A stretch of DNA of 64,000 bases from assembly GCA_948567375.1 (NCBI GenBank), contig OX419757.1:70873836-70937835 (forward strand), written 5' to 3'. Every line of letters starts with the position of its first letter. Position 1 is the stretch's first letter. The DNA is from Lunularia cruciata. Its lineage: Eukaryota > Streptophyta > Marchantiopsida > Lunulariales > Lunulariaceae. Made by a program: the position numbers and the translations under genes. The notes under the pieces are model-generated. The model had not been told where the DNA came from. It saw nothing but the letters and a program-made list of their open reading frames with translations, and searched no databases. Shown here one piece after another: positions 1 through 64,000 of this stretch.

Positions 1-338
1 TCCTAAAGACCCAATCCTCTACAAACACATGTATGTCCCTAACATGGCCATCCAGAAATCACCAAGTGAATAGGCCCATGTCTCTCTAGGTCATGCGGCC
101 CCAGTAAGGAAATTTCTCCTGGTAGGGCCTTCAGGTAACCTCTGATTGCTGATATCGGTAATAACTCTGGATACCGATAGGCCAAGTGTGCCACATGATG
201 TGGAGAGACTCGCCTAGCAGTCTCATCTCTCTCTACATACAAGTACCTTTGTACTCGGATACCCACCTGTAACACCGTAGCTAGTCCGTTGCTGATCCCA
301 CCAAACAACTTCAATAGGCATATCCTCTCTACTGGATA
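1..338 (-). pseudogene. C5-cytosine DNA methyltransferase domain (motifs I-IV), DNMT3/DRM-like, inside the retroelement polyprotein
   Basis: Encodes the first half of a cytosine-5 methyltransferase fold. Motif I (SAM binding) reads LKLFGGISNG at 314-285, followed by a GI-V-RYLYVE segment matching the motif II region, where the acidic residue contacts SAM. Motif IV reads LVISGWPC at about 65-42 and holds the catalytic Pro-Cys. The codon after the Cys is TAG (39-41), where Gln is usual in PCQ motifs, and another TAG follows at 3-5. Motifs VI, VIII, IX and X would lie left of the window. Spacing and the wording G(I/V)xVxRY and GPxxLVIxG resemble DNMT3 and DRM more than bacterial Dcm. It is in the same frame as gag and protease, so it was part of one polyprotein rather than a separate gene. 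Activity of the source element is inferred, not shown. Confidence 0.72.
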
Positions 339-884
339 CTACCAAGCAATGAGTGTGGTATCCAGAGGTGTCAAAGCAATCACCTCTGGAGGCTCATCCT
401 CACACTCATCTCCTGATGGTACGAAGGCTCCACTCCAAGCCTGCTGCACCAACTGATCTGCATGTTGTTGCAATGCCTCCTCTAAACTCCACAATGGAAC
501 ATCCAAGGTGGATAGAACAATCCCACTTGTACTCCAAAGCCGAGTGATCTCCTCTGGTACTGGAGTATCCTCTGCATGGGCATTCTACTCCAACAAGTCA
601 CCAAGCCACGTAACTGCACCACTGAAAGCTAAAATGGATGTTGCCATGGTCCCGGACTGTAGTGAGCCAAGACTACCACTACTGAAGCGTACTGGTAGGC
701 GACATACCCGTCCCTCACCAGACTGCCAACCAGGTCTATAAGAGGTTATCTCCTCCCAATAGTCAATGCTAAAACCCATGGGGTATAACACTGCTCCCCC
801 AACTAGCATATCATATGACTCAGCTATCGTCGCAATAGCCTAAGCTCTCACCACCAAGCTATTAGTCGGATAACCAGGCTGAAC
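339..884 (-). pseudogene. Polyprotein linker between protease and methyltransferase
   Basis: Same frame as the protease upstream and the methyltransferase downstream, interrupted by TAG at 840-842, 585-587 and 339-341. The first part (about 840-640) reads as the C-terminal side of the retropepsin-like fold, with a YDMLVGGAVLYPMGF segment that suits the strand after the second glycine turn and a Trp-rich stretch. The second part (about 585-345) is acidic and helical-looking and has no domain I recognise. In DRM enzymes methyltransferase motifs VI-X precede motif I, but I see no such motifs here, which favours DNMT3-like motif order. Confidence 0.5.
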
Positions 885-1751
885 CTAGACAACAAGCTCT
901 CCACGTGTGACATACTGTGTCGAACCACCACCTAGAGATGTTTGGATCTGAAATGGACACCTCTCCACATTGGTCTTCCATAACTCCAGACCGACAACTG
1001 CAGCTTTCCCCAACATAAGGGGTTGCGCACCAGAGTCTAACAAGACTCTCTGTGGTGTATAGACCTTCCCTGAAGGTCCCACCAAACAAAAAATCCCCCT
1101 CTGGTTATCCAATAGGACAACACTAGGTGTAAACTGTGCTCTCTCAAAGGCCGGTCTAGCTGGAAACTCCTCCAGTCTAGCCGTTGTTGCCTGCCATAAA
1201 CCACTGGTCACTGAACGGATCCCATGCTCCTCAACCAAGCTAGCTCCACTACCAACCACCTCTGCTCTAGTAGTAGGAACTGCACCATCCCTACTCTCAC
1301 ACAACGTGGCAGCCAACCGGAACATTGGGGTTGGGTCAACTCCCAATGTAAACATGTCACTGGCTGAAAACAAAGGATGCCGCATAATCAGCTGAGCCGC
1401 CCCCAACATCATGCTAGACTCAATGTGTGTAGTAGTAGGTGGCTGACTAGCATGTACTCCATCATGTACTCCATCACCACCTACCACACCTACATTGGGA
1501 CGTCTAGGAACCATGGATGTTGTCTATAATGCCTCAGATAGTGTGAAAGACTGGGGAAGTCTAACCTGTCTCCCAACCTCTCCTCTCTGTGGGTCCAACT
1601 CCACTGATGCTCCTCTAGGCTCTGGAGCACGTACTGCACTCCTAGTCACTGCTGTAGATGCATCCACCTGTGCTGCTCCGCACATGAAGTCCAAACCATC
1701 TCTATCACCAGCATATGAGGTGGAAGCCTCAGCACCCGAATCTGATCTCCT
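885..1751 (-). pseudogene. Retroviral-type aspartic protease region of G1
   Basis: The diagnostic segment is VLLDSGAQPLMLGKA at roughly 1068-1020: the DSG triad of a retropepsin in hydrophobic context, followed by a typical helix. The catalytic Asp, Ser and Gly are intact, unlike in the two Gypsy copies at the right end. The N-terminal part (1751-1100) is a low-complexity linker without recognised motifs. One internal TAG lies at 1524-1526, and the frame closes with TAG at 885-887. It would cleave the Gag-Pol polyprotein. It continues in frame from the zinc-knuckle block and into the methyltransferase linker. Confidence 0.65.
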
Positions 1752-2189
1752 CTAAGCAATAGCCATACTAGCCAATCTCTGCTCCAATTGCTCAATCCGA
1801 GTAGCCATAGTTGTGTCAGAAGTAAGGGTAGGTACTACACCCCTACTAGGTGTAGATCCTCTACCACCTCGTCCTCCATGAATTGGAGCTCCTCTACTAC
1901 CTACCATAGCAGCCCTACCACTCCGTAACTCCGAGTGTAGGTCAAAACACCGGTCACTAGTGTGACCAAATCTGTAGTAGTGCTCACACTGCCTCTGTGC
2001 TGGCTGTGATGCACCAGAGGTATCAGGTCCGTTGCCTTGAGTACACTCTCTCCGATGGTGAGGTCCACCACAAGTCCAACAAGCAACACCACCACTCACT
2101 GGCTGCTGCTGACCCAAAAATGAGGGTAAGGGTCTAACTCCACTAGACCCTCCACTCGCTCCATAGGATCTGGGCTGTCCACCCTGTCC
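1752..2189 (-). pseudogene. Gag nucleocapsid: two zinc knuckles, RGG-like tract and coiled-coil end (G1)
   Basis: The first knuckle reads CWTCGGPHHRREC, a slightly irregular CCHC. The second reads CEHYYRFGHTSDRC: its spacing is the standard C-x2-C-x4-H-x4-C, but the second Cys is Tyr (codon TAC at 1977-1979), one G-to-A step from TGC. A Gly/Arg-rich stretch (GGRGGRGSTPSRG) and a short heptad-like tail (RIEQLEQRLASMA) follow. Such blocks bind the genomic RNA in the virus-like particle. A TGA at 2190-2192 separates this block from the gag core in the same frame. Confidence 0.7.
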
Positions 2190-2192
2190 TCA

Positions 2193-3103
2193 AAAACCAA
2201 CTAGGCGTGGTGCACTCTGCTGCACTCTAGAAGAAGTCACAGCCGTGGATGAGGTCTCCCTACCAAATCTAGATGTCACCACTCTCTCCTCCACCATATT
2301 GAGCTCAATACGCTCAGCCAAACCAAAGACTATTGCCAAAGTGGGCAAAGTAGCCTGCAACAGCGTAGCATCACGAACTCTACATTGCAACTCCTTGTCC
2401 AGTATCACATACCAAAACTGGACTGCCTGGGCCTCAATAACTCCCTAAGTGAAACTGATCAGCCACCTCATGTGAGTGTATGCCTCGCGTAGGCTCTCTC
2501 CAGCCTTCCACTAGAACTCTTGCAAGCTCCTCAGCTTGTCAGTCCGCACTCCTTGGTAGTTCTGCCTCAAATACAGGAAGAACTCCACCATGGGGTTAAA
2601 CCCCGGTACCACACCACCTCCTGCAACGGTACCTCCAATCGTAGTAGCACTATCTCCAGCTAGTGCACCTCCACTAGCTCCACCTACACTACTCGAGCTA
2701 GAACTCGTAGGTACATCCGATCTACTCCTGGCCACCAAGTCTGAAGTGATGGAGACATAGTGTGGAGACCAATACTGTCTCCATAACTCAATCTCCTCCA
2801 AATGAGCTCTCGTGAACTCATGGTAGTCATCCATCGGCGGACACTCTAGATGCTGAAACAACCCCTTCCATGCCATGAAGGGTGTGAACAAAGTCGGGTT
2901 CCGCATCTGCTGTAGATCACACCAACTATCAAACTCCTGGATGAAGTCATCCAACTCAATGGTACCCACTGTACCAGAATAACGCCTAGGGCCCCATAAA
3001 TCTTGTCCATGTCCCACAACAACGGTGCGGACACACCAAGTGCACTCTCAACTGAATCAGCTCCTATGTCAAACTCCAACTCAGAGTCAATCTCCTCTCT
3101 CAT
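2193..3103 (-). pseudogene. Gag capsid-like core of G1
   Basis: Retrotransposon-gag-like protein. IELDDFIQEFDSW at about 2965 begins the helical core, a tryptophan-rich helix follows (AWKGLFQHLECPP), and after a long Ser/Gly linker the second half contains FFLYLRQNYQGVRTDKLRSLQEF-type sequence (split here) and an AQAVQFWYVILDKELQ helix. TAG codons at 2511-2513 and 2445-2447 break the frame. The likely start is ATG at 3101-3103, opening an acidic N-terminus in the neighbouring frame; this joins the core only if a small indel sits near 2990-3010. That join is inferred. Confidence 0.6.
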
Positions 3104-3631
3104 TGGGACCTGAGATACAAGCTGATACTGAGCACCACTCCGAGTATACCCACTGCATACTGCAGGGCTAACTCCTCTGGAATCTCCAAAGAACTCCGTC
3201 GTGACAAAGTAGCCGCAACAACAAACCCAAACCACCAACTGCAACCGCAAGTCGCAACCGCAAGTACCCCACCAAGTGCCAACAGCACCACGTGCCAATA
3301 CTAATTAAGCACCACCCACTAATGTAACTCTAACCAAGATAACTACACTAGGGGAAAGGGCAACCTGTAACCTGCCATCATAACACGCACTCTCACGGTC
3401 TGTAGGTCATCACTTCCTGCCTCACCAGAGAGAAACAAAGGTAGTCTGACTAGTCATCACTCCAGCCTCACTACCGAGAGCACACCACAGCACCAATGCT
3501 CAAAATTCAGGGCACCTCACACATACGTGGTGCACAAACAAGAAGCAGAGAATGGAGGGATCCAATCACAAGAAATCTAAACAAAAACCCTCTATCTCAT
3601 AACACAACACGGGACTGACTCTGCCACCATT
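3104..3631 (-). other. 5' leader and tRNA primer-binding site of G1
   Basis: Non-coding leader between LTR and gag. On the minus strand the 11 bases at 3629-3619 read TGGTGGCAGAG, two mismatches from the TGGTATCAGAG initiator-tRNA-Met primer site common in plant LTR elements, and they start two bases inside the LTR edge. The remainder shows no open frame worth calling. Confidence 0.6.
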
Positions 3632-4984
3632 TGGCATTTGACGTAAGAGAAGTTTGTATCTAAGTCCTAAGCTACCAGGATCACCAAGAATGGGATCAAA
3701 CTGCCTCTCCTAGCCAAAGCTACATGTGTATAGATAATAGTGGTACAATCACTAAGACAACAAGTGAGGGTGGACCAGTTGGCTAGGGCACCAGTCTAGG
3801 AACAAGAGATCTAGGGGTCAAACCCTGTTGCGCACAATCTAGCAGGAAAGGCAAATTTTGCCAACCAATGACCAAGATCTACTCTAAACTAGCTAGCCTC
3901 ACGCCAGCTTGCTGGCCCTTTTAGGCCTTCATAGCCCACAGTCCTATGCCTCGAAGCCTCTAAATGCCAAAATTCAGCCAAATGATGCCTTTCTTGTTGC
4001 CACTTTGAACCTCCTCCAAAATTGGTGAAACTTCTCCAAATCTGTGAAACTCCTCCAAACTAGCGAAACTCCTCCAAATCTGGCCAAAATCTGATGTAAA
4101 TCCCAACCAAAATCTGATGTAAAATTTGACATAAACCCTAAAGATGGCTGTCCGCCAAATCCCCCGCTAACTTTCCACTCGAGCCAAATTGACAACACGG
4201 GTTTTTCCAAATCACAAATTCATGAGAAGAGCTTCCTAACTCCACCTTCAATTTGACTTTCTGAGCACAACTCATAGCAAATTGGTCTTGCCTTCACCTC
4301 CTGAGCTCAAAATCACAACCACTACTCGAAATTTGCTCCTTCTTTGCTCAAAATTTGGCCAGCGCTTCCACACACCGTCTGCCTAACTGCCAAATCTGCA
4401 TCAATCGATTGAGCTTATGCACACTAGAGAAACATAGAACTTGAATCAAGCTACCAACAATCCACCAAGCTTGGAGATACCACCAACACTCAAAGTTCCT
4501 ACACCCGATTTCCCCCTGACTTCACTTCTCTGATGTAATCAGATTGCTTGCCACTCTCAACTCAACTCAACTCAGATCATTACTTGATCTGTCACTCTAT
4601 AAACTGCCAAGAACTGGGCACTGATTACAGTCAAGCCACACCCACTCAAGCATAGAGAATCCTTGTGACACTCGCCGGCCTCTGTCCACTATAGCCAAGA
4701 ACTCAAAGGCTCAACATCAGAGAAGTGAGCTCTTTGGAGCGCACTTCAAAACTATACCCCCTGGACTCGAGCTAGCTTTGAAACCCTAATGGTCCCACTG
4801 ACGGCACACTCAACGGTGCAAACGGTGCAAAGTGATGGTGGGCCTCACCGTGGAGTCAGTACCCCAAACACAAAATCTAACCGTCAGAAAGTAGTCTCTG
4901 AGAAACTGCTAGAATAACTCTAACTACTATCACTGGAACTCCAATGTCCGAGCATCTAGATGCGGCACTACAAATGGCGTGACA
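3632..4984 (-). repeat. 5' LTR of G1 (about 1.35 kb)
   Basis: On the minus strand it starts TGTCACGCC (4984) and ends with CA at 3632, next to the primer site. The 400 bases at its 5' (U3) end are recognisably repeated, in diverged form and the same orientation, at about 33550-33945. Inside, at about 4012-4083, a 19-23 bp unit (ctccaaa...gaaact) is repeated about four times. No open frame in it is credible. Copia sequence abuts it at 4985. Confidence 0.65.
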
Positions 4985-6374
4985 TGATCTTCATGAGATA
5001 GCTAATGGGTTTTGTGAAGAAAAGCCAAGAGGATATGGTTTGTAGGTTGTTGAAATCCTTATATGGATTGAAGCAAGCTCCTAGATAATGGAACAAACTG
5101 TTCAATGATTTCATGAGGTCACAAGGGTTTAAAAGGAGTGTGTTTGATCCCTGTGTATACATGAAAAGGTGAGTAATGAAGTCTTTGGCTTCATTATTTT
5201 GGTACTTTATTTGGATGACATGCTTATTGTAGCTAGGGACATATATGATGTTGATAAGCTCAAAGCTCTCTTTAGTTCCAAATTTAGAATGAAAGATCTT
5301 GGTACAACAAGGAGGATTTTGGGGATGGAAATCCAACAAAACATGGAGGATGGAAAGTTTTGGTTAACCCAAGGGAAGTATGCTAGAAAGGTACTTGCAA
5401 GATTTAACATGGAGAATTTGCAAGTTTGTGAGTACTTCATTAGCTCTTCACTTCAAGCTTTCATCAGCCCTTTGTCCAACAAATGTCATGGAGAAAGGTT
5501 TGATGTCCAACATCCCTTATGACAAGGTAGTGGGAAGTCTCATGTTTTTGATGATTTGCATTAGGCCAGACATTGCTCTAGCTATGGGCAAGACTAGTAG
5601 ATACATGTCAAATCCAAGGAAGATACATTGGGAAGATGTGGAGTGGATCCTCAGATATCTCAAGGGTACATTGGATTTTGGCCTTCTGTTTGATGCTAAA
5701 TCTTACAGTGCCAAATCACTTATTGGTTATGTAGATGCTGACTATGGACAAGATTTAGATGGGAGGAAATCTAAGACTGGGTATGTGTTCACATTTGGAG
5801 GTGGATGCATAAGTTGGAGATCTACACTGCAGAAGTGCACAGCTCAGTCTCCTACAAAAGCTGAGTATGTAGCAACAACAAAAGCAATGAAGGAAGCTAT
5901 CTGGTTGGACAGGCTTATAACAGAGATGAGATTGACTCATGACATTGTGAGTGTAGACTGTGATAGCCAAAGTGCTTTACATCTAGCTATGAATCAGGTG
6001 ATCGACAGTAAAGTGAAGCACATCAACATCAGGTATCATTTTCTTAGACAGTTTTGTCTGATAATATGATTGAGTTAGTCAAGATTGATGGTAAACTCAA
6101 TCCTATTGATGCTTTACAAAAGTGATATCTTTGGAAAGTTTTTTGAGACATCGTGTCAAACTGCAGGTGTTGCATATGGGCACAAGTAGAGTAGATTAGC
6201 AATTGTTTTATCTTTATATATGTTCTTACTCTACTATGTGTAGGCTATGGCTTAGTTCTAGTTAACTCTAGTTTTTAGAGGAACCTATGTTAGGCCTCCC
6301 TCTAGGACTTCCCGCAGAGTAACCATATAGGTAATAGAGGTTAAGGACCCCAAGATATGAGTCAAGGGGGAGAT
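4985..6374 (+). pseudogene. Copia-type pol relic: reverse transcriptase end plus RNase H
   Basis: Begins in the reverse transcriptase: LLKSLYGLKQAPR at about 5050, where the next codon is TAA instead of the usual Gln or Lys. The polymerase motif YLDDM is at 5207-5221, followed by KFRMKDLG and a GMEIQQ segment. A frameshift near 5440-5510 leads to the connection domain (RPDIALAMGKTSRYMSNP) and RNase H, which keeps YVDADYG, AEYVA and DCDSQSA carrying the acidic residues, and KHINIRYHFLR near the end. Order and wording are classic Ty1/Copia. Gag, protease and integrase are absent: the copy starts at the edge of the G1 LTR. A polypurine tract (aagggggaga, 6364-6373) closes the internal region. 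Confidence 0.85.
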
Positions 6375-6750
6375 TGTTAGGAGTTAACTCAAGTCTAGAG
6401 TAACCCATGTTAGCCTGATTGTGTCAGTGAGTCTAGGGCTGGACCACTATATGTGCGGGCCAGTAGGAGCTCTGGTTGACACATTACTTGGATAATTAGA
6501 AATGCAATCTGGTATGTTCCTGTGGATGGAGCCTCAATGAGGTGAACCACATATCTTCTTGTGAGATCATGGTGAATGCTTTATCTTCTTATTATCAAAC
6601 TGGATTAATAGATATTTGAACTCTTATGAGCTTATGCATCTAGGTTTGGTCTTGTGTATCTTTATTACTTATGTATGTGTGAATGTGGTACTCTCTTAAA
6701 TGCAAAGGGATTCATATGACTTGTTGCATTTCTGAAAGATAGAGAATAGC
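6375..6750 (+). repeat. Start of the Copia 3' LTR
   Basis: Directly after the polypurine tract the sequence reads TGTTAGGAGTTAACTC, a typical Copia LTR opening. With no second LTR in the window the right end cannot be fixed; the end given is an upper guess. Confidence 0.5.
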
Positions 6751-7904
6751 TATCCATGATACCATCAAAATGTAACGATACAATAGCATGTAAAATGAAT
6801 ACTCCACTTGCTTGGATGGAGAGCATTGGTATATATTTAAACAATGAAATTATGGTAAACTTGTATAGGCTTGTAACTTGTCATGAATGTGATAATGGTA
6901 AATGTTGTGGTTATGGATCCCATGCCGATGCAATTAGAAGGGGTGATTATCTATCCTCTCGGATCAGCAATAAGTAAAACAATTTGCTAAAGTTTCCAAA
7001 TATAAAAAAATGTAACGAGTTAAACTCTTTGTTCTTCCCACCATAGAGTTGGATGGACACAACATTGGGGACCCCAATGTTGTATCCATATAACATATCC
7101 ATATATATCCACTTTTAGAGAATGTACAATATTTAATATACTGGACTACATGCTTAGCATATCCCATCTTCTTTATCTTGCTTATTTGAAACAAAAGATG
7201 TCCATTACTCTACATATAACATTGGCTTGTGCAATCTATAAAAACTGTAAAGAGCTCGTACTGATTGCTATACTGCGGACATTCTAAATACTATTGTATT
7301 TAGAATAATAGATCAAATGCCTCAAATAACAAATTTCTCATTTTAAAACTATTGAAGCTTAGCGTCAGTTTCCTTCTTAGGTTTCATCCTGATTCGACTT
7401 GAAAGATTATTCTAATATCGGTGTGTCTATTTCAACTATTTTTGAAACAATGAGGTTGAACTCCACCTGAACCTCTCTCTAAACTCCTGTTGCTCCTTTA
7501 ACTTGAGAATATACTTTCTTCTTTGTTCCATTCAAATCCGGCCGCAACTTCGAGCCAAATTCTTCAAATCTAATTTGTTTACCAATACCGATCCAAAAGT
7601 TTGTTTTAATATTATATTCAATATTTGTAATCTCACCCATCCAACCAGTATTCCGCCAAGTTGAACATGGACGAAACGTTCTTCATGAGCAAACCATTCC
7701 CCCGAAATTCCATGTGTCCAGGTGATGGTAGATCAATCACTTCCTAAAATTCCATATTCCATGTGAACGATAGGTCAATCATTCTCCAAAACATTTAAGT
7801 GATAATTAATTCGAAAGTCCTCAATACAGAAATTTTCGAGATACCACTATACACGAAAATAAACAAAGCATGACCGAGGGATGTTCTCGGTGAAGTTCAA
7901 GTAC
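6751..7904. other. No gene seen
   Basis: AT-rich sequence with only short, chance-like open frames. I recognise no element or RNA gene in it. Confidence 0.5.
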
Positions 7905-7938
7905 ATCCAAGTACTATTCATATTTATATTCATATTTT

Positions 7939-9003
7939 GTGGTTGCTGATAGGCCGGTTTTGGAGACTTATGTGACAGAGGTGGAGGGAGGATCCTTTTC
8001 TCTCCAGGTGTTATTGCGGCAGACGAGAGATAGTCTATCTTCACGAGCACGAGAGGGTTTTCCACCGTTTGCTTCACTATCGTCAGATTGGACTAGAGGT
8101 CTACAGTCTTCCTTGATGGAGTGACAGTGTGAGCATACGCTACATTCTCTCTTAGTTGACTCGTCCATTCCTCAGGCTACTAGAGCACGTCTACGCTCTT
8201 GCTCCGGCAAGGGTGCAGGCTCGTGGATCCTAGCTCGACCATGCATTAGGGCTTTCCGACTCGCACCGGCTACTTTCTCTACAGCGATGAGGTTTCGCCT
8301 AGGTTTGGTCCACCCATCTGCATCTTCACTACTCACTTGTGAGTGTGGTTCTACACTAGATGCAGCGGCGGTCCACATGACACGGTGTCCTTTTGGAGGA
8401 CAGAGGATAGCTACCCATGATGCCATTAGAGACATAGTGTTTGCTATGGCACGAGAGAGTGGATACTTGGCTTGGAGGGAGCGTTCGTATGCGTTGCAGA
8501 CGACATGTGTCAGGGCAGACTTATACTTGGTCCGAGATGATCAGGTGACAGTAGCGGATGTCGTGGTGACGGACCCTACGCGAGATACAGTTTTGGAGGG
8601 AGTGATTACCCATCCCCCTGGATGGGCGGCGAGTGCAGCAGCAGGTCGCAAGGTCTCCAAGTACAGGGGCATGCAGCGAGGTCACCTCTTTGTTCCTCTA
8701 GCCTTGGAGTTATATGGAGCGATGGACACGGCATTTGACACATTTGTCAGGGAGTGCACGAGGGCTTATCATGTTAGGCGGCAGGGGGTACCACTCTCAC
8801 TCTCATACTTTGTAGCTTACTTTAGACAGCGTGTATCCATTGCTCTACAGAGGGCAGTGGCTGGTGCAATCCATAGGAGAGCAATCACATTAGGTGATGT
8901 TTCTTCGGATGCTCCAGTTGTGTGTAGACCGTACGACTTGCATAGCTCGGATATCTTAGGTGCGGTAGGGCAGATTTCTCATACAGACTCTATTGGGGCT
9001 TAG
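7939..9003 (+). pseudogene. LINE ORF C-terminus: zinc motif and restriction-like endonuclease
   Basis: One frame runs 7939-9003 with a single stop, TGA at 8122-8124. The part before the stop continues the region after the reverse transcriptase; the part after it holds CSGKGAGSW, then RFRLGLVHPSASS and a zinc-binding CECG...H...C motif (from 8338; C-x1-C-x9-H-x3-C), then RIATHDAIRD. A likely PD-(D/E)xK nuclease follows, with RADLYL, VADVVVTDP and a later KVSKY carrying candidate acidic and Lys residues. A zinc motif followed by such a nuclease is the architecture of R2-like LINEs, which lack an APE endonuclease; it would nick target DNA for target-primed reverse transcription. No ATG at the front is expected, as the copy is truncated. 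Confidence 0.7.
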
Positions 9004-9041
9004 CCCCATGTTACCTTTTTTGTCTCTCCCTTGTACGGCTT

Positions 9042-9058
9042 GATGGGGTCTTCCCATC
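9042..9058 (+). other. LINE 3'-UTR stem-loop
   Basis: GATGGG-GTCTT-CCCATC forms a perfect 6-bp stem with a 5-base loop, 38 bases after the stop codon. The same hairpin, intact or nearly so, is present in the other 3' ends at about 10010, 11798, 15388, 26066, 30227 and 42299. In other LINEs such 3' hairpins are bound by the reverse transcriptase; that role is inferred here. Confidence 0.55.
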
Positions 9059-9094
9059 CTTCATTTTTCCTACGCGGTCGCCTTTTTTCTCTTT

Positions 9095-9177
9095 TTTCTC
9101 TCATTTATATTCATATTCATTTATTTATCATATTCATATTCATCATATTTATATTCATATTCATATTTCATATTCAT
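9095..9177 (+). repeat. attcat microsatellite tail of L1
   Basis: Imperfect repeats of tattcat and tatttat form the 3' tail of the LINE, directly before the downstream target duplication. The target itself contains the same motif, so the tail may have grown by slippage on it. Confidence 0.75.
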
Positions 9178-9439
9178 ATCCAAGTACTATTCATATTTTC
9201 ATGTCGTTGGAATTAGATGCCAAGTAAGACTCGTGCGCCACATCAAGCTAGAAAAGGTATTGATAAGTATTCCTGCCAACCTTGGGGCGTCATTAAATGA
9301 AGAAAGCCGAACACAAGAAGGTTGGGGAGAACAAATAGACTACATTAAATGTAGTCTCTTTGGTAAAGTTAGAGTACTGTTAGGTCCATTCTAGTGCATT
9401 ACGGCCCTGGCACGGAAAGCAAGGACGAGCGCACGAGGT

Positions 9440-9525
9440 CGGTGCCATCAATGTGTGATAATGTAAAGGCGGAGCGAATCCAGAAAGATTGTCCAAAGTT
9501 CGGATTGTTCTCTGCAACTCGAGAA

Positions 9526-9573
<48 letters not shown>

Positions 9574-9797
9574 CAAGTACTCGGGCCCTGTACAAACTGC
9601 CCGTCAAACCATGGGAACTGGTTTCGCCCGAAGCAGCCGACCAAGGATCACCCATTACTCGGGGTGCTCCACGCCGTTGTTGAGTGTGGTCTACTAGAGT
9701 CATTGGTGATCTTATGTAGGAGACCAAGGTTGGGCCATTGACTGAGGTTAAGTCGTAACAAGGTAGCTGCAGGGGAACCTGTGGCTGGATTGACTCC
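9440..9797 (+). pseudogene. rrn18: Nuclear fragment of mitochondrial small-subunit (18S) rRNA, 3' end (NUMT)
   Basis: About 360 bases match the 3' end of plant mitochondrial rrn18. Landmarks are the helix containing gttggaatcgctagtaatcg (9533 on), a degraded decoding region (ctgtacaaactgcccgtcaa, where the functional form has cac-actgcccgtcac), aagtcgtaacaaggtagc (9752 on), and the gene end at ggggaacctgtggctggatt. The 5' three quarters of the gene are missing, and decoding-site bases that do not vary in working rRNAs are changed, so this is a dead transfer. Bacterial, plastid and nuclear 18S rRNA fit worse: the segment gttctctgcaactcgagaac is typical of plant mitochondria. Confidence 0.85.
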
Positions 9798-9961
9798 TTC
9801 TTTTTCTAATTCCATAAAAAGTGGCAAGCCGCAGAAAAGGAAGAAAAGAATTTGTCTTTACGAAAGAAAGCTTTCAATTTACAATCTCGAATACAATGAC
9901 ACAGCTTAAAAAAGTGATAAGAAAATAAATGACGAAGGTTCCAGAATAACATGTCTATCTG

Positions 9962-10113
9962 TAGTTGCAGGAATAAGGGAAAAGGCGACCGCGTAGAGAA
10001 CACGAAGGATGGGAAGACCCCATCAAACCGTACAAAGGCGAGGCGAAAAAAAGGTAAAATGAGGCTAGGCCACAATAGAGTTGATATGAGAAATCTGCCC
10101 TAGTTGCAGGAAT
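9962..10113 (-). mobile_element. 126-bp LINE 3'-end insertion with 13-bp target duplication
   Basis: The 13 bases tagttgcaggaat occur at 9962-9974 and again at 10101-10113. Between them lie only 126 bases (9975-10100), all matching, on the minus strand, the last part of the LINE (end of the ORF, stem-loop, ctacgcggtcgcc box). It is therefore a separate retrotransposition event rather than a remnant of a longer copy. Confidence 0.75.
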
Positions 10114-10169
10114 TGGTTTACAGGAACTTTTTTGAATTAGAGAGTATTGGCTAGCAAATACACAAGGGG

Positions 10170-10570
10170 ATGAATCACCCTAGGTGATATGTTCTAGTTA
10201 GCTTGTAGATTATTGGATTTGCATAGCTCATGATTGTAGTGGTGTAGAGTAAAATCCTCGGAACCAATACTATTGGTTTTGTTCCATTTTACTTTTTTTC
10301 TTATCCTATTTGGATTTTGCCTATTTTTTTATTTTTGTCTTTTCTTAACATGACTCGGGTAGCTTAGGTGTTGTAGGGCTGATTTTTTTACCAAAATTAT
10401 TGGTTGGTTTAGCATTATTTTATTTTATTTTTTGTCTTTTCTTAACATGACTCGGATGCTTAGGTGCTGTAAGGCCGATTTCTTTTACAAAAATTATTGG
10501 GGCTTAGCATTATTTTATCCCTTTTGTCTTTTCCCTTTAGAGTTTGATAGGGTCTTCCCGTCCTTGTTGT
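10170..10570 (+). repeat. Diverged LINE 3'-end copies in tandem
   Basis: At least two old copies of the LINE end lie head to tail. Landmarks are cctaggtgat...gcatagctcatga (10180-10235), gactcgg-tagcttaggtg-tgtagggc (10353 and 10447), the ggcttagcattattttat version of the end of the ORF, and gatagggtcttcccgtc (10548). They are too decayed to code for anything. Confidence 0.6.
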
Positions 10571-10639
10571 TACCATTCGCTGTTGCATTTTATTCTTTGA
10601 ATCAGGCTTTACTAACAAGACGTCTTTTTAAGACTAACC

Positions 10640-10790
10640 CAAGGGTAGATTTCTCATTTAGATACTATTGAGGCTTAGCTCCATTCTTCTGCTTTTATCT
10701 CTCGTTATGTGGCTTGGCTTGGCTTGGCTTGATGGGGTCTTCCATCCTTCGTGTTTTCTACCGTTGTTCTTTTCTCTTTCACTCGCCCCA
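10640..10790 (+). repeat. LINE 3'-end fragment
   Basis: Matches the LINE end from gtagatttctcat...actattgaggcttagc to gatggggtcttccatcc (one C lost in the hairpin) and a degenerate ctaccgttg box. A ggctt unit is expanded to three copies at about 10711-10730. Confidence 0.7.
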
Positions 10791-11569
10791 GTTATAAACC
10801 TTTTATTAAGTGATGTATCTATGAGAAACCATAGCATCATATCTAGAAGCATGTACGATGGTCTATCTCATGTATGGAAAGAAATTTCCTTGTACTCCTG
10901 CGTGGTGATCCTATGGTGATTTTTCAGAACTACATTCTAGATGATGGAACTCCTGATGTTACCTTGAATTTTACTAATATGAGCAGTTCTTGATCAAAGC
11001 AATTGTGGCTTGCATGTTGACTTCTACGTGTGAATTTTCACTTGCCTTCGATCATGAGGGGAATTCGTTTTTACTTCTTTACTATTGATGAATATTTTAT
11101 TGAGACCGTTTGTCCAAATTCTTAAATGCACCTCGCGGAAAGACAAGGATTCGATGTATTCAATTTAATGAAATATACCTCTTGCATGAGAGCATCCCTG
11201 GATGCCAAGTGCACCACGAAGGATTTTAATTAAAAGAAAACACGAATTTACACGAATGACTTCCCAACTATAACATATAAATTGGACCTCTTTCTCCAAG
11301 TGTTGCTGATGGAACTTGTGCTTACATTGAGAAACTTAGAATCTTACTTGAGCTTTCTGTATTCAAAGACTCGGGTTTAGAAGAAAGTGAACAAGGTAAG
11401 GGAAAGTTCAAAATCGTATCTTGGCTAGTACTTGGAGAGTTTAAATCTCTTTCATGCGAGACATATATATAAAATAGATCAAAGAAAAGCGTTCAAACAA
11501 TCGAACACAATTGTTTGATTGTTATGCTGATAGGATGTTTTAATTTTGTGTCACGCTAGCAGACAAGAA
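10791..11569. other. No gene seen
   Basis: Intergenic sequence upstream of tRNA-Pro. I see no credible open frame or repeat in it. Confidence 0.5.
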
Positions 11570-11641
11570 GGGCATTTGGTCTAGTGGTATGATTCTTGCT
11601 TTGGGTGCAAGAGGCCGCGAGTTCGATTCTCGCAATGCCCC
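11570..11641 (+). tRNA. tRNA-Pro (UGG)
   Basis: A complete 72-base cloverleaf. The acceptor stem GGGCATT pairs with AATGCCC, with C as the discriminator base. The A box is TGGTCTAGTGG; the anticodon stem CTTGC/GCAAG (11595-11599/11607-11611) carries the loop TTTGGGT with anticodon TGG at 11602-11604. The B box is GAGTTCGATTCTC, and TTTT follows at 11644-11647 as a Pol III terminator. There is no intron and no encoded CCA, as expected for a nuclear plant gene. It looks functional and reads proline CCA codons, with wobble to others. Confidence 0.95.
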
Positions 11642-11756
11642 GCGTTTTGTGCAGAATCTGATTTAACCGATGCTCCATGGAAGATTTTCTTATAAAAACA
11701 TCTACTACTCCTCGAACATAACAGCATTTTTTCTTCAGTGTCTGATTTTCCAACGT

Positions 11757-11845
11757 GCCCCATTTTCCCTATGTTGTCTCACCCTTGTACGGTTTGATGG
11801 GGTCTTCCCATCCTTCGTTTTTCTACTTGGTCGCCCTTCCCATCA
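11757..11845 (+). repeat. LINE 3'-end fragment
   Basis: Matches only the LINE 3' UTR: gccccattttccc, cccttgtacggtttgatggggtcttcccatcc (intact hairpin near 11798) and ttttctacttggtcgcc. It lies about 115 bp downstream of the tRNA-Pro gene. I could not find a clear target duplication. Confidence 0.75.
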
Positions 11846-13330
11846 ATGTCCAACTCAGAAGAAAAGTGCAATCTCTGGTGCTGAAACGAAGTCTTTCCTG
11901 ATGTTAATGGCGAATACTTCACCAAACTGCATGCATTGCAAACTCCTAATCCGTTCAAGGGACTTGGACACCTTTATGGATGAAATTTAAATGCCTAGCT
12001 CCTGGGGAAGTGCGCAGTCCATCAGAACTCCCTCTGTGAGAGCGACCAGAATCATTCGAGCGTCTAGTGTCCCGTTTGTTCTCTCCGGCCAACTTTCTCT
12101 CCCGTAAACTTCTAATTCCACAAGAAACACAACACTGCATGGGTAGCAGGACAAGGACCTCAATTGCCACTTCGTCGGGCATCCACAATCTTATCCTTCC
12201 CTCATAACATGTACAAACCTGTATCTGCCCACAGTACAACGGACCTTCAAGAGGGTGGTCTGTTTCGGCATGCTAGTATTACCACACTTTTGGTTCCATC
12301 TTCTCTCTTTAAAAATGGCTCCCTTGGTGCGCAGCGACATTAACTGTAAGACATTTGTCTCCTAGCTGCCTGGACTATCCCGATTCTCATCCATACTAGG
12401 ATTTTCTTCAAGTAGATTTTGGCTACACGAGCGATTTTGATTACACATGCGAATGTCCAACATGTTCCGGTCTTGAGTGATAGGTACAAGGTGTTGACGT
12501 GGTCACAGATTTCCCACTCTCAATTTGAGCGAGCAATCCAGTATTATTGCAGATACAATTCCGCAGATTTGTGTCTTGTCTTTGCAGGTTTAACTAGGAA
12601 TGTAATTACAGCTGGAAATGTATTCTAGAGCTCGGGAATATTTGGAGGATTGCATGGAACAAATGGGCTGATGTGATACTCGGGATTATGACAGGGCCCC
12701 GGCACCGACAGCAGAAAGCATCTTGTCCGGGCAGACATTAGCTACCAATCCGGAAGCGTTTCTGTTTTCCAGACGTGCATGTTGCGGTCCCGCAGTTGGA
12801 AGCTGTAGAAGTACATGTACGGGATTTACGAGCTACCATCACCATGCGTTAGAACGTTATTCCTCAAATAAGCAATTTGAACTTGTTCTTTCACCAGATT
12901 AAGGTCAGCTCTTGAGGTCGACAATTGAGAACTAGTGGCACCAACTAAACCCAAATCTTCAGTTCCTAGACAGTTCGCACTAGACCTGGAAAAGACAACG
13001 CAAATGATAGGGGCGACACCTAATTTGATTGTTGACCTGTTCTACAAAATTCACTTTAGGACGGTAAACCTAGCGGCTGAGTAACCAGCAAATGCATCCG
13101 CTAGTATAAGTATCCGCTTTTGCAACTTTGGTCGCAGGGGCCTCTTCTCTGAACCATTACTTCGTACAATCTACTCCACAACAATGTGTCATACTTCTCT
13201 TTGGAACTGCGTACCGAACTGACAACATTAAAACTCACACTAGAAGATCATGGAGATGAACTATCTCACAATAGACAGCAGTATTAAGTAAAATTTAACG
13301 CAAACAACAATGAGGAAAAACCCCCTCACC
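11846..13330. other. No recognised gene
   Basis: Moderate-GC intergenic sequence. The longest plus frame (12419-12628, 69 codons) has no motif I know. I see no repeats of note. Confidence 0.4.
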
Positions 13331-13402
13331 ACTTTACTTCGAGAGAGCGCACATCACTGACATTTACATTCGAAGAAAGAAGAAAGCAATCCTCCTGTCG
13401 TT

Positions 13403-13437
13403 AAACCCTAAAAACCCTCAATATAACCCTAAAACAG
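13403..13437 (+). repeat. Telomere-like aaaccctaa cluster in the RPS20 3' flank
   Basis: Three close units related to the plant telo-box (taaaccctaa, aaaccctc, taaccctaa). In plants this motif usually sits in promoters of translation genes. Here it lies just past the stop codon of RPS20, in reverse orientation to the gene. Confidence 0.45.
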
Positions 13438-13451
13438 CCGACCGGTCGGAT

Positions 13452-13823
13452 CTACACATCAGCAATGGTGACTTCGACCTCGACACCGGGTTCGATGGTG
13501 ATGGAGGTGATCTGCTTGACAACCTCTGAAGGACTGTGCAAATCTATAACACGCTTGTGAACTCTCAGTTCAAAACCGTCCCAGGTGTTGGTTCCCTCTC
13601 CACAAGGAGACTTCCTGGTGGTGATTCGCATAACCTTGGTGGGCATGCGGACGGGCCCCTTGATTTTCAATCTCTTGTCCTTGGCACCCTTGATGAGATC
13701 GGCACAAACCTTCTCGAGGTTCTTCACATTCTTGGATGACAAGGTGATACGGATCCTGTGGACTGTCTCTGCAGCCTCCTGAATCCCTTCCTTTCCAGGC
13801 TTGATTGGCAACGCGGCCGCCAT
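13452..13823 (-). CDS. RPS20: 40S ribosomal protein uS10 (RPS20), cytosolic
   Basis: Structural protein of the small cytosolic ribosomal subunit, placed in the head near the mRNA path. The 123-residue product has the family's usual length and its signature segments: [17 protein letters not shown] (N-terminal strand and helix), [20 protein letters not shown], and [19 protein letters not shown] with the C-terminal [14 protein letters not shown]. The start is set at ATG 13821-13823 ([11 protein letters not shown]), because sequence beyond it, though open to about 13988, does not look like this protein and is probably 5' UTR, perhaps with an intron ending near the AG before the start. The coding part has no intron. 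All conserved residues look intact, so I take it to be functional. Its neighbours are unrelated. Confidence 0.95.
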
Positions 13824-13988
13824 GACTCTATTATAATCAACAGCTGCAAATTCGAAAACCTCGTACGCAGCTCCCGAGACAGACGCCGGCTCTTCGAGCA
13901 GACCGCTTGCTGAGGAGGAACTTCGCAGCGCGATTGTGAAAAACGATCGATGAAACACCGAAAGAAGAACCCCGATCTTTCGTTCCAA

Positions 13989-15179
13989 ACCTTATAACCT
14001 GCGCAGGCTTGTGTATGCCCTATCGCGGGAATAGGGTATTCGTGCGGCCCGGTCACCGGCACAGCAGGCCACCAGCCCTGCCTCGCGACGTCGCGGTCGG
14101 AGGTTGAACGAATGAACATTAGACGAACAATGGCGTGTACGATTCTCAAAAGAAACCAGCCGGAGCGCAGGTCATCCCGGTCGATGTTGAAAGACTTTGT
14201 TCTGGTCGGACGATGTGTACGTAGTTTACCAGTGAGATCTGACTTGGGAAGCAAGTTATGCGACGAAATTGCTCAATCAAAACAGGAATTCGTCGCAAGT
14301 TCTCACGGCGCAGCCAATAAAGAAAATGGACAAATTATTCAAGATGATAATTCAGTATAAATTCTACCATGGAGTAAGTCATATTTTTCTATATGTGTAT
14401 CTGGAGTACGTACCCTGAACTTAGAGAATTTTGGTATTCAATTTAAATTATATAGATATCTCTCTATTTGACATTGTTTACTTTTATTAATCAAGTGGTG
14501 TGACATACCTGGCTAGTTTTCTTAGTGTATTGTAAATCTACCAACAACACTCGGTTGGGGTTCTATCTTAAATATATTGTAAAAGTTCTATTTATTTATT
14601 TTATATCAGATATCTTGTATCTAAAAATTTATTCATAAGTGAATTCATTCATATTTCTTCAAGATGATTCTAATATTTTTCATTATAAGAGATATAATAT
14701 ACAATCATGTGCATCCTAGGATAAATTAAGTTTATGATCACTCTTGGGATTTAATCTACCATTTTCATGTGATCATAATTTATAATTTATATTATTATCT
14801 TACTTGCTTCAAGGTCCTATGTTTACAAGTATTTATTGTTATTCAATCATTAGGGTGAAAGGCAATCAGAATACTTTTTTTCCGCAGTTAATCATAATTT
14901 TCTCATCTAAATACTTTCGGATTAGCTATAGGAATATAGCATAGTTCAAAGAAAATCTTTTTGAATTTTAAAAGTTCATACAACAAAGGCAACGTAGACA
15001 ACTTACGGATCAAAGTCAATAAGCTACAAATTAATTCAAAAGAGTATTGGAAAGATTTCCGGAGAACAAGAGTTTCACGACTTTCTCCCTTTTCTTTTAA
15101 TATCTTTTGTTATATAGCATTTTAACTCTCTCTACCTTTTATATTCTCATTGTGTTTTATATGTTTGATATGGAGTGTT
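13989..15179. other. RPS20 upstream region, then AT-rich spacer
   Basis: 13989-14350 is the likely promoter side of RPS20, of moderate GC; I see no unmistakable TATA box. From about 14360 the sequence becomes strongly AT-rich, with no open frame or recognised element. Confidence 0.4.
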
Positions 15180-15432
15180 TGAGAGTTTATATTAGACGCT
15201 AGAGGTATCATTCTCACTTGTATACTTTATAGTGTATTTTAGACAACGTGTGTTCATTGTATCACTTTCATTTTTATACTTTATATTCTTGAAATATATT
15301 GAATAGAGTATATTGACTTGATGGGGTATTCCAATTCTTATACTTTATATTCTTGGAATATATTGAGTAGAGTATATTGACTTGATGGGGTATTCCCATC
15401 CTTCTTGTTTGCTACGCGGTCGCCTTCTCTCG
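15180..15432 (+). repeat. Old LINE 3'-end copy with internal duplication
   Basis: Decayed match to the end of the LINE ORF (tcattctcactt-tatactttata, gtattttagacaacgtgtgttcattg), then the 3' UTR. The segment from ctttatattcttg-aatatattga to cttgatggggtattcc occurs twice (about 15283 and 15345). The second copy keeps the hairpin (15387) and the ctacgcggtcgcc box. Confidence 0.6.
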
Positions 15433-18400
15433 AGAGTATATTGATGTAGCGTTAGTTTTCCTCCTTAATATAGTTTAAGTATAGATTTTAATTAGGGTCT
15501 TTAATTCCTTATCCCCCTATTCTTAGTATAGTTTTATTAGTTTACTTTAGAGATAATTGACCAAGCTGAAATTATGTAGTAGGAACAAGAAGCCTTACTT
15601 CCTAAGTATACTCCAAATGGTCTCCTTTCAAGAAAATAAAGCTCAGATACGTTATTAGAATTCTAAAGGCACTCTTGATAAGTATCTATACTATACAATG
15701 AAAATTGTGTATTTAAATTTATTTAAACATATAAATTACTAAGAGTCTTAGATTAATTTTAGTACGGTTTTAATCAAAAGTAGGAACAAGAAGCCAAAGT
15801 CAGGATGCTAATTAATGTAGAGAATAATTAACTATTTCAAAACTATCCGTCTTAGAGTTGCAAATTCGTTTTTATCAAGGTCACTAAAATATAAATATTC
15901 TTCTTGTGCAATTGGGATCTTATGTAATATCATATACATCTACTATCTTTTGCATATATAAATTATATTGATAGAATTTCATAATCTTAATAGAATCAAC
16001 GACCTTAACATTGTTCAAATTGCTTCTATGTAGTACTATTCCCTGGCATAAATTAAGAAAACCATCACATCCAATGAAGCTATATCCCAAGAATTACTTA
16101 TCAAATTAAGATAAGTAACAAATCAATGTATTACTTATTAGTCATCCTCAAATGTCTCATGAGATATATAAAAAATATACATACACCTAAGTCAGCGTTG
16201 CTTTATCAATAATTTAGTCTATGTTAAAATAACTGAATACCCCAATCAATTAAAATCAATCACGTTACCACATAATTAACTATCTTGGGTGGAAAGACAA
16301 ATAGATACTAATATCTATTCGATACCAGCTCACATTAGGTGTAGAACAAGAAATACTCCATCATTGTTTAGTACTTGAAGTTTCATTCAGATGATGGGGA
16401 AAATAAATCAGAGCGTGAAAGCTTATAACGCTAAGATTGCATTTAGGGGGGAACAAACTAAGTGCGAAGGGTTTTTACAATTATCTCTATAATCTATTCA
16501 AATTATGCTCAACAATGTTTATTGCTCGAGAGAATAATAGATAAGTTCTCTTCCTGATTGCGTTTAATCATAATCAAACAAACATGGGCTGAAATTGCAG
16601 ATTTTGTGCAAAACTTCCTCTACGTTGTTTTCTACATCGATTATCTTCTTCTGAATTAGAATAATGATGAGGTTAGAGACTTTGTTGATCCATCAAGTTA
16701 AACCGATTAAAATTTAAATTTTCAGCATGTGAAAATTGAAGTTACTCAAGTTATAATTTTTATAATCATCAATCTATAATTATAAACTACTTTCTGCAGA
16801 TAATTACAGCTATATTTTAACCTCTAAAATGAAAGAATATGAAAGGTGTTGAGTGGACCCTGTATTAATAATACGCTCGTATATCCTAATTTATGGAAGC
16901 ACACCAAAGAAAGGGTAAACAAATTTAATAAATCGAATAAATGGAACCTGCCAATAAAACTTGAATAAGATCTAAACCTTTGGAAGTTTTACATAACTAG
17001 TAAAATTTTGAGAAATCATTGCAATAGAACTTACAAAAGAAAGGTAGGCTTCGAAAAGATACAGATATATCATCTGTGTATTCGAATATTTGATCTAAAT
17101 TTGATTTTAGTGAGTACAAGATTTCCCGATATGTTCCATTCCACACAACACGAGACAGACTTGAAAGAAATAAACCTTTATGCAACCTCCGAATATGCAG
17201 AGAGGCCGGGAGTTCATATAACAAGGCCTCGAGTTTATGTAGTATGATCCAGCAGTAATTGTTATTGAGCTACATATGTTATAGCATTCAAACAATCATT
17301 GGATATCTCACCAAATTCATATGAAATACCAATATATGTCTCCAACAACAATGTTAATGATGATATGGATTTCATACGTTTGATCATAATTTTATACATA
17401 GTTAAGTGTATACACATGCTTACTTCAACAAATGCATCTTCATGGATATCATGAGTATGCAAAACTGGTTTTACTCGTTGTTCTTGTAAGTCTCTTAATA
17501 ACGCTGTTGATTGAGATTAGGAGTAGGGAAGAATACATCATTCTTCCCCTAATTAGACATAATAATCAATCCCACAACAAAAGCCGGTCGTATCATTTTG
17601 CCCGATTGTTCTCCAATCGGCAGGGGTTGAAGATAATGAAGATGAAGACAAATTGAAGATAAGGATAATGGCAGAGAAACCAACTTTCCTCTCTTATAGA
17701 GTACAATTGACTACTGCTGGTTTATTTTTTTCACCAAGAAGAAGTACTCCACTCGACAAGTACATTGGCTCCTATTGGCTCAATGTTAGACAATGAACTA
17801 GTAGAGATAACCAAGAACACAATTTTGCAGCAAAATCTAGGCGAACTCCTCCTATGAAGCCCAGTCAGAAGGGCAAGTTGCTCGCTAGTGTTCTTCATGA
17901 TCCCATTATGCAGTGGTGCAAGCAACCTCCATTTTTCTCCATCATTCTGCAGTACGATGTCTTTCACACAGAAGTGTAGACTCCATCGAAGTAAGAGCTA
18001 TGCACCGTAGAGAGAACCCTAACTTGCGTCAGCCTCGGTACTCCATCAGGTCTTGTGGGCCATGACATCTCTAAAATCACTGATCTCCCATCCCATCTAG
18101 TACTTTTCGGGTTGTTCCGCTGTCATATTTTACTATATTGATTTGTTCGCGGCAAAAAGGTAGTGTCCAATCCTTCTGCTTGAACTGACAAAAGTGTTTT
18201 GAAGTACATGATTGCAGTTTTAACTGTGATGACAGAGACAGTATGCGTGTTTGTTTACTGATCTTTATGTGTAATTACACTCATGTTAAGATACGAGTTT
18301 CTAGGGTTGTATAGTTTACTTAGGTCAACTCACCTCTCTTTCATCGATCGGTGCACTACTGTTGAGTGTTTGCCTCATTAGTTCGTGTTCGTTGTAAAGA

Positions 18401-19620
18401 ATTTTAGCAGGAGATGAGCTTAAAAGATTAGTGGCAATGTTAACATCTACCCCGCGAAGAGAGAGGGAATTGAACCCTCTACATGCCATCTCCTTCTCTT
18501 CACAGCCACCCTTAACCCAGACCTTGTTCTTTCAAATCGCCTTACCTTCCAAGTCTTTAACTTGGTGCCGTAAGTGGTCTGAGGCATGAAGCATTCCCCC
18601 TGCAGTACGTCAGAGATGTAGCTGCCCTGCGATGTCGATTCAAAACCAGGTTTTGCCTGACGACTGGCAGCAGATGATGAAGCTTCATCCGTGGTTGCCT
18701 GTGCAGATCTCGCTTCGCAACCGGTCGAAAAAAGCTGCAGGCCCACTGTAACTGTCAGAAGACATTAGAACTTTGCCACACATCCTGGCACGGACGGTGT
18801 CATAGTGATCAGTAAGTGCGGTAATGGATTAAGGAAAGCATCCGCGGGCATCTGTTTTACCATGTGTATGACTGGATAGGCGTCCTGTATTCAGCGTCCA
18901 GAGATTGACCAATTCAATGAGGCAGACACACAATTAAATGTGCTGTAAACGTCATGCATTTTTGGGCAATAAAAAAGGTACTTTCGCAAAGAGCATGAAC
19001 AGCAAGAGCAAAGAAAAACACGCCATCCGGTTTGCCTCCAAGTGAGTGACGATCTTTATTATAATGAATTATTAAAAGAATTCCACAAATCTTTCTACCC
19101 CAGTTGTGATGGGTGCGTTCGTCATAGTTGTTCCCATCTGATTTTACATTTCTGCTAATTGATAGTGTATACAAAGAAACACTCCAGACGAATCATCGAG
19201 TAAGTTTTACTTCAGTCACAGTCAGGAAAGCCTGCCTGAGTTGTTTACCTACGCTGAAGACTCACTTACCGTGACATACCAGTAGTCTGTGACGATCTAT
19301 CTATTTTCAATTCCGCTCAATGAACACTCAAATTAGATGAATCCAGCCCTAAGACCAAGACGGCCGTAACTAGATTTCATCAACTTGCAAGAAAAGGACA
19401 GTGAGGACTGCAGCTGCATCCTGCACCAATAAACTACCATCATGACAACAATTAAACAATTTGTGCAGGCACAAATTTGATCTCAAAGTGAAAAGCTGTA
19501 GGAACCGAGCTCTTCAGAGCAATGCCTGCGGACACCAGCTATGTTTCCAACTCAGCGTCTGAAACTCAAGGATTGAGCGCGTGGACACTGATGACCGCCG
19601 GGGGCAGATAACATCGCTTA
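15433..19620. other. No recognised gene
   Basis: AT-rich to about 17.7 kb, then closer to 45% GC. A minus frame at 18447-18746 (99 codons, Ser/Arg-rich) is the longest; it has no domain I recognise and is probably chance. No RNA gene or element was identified. Confidence 0.4.
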
Positions 19621-19881
19621 GTGTTTCAAACACTCCGAGATGACCAGAAGAGGAGCTCTACAAAGACGACCGCTGTACTTAATAGGCAAACCGACGAAAC
19701 TAGAGCGTCTTATGCACTCTTCAAGAAGATTGCACAAGACGAAGACCATCCCAAAGAGATGGATAACCTATCGTACGACCTACAGCGAATGCATTACTTC
19801 CCTTCCCTCAAGAAATATGTCAGGTTCGTTACTACTAGGTATCCTCTAAAAGGAAGCAAAATCAAACTGAAAATGAGTTGA
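19621..19881 (+). pseudogene. Unrecognised 86-codon frame; possible gene relic
   Basis: The frame has an even, charged, coding-like composition and ends in DLQRMHYFPSLKKYVRF. The pattern of an aromatic followed by FP-x-KKYV recalls the conserved core of EFG1-type rRNA-processing proteins, but the match is short and I would not name it on this. Upstream and downstream sequence gives no clear continuation. It could equally be chance. Confidence 0.22.
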
Positions 19882-21355
19882 GACTGCTACATCAAGAGCT
19901 GAAGGAAGTGAAGGCTAAGGTCATGGACAGTGGATCGGCTACTCTCCTTCATAAGACGTAAGAAGTACCAAGCCTGTACATAAACATGGATGAAGAAACT
20001 GTACAGTCTAATCATTCAATGAACGTAGCCTCGTATGATGATGGAAGACAGATACCCAAGTAGACTCTTCGCACAGACAGGTACAGAGCAGATTAGGTAT
20101 CTCATATACATACTCCGAATAGATATAAAATATGGTCGTAAACGACTTCTATTGGCTACATATACATGAGCCTGTCTGTGGTCCTAATCCTCAACAGCCT
20201 AATCAAAGTTAACTGTAGACTTCATGCTCATATTTGCTCCGTACCCTCTCCAGTTCATCCACGATCAATCGTAACGGGATAAAACTAAGGCAACGGGAGA
20301 AAACTTCAATACTATGGAACCTCCCTCTATGACTCGATGAGAGTGCAGATATCTCTACGTCAGAAAGTCGGATGCTACTATATAGATTAGATCACATAAG
20401 GCACGATTGAGTTAACATATTAAAAGATTAAAACCAGCGGGACGAATATTCTTCTCGCCCTTATATCCAGATTCAAGTGACAGTGATCTCATTCCTCATT
20501 ACAAAGTTTCAGTTCCTGAAGTACTGAACTGATACAATTTTAGCTGATTCATCTTCATTGCAAAAAGAAAAGTGATAGCTCACCCATACCCATTTGATTA
20601 CATGACTTACATGACCGCACAGAACTGACCACCACCTAGAAAGGCACTAGCCTCTACATTATCTGTACATGACTACGCAGGCATAATTTCAGAGAGAAAG
20701 CTAATTGCTTGTTACAGAACTCAGTGCCGTGAGTGTAACCAAAGCCTTAAAAAGAGCAAGATCTTATTGACTCCTCTTAAGTGTAGAATTACGAGTTTAT
20801 AGCCAACAACACCCACTTTCTCACAAGATTTACACTATCTGTAAATGTGACAATTTTAATCCCGTACAATGGCTAACCATGTTTCATCAACTCTACAACC
20901 CTTCCCAATTTAATGAATTGCAATTACACGTGTGAATTGCTTGCATATCCTTTTGACGGAAGATATGCTGAACAGACAACTATCCACTCGCACCTGTGCC
21001 CTCACAGGCAACTTAAACACTCTGAAGGAAAGATCATTCCAGCTTTCATCAACCGTGTTAACGGTTCATTTGTATCTTTCCGTCATGGAAAATCCCAACC
21101 TCCAGTTCTTCACGTTCCTTCTATTCTTCATGAAGGTAATTCCTTGTTGCAGTTCGTGAATTTCCATACTGCTTTCTTCCAAACCCAACTTTTCGACATC
21201 TCTCACTTCTCCATTCCCCATACGTTGTTGTACATCAAAGAATTCCTTGTAGCCAGCTTGACCAAAAATGTTGCCTGATGTTACTTAGTTACCCATGTTA
21301 TAATTACATCCATCAATCTGCGAGCCATTACCTGCAATTACAATTCTTCAATCTG
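19882..21355. other. Intergenic and probable 3' UTR of the KH/CCCH gene
   Basis: The gene on the minus strand ends at 21356, so its 3' UTR must lie just below. A plus-strand frame at 20913-21278 (121 codons) has no recognisable domain and is probably antisense to that UTR. Nothing else is evident. Confidence 0.4.
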
Positions 21356-24300
21356 TCAAGCCCGCATTGCATGCTCCCTCAGTTCGTTGGCACCATGGGC
21401 GAAATGACACCTGTCTCCAAAAGTACAAGTACCTTGCGCGTAGTTCTCACACATCTTGGTCTTGTAGTTGTGTGAGCCGAATCCTGCGGGCTTGACAGGC
21501 AGGTTATCTCGATGCATCAACACCTGACGCACCATTGTGCTGGCTTGTTTAATTTGCTCAAAAGATCCCTCCATTTCCACGTTCCTGAGAGTATGATCTG
21601 ATTCATGTTCCCGGATGGACAGCTTGGCTCCAGTCAGACGACAAATCTGCTTGGCGTTCACACCACCCTTTCCAATGATAGCACCCGCCAAAGAGGCCTC
21701 AATGCTAATTTTCGCGGTGGATGAGGCACCAAAAGATGCAGCTGCGGCTAATCCGGGAGGTGTTGGCTCTCGTAACCCGTAAGGTCTTCCCCCATCTCTC
21801 CCACCATTTCCACCCCCACCACCTCCGCCGCCTCCGCCATTACCACCAAATCTCCCCTCAGACGCGAACATTCCTCCGCCACCCGCTCCGCCTCCGGAGT
21901 TCTGCCTGTATCCACTACCGGAGGATGATGGTGCAGGGCCACGAGCCCTCGGAAACTCCATGATAGGCTCACGCTCAGGAGGGTTGTTTGAAGTATTCGA
22001 CTTACGCAGTTCTTTCTCCCCATGGGCAAAGTGACATTTATCGCCAAACCGGCATCCCTCAGGAGTGTCATACCGGTTACAAAGGCGAGTCTTGAATCCA
22101 CCCAGGTTGGCTCCCTGATCAGATGGGGATAAGGGAGCTGGAATACCGGCAGGACCAACACCGCCAAGAACCTTCCGCACACCACCCCCGCCTCCACCAC
22201 CACCTCCTCCTCCTCCACTGCCTCCACCACCACTACCACCTCCACCTCCACCACTCATACCGCTACTTGTACCCATGTTGGATAGTGGGGAGATACCCAA
22301 AGAGGCAACTCCGCCGGGAACATAGTGGAGGAAGTGACAGCCTTCCCCATAAGGGCAGCCAGATGTGCTGCAGGTCATAATAATCGCACATAATCAGATT
22401 GAAGGAAAAAAACACAAACATTGCGTAGAGAGCGCATGACAGCTCAAAAGGGACAGATGTCTTCGAAGGGACGAGATACTCATCAAGCATTCAGATTCAT
22501 GGAGATGGTCCAAACGAACCTGAAAAACTTGGTACAGGGTTTCGTGCGGTTGGCGTTCCCGGATCCGCCAGCCGAAAAATCCTTATCTGCCAATAAGAAG
22601 TGATTCGCATTCAGTCCCTTCCTAAAACGAAGCCTAGAGTCTAAACGCGATCTCCACTTCTTATTGTCTACCAACCGAGAGACCTTTAGCAGGAGGGGAT
22701 AACCATTTAGATAAAGCCGACCCTCAGGTCACCAACATTACGATTTCAGATAACCCGTTTACTACAATCGACCTATGCCCCAAGACGGTGAGAATATAAA
22801 AGGTTATACACATGGGATGGGATATATATGACGTGTAAGTGACATGACATAACGTGTAAGTGCCAAGACGAGACTGCGGTATACTGATCGTGACTACATT
22901 GGCTTCTGAGAATTGATGGAGCAGAACATGTGAATCTAAGGCGGGGTTATGTAAAGTTTCGGCGCTGCATACATTCACATGCTACAAACCTCCATTTCTT
23001 TAAGCGCTTCAACAACAGAACCTGGAACCGTAAGCATATCCGAGACATTGATCCTAAAAGAGTCCTAACGACTGAAAAGGCCCTGCCTTACTTACAGTTC
23101 TAGTCGAGCAAGAAGTCACGAAGTAGTAGTTGGCTGTAACTGGATCGAACCTATACCTACAGAAGAAACTTTGGCTGTCGGATTTGCAATCTTGTGAAGC
23201 GTGATGATATAACAACGCGACAAAACAGATTACATCTCGTCTGGACACCAAAATGGCACATTGATCCATGTGAAACCAACGGTAAAGTTTCAGTTTCATA
23301 AATCTTGCGCCAACAGCGGAGGGACCAGCACCAGTAAGGAGAGATTAAATGCTAAGTTCTTAAGCAAGTCACGGTGGATTATCTCCACAGATCGTTCACG
23401 GTGCAAAAGCAAAAGGATAGCGAGGTACGCTGAAGAAAACTTCTCAGGCCAAACAATGATCTGACGAACAACTAGGACAACTTGGGGACGGGACCATTAG
23501 GACCAGAGGGTGGACAGAAATATCAGTTCTGTTTAGGCCTAGGGGATGTAAACGGGAGGTCGGCATTACACAGGGGCCACGGTGAAAAGAAATGCGTGAT
23601 AACATTCCCAACGGTGACTACTGCAACAACACGGCACTCGCGAGTGGTACAGATCAAGACAAGGAAAGTTCGAGTGACGTATGCGCACTCAAATAAACAG
23701 ATAAAAAAAGGAAGGTACAGTAGAGGTTAATGACCAGACTTTAAGCATGACATAAAACCGTCCTGATGCCGACGAGTAACTGGCCTTCTCATTATTGGAA
23801 TCTTACACCACTTGCTCTGTACATTTTAGGCTCTAGGATAAATAATAAATAAATAAATGGTCCAACCAACTATGAACGGATCATACACGCACAAGTTGTG
23901 CACGCTCAGATGTGCAACAACCATATAACTCTCGTAACCACTCTCTCATCTCCCAGACACTCTCATCGGATCGATTGACCATTACGACGCTCGTGCACTG
24001 GTTTTCTATTCTCTACACTACGCAGCACAAAAATGGTCGCTACAACAAGCTAGCTGACAAAACATGTCACTGAGGGACTCAGGCGATAACAAGAGAAGTT
24101 TATCTTCAGAATAAGACTTCGACGAACCAGTTTATACTCAACTTGTCACGAGAAAAAATAACTAGAACACGACATGCAGTTTCCACCCTGTAACACCTAA
24201 AACTCTCAATGCAATGCACTAACGCCTCGAGGCTTCGATGTTCTGCTCTGCCACTAGACATGACAACGGCGAGGTTTCACACGCGAAATACCTGGGAGCA

Positions 24301-24511
24301 AAAGTGAGGAAGGAGGAGCAGAAGATAGGGAGCCGGTAGGAGCGCCAGGGACGTGTCTGAACCGGCAAGCATCTCCATAGGGACAACCTTCGGGAGTGTT
24401 GAACCTTTTGCACTCCATCTCACTGGCACCAACACCGGAGTGACCATTCCCATTGCCATTCAGCGCACTGTCCGCCCTAGGCCTCTTCCGCGGTGGACCA
24501 TAAGGATCCAT
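21356..24511 (-). CDS. KH domain and four-CCCH zinc-finger RNA-binding protein
   Basis: Three exons on the minus strand, 24511-24292, 22586-22520 and 22367-21356, joined by GT-AG introns with phases 1 and 2; together 1299 nt, 432 residues. ATG 24509-24511 opens MDPYGPPRKRPR, a probable nuclear localisation signal. CCCH fingers: C34-C43-C49-H53, C91-C100-C106-H110 and C192-C201-C207-H211 (all C-x8-C-x5-C-x3-H), and C402-C410-C416-H420 (C-x7-C-x5-C-x3-H). A KH domain at about 315-380 has the GKGG loop that grips single-stranded RNA. Long glycine runs (about 133-160 and before the KH domain) act as flexible linkers. Finger 2 is split by intron 2, and the small middle exon supplies its first Cys. 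The plant KH/CCCH family binds mRNA in nucleus or cytoplasm; the target of this member is unknown. All key residues are intact. Exon edges were placed by frame and family match, not transcripts. Confidence 0.9.
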
Positions 24512-26009
24512 AGCTGAGCTTGAACCAACAAGGCCACAGATCGACCAGTCTATCAACTAGTCAGGGCCTCGTAAAAAGCTTCACGGAGAAGCTGCTAATC
24601 TCACTAGCCTCTCCACACCATGAGTGATGATTCTCGGCTGCAATCGATCACCTGGATTCACATCAGCGCCAACCCCAAACCTCCTCTCCAACTCTCTTCT
24701 TCTTTTCCTCGTACAGTTCGCACGAAACTACGACGGAAGAGCGACCAAGCAGCAACACGCCATAGCCGACGATCAAGACAAAACCTCCGTGCCGGGAACG
24801 AAAACGGAGTTAGGAACGAAGGGCGAACTTACTAAGACGAACTGACATTTTGCACTCCGGAGGGTATATCAGCGTAAGAGGCGGCGCTAGGGCTAGCAAG
24901 CAAGCTCCTCAATCACAGAACCTTCATCATCTTCATCCAACTCCGTCGTCGTGAACAAAACATCTCCCTTTACCTTCGGCTCCAGCTGAGCTTCCCGAGA
25001 ACTAGGACAGAGGAGAAGGGTGAGTTCGACCTTCTTCAGGTCGACGACATCCATCGAGTGTGATGGAAGCCACCGAACAAAGCAGTACAGGTCCTTTTCC
25101 TTCCTTCCGCAGCTTTTCGACAAGAAATCATATCTCGCTCCTCACGTGGCTGCACGTTTGGTGAGAACCGGCAACTAATGGAGTCTGACCCGGCAGCTTT
25201 TGGAGATTTGGCGTTACCGAAAAATAATTTCCCGGGTAAGAAAGGTAGGTTTTGAAAAGATCTTATGTAATGATTCAGGAATTGGCGGGCGGATTCAATA
25301 TAGGCGAGCAGATGATTACAGGCGATTGCGTATCCCGGTGAGAAGTCGCCGAGTATTGACGTGGCTGGTCGACAGTTGTCTGCTGCTCTAGTGGCAGAGC
25401 TGGTGGTTGTCTCCACAACAGCGTCACTGAGATGTACATGCAGGGCAGGGGATGCATTTAGACCGTTGGATTACGTTTGACTCGAGTTTCCACGATTCTC
25501 TCACTTTGTCAGTTTGGAGAACCTGCCTCAGTGAGAACCACAGCTTCTCACTGCATCGCACATTATGAGGTTCATGTACTTTGTACATATAAACGGTCGA
25601 AAGTATGATGGCTATTGCTCCGGATTTGGCTCATTTGACACGGCTCCTCATCACCGGTTACCTAGACAAGAGAAAAATAAACACCAAAAGGCAAGGGAAA
25701 AGCCATGATATTAATGAAGTTTCTCAAGATTGAAATTATCGTAGTCGGAGGATATTAATCAATTGTCTAGTGACAACGATAGTTATCGGATTTCAATATT
25801 GATTTGTCGTGGTTGACTCTCTCATTTACGTAATTACAAGATTTTATATTGTATTGAAGTATAGACATTTAGATGGGTGCTTTTGAGTTCAGTTTGACAT
25901 TTTTTATTTTGAAAATAAATGATTATTTTTAATTAATTTCCTCTTATTTGACTTTAACGTTCTATTATGAAATATGGTAGTCATATGATTCCACATGGGT
26001 TACCATATT
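24512..26009. other. Upstream of the KH/CCCH gene; no second gene proven
   Basis: 24512 to about 24850 should hold the promoter and 5' UTR of the KH/CCCH gene. Further on, minus frames at 24893-25123 (with an acidic TTTELDEDDEGSVIEELAC end) and 25036-25416 overlap each other and match nothing I know; either could be an exon of an unrecognised gene. After 25.6 kb the sequence turns AT-rich. Confidence 0.35.
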
Positions 26010-26114
26010 GGATCTTAATCTTATAGAAGAAGAAGGACGACCACGTAGAAAAAAAGAAGGATGGGAAGACCCCATCAAGCGGTACAAGGGAGAGATGAAA
26101 AAGGTAAAATGGAG

Positions 26115-27240
26115 CTAAGCCCTAATAGAGTCTATATGAGAGATATGCCCCACTGCACCTAAGATATCTGAGCTATGCAAGTCATGTGGTCTACAAACAA
26201 CTGGAGCATCCGAAGAAGCATCACCTAGTGTAATTGTTCTCCTATGGATTGCACCAGCCATTGGCCTTTGTAGAGCAATGGACACACGCTGTCTAAAATA
26301 TGCTACAAAGTATAAAAGTGAGGATGGTACCCCCTGGCACCTATCATGATAAGCTCTCGTGCACTCCTTGACAAATGTGTCAAATGTTGTGTCCATCGTT
26401 CCATATAACTCCAAGGCTAGAGGAACAAAGAGGTGGCCTCGCTGCATGCCCCTATACTTGGAGACCTTGCGACCTGCTACTATGCTTGTCGCCCATCAGG
26501 GGGATGGGTAATCACTCCCTCCGAGACTATATCTCACGTAGGGTATGTAATCGTGACATCTGCTATCATCACCTGATCATCTTGGACCAAGTATAAGTTT
26601 GTCTTGACATGTGTCGTTTGCAAAGCATACAAATGCTCTCTCCAAGCCAAGTATTCACTCTCTCTTGCCATAGCAAACACAATGTCTCTAATAGCATCAT
26701 GGGTAGCTATCCTCTGTCCTCCAAAAGGACACCGTGTCATATGGACCACTGCTGCATCTAGTGTAGAACCACACTCACAAGAGAGTAAAGAAGATGCAGA
26801 TGTGTGGACCAAACCTAGGACACCGTGTCATATGGACCACTGCTGCATCTAGTGTAGAACCACACTCACAAGTGAGTAAAGAAGATGCAGATGTGTGGAC
26901 CAAACCTATGCAAAATCTCATTGTTACAGAGAAAGTAGTTGGTGCAGGCTGAAATGACCTAATGCATAGTCAAGCTAAGATCCAACAGCCTGCACCCTTG
27001 CTAAAGCAAGAGCGGAGATGTACTCTCGTAGCTTGAGGAATGGACGAGTCAACTAAGAGAGAACGTAGTGTATGCTTACACTATCACTCCATCAAGGACA
27101 ACTATAAACCTCTATTCCAATCTAATGATAGTGAAGCAAAAGATGGAAAGTCCTCTTGTGCCCGTGGTGATAGACTATCTCTCTCTGCCGCAATAACATA
27201 TGGAGAGAAAAGGATCTCTCCTCCGCCTCTATCACATAAG
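26115..27240 (-). pseudogene. L2: zinc motif and restriction-like endonuclease part
   Basis: Colinear with L1 7966-9003. CECGSTLDAAVVHMTRC and RIATHDAIRD are readable near 26770-26700, and the C-terminal block MQRGHLFVPLALELYG at 26447 runs to the stop at 26115. Differences include the 91-bp duplication at 26727-26908, which shifts the frame, and several point changes. The TGA that interrupts L1 is also here, at 27086-27084, followed at once by a TAG. Confidence 0.75.
26727..26908 (-). repeat. 91-bp tandem duplication inside L2
   Basis: Two units, 26727-26817 and 26818-26908, both beginning ggacaccgtgtcatatgg, differ at one or two bases. L1 has one copy of this segment. As 91 is not a multiple of three, the duplication breaks the zinc-motif frame. 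Confidence 0.85.
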
Positions 27241-27981
27241 TGTAATACCAAGAGCTAGCCATATGATCTAGACGTGAAATTTGGTTTGGTAACATCTAGA
27301 ATGATGTTATACATGATGGTCACACTAGATCAGATAGAAGTATCATCAAAAGAGAACTTCTACTAATAGGGCAGAAACCAAAATAGACTTGAAAACCTTA
27401 GAACCAATAGCTAGACATATGATTTAAAGGTGAGAATTGGTTTGGTAACATCTGGAAGGATGTTACACATGATGGACTAAACAGATCAGAAAGAAGTATC
27501 ACCAAAAGTGGACTTCTACTAATAGAGTAGGAACCAAAATATGCCTGAAATCTTTGAAGGCAATTTCAAAGGCCTAAACGGATGAATTGGGCCTTGAAAA
27601 TGTGCACAATCCCCACCCCCCAAACAAAAGATAGGTTGGCCTTCCCTCCCCCTATTTTGTCTTGTTGAGAGATTTCCAATGGTACCTTACCCACGTGATT
27701 TTGAGATTCCTACAAGAAGATTCTCTAAAAGATTCATTCCAATCAAAGCTTATTTGACCAACCAGATAGGACCTAGACCAACATGTCACCCATCCAAGTA
27801 AGTAATCCAAGGGTGAAGCTTGCTGACATGTCATCTATCTCTGTGCCTAATCCTATGGTGGAGCTTCATTGGAGGAGATCCTCTTTGTCTATATAATAAA
27901 GAGAAGGTGCTCTTTTGGGGCATCAAATGATTGAGTGTGAAATTTGTATTTTCTCTCTTCTCTTGTCCTTGGAGTATTACA
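27241..27981 (+). mobile_element. Solo LTR (TGTAATAC family) nested in L2
   Basis: Starts TGTAATAC and ends GTATTACA, perfect 8-bp inverted ends. It is flanked by ataag (27236-27240) and ataaa (27982-27986), a 5-bp target duplication with one change; removing the insert restores the L1-like sequence cataa-tctccaa-accggcctatca. Within it a 156-bp unit is duplicated (27253-27408 and 27409-27564). A TATA-like tatataataaa lies near 27892. Related copies are at 42947-43502 and from 36628. Confidence 0.85.
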
Positions 27982-29400
27982 ATAAATCTCCAAGACCGGC
28001 CTATCAACAACCACAAAACAAAAGGAAAGTAGGGGTGCCAAGAGAGCATAACTACCCAAAAACACTATAGGTGCAATCTCCTCCATAGATAGAAAGCCAA
28101 CCCCTCCATACAAGATCGGCAAAGTTGTTTATCTACATGCCAAATCCCCTATCACACACTCAAATGTCTTTGGTCCAATAATATCACCAAAGACTCCCAT
28201 AATCCTCCTATCAAAGGCTCTTAAACATGATAAGAAGGACGAGGAGGGAGGAAATGTATAGATGAGGTATGACGGTCAACGAGCAATACTAGTGGAGAGT
28301 ATACCAAATGCCACCTATGGATCTCCTAGTAATAGAAGGTCATCCACATGGAGAACATCCTCTACAAGGCAGCATCTAAGAAGCATGTGACAAAATCCTC
28401 AGATCCTACTAGCACTCCAAGAACACGAAGTCCTTGTATAGATATGATACACCCCTCTAGAAGCTCAAGGTGGGGAGGAATACCTAAAGAGGACCATGCT
28501 TTTCACTTTGATACATTGACTCTCAAGCCTACTAGATGTAGCTTGGTAGTCAAGTGGTCAAAGGCCTGCCTAATCTGATTTGTGGGGCCCACAATGTTTT
28601 TATCATCTACCAAGGAGGGAAATACACAACCTGACATGTCCAACATAGTAGATAGGAGAGCTCTAAGGTGATCCATGGCAAATAAGGGTCCTCCTAATGG
28701 ATCTCCTTGACGTGTACCCACAATTGACTCCAAGACAATGACTCCTTCTTGTGAACCATCATGTTTGTAGTAAAGTGAAGCAAGAGAGCCATAAAAAGAC
28801 CGCATAAAATGAATAAGACTTGCCAAGGATCCACCAGCCTCCCTAAGCTCTCTAAAGATGGATGCCCATGAGATGCTATAAAAGCGTTCTCAACATCCAT
28901 CTATTGGATGATCCACTCCAAATGGATATCTAGGAGTGCCCAAATGCCTAGAGATATAGCCTCACATCTTCCAAGTGTAGCTACTCCAAATTGATGTGGA
29001 TTGAGGTGTTGTTGAAAGTGAGAATAATGCTAAAGGACAATGGTATGACTGACCAAATGCAAAAAGATCTCTCCAATAGCAATCAGTCTAATGCACTTTG
29101 TGTCCTTCTCCATCACGAGAAGTCGACTAGCACCTAACACTCGACTACTAACATACATAAGAATGTCTCCTCTCATTGTTGCTACAGCCACCTAAAACAA
29201 CTCGATAAAACCACTAGAAGGATCATCTGCCTGAAAGCAATCTCCAAGTTGCTCATAAACCATCCCTGACAAGCCTTTTGAGGAAAGGCGAAGGGCAATG
29301 CACAATGCCTATGCAAAAAGAAACCTATCAAGAATAAAGGTTGCTCAAGCTGATCATCTAAGACCACTAATGATAGTCACTCTACTACTATAGGATGTAG
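27982..29400 (-). pseudogene. L2: reverse transcriptase relic
   Basis: Readable pieces in order: CIRLIAIGEIFLHLVS (29.08 kb), HQFGVATLGRCEA (about 28.97), MDVENAFIASHGHPS (28900), GTRQGDPLGGPLFAMDHLRALL (split here; about 28720-28650), FPSLVDDKNIVGP (28620-28580, the catalytic motif with V before DD) and GLRVNVSK (28503 region), then PILYGGVGFLSMEEIAP near 28115. The order matches LINE reverse transcriptases of the type followed by a zinc motif and restriction-like nuclease. Several frameshifts and stops separate the pieces. Confidence 0.8.
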
Positions 29401-29640
29401 TGAGTGTAGAGAAGACATATTCTCATCAATAGGACTCACCATAAACAAAGGGTGTAGTGCTCATACTACTCTACTAAACTCTCCCGCCTGACCCAATGTT
29501 CCACACCACCGTAATCGAGTGGACTTTGTGGTCTCCTATGGTGAAACTTATCTCCTAAAACATGTAGCCCTAACAGACTCCTCTTGAAAGGCCGCTCAAT
29601 CCCTTGCTCAAAATTGAAAATCTAACAACCACCTATTTTT

Positions 29641-30177
29641 GTCCGACATGTCCCCCTCTAGCATAAGGTCCTAAGCATAGATCTTAATCTTACTAGGTTA
29701 AGGGTTATTTTCTAAATATTTTCTAACAAAAGCTCTAAAATTTTTTTTGTAAATAGTCATATATACATTCATATGTAGATGATATATTATACATATTTTA
29801 TACTCACCATATATATTAAGATTGACCTTTTGGATGATCTTTTACATATCACAAGAGTTACACTTGTACTTGTGAGTACAAAATGATTGATAAAATGAAG
29901 CCTAGAATGTAAATGATATTAAAAAAGACTCTAATATGCCTTTTACTAAATTTTTATGTTGGGGTTTTCTCTATAATATTGATAATAATCATATTAATAT
30001 AACTATTCTTTTAGCAATTTCATTTTTAATTCTAATTCTGCTTTTATTTTATCCACATAGATATATAGTTTATTCTCTTTCTTAGTGAGAAAGATGCTAA
30101 GATAATAGTATCAAACTGTAGATAATTGATGCTTGGATTTTGGTGGGCCAAGATGAGATACTTATACACCCAGTGTG
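29641..30177. other. AT-rich spacer, no gene seen
   Basis: Low-complexity AT-rich sequence without open frames or recognised repeats. Confidence 0.5.
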
Positions 30178-30297
30178 CATCTCATCTAGACAAAAAGGCT
30201 ACCGTGTAGGAAAAACGAAGGATGGGAAGACCCCATCAAGCCGTACAAGGGAGAAACAAAAAAGGTAACATGGGGCTAAGCCCCACATCTTATCTAG
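30178..30297 (-). mobile_element. 96-bp LINE 3'-end insertion with 12-bp target duplication
   Basis: catctcatctag (30178-30189) and catcttatctag (30286-30297) differ at one base and flank 96 bases that match only the LINE 3' terminus on the minus strand, including the intact hairpin and a ctacacggtagcc version of the terminal box. Confidence 0.7.
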
Positions 30298-31155
30298 TAG
30301 ACTCCATACTTGGTGGCTTCAAGAAATCTAGACCAAGTTAAGTAGCCTTAAAGACGCTACTTAAGGCTCTAATACACTTAACTATACTAGGTGAGATTTG
30401 AGGGCTTTTGGCCCCTCCTTTTATATTTCTAAGGAATTTATGTTCCAACTCGAATTATAGAGAATCTTTTCTTCCTTTCTTTTCTCTTAATATAAGGCAG
30501 TGGTTATTTTTATTCTAAATGTTTTACCCGTAGTTCAAAAAATTCTCCTGTCTTGTTCATATGGTCTTATTTAGATAGTGCAAAGTCATTGGCATTGTTT
30601 CTTAACAGATTAAATGTCAAGATTCCTTAAAAGATTAAATATCTCTCTTCTTTCTAAATCTATATTGATATATTTCTAGTTCAATAAGTGGCGATAGTCT
30701 TTCGTATCATCGAACATGTGTACCACTATATGTCTATTAATATTAATACTTTAATTTGATGTACATTTAGACTTAAATATCTTGTGTAATTGATTTATCT
30801 ATATTAAATTTCAAACTAATGAGCTTCAAATTACTAAAACATGTACTTAACTGTAAGGTTATTCCTAAAGAGAATTTCCGTTTCACTCTCTAGAAATCAT
30901 ATTTAGATGGTAATGATGTATTTCTTAAGAAATAACTAGAAAATATACTTTTATATAAGATGTTATTATCATCTTCAGTATAGGAGAAATAATTATTCTC
31001 ATTGGTGTTCCAGTGAAAATATGGATTAAACTAAGAGTTGCTCAATTTGGTTTATATCAATACATAATGTTCCTTTATTAGTAGCTTGGGTACGGATTAT
31101 TAATAAGAGGAAATATATAATTTATTACCTAATTATTATTTTTATTAAATCTTTC
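30298..31155. other. AT-rich spacer, no gene seen
   Basis: No open frame, RNA gene or recognised element. Confidence 0.5.
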
Positions 31156-31406
31156 AAATCCAACTTCAATTTAGAATAGGCCTTATTGAGATCAGTAGTG
31201 TACATAGGTGGATACATATACATTAAACCTTCATGATACCTTTTTTAAACTCAATGAGACCTGTTCTAAATTGAAGTTGGATATGAATAATCATGGATAG
31301 ACATGCTCAATAAAAAAGATGCTAGTGTAATATATGTGGATACATATACATAAAATTTTCATACTACACTACTCAATAAGGCTTATTCTAACTTGAAGCT
31401 GGATTT
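31156..31406. repeat. Foldback repeat with three related arms
   Basis: The arm at 31156-31190 is the inverse complement of 31250-31282 (3 mismatches in 33) and of 31372-31406 (3 in 35). The stretches after the first arm and before the third share a direct repeat, gtggatacatatacat. It resembles a MITE or foldback element with a partial duplication. Confidence 0.6.
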
Positions 31407-31743
31407 AAATACACAAACCAACTAATTAATTTTATAGTTTTACTAGCAAATATAGCATAGCAACATATCCACAATCTTAGTGTGATCCTTCTACCTTGTA
31501 TGGTTTGTTTTGTAAGTAGGTAGACATTGAAAAATTTATGTTATTCTTGTTTTAAATCTACTTTTTCTTCTTCCCTTTATTGATAGTATAAAAATTTCAC
31601 TACCATTGCACTTAAACTCAAGTATTATTACTTTGAGATCTTGAGTAGCCTCTTGCACATTCTCACAGATTTCATATTTATCCACTTTGTCATATATTCC
31701 ACAAGAAACAACCTCATCAATGAGTTTCTTCTTCTCTTCTTCT

Positions 31744-31792
31744 TGACGGGTCTTCCCATCCTTCATTTTTCCTATGTGGTCGCCTTCTTTGA
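31744..31792 (+). repeat. Tiny LINE 3'-end fragment
   Basis: About 45 bases, gacgggtcttcccatccttcatttttcctatgtggtcgcc, match the hairpin and terminal box of the LINE. Confidence 0.65.
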
Positions 31793-33399
31793 TCCCTAAG
31801 ACCTTCCTACCTTATTTTCTCTTATTTTCTTATAAGGAGATACCACCAAGACAAGGAGAAAGATACATAGAAGCAACTATAAGCAACAAAAAAGAGTCTT
31901 GCAATGAGAAAAAAACATTTTGTAAGTTGAAAAATTCTATTGCAATTGTAATTTAGAAGTAGCACTTTATGTGAATACTTGTATTTTGGGTTGGAAATTC
32001 TCTACCATTGAAGAAAATTTTATTCTCAAAATATTTTCTTCATCCTAATAAAACACATTTGCTCCATGCCACTCAATTATGAGTTAAAACTCTCAAAGTC
32101 AAATTCTTGTTACTATTCAAATAATTTTATTGTCAAATTCCTCATGGTCAAATAATTCCTGAAGATCTTTTGTATTGAAAATTCAAACAAAATATAATTC
32201 AAGGTTAATTTATTTTTGCAAGCCAAATCTTCTTCCAGGTCAAATTCTCAATTTCAACTTCTTCTTAGGAGTTGAATCTTCTTAAAGGTCAACTCTTCTT
32301 GAGGATCAAATTCCTCAAGGTCAAATACTTTGTAAAGGTGTAAATCTTCTTGAATTGGAATGTTTATTTTATTATAAGACTCAAAGCTTAATCTTTGAGG
32401 TACAAAAAAGTATGGAAGTAATCATGCATTTAGTAAAATAAATTCATATAGAAAAAACCTTCAAGATTTTTAAACTCCATCTTTTTGACTAAATACTATT
32501 TTACCTCAAAAACTCTTTTATACCATAGGGAAGAGAAAGTGAGAACAATTGTGACTACTCATTTTTCCTTTCTGTCCCCATTTTTGCTTGCTTCTAGTAG
32601 TTTAGTAGTGTTTAAAATAATAGATTAAGCCATAAAATAAAACTATTAGTCCGTGATTCATCCTAAAAGAAGTCCAAATCTAGCTCAACAAACCTCATGT
32701 TGATTACAATTTTCCATAATAAAGACCAGAGTTCTCCCACTAGGACCAAAAAAATCAACTTTGTATCATATCCTATTCATATTGAATGAACCATTTCACA
32801 AAGCCTACAATATGAGATGACTCACAATGATGACAAAAGTTTGTTGAACTACTTTGTACAAGCCACATAGTGATAATATTCAATCAAAAGGATGTTTTGC
32901 AAAATTTTGTTGCTAGTTCAAAAGTCTACCTATTATGACTTTAATGTGTTGCCAAAGAACCATTTGCAACTATTTTGCACAACAAATTTGTGTTTATGCC
33001 ATTTGACCATGATCCTTTGCCAACCGCCATGATGGTTGAGGAGCAACCCAACACGGGGTCTAAAAAAAGCCAACCCTACCACACAAGAAGTTAATTTGTA
33101 CTTGTGTCGTCTTTCATTCTTCTTGCGCAAGAAATGCTCAAACCGTTGTCCAAGATCCACTACAGACTAGAGTACAAAAGTCCATGACTAACAGAATCTT
33201 AAGGGATAATAGGAAAGAAATTAGATCTACATACTTGCAAGATGGTAAACCAAGAAATGGTGGTTATGATAGAAGTGAAATCATGCAAAGTGGATGAGAG
33301 TATTTGCAAACCAAATTATCCGAATTGGAATTGCATTATGGAATAGAGTACTTGAAAAGTACAAATCTAAACTTCTTGTTGTGGGACTTTTCATGTTTA
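31793..33399. other. AT-rich sequence, no gene seen
   Basis: Around 32.1-32.35 kb a loose motif (caaattcttc-aggtcaa) recurs many times without fixed spacing. No coding evidence. Confidence 0.45.
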
Positions 33400-34045
33400 T
33401 ATACATCGCTACACAATATATATTATTGTCAAAACCATACAATATAGAAGCATAACTCATAAAGAAGTCGTACATGAACTCTAAAGTACCACAATAATCA
33501 ATTTGGTCTTCACTCAAAGCACAACTCAGATAAGTATTCAACTTGGGTAAGAATTCAATCCTCAACTCAATAATCTATCAATAACAGGCACTACTTACAA
33601 TCAAGCCATATCCACTCTAGTTAAGAGACTCTAGGTGATGCTCACCGGCCTCTATCCTAGAACTCAAGAGCTCAACATCAAAGAAGTTAGCTCTTTAAAG
33701 CTACATTTTAAAGGTATATCCCTTTGCTCAACTTGGAACTCTTGTTGTAATGGTAACATTGATAGTCCATTTGATGATGCAAATGGTGCAAGTGATGATG
33801 AGTTCCATGATGTGATCAATAGCCCTAATATAAAATCTGGCCACCACTAAGTAATATTTGAGCAACAATTAATTTGAATCTAACTACCAAGAGTATCACT
33901 CCAATGTTTGAGTAAACTAGCTTTGGGGCTACAAATGTCATGACAACTATTGTGATATATGCATTGTTGTCAATATTATAAATTATAAAAGCACAACTCA
34001 TATAGAGGTCATACATGAACTCTAAAGTACCACAACCCTCCCTAA
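33400..34045 (-). repeat. LTR remnants: G1-type LTR piece between two copies of a second LTR start
   Basis: 33550-33945 is a diverged copy of the first 400 bases of the G1 LTR, same orientation (shared landmarks include tcaccggcctct, ctcaacatca-agaagt-agctcttt and ctacaaatg-c-tgaca). On each side lies a direct repeat of about 95 bases (33400-33496 and 33947-34034) that on the minus strand starts TGTGGTACTTTAGAG. The outer one directly follows a purine tract, TTAGGGAGGGT (34045-34035), as a 3' LTR start should. Confidence 0.55.
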
Positions 34046-35425
34046 TTGGTGGTTAAGTCCCTCTAATTCCAAATAGCTATCTACTCCAAGTATGTGATAT
34101 GTCTTATGGTGGGCAAAAATCAAGATGACAAGTGCTATTGAGCCCCATTGTTAGTTGCTTATTGGCAATTTATATTACATCAAGAGTGAATCAACTATAG
34201 GTCAAGTACATCAAGGACATAACTATTGTCTTTGAGGAACCATTGTAAGGGGAGGAGTCAAACATGCCATATGCCATCCTCTTGAACAGATATCACACAC
34301 CATTGTAGTAGCAGCTCCACCAAAAGAGTCACATAACATACACCACAAGCTTGCACGTACACTACCAAGCTTGGGTCCATAGTGCCATCAATGTTTGGGA
34401 GGTGGCATGGCACACAATTGTACACATGATTCTTCCAAAAAACACCACCATATCCTTCCAACATGAGGACTCTAGAAAGCAAAACCTCATGCATTCTCAA
34501 GACAGTATGGTTTATAGTCACATCAAGTATTGTCCTTATAATCTACTAGAGATATACATAATCACTTGGATGGAATTGATGGATCAAGGATCTATAACCT
34601 CCTCCTTGAATAGTAGCATAAAATAAGATATCCTTATGTTGATCAATTATTAATTTCTCAAAGTCCATCAACTTCACACAACAAAAGGTCTCGGCCCATT
34701 GAGAACATGTGTTCACCCATCATGTTTGGACCATCCAACTCCAAAACTACAATAACATCACAACAAATAGCTATAGGTAAATATGGATCTCATTCATTGA
34801 GTAGAAAGTAAGGAGGGAAGGATGCTAAGGAGGCTTGTAGGTTGAACTGATAGCCCATAGCCAACCAAAGTATTGGAGATTCCAATCTCTCAAGTGACTT
34901 CTCTGTAGATTTTACTTCTACAATCCTCTCTTCATCATCTGAAACACTCTCTCTACAAAACCATCTACCTAAGGGTGATAGTGAGAGGTAGTGTGGTGAT
35001 CAATCAAGGCCACAAGACCTGAAATTATCACAAGAATTCTAGACCTTGATCAATCAAAATCTCAATTGGTGCACCAAAATGACTAAGAATCCAATCCAAG
35101 AATGAGTAAGTTATCCCTTCATTGGACTTTTCAAGAAGTGCCACCAACTCAATCCACTTGGAGTAGTGCTCCATCATATTGGTACTACTCACACTCTATT
35201 ATCCTCCCATACTCAAAGAAAGTGTCAGCCTTCCAATCTAAACCAATTTGCTTGTTGAAGAACATGTTCTCATTCCTTAATACCAATTGTGCCATCCACA
35301 ACACCATTGTGAAGATAATCCATCACTAAGATATCAGCATGAATGTCTCATTGACCTATACCAATATCTGCACCCTTTGGATCTAGGACCTCAACAACTC
35401 TTCCTATGTGTACTAAGAGAGAAAC
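34046..35425 (-). pseudogene. Gypsy integrase relic
   Basis: On the minus strand at about 35075-34920 one reads FGAPIEILIDQGLEF, then (after stops and a shift) LIDHHTTSHYHP, a TAG, VDGFVERVFQMMKRGL. These are the middle and end of a retroviral-type integrase core: the Asp in IDQG and the Glu in VERV are two of the three catalytic acids. Sequence down to 34050 should be the integrase C-terminal region but is heavily broken. Orientation and the purine tract at 34035-34045 place it as the 3' half of a minus-strand Gypsy element. Confidence 0.65.
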
Positions 35426-35611
35426 CATTAGTGACTCAAAAACTATAGATAGAAAGGTATATGCATGCCAACCTTGCACTATCTCCTCATTTGTCTCACC
35501 AGCCAACGTGCTAGATATCATTAGAGCCTCAAAAAATATACATAGAAAGGTAAAGGCATGCCAAATTTGCATTAGCTCCTCATTTGTCTCACCATGCCAA
35601 TGTGCTCTAGT
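35426..35611 (-). repeat. 93-bp tandem duplication
   Basis: Two units, 35426-35518 and 35519-35611, about 80% alike. The period is a multiple of three, and on the minus strand both units read open with a shared ETNEE and WHA(F/Y)TFL, so the duplication was probably in coding sequence upstream of the integrase relic. Confidence 0.65.
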
Positions 35612-36627
35612 CTGATCTTACTAATCGGGACATGGGTTTCTACTCAACCCATCTACATCACACTTCACCACTCTAACATTGACATGAAACTTGCAATTGA
35701 AACCATAGGAGATTTTCACTTGGATGTCATTTCCACTCTTCAATCCAATCTAGCTCTCATTCTAGAGTGCATTTTGGCTCACTCCTCCCTCTCTATCATC
35801 AAGATTTGTAGAGCTTTTTAAAATAGTGTAGTAGTTGCCTAATTTGTGAAGTAAAGTGAAAGATGGTGAGGAAGATTTTTTTCTAAATGATTCCTCATCA
35901 CTATGTCCATATATTATATTACTTAGAAAACCTTGAGTATTTCTATCAAATTCATGACAATTACAACAAGCCAATCCAAAAGAGTACAATTTTTAGTTAC
36001 ATAGCCACTTATCTTGTTTGACAATGGAAAGGATTTCCAAATTTGTTGAGTGGAGATAAATTGTATAAAAAGTGGGCAAGGTACATAAAATCATACAAGG
36101 AAGTAGAAGAACAAGACTACAATGGAAGGCTTCATCAACAAAGAGCACAAATGGGGATGGAGAGCAATAGATTGTAAATTAATTCATATATGTCTTCACT
36201 TTGACCAAATGGATTCAATGTTTAATGATTGTGCAAATATATCTCCCTTAGCACTCATGAGTATTGATATGGGAGACAAGGTTCATATCCAAGACTAATT
36301 GTTGGAAATGAGATTCATGTCTTAGAGGAAGATGTAGTGCCATAAGGAGATAAATGGACTAGAAGTTCCTCACTCAAAGGAGGAAGAATTTGGAGAGGAT
36401 TCTCCTACATGAGCCTTATCACAAGGAATTCAGTTTACTATCTTCCATACCTAAGGACCACAAGAGTATTTTTATGGGGTGAAGAAGAGAGTCAAGCTAG
36501 CTCTCAGTATATTCTATTAATACATGAAGATGTTTTGTCTACAAGTGTTCCATCTAGGTGTGAAGATAACATTCCATCTATGAGAGCAATAAGAACAATA
36601 GAGGAAATACTCTTTAGGGAAGCCTAA
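35612..36627. other. Decayed sequence, no gene seen
   Basis: Probably further remains of the Gypsy element, but I recognise no domain. Confidence 0.4.
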
Positions 36628-36867
36628 TGTAATACCATTAGCAAAAATTATCTAGAGGTGAAAATCGGCATAGTAATATCTATAGGGATGTCATATATGA
36701 TGGTCTTAGTAGATCAGATAAAATTGTCACCAAAAGAGTACTTCCACTAATGATGTAGAGGTTGAAAACACCCTAAAAACTTTAGAGCTAATTTTGGAGT
36801 CCTAAACAAATGAATAAGGCCTAAACAAATGAATAAGGTCTAAAAACAATTCTTCTACACTATTTTT
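36628..36867 (+). repeat. TGTAATAC-family LTR, left part
   Basis: Starts TGTAATACCATTAGC and follows the nested LTR at 27241 through ccaaaagagtacttccactaat to cctaaacaaatgaataaggcc. The 18-bp unit ggcctaaacaaatgaata is doubled near 36817. The right part is cut off by the LTR that follows. Confidence 0.6.
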
Positions 36868-37375
36868 ATAAAGATCAAGAGAAATAGAAGAATGGAATAT
36901 CAAAGTGAAAGAGACACATTGAGACTCATTCAGAGTTTCCCTCATTCAAGAGTCTCAATGAGGGAAACTAGAATGCCTAGCATGAGCTTGGACTTTGGTA
37001 TTTACAGGGAAGCATACAAGGCTCTTGAGAAGCTTCTCAAGAAGCTTGCTCAAAGCTTCTTTCTTAGAGTGCAAGTCAAGGTAACTAGGAAGTTTCTCGA
37101 GAAATTTCTTTCTAAAATTTGCCTACTTGGCGTGCAAGCTAAGCTATCCAAGAGGCTTCCTTCTAGAAGCCACCTACCTGGTATGCAAGCTAAGCTAGCT
37201 AGGAAACTTCCCAAAAAGCTTCCTCCTATAAGCCACCACTTTGCATGCATGTTCTCCAATACTTGGAAAGTACCAAGTAGCTTCCTAGATGTTTCTAGAA
37301 TATTATAGGCTAATTTGGCCTATTTGCTACTTTGTTAATCTTGACTAACTCATTAGTAAACTCCATATTGTTATA
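36868..37375 (-). mobile_element. Solo LTR of the G2 Gypsy family
   Basis: On the minus strand it matches the LTRs at 57777 and 61081, from the opening (TATAACAATATGGAG, first TG mutated to TA) through the aagcttct-rich centre to ttccattcttctatttctct. There is no gag or pol beside it, so it is a solo LTR, older than the other two. Its centre is a tangle of aagcttctagaagctt palindromes. Confidence 0.75.
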
Positions 37376-38689
37376 GATGAGTGGCAAGAGTAGATATAAA
37401 AGTAGATGATGAAACCAAAGTGTAGGAGACACTTGTAGATAACTTGGATGAAGAAGCCAACGTAGAAGTAATACTCGGATTGGATCCGAGTTAGTAGTAA
37501 TTACACGTTTAAAGTAGCAGTTTTGTAAATAGAGTCACTTTGTATTTGCAACATAATAGGAAGTTATTGTAAAAGTTAAGTAGTTTAGGTGGTTTGTGTA
37601 ACTTCCAAGTAGTTTGACTATTTAGAGCAGCCATTCAAAGTGTTTTGTATTCAATAATGAGTAGAAGATAATTAATGTTGATGTAACACTCATCATTTTC
37701 CTTAGTTTAGAGTATCAAATGAACACATGAAGAAATTTGGATTGAAATTGAGGGATTATTAGATGTTGGATTCTATAATTTTGAATTTCATTTAGTGTGT
37801 CTGATCTTGAGTGTAGCGCCCCAAAGCAATACCTTGACGGAAATGTGAAAACTATATTATAGTCAATATTTATCATTGGTAGCCGAAGACAATAAGTTGA
37901 TGCAAAGTCACTTTGAAATGTGAAGTTGTACCTTTTTTGGAAGGGTGGTATACAATTATGAGATAAAGTCATATCATGGCAAAGTAACAATCCTCATATA
38001 GATTGAATCATCACAATTGATGTCAATTTGGACTAGAAATGAAGAATTGTGATTTTAAGTGACATCTATTTGTAGTAAACCCTCTAGCGAGTGTTTGATA
38101 CACTCCTTTGGATATGCTTTCTACCCAAGAGATTAAAGATGCAACCAATAGAACTACCAAGTTACTTTCAGTTTGTATCTGAACATTTGTGACATGTATC
38201 TCTTTAGGAACAAACGATTACTCACACATTACTACAAAAGTGATATATGTTGAGTTGTCACACATGTCCCTATCCATCAAAGAAGATAAGCATTCTTGGT
38301 TCTATTGTTTAATTGCACTCTCAATGCATGCAAAGAATGCCATCTTCCTTCCAATATACAAATGCAATGCTCATTCAACACATCGGCTTTTGCTCTATTG
38401 ATATTGAAATCTTTCTTATCTTGGGTGTGTACCTATTCAAAAGAAAGTACTAGATGAGCCATGTGCATATTTCCAACATCACAATCATGTAACAAGTATA
38501 GATTGCACTCAAATGTATTAGAACCTCCTCTTTGATTCAGTTGAGACCAAAGTTCAGATTTCTACAAACATATCATGTCAAGTCATGACATGAACCATGC
38601 ATATCTGCACAAAATAGAAGAACCACATTAGATCACAAATAATTCTTTCAATGTTTCAACTTAAATGCTAAAGGATTCCATGTAAAGGA
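37376..38689. other. No gene seen
   Basis: AT-rich, short open frames only, no recognised repeat. Confidence 0.45.
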
Positions 38690-38912
38690 TTTACGGACCT
38701 CATGAAAATGTCTTTACAAGATCCAATGGAACCTCAAAACCTCCTTTTTATTGGCAAGTTGCATTCTTCCATCCCAAATATAAATAGTTCTATAATCCTT
38801 TACATGGACCTCATGTAAAAAATGTATTTACAAGATCCAACAGAACCTCAAAACCTCCTTTTTTATTGGCGAGTTGCATTCTTCCATCCCCAATATAAAT
38901 AATTCTATAATT
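38690..38912. repeat. Tandem duplication of about 111 bp
   Basis: Two units starting ggacctcatg (38695 and 38806) share ttacaagatccaa-ngaacctcaaaacctcctttt and gcattcttccatccc; roughly 90% identity. Confidence 0.8.
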
Positions 38913-40508
38913 TAAAGTCCATGTTATGTCAGAGCCTATCTAAGGGTATTTATCTTACAGTCGTCAAAAATCAATTCTACACTTACATATATTGTAAAGT
39001 TCTATCTTATCTTACATACATGGTAAAGTTCTATCTTATCTCCCATAGAACTTTGACGTAAAGTATGTTTTAACCCATACCCAGGTTCATGAACAAAAAC
39101 TATGATTAGGATGCTTGATAAGAAATGAGTTTTCATAGTAAAACTATCATTTACCTCTTTTATCATTATCAGTAGGATAGTGTGAAAATATCCTTTTTAT
39201 TCGAGTGAACCACATCTATACTCTAGTTCTCTATGTTTAGCCCAGATAAGATAGGATGACGTTAGTGGGTTTTGATTCCAGATTTTTCGAAAATATATTT
39301 TATTGATTAAATGAATTTTATTTACTACAAAAATAGTTATTAAATTATGAACTACATTTATTTTCAAAATTTACAAAATTGCTACCAAAGTCAAGTCCTT
39401 ATAGTCAAAATTTACAAAATACCCCATATGGATCAGCGCCCTATAAATAAACTAGTTTATCAAACTGGTTAAGAAAATCATCGGGAAATCAAAAGGACAT
39501 GACAATTTGAGGAGATAGTTGAGAACCGTAAAGTAAAATTAATGGGTCACTTTGTAACACATCCATATAGAATTTGACAAGACCGCCCTTAAAAAGGATT
39601 AACAATATCGCTATGGAGGATTAACATATAATGATAATAATTCAAACGATTTGCAGTATCCACATGAAATAAGTCATGTTAATAATTCCAAAAAATGCCA
39701 TACTAGCTGAATTTGAGTATTTATTTTCGTTAGCTGAATTTGAGTATTTATTAATGAGTTATTCTTTTAAACAAACCAGTCCCGCCGGTCATTGGCACCG
39801 CCTTCCCATGTTGAGTATGCGCTAAATGTGCCCAGGCTCTTTAGTAGCGGGCAAACTGGCAAGCCATGTATGTCCCCTGATCTCGCCAGTGCCAAACCAT
39901 TGTGCACAGGAATCTGTCAACAATCGCACTTATGGCTGAGAATTGAGCCTTAACAATATCTACGCTTCCGCTCTATGATCTGATCGTGTTTACAGGCACA
40001 ACTAAAATCAATCGAATTGCTAGACATAGCTGTTGTGTTCCTTCCCGACGAGGCTTTTAATCTGTATGCATTTACATCGTGCAAGTAAACTCTACAGGAG
40101 AAGAATCGCATCTATGGACCGTCTTGGAGGTCTACTGGAGGTATTCCACTCAATCTGGCTGTGGCCCAGCCATCAATGTCGCCAGCGAGAAGCACGATAA
40201 CCTAACGTTAATACAAAAACAATACTGGCAAGCTGCCTACAGTTCTCTGTAGGCATTTCACGAGTGTTGTCGCTGCATTCATAATGCGAAGCATATTGAG
40301 GCTCACATCTTCTTCCTCTATCCTCCTTGTTGCAGCAGAAGTGAATGTCTGGTATCCCGCTACAGGTGCCGTCTACAGGGTGAAACCATATTAGTCATCA
40401 ACGACGGTATCTTCACGTTGCTTTCCTTTCCCATGAGATGGGTACCGAGGCGGTAATCTCTCAAGCAGCCTGGGCTTTTAAACATATGTTATGCCGTTCA
40501 GCTGATTA
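38913..40508. other. Intergenic with minor repeats
   Basis: A 21-base unit, agctgaatttgagtatttat-t, is doubled at 39705 and 39732; gtaaagttctatcttatct is doubled near 38994 and 39022 and followed by an inverted partial copy. GC rises after 39.78 kb, but no gene is evident. Confidence 0.45.
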
Positions 40509-40548
40509 TACAGTATGAACCCTCGTTCGACATACTGTAGAACGAGGG
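40509..40548. repeat. Two interleaved perfect 9-bp inverted repeats
   Basis: Order A-B-A'-B': TACAGTATG (40509-40517), CCCTCGTTC (40520-40528), CATACTGTA (40531-40539), GAACGAGGG (40540-40548). A pairs with A' and B with B', so in a transcript they could form alternative hairpins or a pseudoknot. Confidence 0.75.
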
Positions 40549-41204
40549 CGAAGCCATGCTCTACGATTGGAAACCGCGGCGGCGCTGCAGTCCTACTCGT
40601 CCATGATACAGATTCTTATCCACTGTACATACCAGTTCATTATCTATCTCCTCCAATACCCGTCTGACTTGATCTTTTGGGTTTCTGTAAGTTAGGCCAA
40701 CTAGGGCAACTGTTCCAAAGATAGAACCTCGAATGACTAAAATACAGAGCCCGAAACTTTCATAGAGTAAGAGTTTGTACACTGACAGCCACGGTCCGGG
40801 CAATTAGTAGAAGAGTGTTGATGTTTTGTTGGAGTATCAAAAAGCTGGGAATAGCAATCAGCGACAATTGTTCACTGAGTACGGTCTGCGCAATGAGCTG
40901 AACAGTGTTGTAATTTCTTTGAGGATAGACGAGCTGGGACTGTGCCGATCAGCCGAGAGTTGAACTGAGACTGGCAAAACCAACTCTAAAGACCCTGATC
41001 TGTATTTGAACGACAACAGTTCGTTCTCTTGCAGCAGATAAAATTTCGTTCTTCGCTTAGGGTTGTTTGTATCAACAGCCGTTGACATGGAATTGTTTGC
41101 TCCATATAAGAGACTGCTTGCTCCCTATAAGGGACTGCGGCCCCCACTCTGTGTCTTGATTTCACGGTTGTTGGATTCCATTCCGAAGTTATTTCCTGCC
41201 CCCT
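40549..41204. other. No recognised gene
   Basis: Minus frames at 40561-40803 (80 codons) and 40858-41088 (76 codons) have no domain I know. The first ends just beside the interleaved palindromes. Confidence 0.35.
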
Positions 41205-41335
41205 TAGGTGCATCTTAGGTGGTGTAGGGCAGATAATATTGGAGCTTAGTCACATTTTACCTCCAATGTCTTTTCCTTGTAGGGTTTGATAGAGTGTTCC
41301 CATCCTTCTTGTTATCCTACGCGGTAGCGTTTTCC
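41205..41335 (+). repeat. LINE 3'-end fragment
   Basis: Matches catcttaggtgg-tgtagggcaga, ggagcttagtcacattttacc, ccttgtagggtttgatagagtgttcccatcc and cctacgcggtagcg. Only the end of the ORF and the 3' UTR are present. Confidence 0.7.
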
Positions 41336-41639
41336 CCTTCCTAGCCCTTCATTTGATATGTCATGTCATGACATGTGCCTTTACAGTCTTTGCTGAGGAA
41401 AGATTGAAACCCACACTGCGTTAGAAAGTTTGTCGCATCCGTGACCTAATTGAGCTTCTCTCTTGCTGTCGCCGTAGATATAGCTGCCTTAGCATTACCT
41501 CAACTTCAAGCGTGTACGTCTGGTACAAGCGCAGGAGAGAGGGTCCAAATGCGCCGTGGATGTTGCGGTCAAAGACTATGACGTGTAAGGTGAGTCATGG
41601 AGCATTTGCCATGTCATAGTTGCCAGTGCGAGGGTAACG

Positions 41640-42345
41640 ATAGTGAAGTCTAGCTAGGTACAAAAGGAGGACCATGATGCTATTAGAGACCTAATGTTTG
41701 TTAAGGCGGGAGAGTGGATATTTAGCTTAGAAGGAATGTTAGTATATTTTGCAAATGACACGAGTCAACATAGATTTATACTTGGACCAAAATGATCAAA
41801 TGACAATTATGGATGTCATGGTTACAAACCCTATGCAAGATACTGTCTTGGAATGAGTGATTACCCATCCTCTAGATGTGCGGCGAGCGCAACAGCAAGT
41901 CGTAAGGTCTCCAAGGAAAGAGGCATGCAATGAGATCACCTCTTTGTTCCTCTTGCCTTGGAGTTATATGGAGCAATGGACATGGTGTTTGACACATTTG
42001 TCACGGAGTGCACGAGAGCTTATCATGTTAAGCGCCAGGGGGTAACATTTCACTCTCATACTTTGTAGCATATTTTAGACAACGTATGTCCATTGCTCTA
42101 TAAAGGGCATTGACTGGTGCAATCCATAAAAGGAGAGCAATCACATTAGGTGATCCTTCTTTGAATGCTCCAATTATATGTAGACCACACGACTTACATA
42201 GCTCGGATATCTTAGGTGTAGTGGGGTAGATTTCTCATATAGACTCTATTGAGGCTTGGCCCCATTTTACCTTTTTCATCTCTCCCTTGTACAGCTTGAT
42301 GGGGCCTTCCCATACTTCATTTTTTCTATGCAGTCATTTTTTCGA
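41640..42345 (+). mobile_element. LINE copy L3: 5'-truncated, decayed
   Basis: Aligns with L1 from the HDAIRD codons (ccatgatgctattagagac, 41670) to the 3' UTR (hairpin gatggggccttcccatac at 42298). Colinear but with frameshifts and stops, e.g. in the nuclease region near 41850-41930. A minus-strand partner copy is L2. Confidence 0.8.
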
Positions 42346-42946
42346 TAAATACAAAAGGGGGTTTCATAAATAGTTTTGACTGATTCCTATGAGATAATTA
42401 ATAAACTTTGTAATTACTTTTAGTGAACTTGGTAAGAAAATGAGGTGTGAATAAATGAACGTGCAATAAATTATGTTAAGGGACATTTGGGATAACGCAA
42501 GTTACATGTGCAAGTCCTATATTACATACGTTTAAGAATCTAGTATTGAAATAAATGATTGTTAGAAGAGGTGACATGGCATCTTGAGAGGGTTCATGTC
42601 TTTTTGTGGGTGATTTTTAGAGTGTGATTTATGAAATCTCCTATATCCAAAATTCCATTCTCAACTATTCAAACTCAAATTCACCATTGGTGTGCAAATG
42701 CTTCTGTAAGGAAACTAAGTGACGGGTTTTCTAGTTTTGTATTGGTGTGGTGGTTCATTTCCATAGATTAGTACGGCAAGGGAGATAGTGCAAGTTATGA
42801 AGAATGATCCGTGCTGCCCTATGGAAACTAAGAAATTGATTAAACATCAAAAAAATTTACTCCAAAAGGACAACAATTGGCGGCTACGGTGCCATCGAGT
42901 GGCAACGGGCAAAATCCTATTAATCCTAAATTAACACATTACACCT
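42346..42946. other. No gene; short repeat at right end
   Basis: The segment 42888-42946 (ggtgccatcgag-ggcaacgggc to ttaacacattacacc) has diverged partners at 43513-43575 and 45038-45100. Nothing else is seen. Confidence 0.45.
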
Positions 42947-43502
42947 TGTAATACTTTGAGGATAGGGGACCCAAAGATAAACACACAATGAGAAACACAC
43001 AGTTTCACACTCAAACCCTCGATGCTCCAAAGGAGCACCTTGATTGTATTATATAGCAAAGGGGACTACCCTTGCAAAAGCTTCACCCTTGGGTCAGATC
43101 CATCCATGTATATGATCTCTACCCTTAGATTAGTTGTATGCATGGGTGACATGTAGGTCTTGATCCTATCTGGTTGGTCAAACCACCTTTGACCAAAGGG
43201 AATCTTTTTGTAAGAATCTCCAAATCGCATGGTTGAGTATTGTTGGAAGGCTCTTGATGAGACAAACCAAGGAGCAGGAATGGAGAAGACTGAGCACATT
43301 TTCAAGGCCTAATTCATCTGTTTAGGCCTTCAAAATTGGCTCTAAAGTTTCTAGGCTATTTTTGACTCCTACCCTATTAGTAGAAGTACTCTTTTGGTGA
43401 CACCCCTATTTGATATACCTAGCACATCATACTTAACATCCTTCCAAATGTTACCAAGCCAATTTTCACCTTTAGCTAATATGTCTAGCTATTTGTATTA
43501 CA
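42947..43502 (-). mobile_element. Solo LTR, TGTAATAC family
   Basis: Ends TGTAATAC and GTATTACA, flanked by cacct (42942-42946) and tacct (43503-43507), a 5-bp target duplication with one change. The interior matches the LTR at 27241 on the opposite strand, with a single copy of the unit that is doubled there. A TATA-like tatataataca lies near 43050. Confidence 0.8.
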
Positions 43503-45999
43503 TACCTCAAGAATGGGTGCCATCGAGCAACTACGAGCGAAAGCATGTTTAATCCCAAATTAACCAAAGACACCAAGCACAATTGACATTGACCCGCGGT
43601 TTCCATGGTAGACATGCAATTGACCTTATGGAGTTTAGGCCATTAGTTATAAACAACCTCAAACTGTGCCACGTGTTTATAAAATTTTTCAATCAAGTTC
43701 TGGTGATAGCAAGTGACGAGGTGATGGCAAATTAAATGCATAGTTATTGTGGTGAAGTTCAATGCATGCACTTGAAGAAGATAATGATGATTGGTAGAAA
43801 TCATGAGTGGTTTTTATTCCAACTTGCACTTTTATCCATGGCCAAAGCTCATCCAATTGATCTTTTACTAGCAACAGTTTTTCTAATGAAGTCAAGAAAA
43901 TGTTTCTCCATTCTTCTCCACATGTACGTGTCCAAATGAGTGTTTTGTGTTTTGGATGAATATATTTTAGACCATAGGTGTTAGTAGCATATGGAACCAT
44001 GAGCTTATTTAACTTCCTCAGTTTACAAAGTCAGTCTCAAATGGGGTTTTGAACCAAGATGTGCAGATTTGGGAAGCGGAGATCATGGAGATAGTCAAAG
44101 ATCTCATGCATGGGTATATTTTGTCAAGATATTGTGATTGGCACAACTCTTGAATTACCTAGCTCAGCTTGCTTGTTTTGCATTTAGAATCTCTAGATTT
44201 ATCTTCTTGCCAAAATAGATAAGGTCTTAGAATTAGTTTGTGCAAATATCTTGCGTGTTTGACATGATGTAAAGTGCTTGTTTGGAGATTTTAATAACTC
44301 AAAATTTGTTCAATGACCGTTTGAAACACTCAACTTACCTCATTAGATCTTGGTGTTTCTCTTCGATAATGGAATCTCTTATAACTGCATCTTTGGTTCA
44401 GTTTTCTTGAACAACTGGAAGGAAAGCAAGGAAGGTTTTCTTTTGGAACTCCCTTCCACATATATCTCTATCTGAGGTTCCACATATATCTCTATCTGAG
44501 GCTGAGTTCCTTACCACCTCATGAATCTAGACATCAAGTTACAAGGATGTTTTGAGTCCACATATTGCAACTTCAGCGGTTAAGCTTTACCTACTGCCTG
44601 CAAATTTTGAGAATCAATTCTAAGGGGGAGAATTGCCCCAAATCCACAACCCAGCCTGATGTCACTGTTACAATTCAGTAAAAGGCAAAATCTAAAATAT
44701 TCCTTAATAACATTGTCCACCGTTGTAATCTTGTCTTCATCAAAAGCTATAGTTTGCACTCCATGTCTCAAGTAGCATTTGTCAAAGTTGTCTCACTTTT
44801 AACTTCTCAGCCTCACGTTGAGATAGAAATATGGACTATCTTACAATTAGGGCTAAGAATCTGAATTCATAAGTTTCTTAACTTTGTTGAACTTAAGCTC
44901 TCCCTCCTATTGAAGTGACAAGTTACCGCCAAACATTTTGTCCCAAAATTGAAAATATACATGGTTATATTCCTTACCAAAGAGGATCCATTGAGGAATG
45001 AAACATCATAGAATGTGCATGAAAATATATGGGCTAAGGGCGCCATCGAGCTACGATGGGTGAAAGCCTATTTAATTCTAAATTAACATATTACACCGAG
45101 CGGCAACTAGCACCGTCCAACATTTATGTGTGCCTTTTCCTTATTATGTTGGGCGTCAACAGGCAACCACCTACCAACCAACTCCTTCCAATGTACACCG
45201 CGTGTCACTCAATATCTTCCAATGCACACTGAATGTCACCAGATGCTTTCTTGCCTTCTTATATTTTGGAAACAATACTAGATTGACATTCTCAAAACAA
45301 TTGAAGAAAAATAATAAAATAATTTTTCACTAGAGAGAAACATGTTCTCATTCCATATACTCATTGGTTCTACACGAGTATTATCTCTCAACATGTCCCA
45401 CTTAATTCTTGAATCTATAAAGATAACACCCATGAGTGCTACCTCTTCGGTATGCTCTACTCTCTTCCCATTCTATGCACAATTAACAATAGAGGAGAAT
45501 AAAAGATTATTTGAGAAAAATATCTCTCTAAATTTCAAACAAGTAAATTACAGAATTTAGATGGCGCTTCAATTGGATTCACACCCCCTCCTTCCAACCT
45601 GCACAAATTCTTCCCACCCCGCACCCATCCTTCCCACTCTGATGTCAATTTCTCATTTCTCGTTCTTGTCCATCTTGCGATGTTCACCTACATCTAGAGA
45701 AGAACCATCACCCTTCTTTCGGTGACAACCCAATTCATTCAACCCAACCCAATACGTGCGAAAAACTCAGTATCCTTTATTTCGTATAAACGACCTCTTA
45801 TAGAACTGATTAATAATAGAGAACATGGATTGAATTCCGTAGTGGGCCCGCACCCATATTGATTTAGTACACTCTTCATCTAAATCTATATGCAAATATA
45901 CCGAGCTCTCCCAAGAAAAAGTTTTCACGAAGCTCTGTATATTTCCATATAGAGCTTCGGATAACTATTTCTTAAACCCCCTAATGTTCCTATTCCAGT
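43503..45999. other. No recognised gene
   Basis: A 24-bp unit (ccacatatatctctatctgagg-t) is doubled at about 44455-44502. Open frames are short and lack motifs. Confidence 0.4.
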
Positions 46000-48010
46000 T
46001 TGAAAGTGCGTTTCAGCTTCTATATTCCTTCCGGTACGTTCCAATCTGCCCCTCAAATGATCAACTGCACTACAATTTCAATTGGTCACGGGAAGTAACG
46101 ATGCTTTTACTAGGTGAGTATGTGACAAGATTTCGTTGGATCACTCGATCCGTGTACAGCAGAGAAGTGACAGCTTTATACAGAACGTGAGCAGTGATTT
46201 TTTCATCCCCACGAAATTGCCATTTGCCAAAACACAGTAAGATTCAGGAGAAGCTGTCAACAAAACTGCATCGATATGAACGATTACCGTGTTTAAATTA
46301 GCTACACCAGCCATCATACCTCGGATATCGGATGGAATGCAGTGCGTTTAAGGTGCGGTTATAAGGAAAGGATGATAAAAAATACGATAATCCCGTCATC
46401 TGGTGGAAGAATCAGATGAATGTGAAGGGTCTCCAGTCTTTGTACCTTTGAGTTTCTGAATACTTGAAACCCTTAGGTCACGCAAATAGCTCCATACGAG
46501 AGGTTCATTTTTAAACTGTAAATCTTTCACGAGAAGGGAGCCTGTCAATGTAACACTGTCGAGTACTGGGTTACCGCTGGATACAGAGAGGTCTTGGTAG
46601 AGTTGTGGGCCTTTGACGTGATACGAAGCAGGGAGAGAACAAAGTGCTGAAACGAACACACAGCTCGGCCCCTGAGAGGAGCGCTCGGATCTTGAAGGGG
46701 AAGCTTCAATAGTCCTGCGAGTCGCCGCATGAGAGAGATACGGAGCTCACATGTTGGATCAGGATCGACACATACAGCTGCGGTAGTATGAGATGCGATG
46801 CCAGGAAGAGGATACGAATGTTTCTCCCATGAAGGTGCAGACCAAAGTCACGTCGAGTATGCATTCGCACGTTCCTTATTGTACAGATTCATCAATGACA
46901 GCTTTCCTAGATCTTTTAATGTCTGTTAAATGCGTTCTGCTGTGCTCTTGAAGCTTTCGTGCAAGTAAGCTGTTATTATTTCGAAGAATAATGGAAATAA
47001 CGTGAACTTAGATTTGGAGCTTCGTATCATAATGACGCTATCACGTCAAAGGCAGCCTTGGTTCTAAACCTATCTACCTCTTCTGACTCATGTTTACTCT
47101 CAGTCGAAGAAAATTTCGCCCGTGGTTAAAGGTTAATTACTCCACAGAAGAACATTATGGAGCTCTGAAAGTCAGTTGACGCCACTTGGGACCGACAAGG
47201 AATGTTGCGAAGGACGAAACTGTTTATGAATTCGACCATCGTGCCGAAGTTGCAGTGAGTTATGTAGGCTACTATTCCTTCGAAGTACCGATTGCTTGGC
47301 ACCCAGCTCGATGAAATCTATCCTATCAAGATGGCTTCACAACAAACCTCCTAAGGGGATGAATGTGACAGGCGGTCCAGCTTGTACGTAACTAGAAACG
47401 TACAATCTTTCCAATTTTTGATTAAGCTCTGAACTAAGAGAAATATTCAAAGAGTTGTCTAGAGATCCAGTTGAGTAGGTCATACAAGATAAGGGACCGT
47501 GAATTTTCCTGCTTTTCTGGAGTCCCACATTTTATGTTCCGTGCGTAGGTCAGACGTTATCAACCTGTGATGAAAGAGAAGACCGTCATTGCAGGGAGTA
47601 ATGAACTTCGTTGGGGCAGCGATCATCATCCGGGTTCCATGAGTTCCACATCGGATTATGTACCGGTGACTGTTTTGGTTTACCCGCTTGTTGAGATCTG
47701 CAGATGGAAGACATTACAGAGGAGCTGATGGAAAACTAGAATTTCCTGCAATTCTGCTAGTTCGATCCCTCTTCATGCGAGCTTTATGCGAGCAAGGTGA
47801 TGATAGCAAGAATTGAATTTTTCTGCAACTATGTAAGTTCGGGGACAGTCAATAGAATTTACCCTAAACCTAAACTGATCAACCTAAAGTTCGATCGATG
47901 ACAATCAAATTGAAAGTTCGATTGATTATCATCAATTAATCTGAATAGCCTCTACTTAAATAATTTTCTGCATGGAGTGGTAGAACGGCGTAAGACTGTC
48001 AGGTTTTTGA
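46000..48010. other. Upstream of VPS24; unrecognised frames
   Basis: A minus frame at 46396-46659 (87 codons, with SGNPVLDSVTLTGSLLV) looks mildly coding-like, but I cannot assign it. The remainder is intergenic with a higher GC than the 30-46 kb block. Confidence 0.35.
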
Positions 48011-48024
48011 CCCTAAACCCTAAA
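48011..48024 (+). promoter_or_regulatory. Tandem telo-box upstream of VPS24
   Basis: CCCTAAACCCTAAA lies 92 bases before the VPS24 start codon. It contains the AAACCCTAA telo-box found in many plant promoters of growth-related genes. Its effect here is inferred. Confidence 0.5.
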
Positions 48025-48115
48025 CTGACCGGCAGTTCCCGAATGTGGGCTAAATACTTGACTTCAGCAGAAGTGAGGAGAAGCAAGAAAAAGACTAGGA
48101 ACAGCGCGTGGAGTC

Positions 48116-51100
48116 ATGGAAAAGGTTATGGGATTGATCAAGCCAAAGCCGACACCTCAACAAGAGTTGAGGGACTGGCAAAGAAAACTGCGACAGAAGG
48201 GCCGCAACATTGAGCATTCGAGGTAAACCTTAGCCTGTCCTCTGGCTGTTGATTGAGCTGCCTGCATGATTTATTCTTGATGGATTCTCGATCGCAGGAC
48301 TGATATGGAGTCGTCAGGTTTCTTGCTTGATGATTAGGGTGAAGTTCAGGGCGTCAGACCCAATAGTCGTGAGCTAATTCTATGCTACATGTACAACTTC
48401 GTCTTCATGAGACGTATACTTGGTTTATACTTATACATGTGCTTCCTTTCCAATTCTTTTGACCAGATATTCATCGAGAGGAGAAGAACGTCCAGAAATC
48501 TACCAAAGAAGCAGCCAAACGAAATGATATGACTTCTGCAAAGGTGGCACTGTCTTCTTCACCTTCTTATCACATATTTCTCAGTATGCTCCGCGATAGC
48601 CTTCTAATATCTTCAATTCAATTATGCGCGGTGACTTGGAAGTTGTACCTTCAATTTCTTATATCTGGGTGGCTACTTTGGATGATCTACGATATTCAAA
48701 CATGCACGTTTTTGGATTCAAATCGTAATGAGTAATCATGTATGTATTAAACTTCCTATCCTGGCTATTCCAACAGAAGTCGATCCACTCTCTACTTTTG
48801 AATTACTTTTGACTTACTTATAAATCTTTGGTTATGAAACGTCTTTCGATATCTTGCTTAATACGATAGATCATCGAAAGATTGTTTGAATACTTCCACT
48901 TGTACCAAGACTGTCTGTATCCTGACACGTGGACCCACCTTGTCCCACAGCTCATTTCTCAATATCTACTCCTCACAGCTCACTTCTCAATATCTACTCC
49001 TGGAGTTTACAGTGGCCGCCTTTTGTTTCCTTCAGTTGTTTAGCGTTTCAGGACTCAAGGGGCCATAGCGCTTCCCGCAAAGGTAAACGTTTCACGCCCT
49101 CCCCACACTCCACACACATTTCCAGGCATACTCACCATCGAATGCAGTTGCGCATTACTTACTCTCGTTTCCCAAATTCGCCCATTGGGTTTTCAACCTT
49201 CTACTCATCTCCATCTACTTAGTGTCTTTGCTCTTCTTTTCTTCGATAATAATGGTTTCTTTTGTCTGGGAAGCGGCTCGCTTTAGGACTACGTTTTCCC
49301 TGAATTTGGGCAAGGTCTTCCTTGTTCCACCGGGCAGCGTACTCTGATTCCCCAAGCAATGCATCCTTTCTTCTTACTATTCGTCCACCCAGTTCCGACC
49401 CAGATCTGTTCCTCTAACGCTTCACCCCTGCATCCCCCGTTCCTTGAACGGCTTCTACTCTCATGTTCTCATACCCAGTTCTCTAAAGTTTTGCTCCGAC
49501 TCAGCCAAGTCACGATCCACTCCCCTCCCAGTACGCTATACTCCACCCATTCTCACCTAATGCTCTTTCAATGTTCGTCTGTTTCATGGCTCGTACACTT
49601 CTCTCGACTTCATGATTTCAGCCCGACTTCCGATTTCAGATTACTTTATCTTCCATGTCTTACTTAACAGTCTTCGACGTCCTTGATTAAATGTTGTGGA
49701 CTATTTCTCTACATGCTTTGCTCAGCACTTTCGTTTGCATGATGAATAATAGTTCTCTACTAGTATTGAGCAGGAAATATTTCGATTATGTCTGTGCTTC
49801 GCCTTACATTCGAATTGTTAGATTCCTCTCATCTCCTTTCCGCATTTACTATTGATCCGTACATATCATGTGTCCATTTCATCTGCACTTCATTTGCACT
49901 TAATGAGTTCCGGAACCCCTGGTCCTCGAACAGCTTCTGCTCTCATTTCCTCATATCCTGGCTACCTGGGAACGTGGACATTCTCTAGCAGAATCAAGGA
50001 GTCCAACATATGGAATCAATGTAAGCAGAAAAATTCTTGTAGAGCAGTTGCAAAACCTGGAGTTACGGCATGAGACATGAAATCAAAGACGTCTAGACAG
50101 GTTGAATCAGTACTCTGATGTCTAAGTCACCAGAGAGGTGTCTCCATGAGTAGAAAGTCGTTGATGCCAAAAACTGTTGTGAATATTATGATTTTATATA
50201 GAGCACTTGTTCCGACACGAGGAGACACGTAATAATTCTCAGTGAGGGAAGTCCACATTTTTCTCACCTCATCGTTGGCATGTGTGTTTCTATTCAGGAT
50301 TTACCTCAGTATTCCAATTAATGAGATTCTTTCTGGCAGTCTCTTGCAAGGGAGCTAGTTAGTGCAAGGCGGGTCGTCCTCCGCCTCCATGAAACCAGTG
50401 CTCAATTGAACTCGGTTTCGATGCATTTGGGTGAAAGTATGGGTAAGGTGATTTTGGCTCTTTCCTTTTTCGTTGCCCAGTCTTAAGTTGTAACTTGAAT
50501 ATGATAGTTGTTGCTCCGGTGATTTTACTTAGGGTTCTCTATATACCAGAACATTTTGCTTGGATTTCGCTTGTGTAGCCACAGTAAAGGCGGTGGGTCA
50601 CATTCAGAAGAGCACAGAGGTCATGAAGCTCGTGAATGGACTATTAAAAGCACCAGAAGTCGCAGCAACTATGCAAGAGCTTTCCAGAGAAATGATGAAG
50701 GTAGGGTATTCCGAGCATATTGCTGGGGACTTTTATAAGCTTGATCATGAATTTTCAAGCTGTGTCAATGAACTTTTGCAGTTTCACCTTATCACAGTTT
50801 CTATAGAAGTCAATCTAACACTGAATCATTTAAATTATTGTAACTCATTGTTGTCAAACTTTGTAGGCCGGGGTTGTGGAGGAAATGGTGAACGATGCTT
50901 TGGAGTCAGCTCTCGATTCTGAGGACCTTGAGGAAGAAATAGAAGATGAAGCTGACAAAGTCTTATCAGAGATCGCAGGTGAAACAATAGCTGAGCTACC
51001 TGCAGCTGCTATGCAAAGAAAGGAGAATAAACAGAAACAACCTGTTGTTGAGGAGCCTGACGAAGAGGTTTGTTTGTAGGCTCCAGACTGAAGCAATCCT

Positions 51101-51265
51101 GGATTCAGTAAATTTGTTGACAATTCTCGTTTTTCTTTGTTCCTTGTTTTCAAAACTTAAGTTAACCTTCTCATTAGTCCTCATTTTCAACAGAAGGAGG
51201 CTCTAGCAGAAGGGGACGAAGATGCCGAGATGGAAGTATTATGCCAACGGCTTGCGAATGTTTGA
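48116..51265 (+). CDS. VPS24: ESCRT-III subunit VPS24/CHMP3, six exons, frame break in exon 1
   Basis: SNF7-family protein that assembles with VPS2 on endosomes to pinch off vesicles into multivesicular bodies. Exons: 48116-48222, 48467-48543, 50340-50442, 50579-50700, 50867-51067, 51194-51265, all with GT-AG edges. Exon 1 gives MEKVMGLIKPKPTPQQELRD, the basic helix alpha1; exon 2 HREEKNVQKSTKEAAKRNDM; exon 3 ARELVSARRVVLRL; exon 4 VGHIQKSTEVMKLVNGLL; exon 5 the acidic EEMVNDALESALDSEDLEEE; exon 6 the MIM1 helix EVLCQRLANV, ending sooner than usual. Exons 2-6 join in frame. Exon 1 is 107 nt, leaving phase 2 where exon 2 needs phase 1; its end (NIE-HSR) looks like the family's NIERQIRD with five bases missing near 48215. 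So this copy is either a young pseudogene or carries an assembly error. Intact length would be about 228 residues, as in the family. Confidence 0.88.
48947..49006 (+). repeat. 29-bp tandem duplication in VPS24 intron 2
   Basis: cacagctcatttctcaatatctactcct-type unit occurs twice in a row, with one difference. It lies within the 1.8-kb intron 2. Confidence 0.75.
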
Positions 51266-54200
51266 TCATAAGTCGTGGTAACCTGTTATATATGCATCAG
51301 AAACCAATTATGAATGAGCTTTTCCTGGCATTCCAAAGAAGAGTGGGCAGGCTGTGGAGAAGCTTACAGGTTAGAGGGGTACCTCTTGTGCTCTTGAAGG
51401 TCTTCCAAAATGCAGCGGCAGTAGTATGGTAAACCTCTTGAAATGACTGGAGCTCTGACTGGCTTCATCAGCTGTTTTGGATCGGGTATGTAAGTTCGCC
51501 TCTACAGAACTATGATGAGTCATGCATACGCTTTTGGACTTAAAGAATCACAGATACCGCAACTGATCAGATGGCAGATGTGTAAACACGCATTGTACTT
51601 TTCAGACCAAGGCGAAGCTGTCCTAAGTTAGCAAGGTCAAATTGTTGGCTTTCTATACTCTAGTGTTAAAGACAAGAGCCCATGTCATGCTAGCGGATGA
51701 AATTTCAATAGTGTAACCTGAGTCCTGCTTGAAACCAAATGGTTGCCACAAGAGTAACCAATTCAATGAAACGGGAGTACGAATATCTTCAATGTGTCTG
51801 AAGTGAGAGATAGTACCTTAATCTCGTTTTTGGTCCCTAACTTATGTAGCTATTAACTTAATTTGGGCTGAATGCATATGGATATTTTTGCTACCAGCTT
51901 CAAAGAATCTTAGCGTTAAACTGTTCTCAAAGAGGAACTGCAACATACAAACCACTTGAGTGAAAGTTATTCTTTGTAGGTTTTCCAAGACATCCATGGT
52001 ACGCTTTGGTATTTATTCAAGAGTCTTTGGTGTTTCAAGTTGCAAACTGCGTTTTGAAGTTTATTGTAACCATCCACGGTTGGTGCTGATCACATTCCCA
52101 CAGTGAAGAATTTTATAGAAGATTCACTGCCTGATACAAATGACCTATCACGGAAATTTGATTCGTTTCTATCAGTGACTCCGTAGTATCGTCGTCGTGT
52201 TATCGTGTTACGTAGCTGAAATTCAGGTACAAGTGAGTGGGGATGTTACAGGAGCTTCCCTTTACCCAACCATCAGCAACAATTATCCGCCTGTGTCACC
52301 CCGGACGCAGAGTCTCGGGATGGCAGGTCGACCAGCGTAGTCTGAGTTCCATGTATGTGGAGGTAGGTGTCTGTGTCAACAGATAAATAGAACAAGGGAC
52401 TGGCCTCCTCCTTCAAGTCTCATTTCTTCAGCGCATCTCCCCTTTCGAGTGTATGAGTGCACTGTAAGGTTCAGTCACACCGATTGATGTGGAACATGGA
52501 TCTCGCCTGCCCTCCCGAGACTTTGCGTCCGGAGTTACTTGGAAGATCAACTATAGTAAGTTTTTTACAACTAGATTAGATGGTCGAGTTTCCCTGGAAA
52601 AGGAAATAAAAAGAGACGAGCCAGTGGTGTCCAAATAAGCTTCTTCTAAGGATACAGTTAACTGGGTGTCATACTTCTGTGCGCGTCTTTCCCACTGGGT
52701 TTAACCTTTCCTGGGTTTGTATAATACTCTTTGTAATTCCCGAAGTTTGAATTTATTCCCCCGACGCAGTCTCACGTGTTTCTTGCACTCACCCCTTTAC
52801 ACTCAATGGTCTGTGTATGGTGTATAGTTCCGCATTGCGAGGAGCAGGCAAGGGACAATCAGAATTCGAAGGGCTGTTGTATCCGCAAGCAAGCTGGAAA
52901 TGATGTTCGTAGACTTCTAGCAGACCTGAACATCTCGTGAGGAATGTGTTCTCTGGCAGTGACATCACTGAAGGCATATTTAACGAGCTATGTTCCTCGC
53001 ACTGGCGCCTAGAAGACGGCGTTCATGAGAAGTGAAAGATCAGGCCTGAAGTATAAAAACTCACAGAAGAGGGGAGCCATGTTCGCATCTGACCTTCCAT
53101 GGGTGTGTAAACTTATTCTGCCCGAATCTTCTGCTGATGGATTCTTCAGAGCTGAGTTGTCTCGTGCACCAAATTGGTGTAGAGATCTAGTCACGTCAAT
53201 GGTCAATGTCAGGACGATTGTTGTCGTCACTTTGTTATCCCCCCGAGCAGTCGACAAGGAGTTGAACAGACTGAACAAATCTGCACTGTTCGACGTCGCA
53301 GGAATAGTTACGACTCTCCTTCAAACTTTGAACTGTCAGAGATATCAACGATTGACATCAGAATTTTTCAGAGTGGTGCACTTATGATCCTTACGCAGCG
53401 GACCATTGGAAAGAGGTGCGTACGAGAAAGTCAAAGATGAGTGGTTTTGTCTTTTAGATGAAACAGCAGAGCTGATTATCCGTCGACGTAAGATCGTCGA
53501 GGCGATGTTTACCTGCGCGGCTTCCCTCTGACTAGCCTACCCTGCCTGACCCGTCATCTCATGCTGCAGCCCAGCATACCGGTATGTGGGCTTGCAGCCA
53601 ACGCGTTCCTCACTGTGGAATCTGTCGACTTCACTATTCTGGACAGTTAGTTGCGTGTTGCTGTAAGAGATCTGAAAATGCTGTATGTGTTTCGTTGAAA
53701 GGTTTTCTAAGGAAAAGAATTCTTTCAGAGTCGCACGAGATTTATTTAGAAACTAAGCTACTGCCCCATAGACCATGTTTGGAATTCGTACTTCGCATGC
53801 ATGCACTGTTTGTCTGGTTCTCAAAGTTTCCTTCTGAGCTGAATAAACTTTGAGGATATTATTTGACTACCTTGAGTAGTAATTGCGATTACATAGTGCA
53901 CAATGAAAGAAGATAAACGAAATTGCAATCACACTGCAGAGAGGTGACGGGTCTGTGCAGTAATTCGACCTGTGTGTATGCATCTATTGTATGCATAGTG
54001 CGCGAGACTGTCGAAATGACCTTCAGCACTGCACAGTTTGTATGGTTGCTTGAGAACATCCTTTAGCAGGAGAAGGATATGTTCCAATAAGAACCCGCTA
54101 TCATAAATTAATGTGAGCAGTAGACAAATAAAATAAATCTTTCAAATGAAGTACAATGGAACGCAATTACTACGAGAATCTTTAAATCTTTAAGGAGAAA

Positions 54201-54586
54201 CGGTAGAGGAATGCCAGGAGTTTACAGAGCGTCTCTGCTGGTTTACTAGTAAGGTTGAATTAGCGCGCCTGTCTCTGCTGGATGAGAGCTGGGGAGCACA
54301 AGGTTGGTGGCCAATCAGAGCGTCCGTGCCCATGTCCAAACATTATGGACTCTTGCTTATTATTATCAAATAGCACCTCTCTTACCGTACAACTGTTATT
54401 GCCTCAAACTCTTTCACTAAAGTGTGAGGGTCTTCCTCAATTTTTTGGGTAATTTTGCTGGTTAGGGATGTGGTTAGCCATTCGAGTAGAAATGAATACC
54501 GAACTAGGAACAGAGTATGATAGTGCAACAGAGTAGCAAAATAGATCACACTCTAGTGCAAAACTAAGAAACTCCTTCTTTGTCGG
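51266..54586. other. Downstream of VPS24; no recognised gene
   Basis: Starts with the VPS24 3' UTR. A plus frame at 53025-53387 (120 codons) is the longest; it shows no domain I know. GC is moderate and there are no obvious mobile elements. Confidence 0.35.
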
Positions 54587-54841
54587 TCAAAATCGACGGT
54601 ACAATAGATTGGAATTTTCAAGGTCGTCTACACCACCAATCGTAAGTCCGACTTCCAAAGAAATCCCAAACTTTGGGTCTTCCGTGAAGAGTTCACGCGG
54701 TATCAAAAGTGAGGATTCGTCTTCCTCGGTGATCGACCTCGAAGGTGTTTTGTGATGCAGGTGTTTGGAGCACTCGTCGTGAAATGGTTCCCAACGAACC
54801 TCTTCTTCTCTTCGTGACGGCAGGTCCTCCTCTGTCAACAC
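54587..54841 (-). other. Unrecognised 84-codon frame
   Basis: Acidic, charged product (EEDLPSRREEEVRWEPF, SITEEDESSLL) with a coding-like residue mix and no low-complexity run. It may be an exon of a host gene, but I see no flanking exons or family match. Confidence 0.2.
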
Positions 54842-57776
54842 AGGCTACAACAGAGCAATTAGATTAGCGGAGTGTGAAACAAGTTATGTTTTTGAGTCTG
54901 ATTTTGCCTTCCTGCAAGGACCGACGCCTAATTGTAAGTAAATTCAGTGTCCACTATTCTTCCCTTCCCCACAAGACGATGAAGATCGACTTGAGCTTTT
55001 CTCTCCATGATTGCATCTCTCTTCTTCGTGACTTCTGAATTCTTTCAAGTGATCGGAATGGCCCTTGTTATTTGATTACCCGGTGACATTCATTGTCCCA
55101 TCTACTTCTCCTCTAACCATTCCAAGAAATGCATCCCCAGGAACGGCACAACAAAGTACGCGACAATCCAATGTCCCCACGCACTAATGATAAAATGATA
55201 AGAACAATTTGTTCCCACGGGAGTGAGGCTTGGAAACGACTAGATTTGAAGAAGTGACACAATGTCATGGTTCGTTTATTGTTACCTATTCAACCTCGTG
55301 GGTAGGAACTACTTCTCGAAAAGTGTAGACTCACCCACAGCGGTGCTCTATAGAAAAGGAAATTAAAATTACTTTCAATAAAGTTCTAGTCCAAATGAGA
55401 GTTCTAGTCCAAATGTGCTCTTCAATTCATGCCAAAGGCCTCTTCTCCCTGAAAATCCTTTTTACCCCAAGTCTAGTTCCACCTTGAAGGTCGTTTCACC
55501 CCAAAGATCACTCTGATGATTTCATGTCACTCTGATGATTTCATTGATTATGTTCCAAAAGGCACAACACAAAAAAATCATGACATTGACGGTCTACTTG
55601 GCTTCTATTTAGTGGTACTTCCAATGTTCCCAAAACCCTTCTATGCATCATCTTGTATCTTCATAAGTCTAGGGATATCTTGTCCTAGAATGATGCAAAT
55701 TCATTGATAGGTTTCAAGCACACATTACAACTATAATGTTCTTCACCTCTACTCAAAACAACATACAATAAAGAATGAAAAGTATACTCAATTCAATACT
55801 AGGATCAGGGAGATCCTTGCGATCAAAATTTAAATTATGTAGGGTGAAAAAATTGGATTGAAAATCATATATATATAAATATAAATAAAATTTTTTTCCT
55901 TACCTCTTGATGAAGAGATTCAATAGCTAAGGGATGTTGGAATTCTTCTAATTACACTTACATCACTCATTGCTAATCCTATCTGATCTTTACTAACTGA
56001 ATTAAGAGCTACCTATGCAACTTGAGATCACTCATAATGGTTCTGTGTCACTTTCTCAGTTGAATTTAAATTTAATTCACTTGTCAAAGATCTTTGGCTT
56101 ACAAAGTTGTCATGTTGAAAGTATTCTATGCCAAAGGTCTTCCTATTTGAAGGTGTCTTTTAGGCCAAAGGTATGTAAAACTATGAAAGTCTTTGACACC
56201 AAACCTTTCTTGTATGTCAAAGATATTCTATACTTAACATATTTTTATTATTTACATTTTGCCAAGTGTTCTCTTTGTCCTAAAGACTTAGTGTAAAGAA
56301 CTACCTTTGTCTCTACAAAGTCTAATGATAATTTTTACCATGCTCTTGTAATCCTCAAAATTCATGAGCATGATATAGATGGACTCATTATTTTTGCCAT
56401 ATCATCCCTCAATTGCTCTAAGAGTTGGTTGAGCCATTTGTGAATATAGAATTTAGCTTCTAGGATGTGTACTTGGGTCTTTAATTCCCTCAAATTGATC
56501 CATTGAGCTTGCTCTTGAACCAACTACTCAACAAGCTCTACCAATCAATCTCATGTTCATTCCATATGCGTCAAGATTTTGGTCTTCTCTCTAGTTAGCT
56601 ACCTTTGGATCTGCTTCAGCTCTGCTAGCACTTCTTATCAAATTGCCATACAATCACTTTCTTGTCCTTTTCCTTCTCCTCCAACTTTGCGGTGAGTTTT
56701 GTGAGTTGAACCTTGGCAATTCTCTATACTTCTTGGTGTTACATATCTATGGCGACCATTACTCCTTTTATCTTCTTGATCTCTCCTCACATCAATCCCT
56801 CATCTTCAGCCTTAAATTGCTTATCCACCTCCTGTTGATGCTTGGATTCTTCTCAAATAAGGGAATGGCTCCAAGTCCAAAAGAAGATAATATCTTGATT
56901 GCATAGTTAAGAAGGCATAGCAAAGAAACATCAACTCCCAAGGTTGTGGGAGTTAAAGCAGGGGCAAGTACTTTGGGACATGGGGACCAAAGCCAACCCA
57001 ACACCAATGTACCTAATGAAGGGAGACCTCCAACTACAAGGAAGGGAGACCCTCCAAAGGTCTATACAAATGACCAACACAAAGTCTTTATACACATATA
57101 AAATATACAAAAATACTTAATGCATTGAGCTACCTTTACAACTCATTTGGATGGGTCAACTATCTGATTTGAGACATCAGTGACTACCTTCCACATAGAA
57201 GCTAACACGTCTTGGAATTGGTATGCTTCATAAGTTGATCCATCAGCTTGCCTAGTTGTTAGTTGAAGTACACCTTTGCATCTAATGCATAGATCTTAGA
57301 CTTCAACTCCCTTGTTTTTGTTTGGTGAGTGCAAGTCAAGATTGACTTTGGAACATGCATGATGGTCTACCATGCTGCTCTTTTGACAGTCATGAGGATC
57401 CACATCCTCTCTACTTCCATGGCTTCTTGGATAGACTTTATCTCAACTTCCTATTGCACTTGTATACATGGAGTTTTTTCTAATCTGCCGATTCCTCAAC
57501 CATCTCGATTAAGTCTACAATTCAACATTTGGCCATCCCCTCGAAAATTGATAGGCCAACTCTACTTGTGAAGCCCAAAGTTGTACAATGGTCACTTCCT
57601 CCTTCAACGTAGTGATTTCTTCATTTTGAGCATACATTTATTCCTCATGTGCCTTCTTGAAATGCATTAATGCTTGATTATGCTGGTTAGTTGTTATCTC
57701 CATCACACTGATTTGGGTTTTTCCATTTGCAACTCCGGCTTGGGTCTCTCCCAACATTCCTTCTCATCTTTCTTCT
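54842..57776. other. Mostly decayed sequence before the Gypsy pair
   Basis: Short tandem copies of gttctagtccaaatg (55383) and tcactctgatgatttca (55508). From 55.9 kb AT-rich with only short frames. No gene or element assigned. Confidence 0.4.
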
Positions 57777-58174
57777 TGTAACAATATGGAGTTTAACATT
57801 GTAGTTAGTAAGGCTAATGAAGTAGAGAATAAGCCAAATTAGCCCAGAATATTCTAGAAGCATCTACGAAGCTTCTTGGGAAGCTTCACGACTAATTTAA
57901 CTTGCACCCCAAGCAGGTAGCTTCTAAAAGCTTCTAACTAGCTTAGCTTATGAGCCAAGCAGGCAGATTTTAGAAGAAAATGTTAGTTAACTTGGCTTGC
58001 ACTCTAAGAAAGCGGCTCAAGGAAACTTCTTGAGAAGTTTCTCAAGGTCCTTGTATGCTACCTATAAATACCAAAGCCAAAGCTCATGCTAGGGATTCAG
58101 AGTTTTTCCACATTCAAGTGTTCCAATATGAGTTTCCATTCTCCTATTTCTCTCCTTGGTCTCAATCTATTACA
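57777..58174 (+). repeat. 5' LTR of G2A
   Basis: 398 bp, TG...CA ends. The centre carries many agcttctagaagctt palindromes. Similar to the LTR at 61081-61490 but with many differences, and to the solo LTR at 36868-37375. Confidence 0.85.
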
Positions 58175-58175
58175 T

Positions 58176-58186
58176 TGGTATCAGAG
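58176..58186 (+). other. Primer-binding site of G2A
   Basis: TGGTATCAGAG, one base after the LTR, complementary to the 3' end of initiator tRNA-Met as in many plant LTR elements. Confidence 0.85.
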
Positions 58187-58445
58187 TAGGAATGGGATGG
58201 ATGGAATTTATGGACCACAAAATCCACTTCCACCAAACCATTAGGATTTTTGTGTCCAAGTACTACCAAAGTATTGTTTCACACAATTCATCAACTCACA
58301 CTTTGGACATGATTTTCTGCATATGATCACCATATATGAGGAAACCTTGGTGCTTCCGATGGTAACTTATGGAGAATGACAGACGTGCTACTTCTATCTA
58401 TTTATAAATTAGATAGATTACGGGTGGCGTGATAGAGTAGCAACC

Positions 58446-59335
58446 ATGGTGGCAATGCCTGATATTATCCTTGCTATGCAACAACAAATTGAGCACCTTA
58501 CTAGATTGTTGGATGAACAAGATCTTCAATGATAAGAGCACATAGAGAGAGTATCAATTTGAGAAGGAAAAGAGAAAATCCAATTCCCTAAACCCAAGGT
58601 GTTTGAAGGCAAGAATCTCTTGGGTGTAGTGGAGAATTTTTTGTTTAATTGTGAATGTTATTTTGAAGCTACCAATCTACAAGACAAGCAAAAACAGATT
58701 CTTTTGGCTTCTAGCCAATTGGATGGAGTAGCAAAGCTATGGTGGAGATTCCGAATGGAGCAAGCTGAACAACAAATTGTTACACCAATCTTGACATGGG
58801 CAGAATTCAAGAGTGCAATAATTAATTGGTTCCAAGCTTTAAATGCCACACGAGCTACACGGGATAGGTTGGCAAAATTGAAACAGATTTGCTCTATAAG
58901 AAGTTACATCATGCAATTCCAGAACACCATCATGCAAATTCCAAATATCCTAAAAGGTGAAGCTTTGGATCAATTTGTGAGGGGCTTGAAGCTAAGAACC
59001 AAATTAGAGGTAACCATGCGAGAGCCACAATACTTGGAGGAAGCCATGTGGTTGGCCAAACATTTTGATTCCTTAGTTGCAAGAACTTGGTCTTGACCTT
59101 GACCTCAACAAAACCTACCAATACACTACACACGGGTGGAAGAGCCGGCACCAATGGAGATTGATGCAATTCAACAAAGACCACTTGGCATTGCAGATAG
59201 AGAGAAACTAAGACAAAATGGTGGTTATTTTTATTGTCGCCAATTGGGACATTGCATTGCTGAATGTCCACTCAAGAATAGGCGACCTCAACAAGTTGCC
59301 CAAATGGAGTTTATGGAGCAAAATGATTAGGGAAA
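58446..59335 (+). pseudogene. G2A gag with zinc knuckle
   Basis: A single frame from ATG 58446 (MVAMPDIILAMQQQIEHL), broken by TGA-TAA near 58530, another TGA near 58560, and TGA codons after 59096. The gag core has LASSQLDGVAKLWWRF, WAEFKSAIINWF and GEALDQFVRGLKLRTKLEV, classic Gypsy capsid helices. The knuckle reads YFYCRQLGHCIAEC: the first Cys of CCHC has become Tyr (59226-59228), while the sister copy G2B keeps it. Confidence 0.85.
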
Positions 59336-59399
59336 CGAGGAGTCTCAATAGGAGATTTTGAGCCGCCTACAAGGAGCTCGATTAGTTACAATGGGATTG

Positions 59400-59780
59400 A
59401 AGGCTTGACCTATGCAAGTTTGCTTCACTTGCAAGGTACGATATCTAATCAGGGTTGTAGGATTTTGGAAGATTTTGGAAGTTTAGAGAATTGCATGTCT
59501 ATGCAAGTAGCAAAGGAATTGAGTATTTCTATCAAACCAGTAATTAGAAGTAGATTGATGATGGCGGATGGTATAATGGGTTCTGGATTCCATACCTCGC
59601 ATCTTGTTACCTTCAAGATTGGAAAAGAGTATTTAGAGTCTATGAACTTGTAGTGGCACCTCTATACTATGATATCATCCTAGATCTACCTTTGCTTGAA
59701 CGTCATAAGGTTCAATTTAATTGGAACCAATGACAAATTCAAGTACAACACCAAGGTAGGAATTTCCAATGAGATTGTTT
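59400..59780 (+). pseudogene. G2A aspartic protease relic
   Basis: MSMQVAKELSISIKPV and TFKIGKEYLES are retropepsin-like. The catalytic triad position reads EDFGS, where VDSGS is expected, so the Ser is Phe. A stop follows at about 59651. Confidence 0.7.
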
Positions 59781-59811
59781 GGCACCTTTGAGTAAGAATA
59801 GTTAGTTCTAA

Positions 59812-59991
59812 GATGGGAAGTTTGTCAAGAAGGTAACCATAGAGCAAGTCTTGAAGGGAGATGAGTCCCAAGATGGGAAGTTTGCCAAGAAGGCAACCAC
59901 GGAACAAGCTTTGAAGAGAGATGAGTCCTTAGATGGGAAGTTTGTGAGTGTGGCAACCATAGAGTAAGCTTTGGATGAAGATAAGTTTGTA
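59812..59991 (+). repeat. Three 60-bp (20-residue) tandem repeats, G2A
   Basis: Units start at 59812, 59872 and 59932, each opening DGKF and reading on as (V/A)KK(V/A)T-E-LK-DES. The period is exactly 60 bases, so the frame is kept. It lies between protease and reverse transcriptase. The same array is in G2B. Confidence 0.85.
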
Positions 59992-60059
59992 TTTGCGGTG
60001 TGGATCAAGCCAATTGCACAAGGAAAATCTGAGGAGGGCCAAGAGCCTCATCAAGCAAT

Positions 60060-61080
60060 GGTTGATTAGATAATTCACAAGTTTGCGGACTTGTTTTCAG
60101 ATGATCTGCCAAAGGGATTACCCTTTGATCGTGATATGCTATTCAAGATCTAATTATTGCCAAGGTGTACTCCAATGAGTAGACCAATCTATCGGCTCCC
60201 ACCAAAGGAGTTAGAGGAGTTGCAAATAACACTTACGGAGTTGTTGGAGAAGGACTTCATACAACATAGTACCTCTCCTTGGGAAGTACCGGTACTATTT
60301 GTTCCAAAGAAGGATGGAGGACGTTGTTTCTATATTGATTACCATGGGCTCAATAAGCAAATAGTGAAGAATGCATATCCCTTGCCTCGAATCGATGACT
60401 TGCTTGATCAAATAAGTGGAGCATGATACTTTTAGAAGTTGGATCTTTGCAATGACTATTGGTAAATCTCTATCGATAGGAGGATGTGCAAAAGACTGCC
60501 TTTCCCACAAGGTATAGGCATTTCGAGTGGAGAGTTCTATCTTTTGGGCTCATTAATACTCCAACAATCTTCATAGATCAGATGCATTGGGTGTTGGATG
60601 GACTATTGGATTGGTACGTGATGGTGTTCTTGGATGATATCTTAATCTATAGCAAGACAAAGGCAGAACACGTGAATCATATACAAGAAGTCTAAGATGA
60701 TTATGACAATGAAAATTTTATTGCAAGAAATCAAAGTGTGCCTTTTGGCAAAAGGAGGTCACCTTCTTGGGTCACAAGATTTCATTGGAAGGATCAACAT
60801 GGAAGAGGAGAAAATCAAGGCCATTGCTAATTGGCCAACTCCAAAGGATGCTACAAAAGTACGGGCATTTAATGGATTGGCCAGTTTTTACTGACGGTTC
60901 ATCCATTATTATGCTCATGTGGCTGCACCATTGACTGACCTCTTGGGGAAGAACTTGAGCTTCCAATGGACCACCAAACATGAAGAAGCATTCCAAAAGT
61001 TGAAACATATGGTGTCTTCAAGAACCATCTTTTAACCATATGATCCTCAACTATCTTGTGTGTTGATTTTGATGCTTCTA
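60060..61080 (+). pseudogene. G2A reverse transcriptase and start of RNase H
   Basis: Segments: [56 protein letters not shown], a small insertion near 60480 that shifts the frame, FPTRYRHFEWRVLSFGL, VFLDDILIYSK (catalytic FLDD, 60634 region), HLLGSQDF, KVRAFNGLASFY and the start of RNase H (VDFDAS-like in another frame), cut at 61080. At least five stops. Confidence 0.85.
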
Positions 61081-61490
61081 TGTAACAATATGGAGTTTAG
61101 CGGCATAGTTAGTAAGGCTAACAAAGTAGAGAATAAGCCAAATTAGCCTAAAATATTCTACAAGCTTCTTAGGAAGCTTCCCAACTAGTTAACTTGTGCT
61201 CCAAGTAGGTAGCTTCTAGAAGCTTCTAGAAGCTTCTAACTAGCTTAACTTGTATGCCAAGTAGGCAGCTTCTAGAAGGAAGCTTCTTGAGAAGCTTCCT
61301 AGTTAACTTGGTTTGCACTCTAACAAAGTGGCTCGGGGAAGCTTCTTGAGACGCTTCTCAAGGGCTTTGTATGCTACCTATAAATACCAAAGCCAAAGCT
61401 CATGTTAGGCATTTGGAGCTTTCTCTCATTCAAGTGTCCCAATGTGAGTTTCCATTCTCCTATTTCTCTCCTCGGTCTTGGTCTTTTACA
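61081..61490 (+). repeat. 5' LTR of G2B
   Basis: 410 bp, TGTAACAATATGG to TTTTACA. Followed by primer site and gag, so it acts as a 5' LTR of G2B, not as the 3' LTR of G2A. Confidence 0.8.
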
Positions 61491-61759
61491 TTGATATCAG
61501 AGAAAGAATAGGATGGATGGAATTTATGGACCACTAAATCCATTTCCACCAAACCATTGGGATTTTCATGTCCAAATATTACCCAAACATTGTTTCACAC
61601 AATTCATCACCTCACGCTTTGGGCAAGATTTTCTGCATATGATCACCATGTTTGAGGAACCCTTGATACTTTTGGTTGTAACTTATGGAGAATGGTGGAC
61701 GTGTTGCATCTATGTGCTAATCAATTAGATAAATTGGGAGTAAGGGGATAGAGTAGTAG

Positions 61760-62660
61760 CTATGGTGGCAATACCAGACATTATCCTTGTGATGTAGCAA
61801 CAAATTGAGCACCTTACTTGACTGGTGGATGAACAAGATCAGCAACGACAAGAACATATAAAGAGAACGCCAATTCGAGATAGAGAAGATTGCATTTGAT
61901 TTCCAAAACCCAAGGTGTTTGAAGGCAAGAATCTTTTGGGCACAATGGAGAACTTTTTGTTTGATTGCAAATGTTACTTTGAAGCCACCAATCTTCAAGA
62001 TGAACGCAAATAGATTCACTTGGTCTCTAGTCAATTAGATGGTATGGCAAAACTTTGGTGGCAATTCCGAGTGGAGCAAGCAGAATGATAGATTGTTGCA
62101 CCAATTTTGACATGGGCAGAATTCAAGGATGCAATATTGGGTTGGTTTCAAACTATAAAAACCACCCAAGCCGCACAAGATAAATTGGCGGAGTTGAAGC
62201 AAGTTGGCTCAATAAGGAGCTACATCACACAATTTTAGAACATCATCATGCAGATTCTAAATATACAAGAAGGTGAAGTTCTAGATCAATTTGTGCGGGG
62301 ATTGAAGTCACAAACCAAATTGGAGGTGACCATGTGGGAACCACAAACATAGAAGAAGCCATGCAATTGGTTAAGCGCTTTGATTCCTTGGTGGCAAAAA
62401 GTTGGTCTTGACTTTGACCTACACAAGGCCTACCAATACACTATGCACGGATAGAAGAACCGACACCAATGGAGATTGATGCTATCCAACAAAGACCACT
62501 TAGTACAATGGATAGAGAAAGATTGTGATAAAATGGAGGTTGTTTTCTTTGTCGCCAAGTTGGACATTGCATTGCTGAATGCCCACTTAGGAATAGGCAA
62601 CCTAGACAAGTTGCCCAAATAGAGTTTGTGGAATAGAATGATCAAGGAAACAAGGAATCC
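61760..62660 (+). pseudogene. G2B gag with intact zinc knuckle
   Basis: Starts near MVAIPDIILVM (about 61762) and aligns with G2A gag through GNLLGTMENFLFD-like and DQFVRGLKSQTKLEV segments, with many stops and at least one indel. The knuckle reads CFLCRQVGHCIAEC, a complete CCHC. Confidence 0.8.
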
Positions 62661-62759
62661 CAATAGGAGATTTCAAGCCGCCTATTAGGAGCTTGATTAG
62701 TTCCAATGGGATTGAAGGATTGACCTATGCAAGTTTGCTTCACTTGCAAGGTACAATAT

Positions 62760-63085
62760 CTAATCGGGGTTGTAGGATTTTGGTTGATTATGGAAGTTGA
62801 AAGAATTGCATGTCTATGCACGTAGTAAAGGAATTGGGCATTCCTATCAAGCCAGTGATTGGAAGTAGTTTGATGATGGTGGATGGTAGAAAGGGTTCTG
62901 TATTCCGCACCTCGTATCCTGTTACCTTCAAGATTGGGAAGGAGTATTTGGAGTCTATGAGGTTTGTAGTGGCACCTCTACACTATGATATCATTTTGGG
63001 TCTACCTTGGCTTGAACATCATAAGGTTCAATTTGATTGGACCCGACGACAAATTCAAGTACAACACCAAGGTATGAATTTCTGA
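62760..63085 (+). pseudogene. G2B aspartic protease
   Basis: Open from 62810 through KELGIPIKPVIGSSLMM, TFKIGKEYLESMRFVVAP and IILGLPWLEHHKVQFDW, better preserved than in G2A. The active site reads VDYGS, with Ser replaced by Tyr, followed by a stop. Confidence 0.8.
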
Positions 63086-63136
63086 TTAGGTTGTTTGGCA
63101 CCTCTGAGTAAGACACCTAAGAATATTCAGTACCAA

Positions 63137-63316
63137 GATGGGAAGTTTGTTGAGAAGGTAGCCATAGAGTGAACCTTGAAGGGAGATGAGTCCCAAGATG
63201 GGAAGTCTGCCAAGAAGGCAACCATGGAGTAAGCTTGGAAGAGAGATAAATCCTTGGAAGGGAATTTTGTTAGTGAAGCAACCATAGAGTAAGCTTTGGA
63301 GGAAGATAAGTCTATA
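63137..63316 (+). repeat. Three 60-bp (20-residue) tandem repeats, G2B
   Basis: Units start at 63137, 63197 and 63257; DGKF, DGKS and EGNF openings. Same position and period as in G2A, so the array predates their split. Confidence 0.85.
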
Positions 63317-63399
63317 TTTGCGGTGTGGATCAAGCCGATTGCACAAGGACAATCAAAGGAGGGCCAAGGGCTTCATCAAGCAATGGTTGATCGATAGTT

Positions 63400-64000
63400 C
63401 AGGAGTTTGCGGACATATTTCTGGATGATCTACCAAAGGGATTACCTCTCAATTGAGGTATGCCCTTCAAGATCAAGTTATTGCCAAGGAGCACATTAAT
63501 GAGTAGACCAATCTATCGGCTCTCACCAAAGGAGTTGGAGGAGTTGCAAAGAACACTTATAGAGTTATTGGATAAGGACTTCATACAACATAGTACCTCT
63601 CCTTGGGGAGCACCGGTACTATTTGTTCCAAAAGAAGGGATGGAGGACTTCATTTTTGTATTGATTACCATGGGCTCAATAAGCAAACCGTGAAGAATGC
63701 ATATCCCTTGCCTTGGGATCGATGACTTGCTTGATCAACTAAGTGGAGCACACTACTTTTCCAAGTTGGATCTTCACAGTGGCTATTGGCAAATTCCTAT
63801 TGATAGAAAGGATGTGCAAAAGACTGCCTTTCACACAAGGTATTGGCATTTCAAGTGGAGAGTTCTACCTTTTGGACTCACTAATGTTCCAATGGTCTTC
63901 ATGGATCAGATGCATCAAGTGATGGATAGACTATAGGATCGGTCTGTGGTGGTGTTCTTGGATGCTATCTTAATCTATAGTAAGACAAAGATAGAACACG
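63400..64000 (+). pseudogene. G2B reverse transcriptase, cut by window end
   Basis: [37 protein letters not shown], a frameshift near 63650, [49 protein letters not shown] and VVVFLDAILIYSK. The last is the polymerase motif with the second Asp changed to Ala (63964-63966), so the enzyme would be inactive even without the stops. Confidence 0.85.

Follow-up and report, generated by a model that had tools for sequence, protein, structure and literature searches.

The left edge of a 64,000-nucleotide stretch of Lunularia cruciata DNA (the window: contig C6 70873836-70937835 of a 565.8 Mb assembly in 74 contigs) probably runs through an old and decayed copy of a Ty3/Gypsy-type retrotransposon that is present in high copy number and, as judged by sequence comparison, codes for a DNMT3-like C5-cytosine methyltransferase (MTase). 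The element measures about 9.5 kb, and the window copy, a broken member of an abundant family, runs from window position 4984 to base 4469 of L009, the 10 kb around the left window edge in which window base 1 is base 9000. From end to end it comprises a terminal repeat (A1), gag, zinc knuckles, protease, MTase, the stop and hexamer UAG CAGCCA, reverse transcriptase (RT), RNase H, an H2C2/rve integrase, a PHD finger and the repeat cluster B1-GC-A2-B2 (Table 1). The identity of these parts is very nearly certain.

Table 1. Parts of the element and its insertion site (window positions unless L009 is given)
Feature	Position	Strand	Basis or remark
MTase domain, first half, DNMT3-like	1..317	-	motifs I and IV; sequence and profile matches
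MTase motif I, LLKLFGGISNGLA	279-317	-	
MTase motif IV, HLVISGWPC (Pro-Cys)	42-68	-	
MTase domain, second half (motifs VI, VIII, IX, X)	L009 8336-8965, left of window	same orientation as window half	
Aspartic protease (LLDSGAQPLMLG ... AESYDMLVGGAVLYPMGF)	771..1049	-	motif; aligns with relatives' protease region
Protease motif LLDSGAQ (LLDSGAQPLMLG)	1002-1049	-	
Two CCHC-type zinc knuckles	1947..2081 (1947-1988, 2043-2081)	-	motif
gag region, stop-broken in window copy	2277..3017 (e.g. 2931-2993)	-	alignment to Marchantia P0072 and others
PBS-like 20-mer	3610..3629	-	primer site of the earlier note; about 900 bp beyond A1, inside element
Left terminal repeat A1, 449 bp, begins TGTCACGCC	4536..4984	-	repeat comparison with other end
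Target-site duplication ATCA (minus-strand reading)	4985..4988	.	repeated at element's other end
Older broken Copia pol, insertion target	4985..6069	+	RVT_2 E 3.7e-14 at 5169-5519
RT of window copy	L009 7753-7019	same orientation as MTase	
RNase H of window copy	L009 7018-6749		first 90 of 140 residues
Integrase of window copy	L009 6606-6007	same orientation as MTase	
PHD finger of window copy	L009 5449-5294	same orientation as MTase	
Partners B1-GC-A2-B2	L009 4469-5123, left of window		

The methyltransferase domain and its family

The first half of the MTase lies at window 1-338 on the minus strand. Motifs I and IV of a C5-methyltransferase are present and share a reading frame with gag, the pair of zinc knuckles and the protease, as the earlier note had claimed. 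A run of 99 residues is uninterrupted from position 338 down to 42 and is bounded by in-frame stops at 339-341 and 39-41, two of those that break the frame of the window copy. Compared with 5.8 billion proteins, this 99-residue piece gives 68 matches (best E 1.8e-36, identity 59-77%); given these, its MTase resemblance is not a product of chance. Searched as a single sequence, the piece matches no Pfam family at E<=1, one irrelevant NCBIfam model (E 0.046) and DNMT3A with no better than E 0.011. A profile built from the piece and 12 of the 68 relatives places DNMT3A first at 1.6e-6, with the best DRM at 3e-5 and HhaI at 0.027, and PF00145 is matched in 7 of 13 members scanned singly (the window piece and relatives). 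The PDB ranking of the element MTase likewise puts DNMT3A/B first and DRM, HhaI, HaeIII and DNMT2 lower.

The other half of the domain had been expected beyond the window edge and is found there: motifs VI-X lie in the same orientation and are 87% identical to those of copy L012. Further left, RT and integrase follow, again as the earlier note had proposed to look for, together with RNase H and the PHD finger, all in the orientation of the MTase. In the first frame of L012, motifs I, IV, VI, VIII, IX and X (names given by the analyst from sequence) stand unrearranged at residues 1004, 1088, 1136, 1176, 1271 and 1298. The rearranged order typical of DRM, with VI-X before I-IV, is absent from the element MTase and present in the host DRM (L069); DNMT3 has the same motif order as the element, and motif VIII of DNMT3A is alike (AHRARYFWGN). 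By sequence and motif order, the element domain is DNMT3-like. An alignment of 8 sequences shows no variation in the catalytic Cys, in Glu-Asn of motif VI or in His-Arg-x-Arg of motif VIII. A larger alignment, of 17 sequences, likewise has Cys and Glu-Asn throughout, with both kept across 16 relatives at 36-74% identity. Five relatives (P0100, P0101, P0105, P0114 and P0121) have Glu-Cys instead of Pro-Cys at motif IV and retain the catalytic Cys; Glu-Cys at this position is unusual for a C5-methyltransferase.

The coding plan is best read in less decayed copies. In L012, gag, knuckles, protease and MTase form one frame of 1428 codons ending TAG CAG CCA, in which Pfam names PF00145 alone. A second frame in the same phase, 1037 codons long in L016 (6316-9426), carries RVT_1 (1.2e-31), RT_RNaseH (2.2e-35), Integrase_H2C2 (7.1e-19), rve (3e-12) and PHD (6.5e-11), and the order of the four pol domains is the same in the window copy. 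The Pfam matches and domain order mark this as Ty3/Gypsy-type pol content, with atypical termini. The protease is named from its motif together with aspartyl-protease matches in relatives P0094 and P0121, which are weak and under the curated cut-offs; the window protease piece has no Pfam match of its own, even at E<=10, and Pfam gives no relevant family for the window gag and knuckle pieces.

A genome search with the 99 MTase residues finds at least 150 copies (150 scored of 8254 candidates), each matched along all 99 residues; apart from the window copy itself, the remaining 149 are, among the matches listed, 87-90% identical to the window MTase piece. Open frames in family copies reach 1448 aa. 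There are 2513 exact occurrences of the 22-base A/B repeat junction in the genome (backward control 0) and 953 of a 28-base pattern that surrounds the stop (control 0). By these two counts the genome contains roughly one thousand to a few thousand recognisable copies, and in some of them the open frames are long. When copies are selected by RT instead, the MTase is encoded at the same position in 20 of 20 (401 bases read; tblastn E 2e-71 or better, main piece), with PCQ readable in 19 and ENV in 19. These 20 were drawn from 150 listed of 42,720 candidates, a list that favours copies near L016, and at least two of them also appear in the MTase-search list.

The MTase is a feature of the family and not of one copy. 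The earlier note had asked for full copies genome-wide and had named copies lacking the domain as the sign of a local host-gene insertion; copies are abundant, and every RT-selected one keeps the domain. Insertion of a host MTase gene into one Gypsy copy is refuted, its probability being negligible, by this family-wide presence (to which at least 149 further copies found by the MTase itself can be added) and by relatives in other genera that carry it.

Split terminal repeats and the insertion site

The element is bounded by repeats that are split between its two ends. In L014, A1 (449 bp) opens the element and the other end consists of B1 (107 bp), GC, A2 and B2. The termini are TGTCACGCC and GCACGACA, TGTC..GACA, and thereby of TG..CA type. 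Thirty copies were compared, the window copy and 29 others from the MTase-search list: A1, B1, A2 and B2 are complete in 23 and the B1-A2-B2 tail is present in 25. In L050 and L066 the tail is present and the sequence extracted shows no A1; L040, L054 and L064 are partial copies. L010 and L042 carry A1 and a single B with an intact target-site duplication (TSD), the structure expected from B1 x B2 recombination, and resemble a split-repeat counterpart of the solo LTR.

Identical 4-bp flanks are found in 22 of the 25 copies with both ends, where shuffled pairs average 1.08. The exceptions are L026 (its fitted end is off, and on reading AAGA stands on both sides), L028 and L038. At the insertion site of the window copy, the Copia flanks read on as one pol, with stops, once one copy of the duplication is omitted; Pfam on 5401-6066 alone gives no match. 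The TG..CA ends and the 4-bp duplication are as an integrase would leave them.

The earlier note had described an LTR and a primer site. A 1344-bp "LTR" guessed from the PBS-like 20-mer was rejected: by blast, the opposite end of the element repeats no more than the first part of it, and this led to recognition of the A/B arrangement. A terminal repeat does exist, as described; because the repeats are split as A...B-A-B it is not an ordinary LTR, and the 20-mer, lying some 900 bp from A1, is not a canonical primer site. Paired LTRs with an adjacent PBS and PPT, by which Ty3/Gypsy elements are recognised, are not found. Among the features of DIRS elements, split direct repeats are present, a tyrosine recombinase and the lack of a TSD are not, and the rve integrase with its 4-bp duplication means that this is not a DIRS element.

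Within a copy, A1 and A2 differ at about 0.012 of non-CpG sites, compared with about 0.019 between copies (22 copies, window copy excluded). At the plant substitution rate of 7e-9 per site per year, this divergence corresponds, as a rough figure, to under a million years. A1 and A2 agree at the non-CpG diagnostic sites 78, 106, 429 and 431 in 22 of 22 copies, which suggests one template per round. Mismatches are found at sites 43, 52, 249, 265 and 364 in 4, 4, 3, 3 and 7 copies. In 5 copies one of A1/A2 lacks a 9-bp unit of the TTTGCACCG tandem, and in no copy do both lack it. These differences may be explained by later mutation and slippage, or may reflect mixed templates. No clear step in A1/A2 mismatch is seen along A, such as might arise if a DIRS-like route let the two pass on separately downstream of the transcript start.

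An ordinary LTR element, with A as the LTR and tRNA priming at the 20-mer, would account for the agreement of A1 and A2 at the four sites, as in LTRs made from one template, for the TG..CA ends and 4-bp TSD, and for the recovery of the 20-mer (<=3 mismatches) in 8 of 9 copies examined. However, the right end is B2 and not A, B1 precedes A2, and L014 has neither a TGG-type PBS next to A1 nor a purine tract next to A2. This makes an ordinary LTR element very improbable.

Under the preferred reading of a Ty3/Gypsy-type element with split repeats, the arrangement of these repeats suggests that the cDNA ends would be rebuilt on the internal B1-A2 junction. That junction joins both element ends (GACA GC TGTC) and could serve as an internal template for end completion. 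In the scheme proposed for DIRS, the cDNA ends are completed on an internal B-A junction. The integrase would then cut at the B1-A2 junction or at the linear ends. By analogy, we infer a combination of DIRS-like end completion with a DDE integrase. Split repeats combined with integrase-type insertion call for a mode of replication beyond the standard LTR scheme.

The rest of the window has features of its own. A host gene at 21356-22378 (-) encodes CCCH zinc fingers and a KH domain (Pfam zf-CCCH 4e-14, KH_1 1.9e-12). The 3' part of a bacterial-type, probably organellar, SSU rRNA at 9300-9800 (+) and a tRNA-Pro(TGG) at 11570-11641 (+) are perhaps organelle DNA moved to the nucleus. A repeat is present in three copies, 82-89% identical (7966-9090, 26025-27241 and 41672-42335), and its 238-aa ORF (8287-9003) matched no Pfam family. 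Two direct copies of about 2.9 kb, 83% identical, occupy 57772-60672 and 61075-64000.

The stop codon, constraint and possible functions

All 8 copies read at this point, among them the window copy, have TAG CAGCCA after the MTase (L018/L019 and L026 lie outside this set). With the stop left free and CAGCCA fixed, the first 100 listed of the 953 sites, all on contig C1, have 96 UAG, 3 UAA and 1 UAU. CARYYA after a stop is described as a readthrough motif that works far better with UAG or UGA than with UAA (PMC4132726). The RNA fold of the 128 bases from the stop onward is no better than that of shuffles (z 0.15). The conserved stop, phase and hexamer make readthrough of the UAG somewhat the likelier outcome. 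Most ribosomes would halt at the UAG and yield the MTase together with Gag and protease; the minority that pass it would go on to RT and integrase. A leaky-stop-like site behind the MTase means that the enzyme is probably made in Gag amounts.

Polymorphisms were counted at sites shared by at least 2 copies, CpG-type changes excluded. For the MTase there are 29 silent and 31 replacement changes (23 copies), a ratio 0.35 of neutral; the silent/replacement counts are 19/8 for the protease (22 copies), 9/2 for RT (8), 4/3 for gag (9), 3/0 for RNase H (8) and 0/1 for integrase (9). Singletons stand at 43/73, 15/45 and 8/14 for MTase, protease and RT. The MTase replacement count is below neutral expectation (p 6e-5) and does not clearly differ from that of its singletons (Fisher p 0.20); since the copies compared were all found via the MTase, the selection count is biased. 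Selection is stronger and more evident on RT and protease than on the MTase. A better case for constraint is made by the catalytic set, which is conserved in relatives down to 36% identity.

The 5' half of the window copy differs from L014 at 311 of 4968 aligned sites. Changes of the C-to-T type, their direction assumed from L014 as the younger copy, affect 58 of 296 CG sites (0.196), 77 of 556 CHG sites (0.138) and 47 of 1708 CHH sites (0.028); there are 60 transitions in the reverse direction and 69 transversions. CHG decay is the mark of host CMT-type methylation. The joint CG and CHG decay speaks for methylation by the host and not by the enzyme that the element encodes.

What the enzyme does for the element may be self-methylation of its cDNA. 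The MTase would be packaged with the element RNA and would methylate the new cDNA, probably at CG, before integration; the methylation might mark the cDNA as host-like, shield it, or fix the chromatin state of the new insertion. This would be a retroelement writing its own epigenetic mark on its DNA before genome entry. As the selected function, cDNA self-methylation is a possibility that falls somewhat short of even, and two other roles must be weighed against it.

The MTase might instead act in trans: freed with Gag and protease, it would methylate host or competing-element DNA, or would silence its own family and so limit damage to the host. Production in Gag amounts, if the stop works, would suit such a role, host-wide effects are discussed in the text of PMC5890265, and the window copy has lost far more C at CG and CHG than at CHH. 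Against this, the CHG part of the loss bears the host CMT-type mark, the host has its own DNMT3, DRM and CMT/MET1-type exons, and about a thousand or more closely similar copies exist, so self-limitation is not strong. Action in trans is unlikely, if within reach.

The domain might also owe its retention to binding of RNA, cDNA or S-adenosylmethionine, or to methylation of RNA, and not to DNA methylation. Constraint weaker than that on RT and Glu-Cys in place of Pro-Cys in several environmental relatives would be compatible with this, as would the behaviour of the algal element KnitGypsy-Dnmt3, which produced no methylation on yeast DNA, a result that its authors call inconclusive (de Mendoza et al. 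2018, PMC5890265). The invariance of Cys, Glu-Asn and His-Arg-x-Arg across 8 sequences, and of the first two across 17, speaks against this reading, and a binding or RNA role is improbable.

Relatives and known systems

Such elements occur among annotated proteins of liverworts and mosses. A long-protein search finds 23 relatives at E<=0.001, the named hosts being Marchantia polymorpha, Calypogeia fissa, Sphagnum troendelagicum and S. fallax. The full L012 domain finds 48 at E<=10, adding Closterium sp. NIES-53 (P0121) and many proteins without a host name. No vascular-plant host is named among the matches of three protein searches, in which most matches of the 99-residue piece lack a host name. 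Viral and GTDB contigs contain no relatives at the tblastn cut-off; two viral matches, at 28-42% identity, extend over part of the MTase domain.

The MTase occupies two positions among these proteins. It stands after the protease or before RT in the bryophytes, in P0094-P0097, in Closterium and in P0123 and P0125. Most of the remaining proteins without a host name have it behind RNase H or between RNase H and integrase. P0123 and P0125 have it near the protein start and form a deep pair in both trees described below. A PHD finger lies at the same end in many proteins of the RNase H-integrase group.

The Lunularia genome has MTases of its own: a DNMT3 (L068, perhaps a second in L071), a DRM (L069) and an exon of CMT/MET1 type (L070). 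These names rest on motifs, supplemented for L068 by PDB matches. PF00145 has 123 genome matches, of which most others look like element copies by profile range. An MTase tree was built from 47 of 57 proteins (those long enough), the L012 domain and three cellular rows, namely host DNMT3, host DRM and DNMT3C/A PDB pieces (two paralogues combined). The 48 element MTases fall on one side of a branch with support 100/99, apart from the three cellular references. The comparison envisaged in the earlier note thus yields one clade of element domains, with references limited to DNMT3, DRM and the DNMT3C/A pieces and no CMT or Dcm. Host DNMT3 and DRM and PDB DNMT3A share C5-MTase motifs with the element domains, which form a clade separate from them; in DRM the order is also rearranged.

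Within the MTase tree the MTase-before-RT group (25 rows) lies on one side of a branch (91/99), and an RT tree of 25 rows without outgroup splits the same two groups (94/89). The Closterium sequence and the P0123/P0125 pair sit on long branches of the MTase tree, for which the program warns of long branches meeting. The match between two positions and two groups in both trees, like these long branches, would also be expected if the MTase had been captured separately, once before RT (bryophytes, Closterium, some environmental proteins) and once between RNase H and integrase (environmental proteins). Yet the 48 element domains are nearer each other than to host DNMT3, the DNMT3C/A pieces or host DRM, and many second-group proteins share the PHD finger at the same end; separate captures seem rather improbable.

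A broader scheme can be offered tentatively, and taken whole it is less likely than not to hold in every part. One DNMT3-type capture before land plants would have founded a Gypsy lineage still present in charophytes and bryophytes, in which a leaky UAG follows an MTase made at Gag level, the integrase carries a PHD reader and the repeats are DIRS-like. Its cDNA would be completed on the B-A junction, methylated in the particle and inserted by the DDE integrase with 4-bp duplications.

Three published systems bear comparison. In tobacco mosaic virus and other plant viruses, UAG-CARYYA forms an in-frame stop between two products, according to the text of PMC4132726, and UAG CAGCCA fits that pattern; the likeness is limited to the stop and hexamer, known from sequence, and differs in the lack of a downstream RNA fold signal. 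SymbioDIRS-Dnmt3 of Symbiodinium, as described in the text of PMC5890265, resembles the Lunularia family in having a Dnmt3 domain in a retroelement polyprotein and A-coding-B-A-B repeats, and its Dnmt3 domains methylated CG de novo in yeast. It differs in using a tyrosine recombinase, not a DDE integrase, and in belonging to another retroelement order.

The closest counterpart is KnitGypsy-Dnmt3 of the charophyte Klebsormidium nitens, which the text of the same paper describes as having Gypsy coding content, DIRS-like repeats and Ka/Ks below 0.2 (de Mendoza et al. 2018, PMC5890265). Both combine Gypsy domains, an intronless and unrearranged Dnmt3-type domain within the polyprotein and DIRS-type repeats (Fig. 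4 legend of that paper); the Gypsy set, the Dnmt3-type domain and A/B-A-B repeats are all found here, as compared by description only, no Klebsormidium-named protein being among the matches of the long-protein and full-domain searches. The differences are several. The hosts of the relatives found here are bryophytes, the MTase is the last domain of the Gag-protease frame and is followed by a leaky-stop-like UAG, a PHD finger is present (the word PHD is absent from the text of PMC5890265), and about a thousand or more copies exist, whereas K. nitens is said in that text to have fewer than Symbiodinium. The earlier note had held that a Gypsy-type methyltransferase in a land plant would be notable; the land-plant case stands, whereas a Gypsy element with Dnmt3 was already published from Klebsormidium, according to the same text. 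No bryophyte report of such elements was found in the open-access literature, a scope with most subscription journals and bioRxiv outside it, and no earlier description was found of the leaky stop behind the MTase, the PHD finger, the 4-bp TSD with split repeats or the two MTase positions, the Klebsormidium element being known by the paper's text. Marchantia and Sphagnum are workable, so the question why a retroelement carries an enzyme of the plant silencing type becomes testable. By coding content, motif order and repeat structure, the Lunularia family represents a land-plant branch of an element type whose first description came from an alga.
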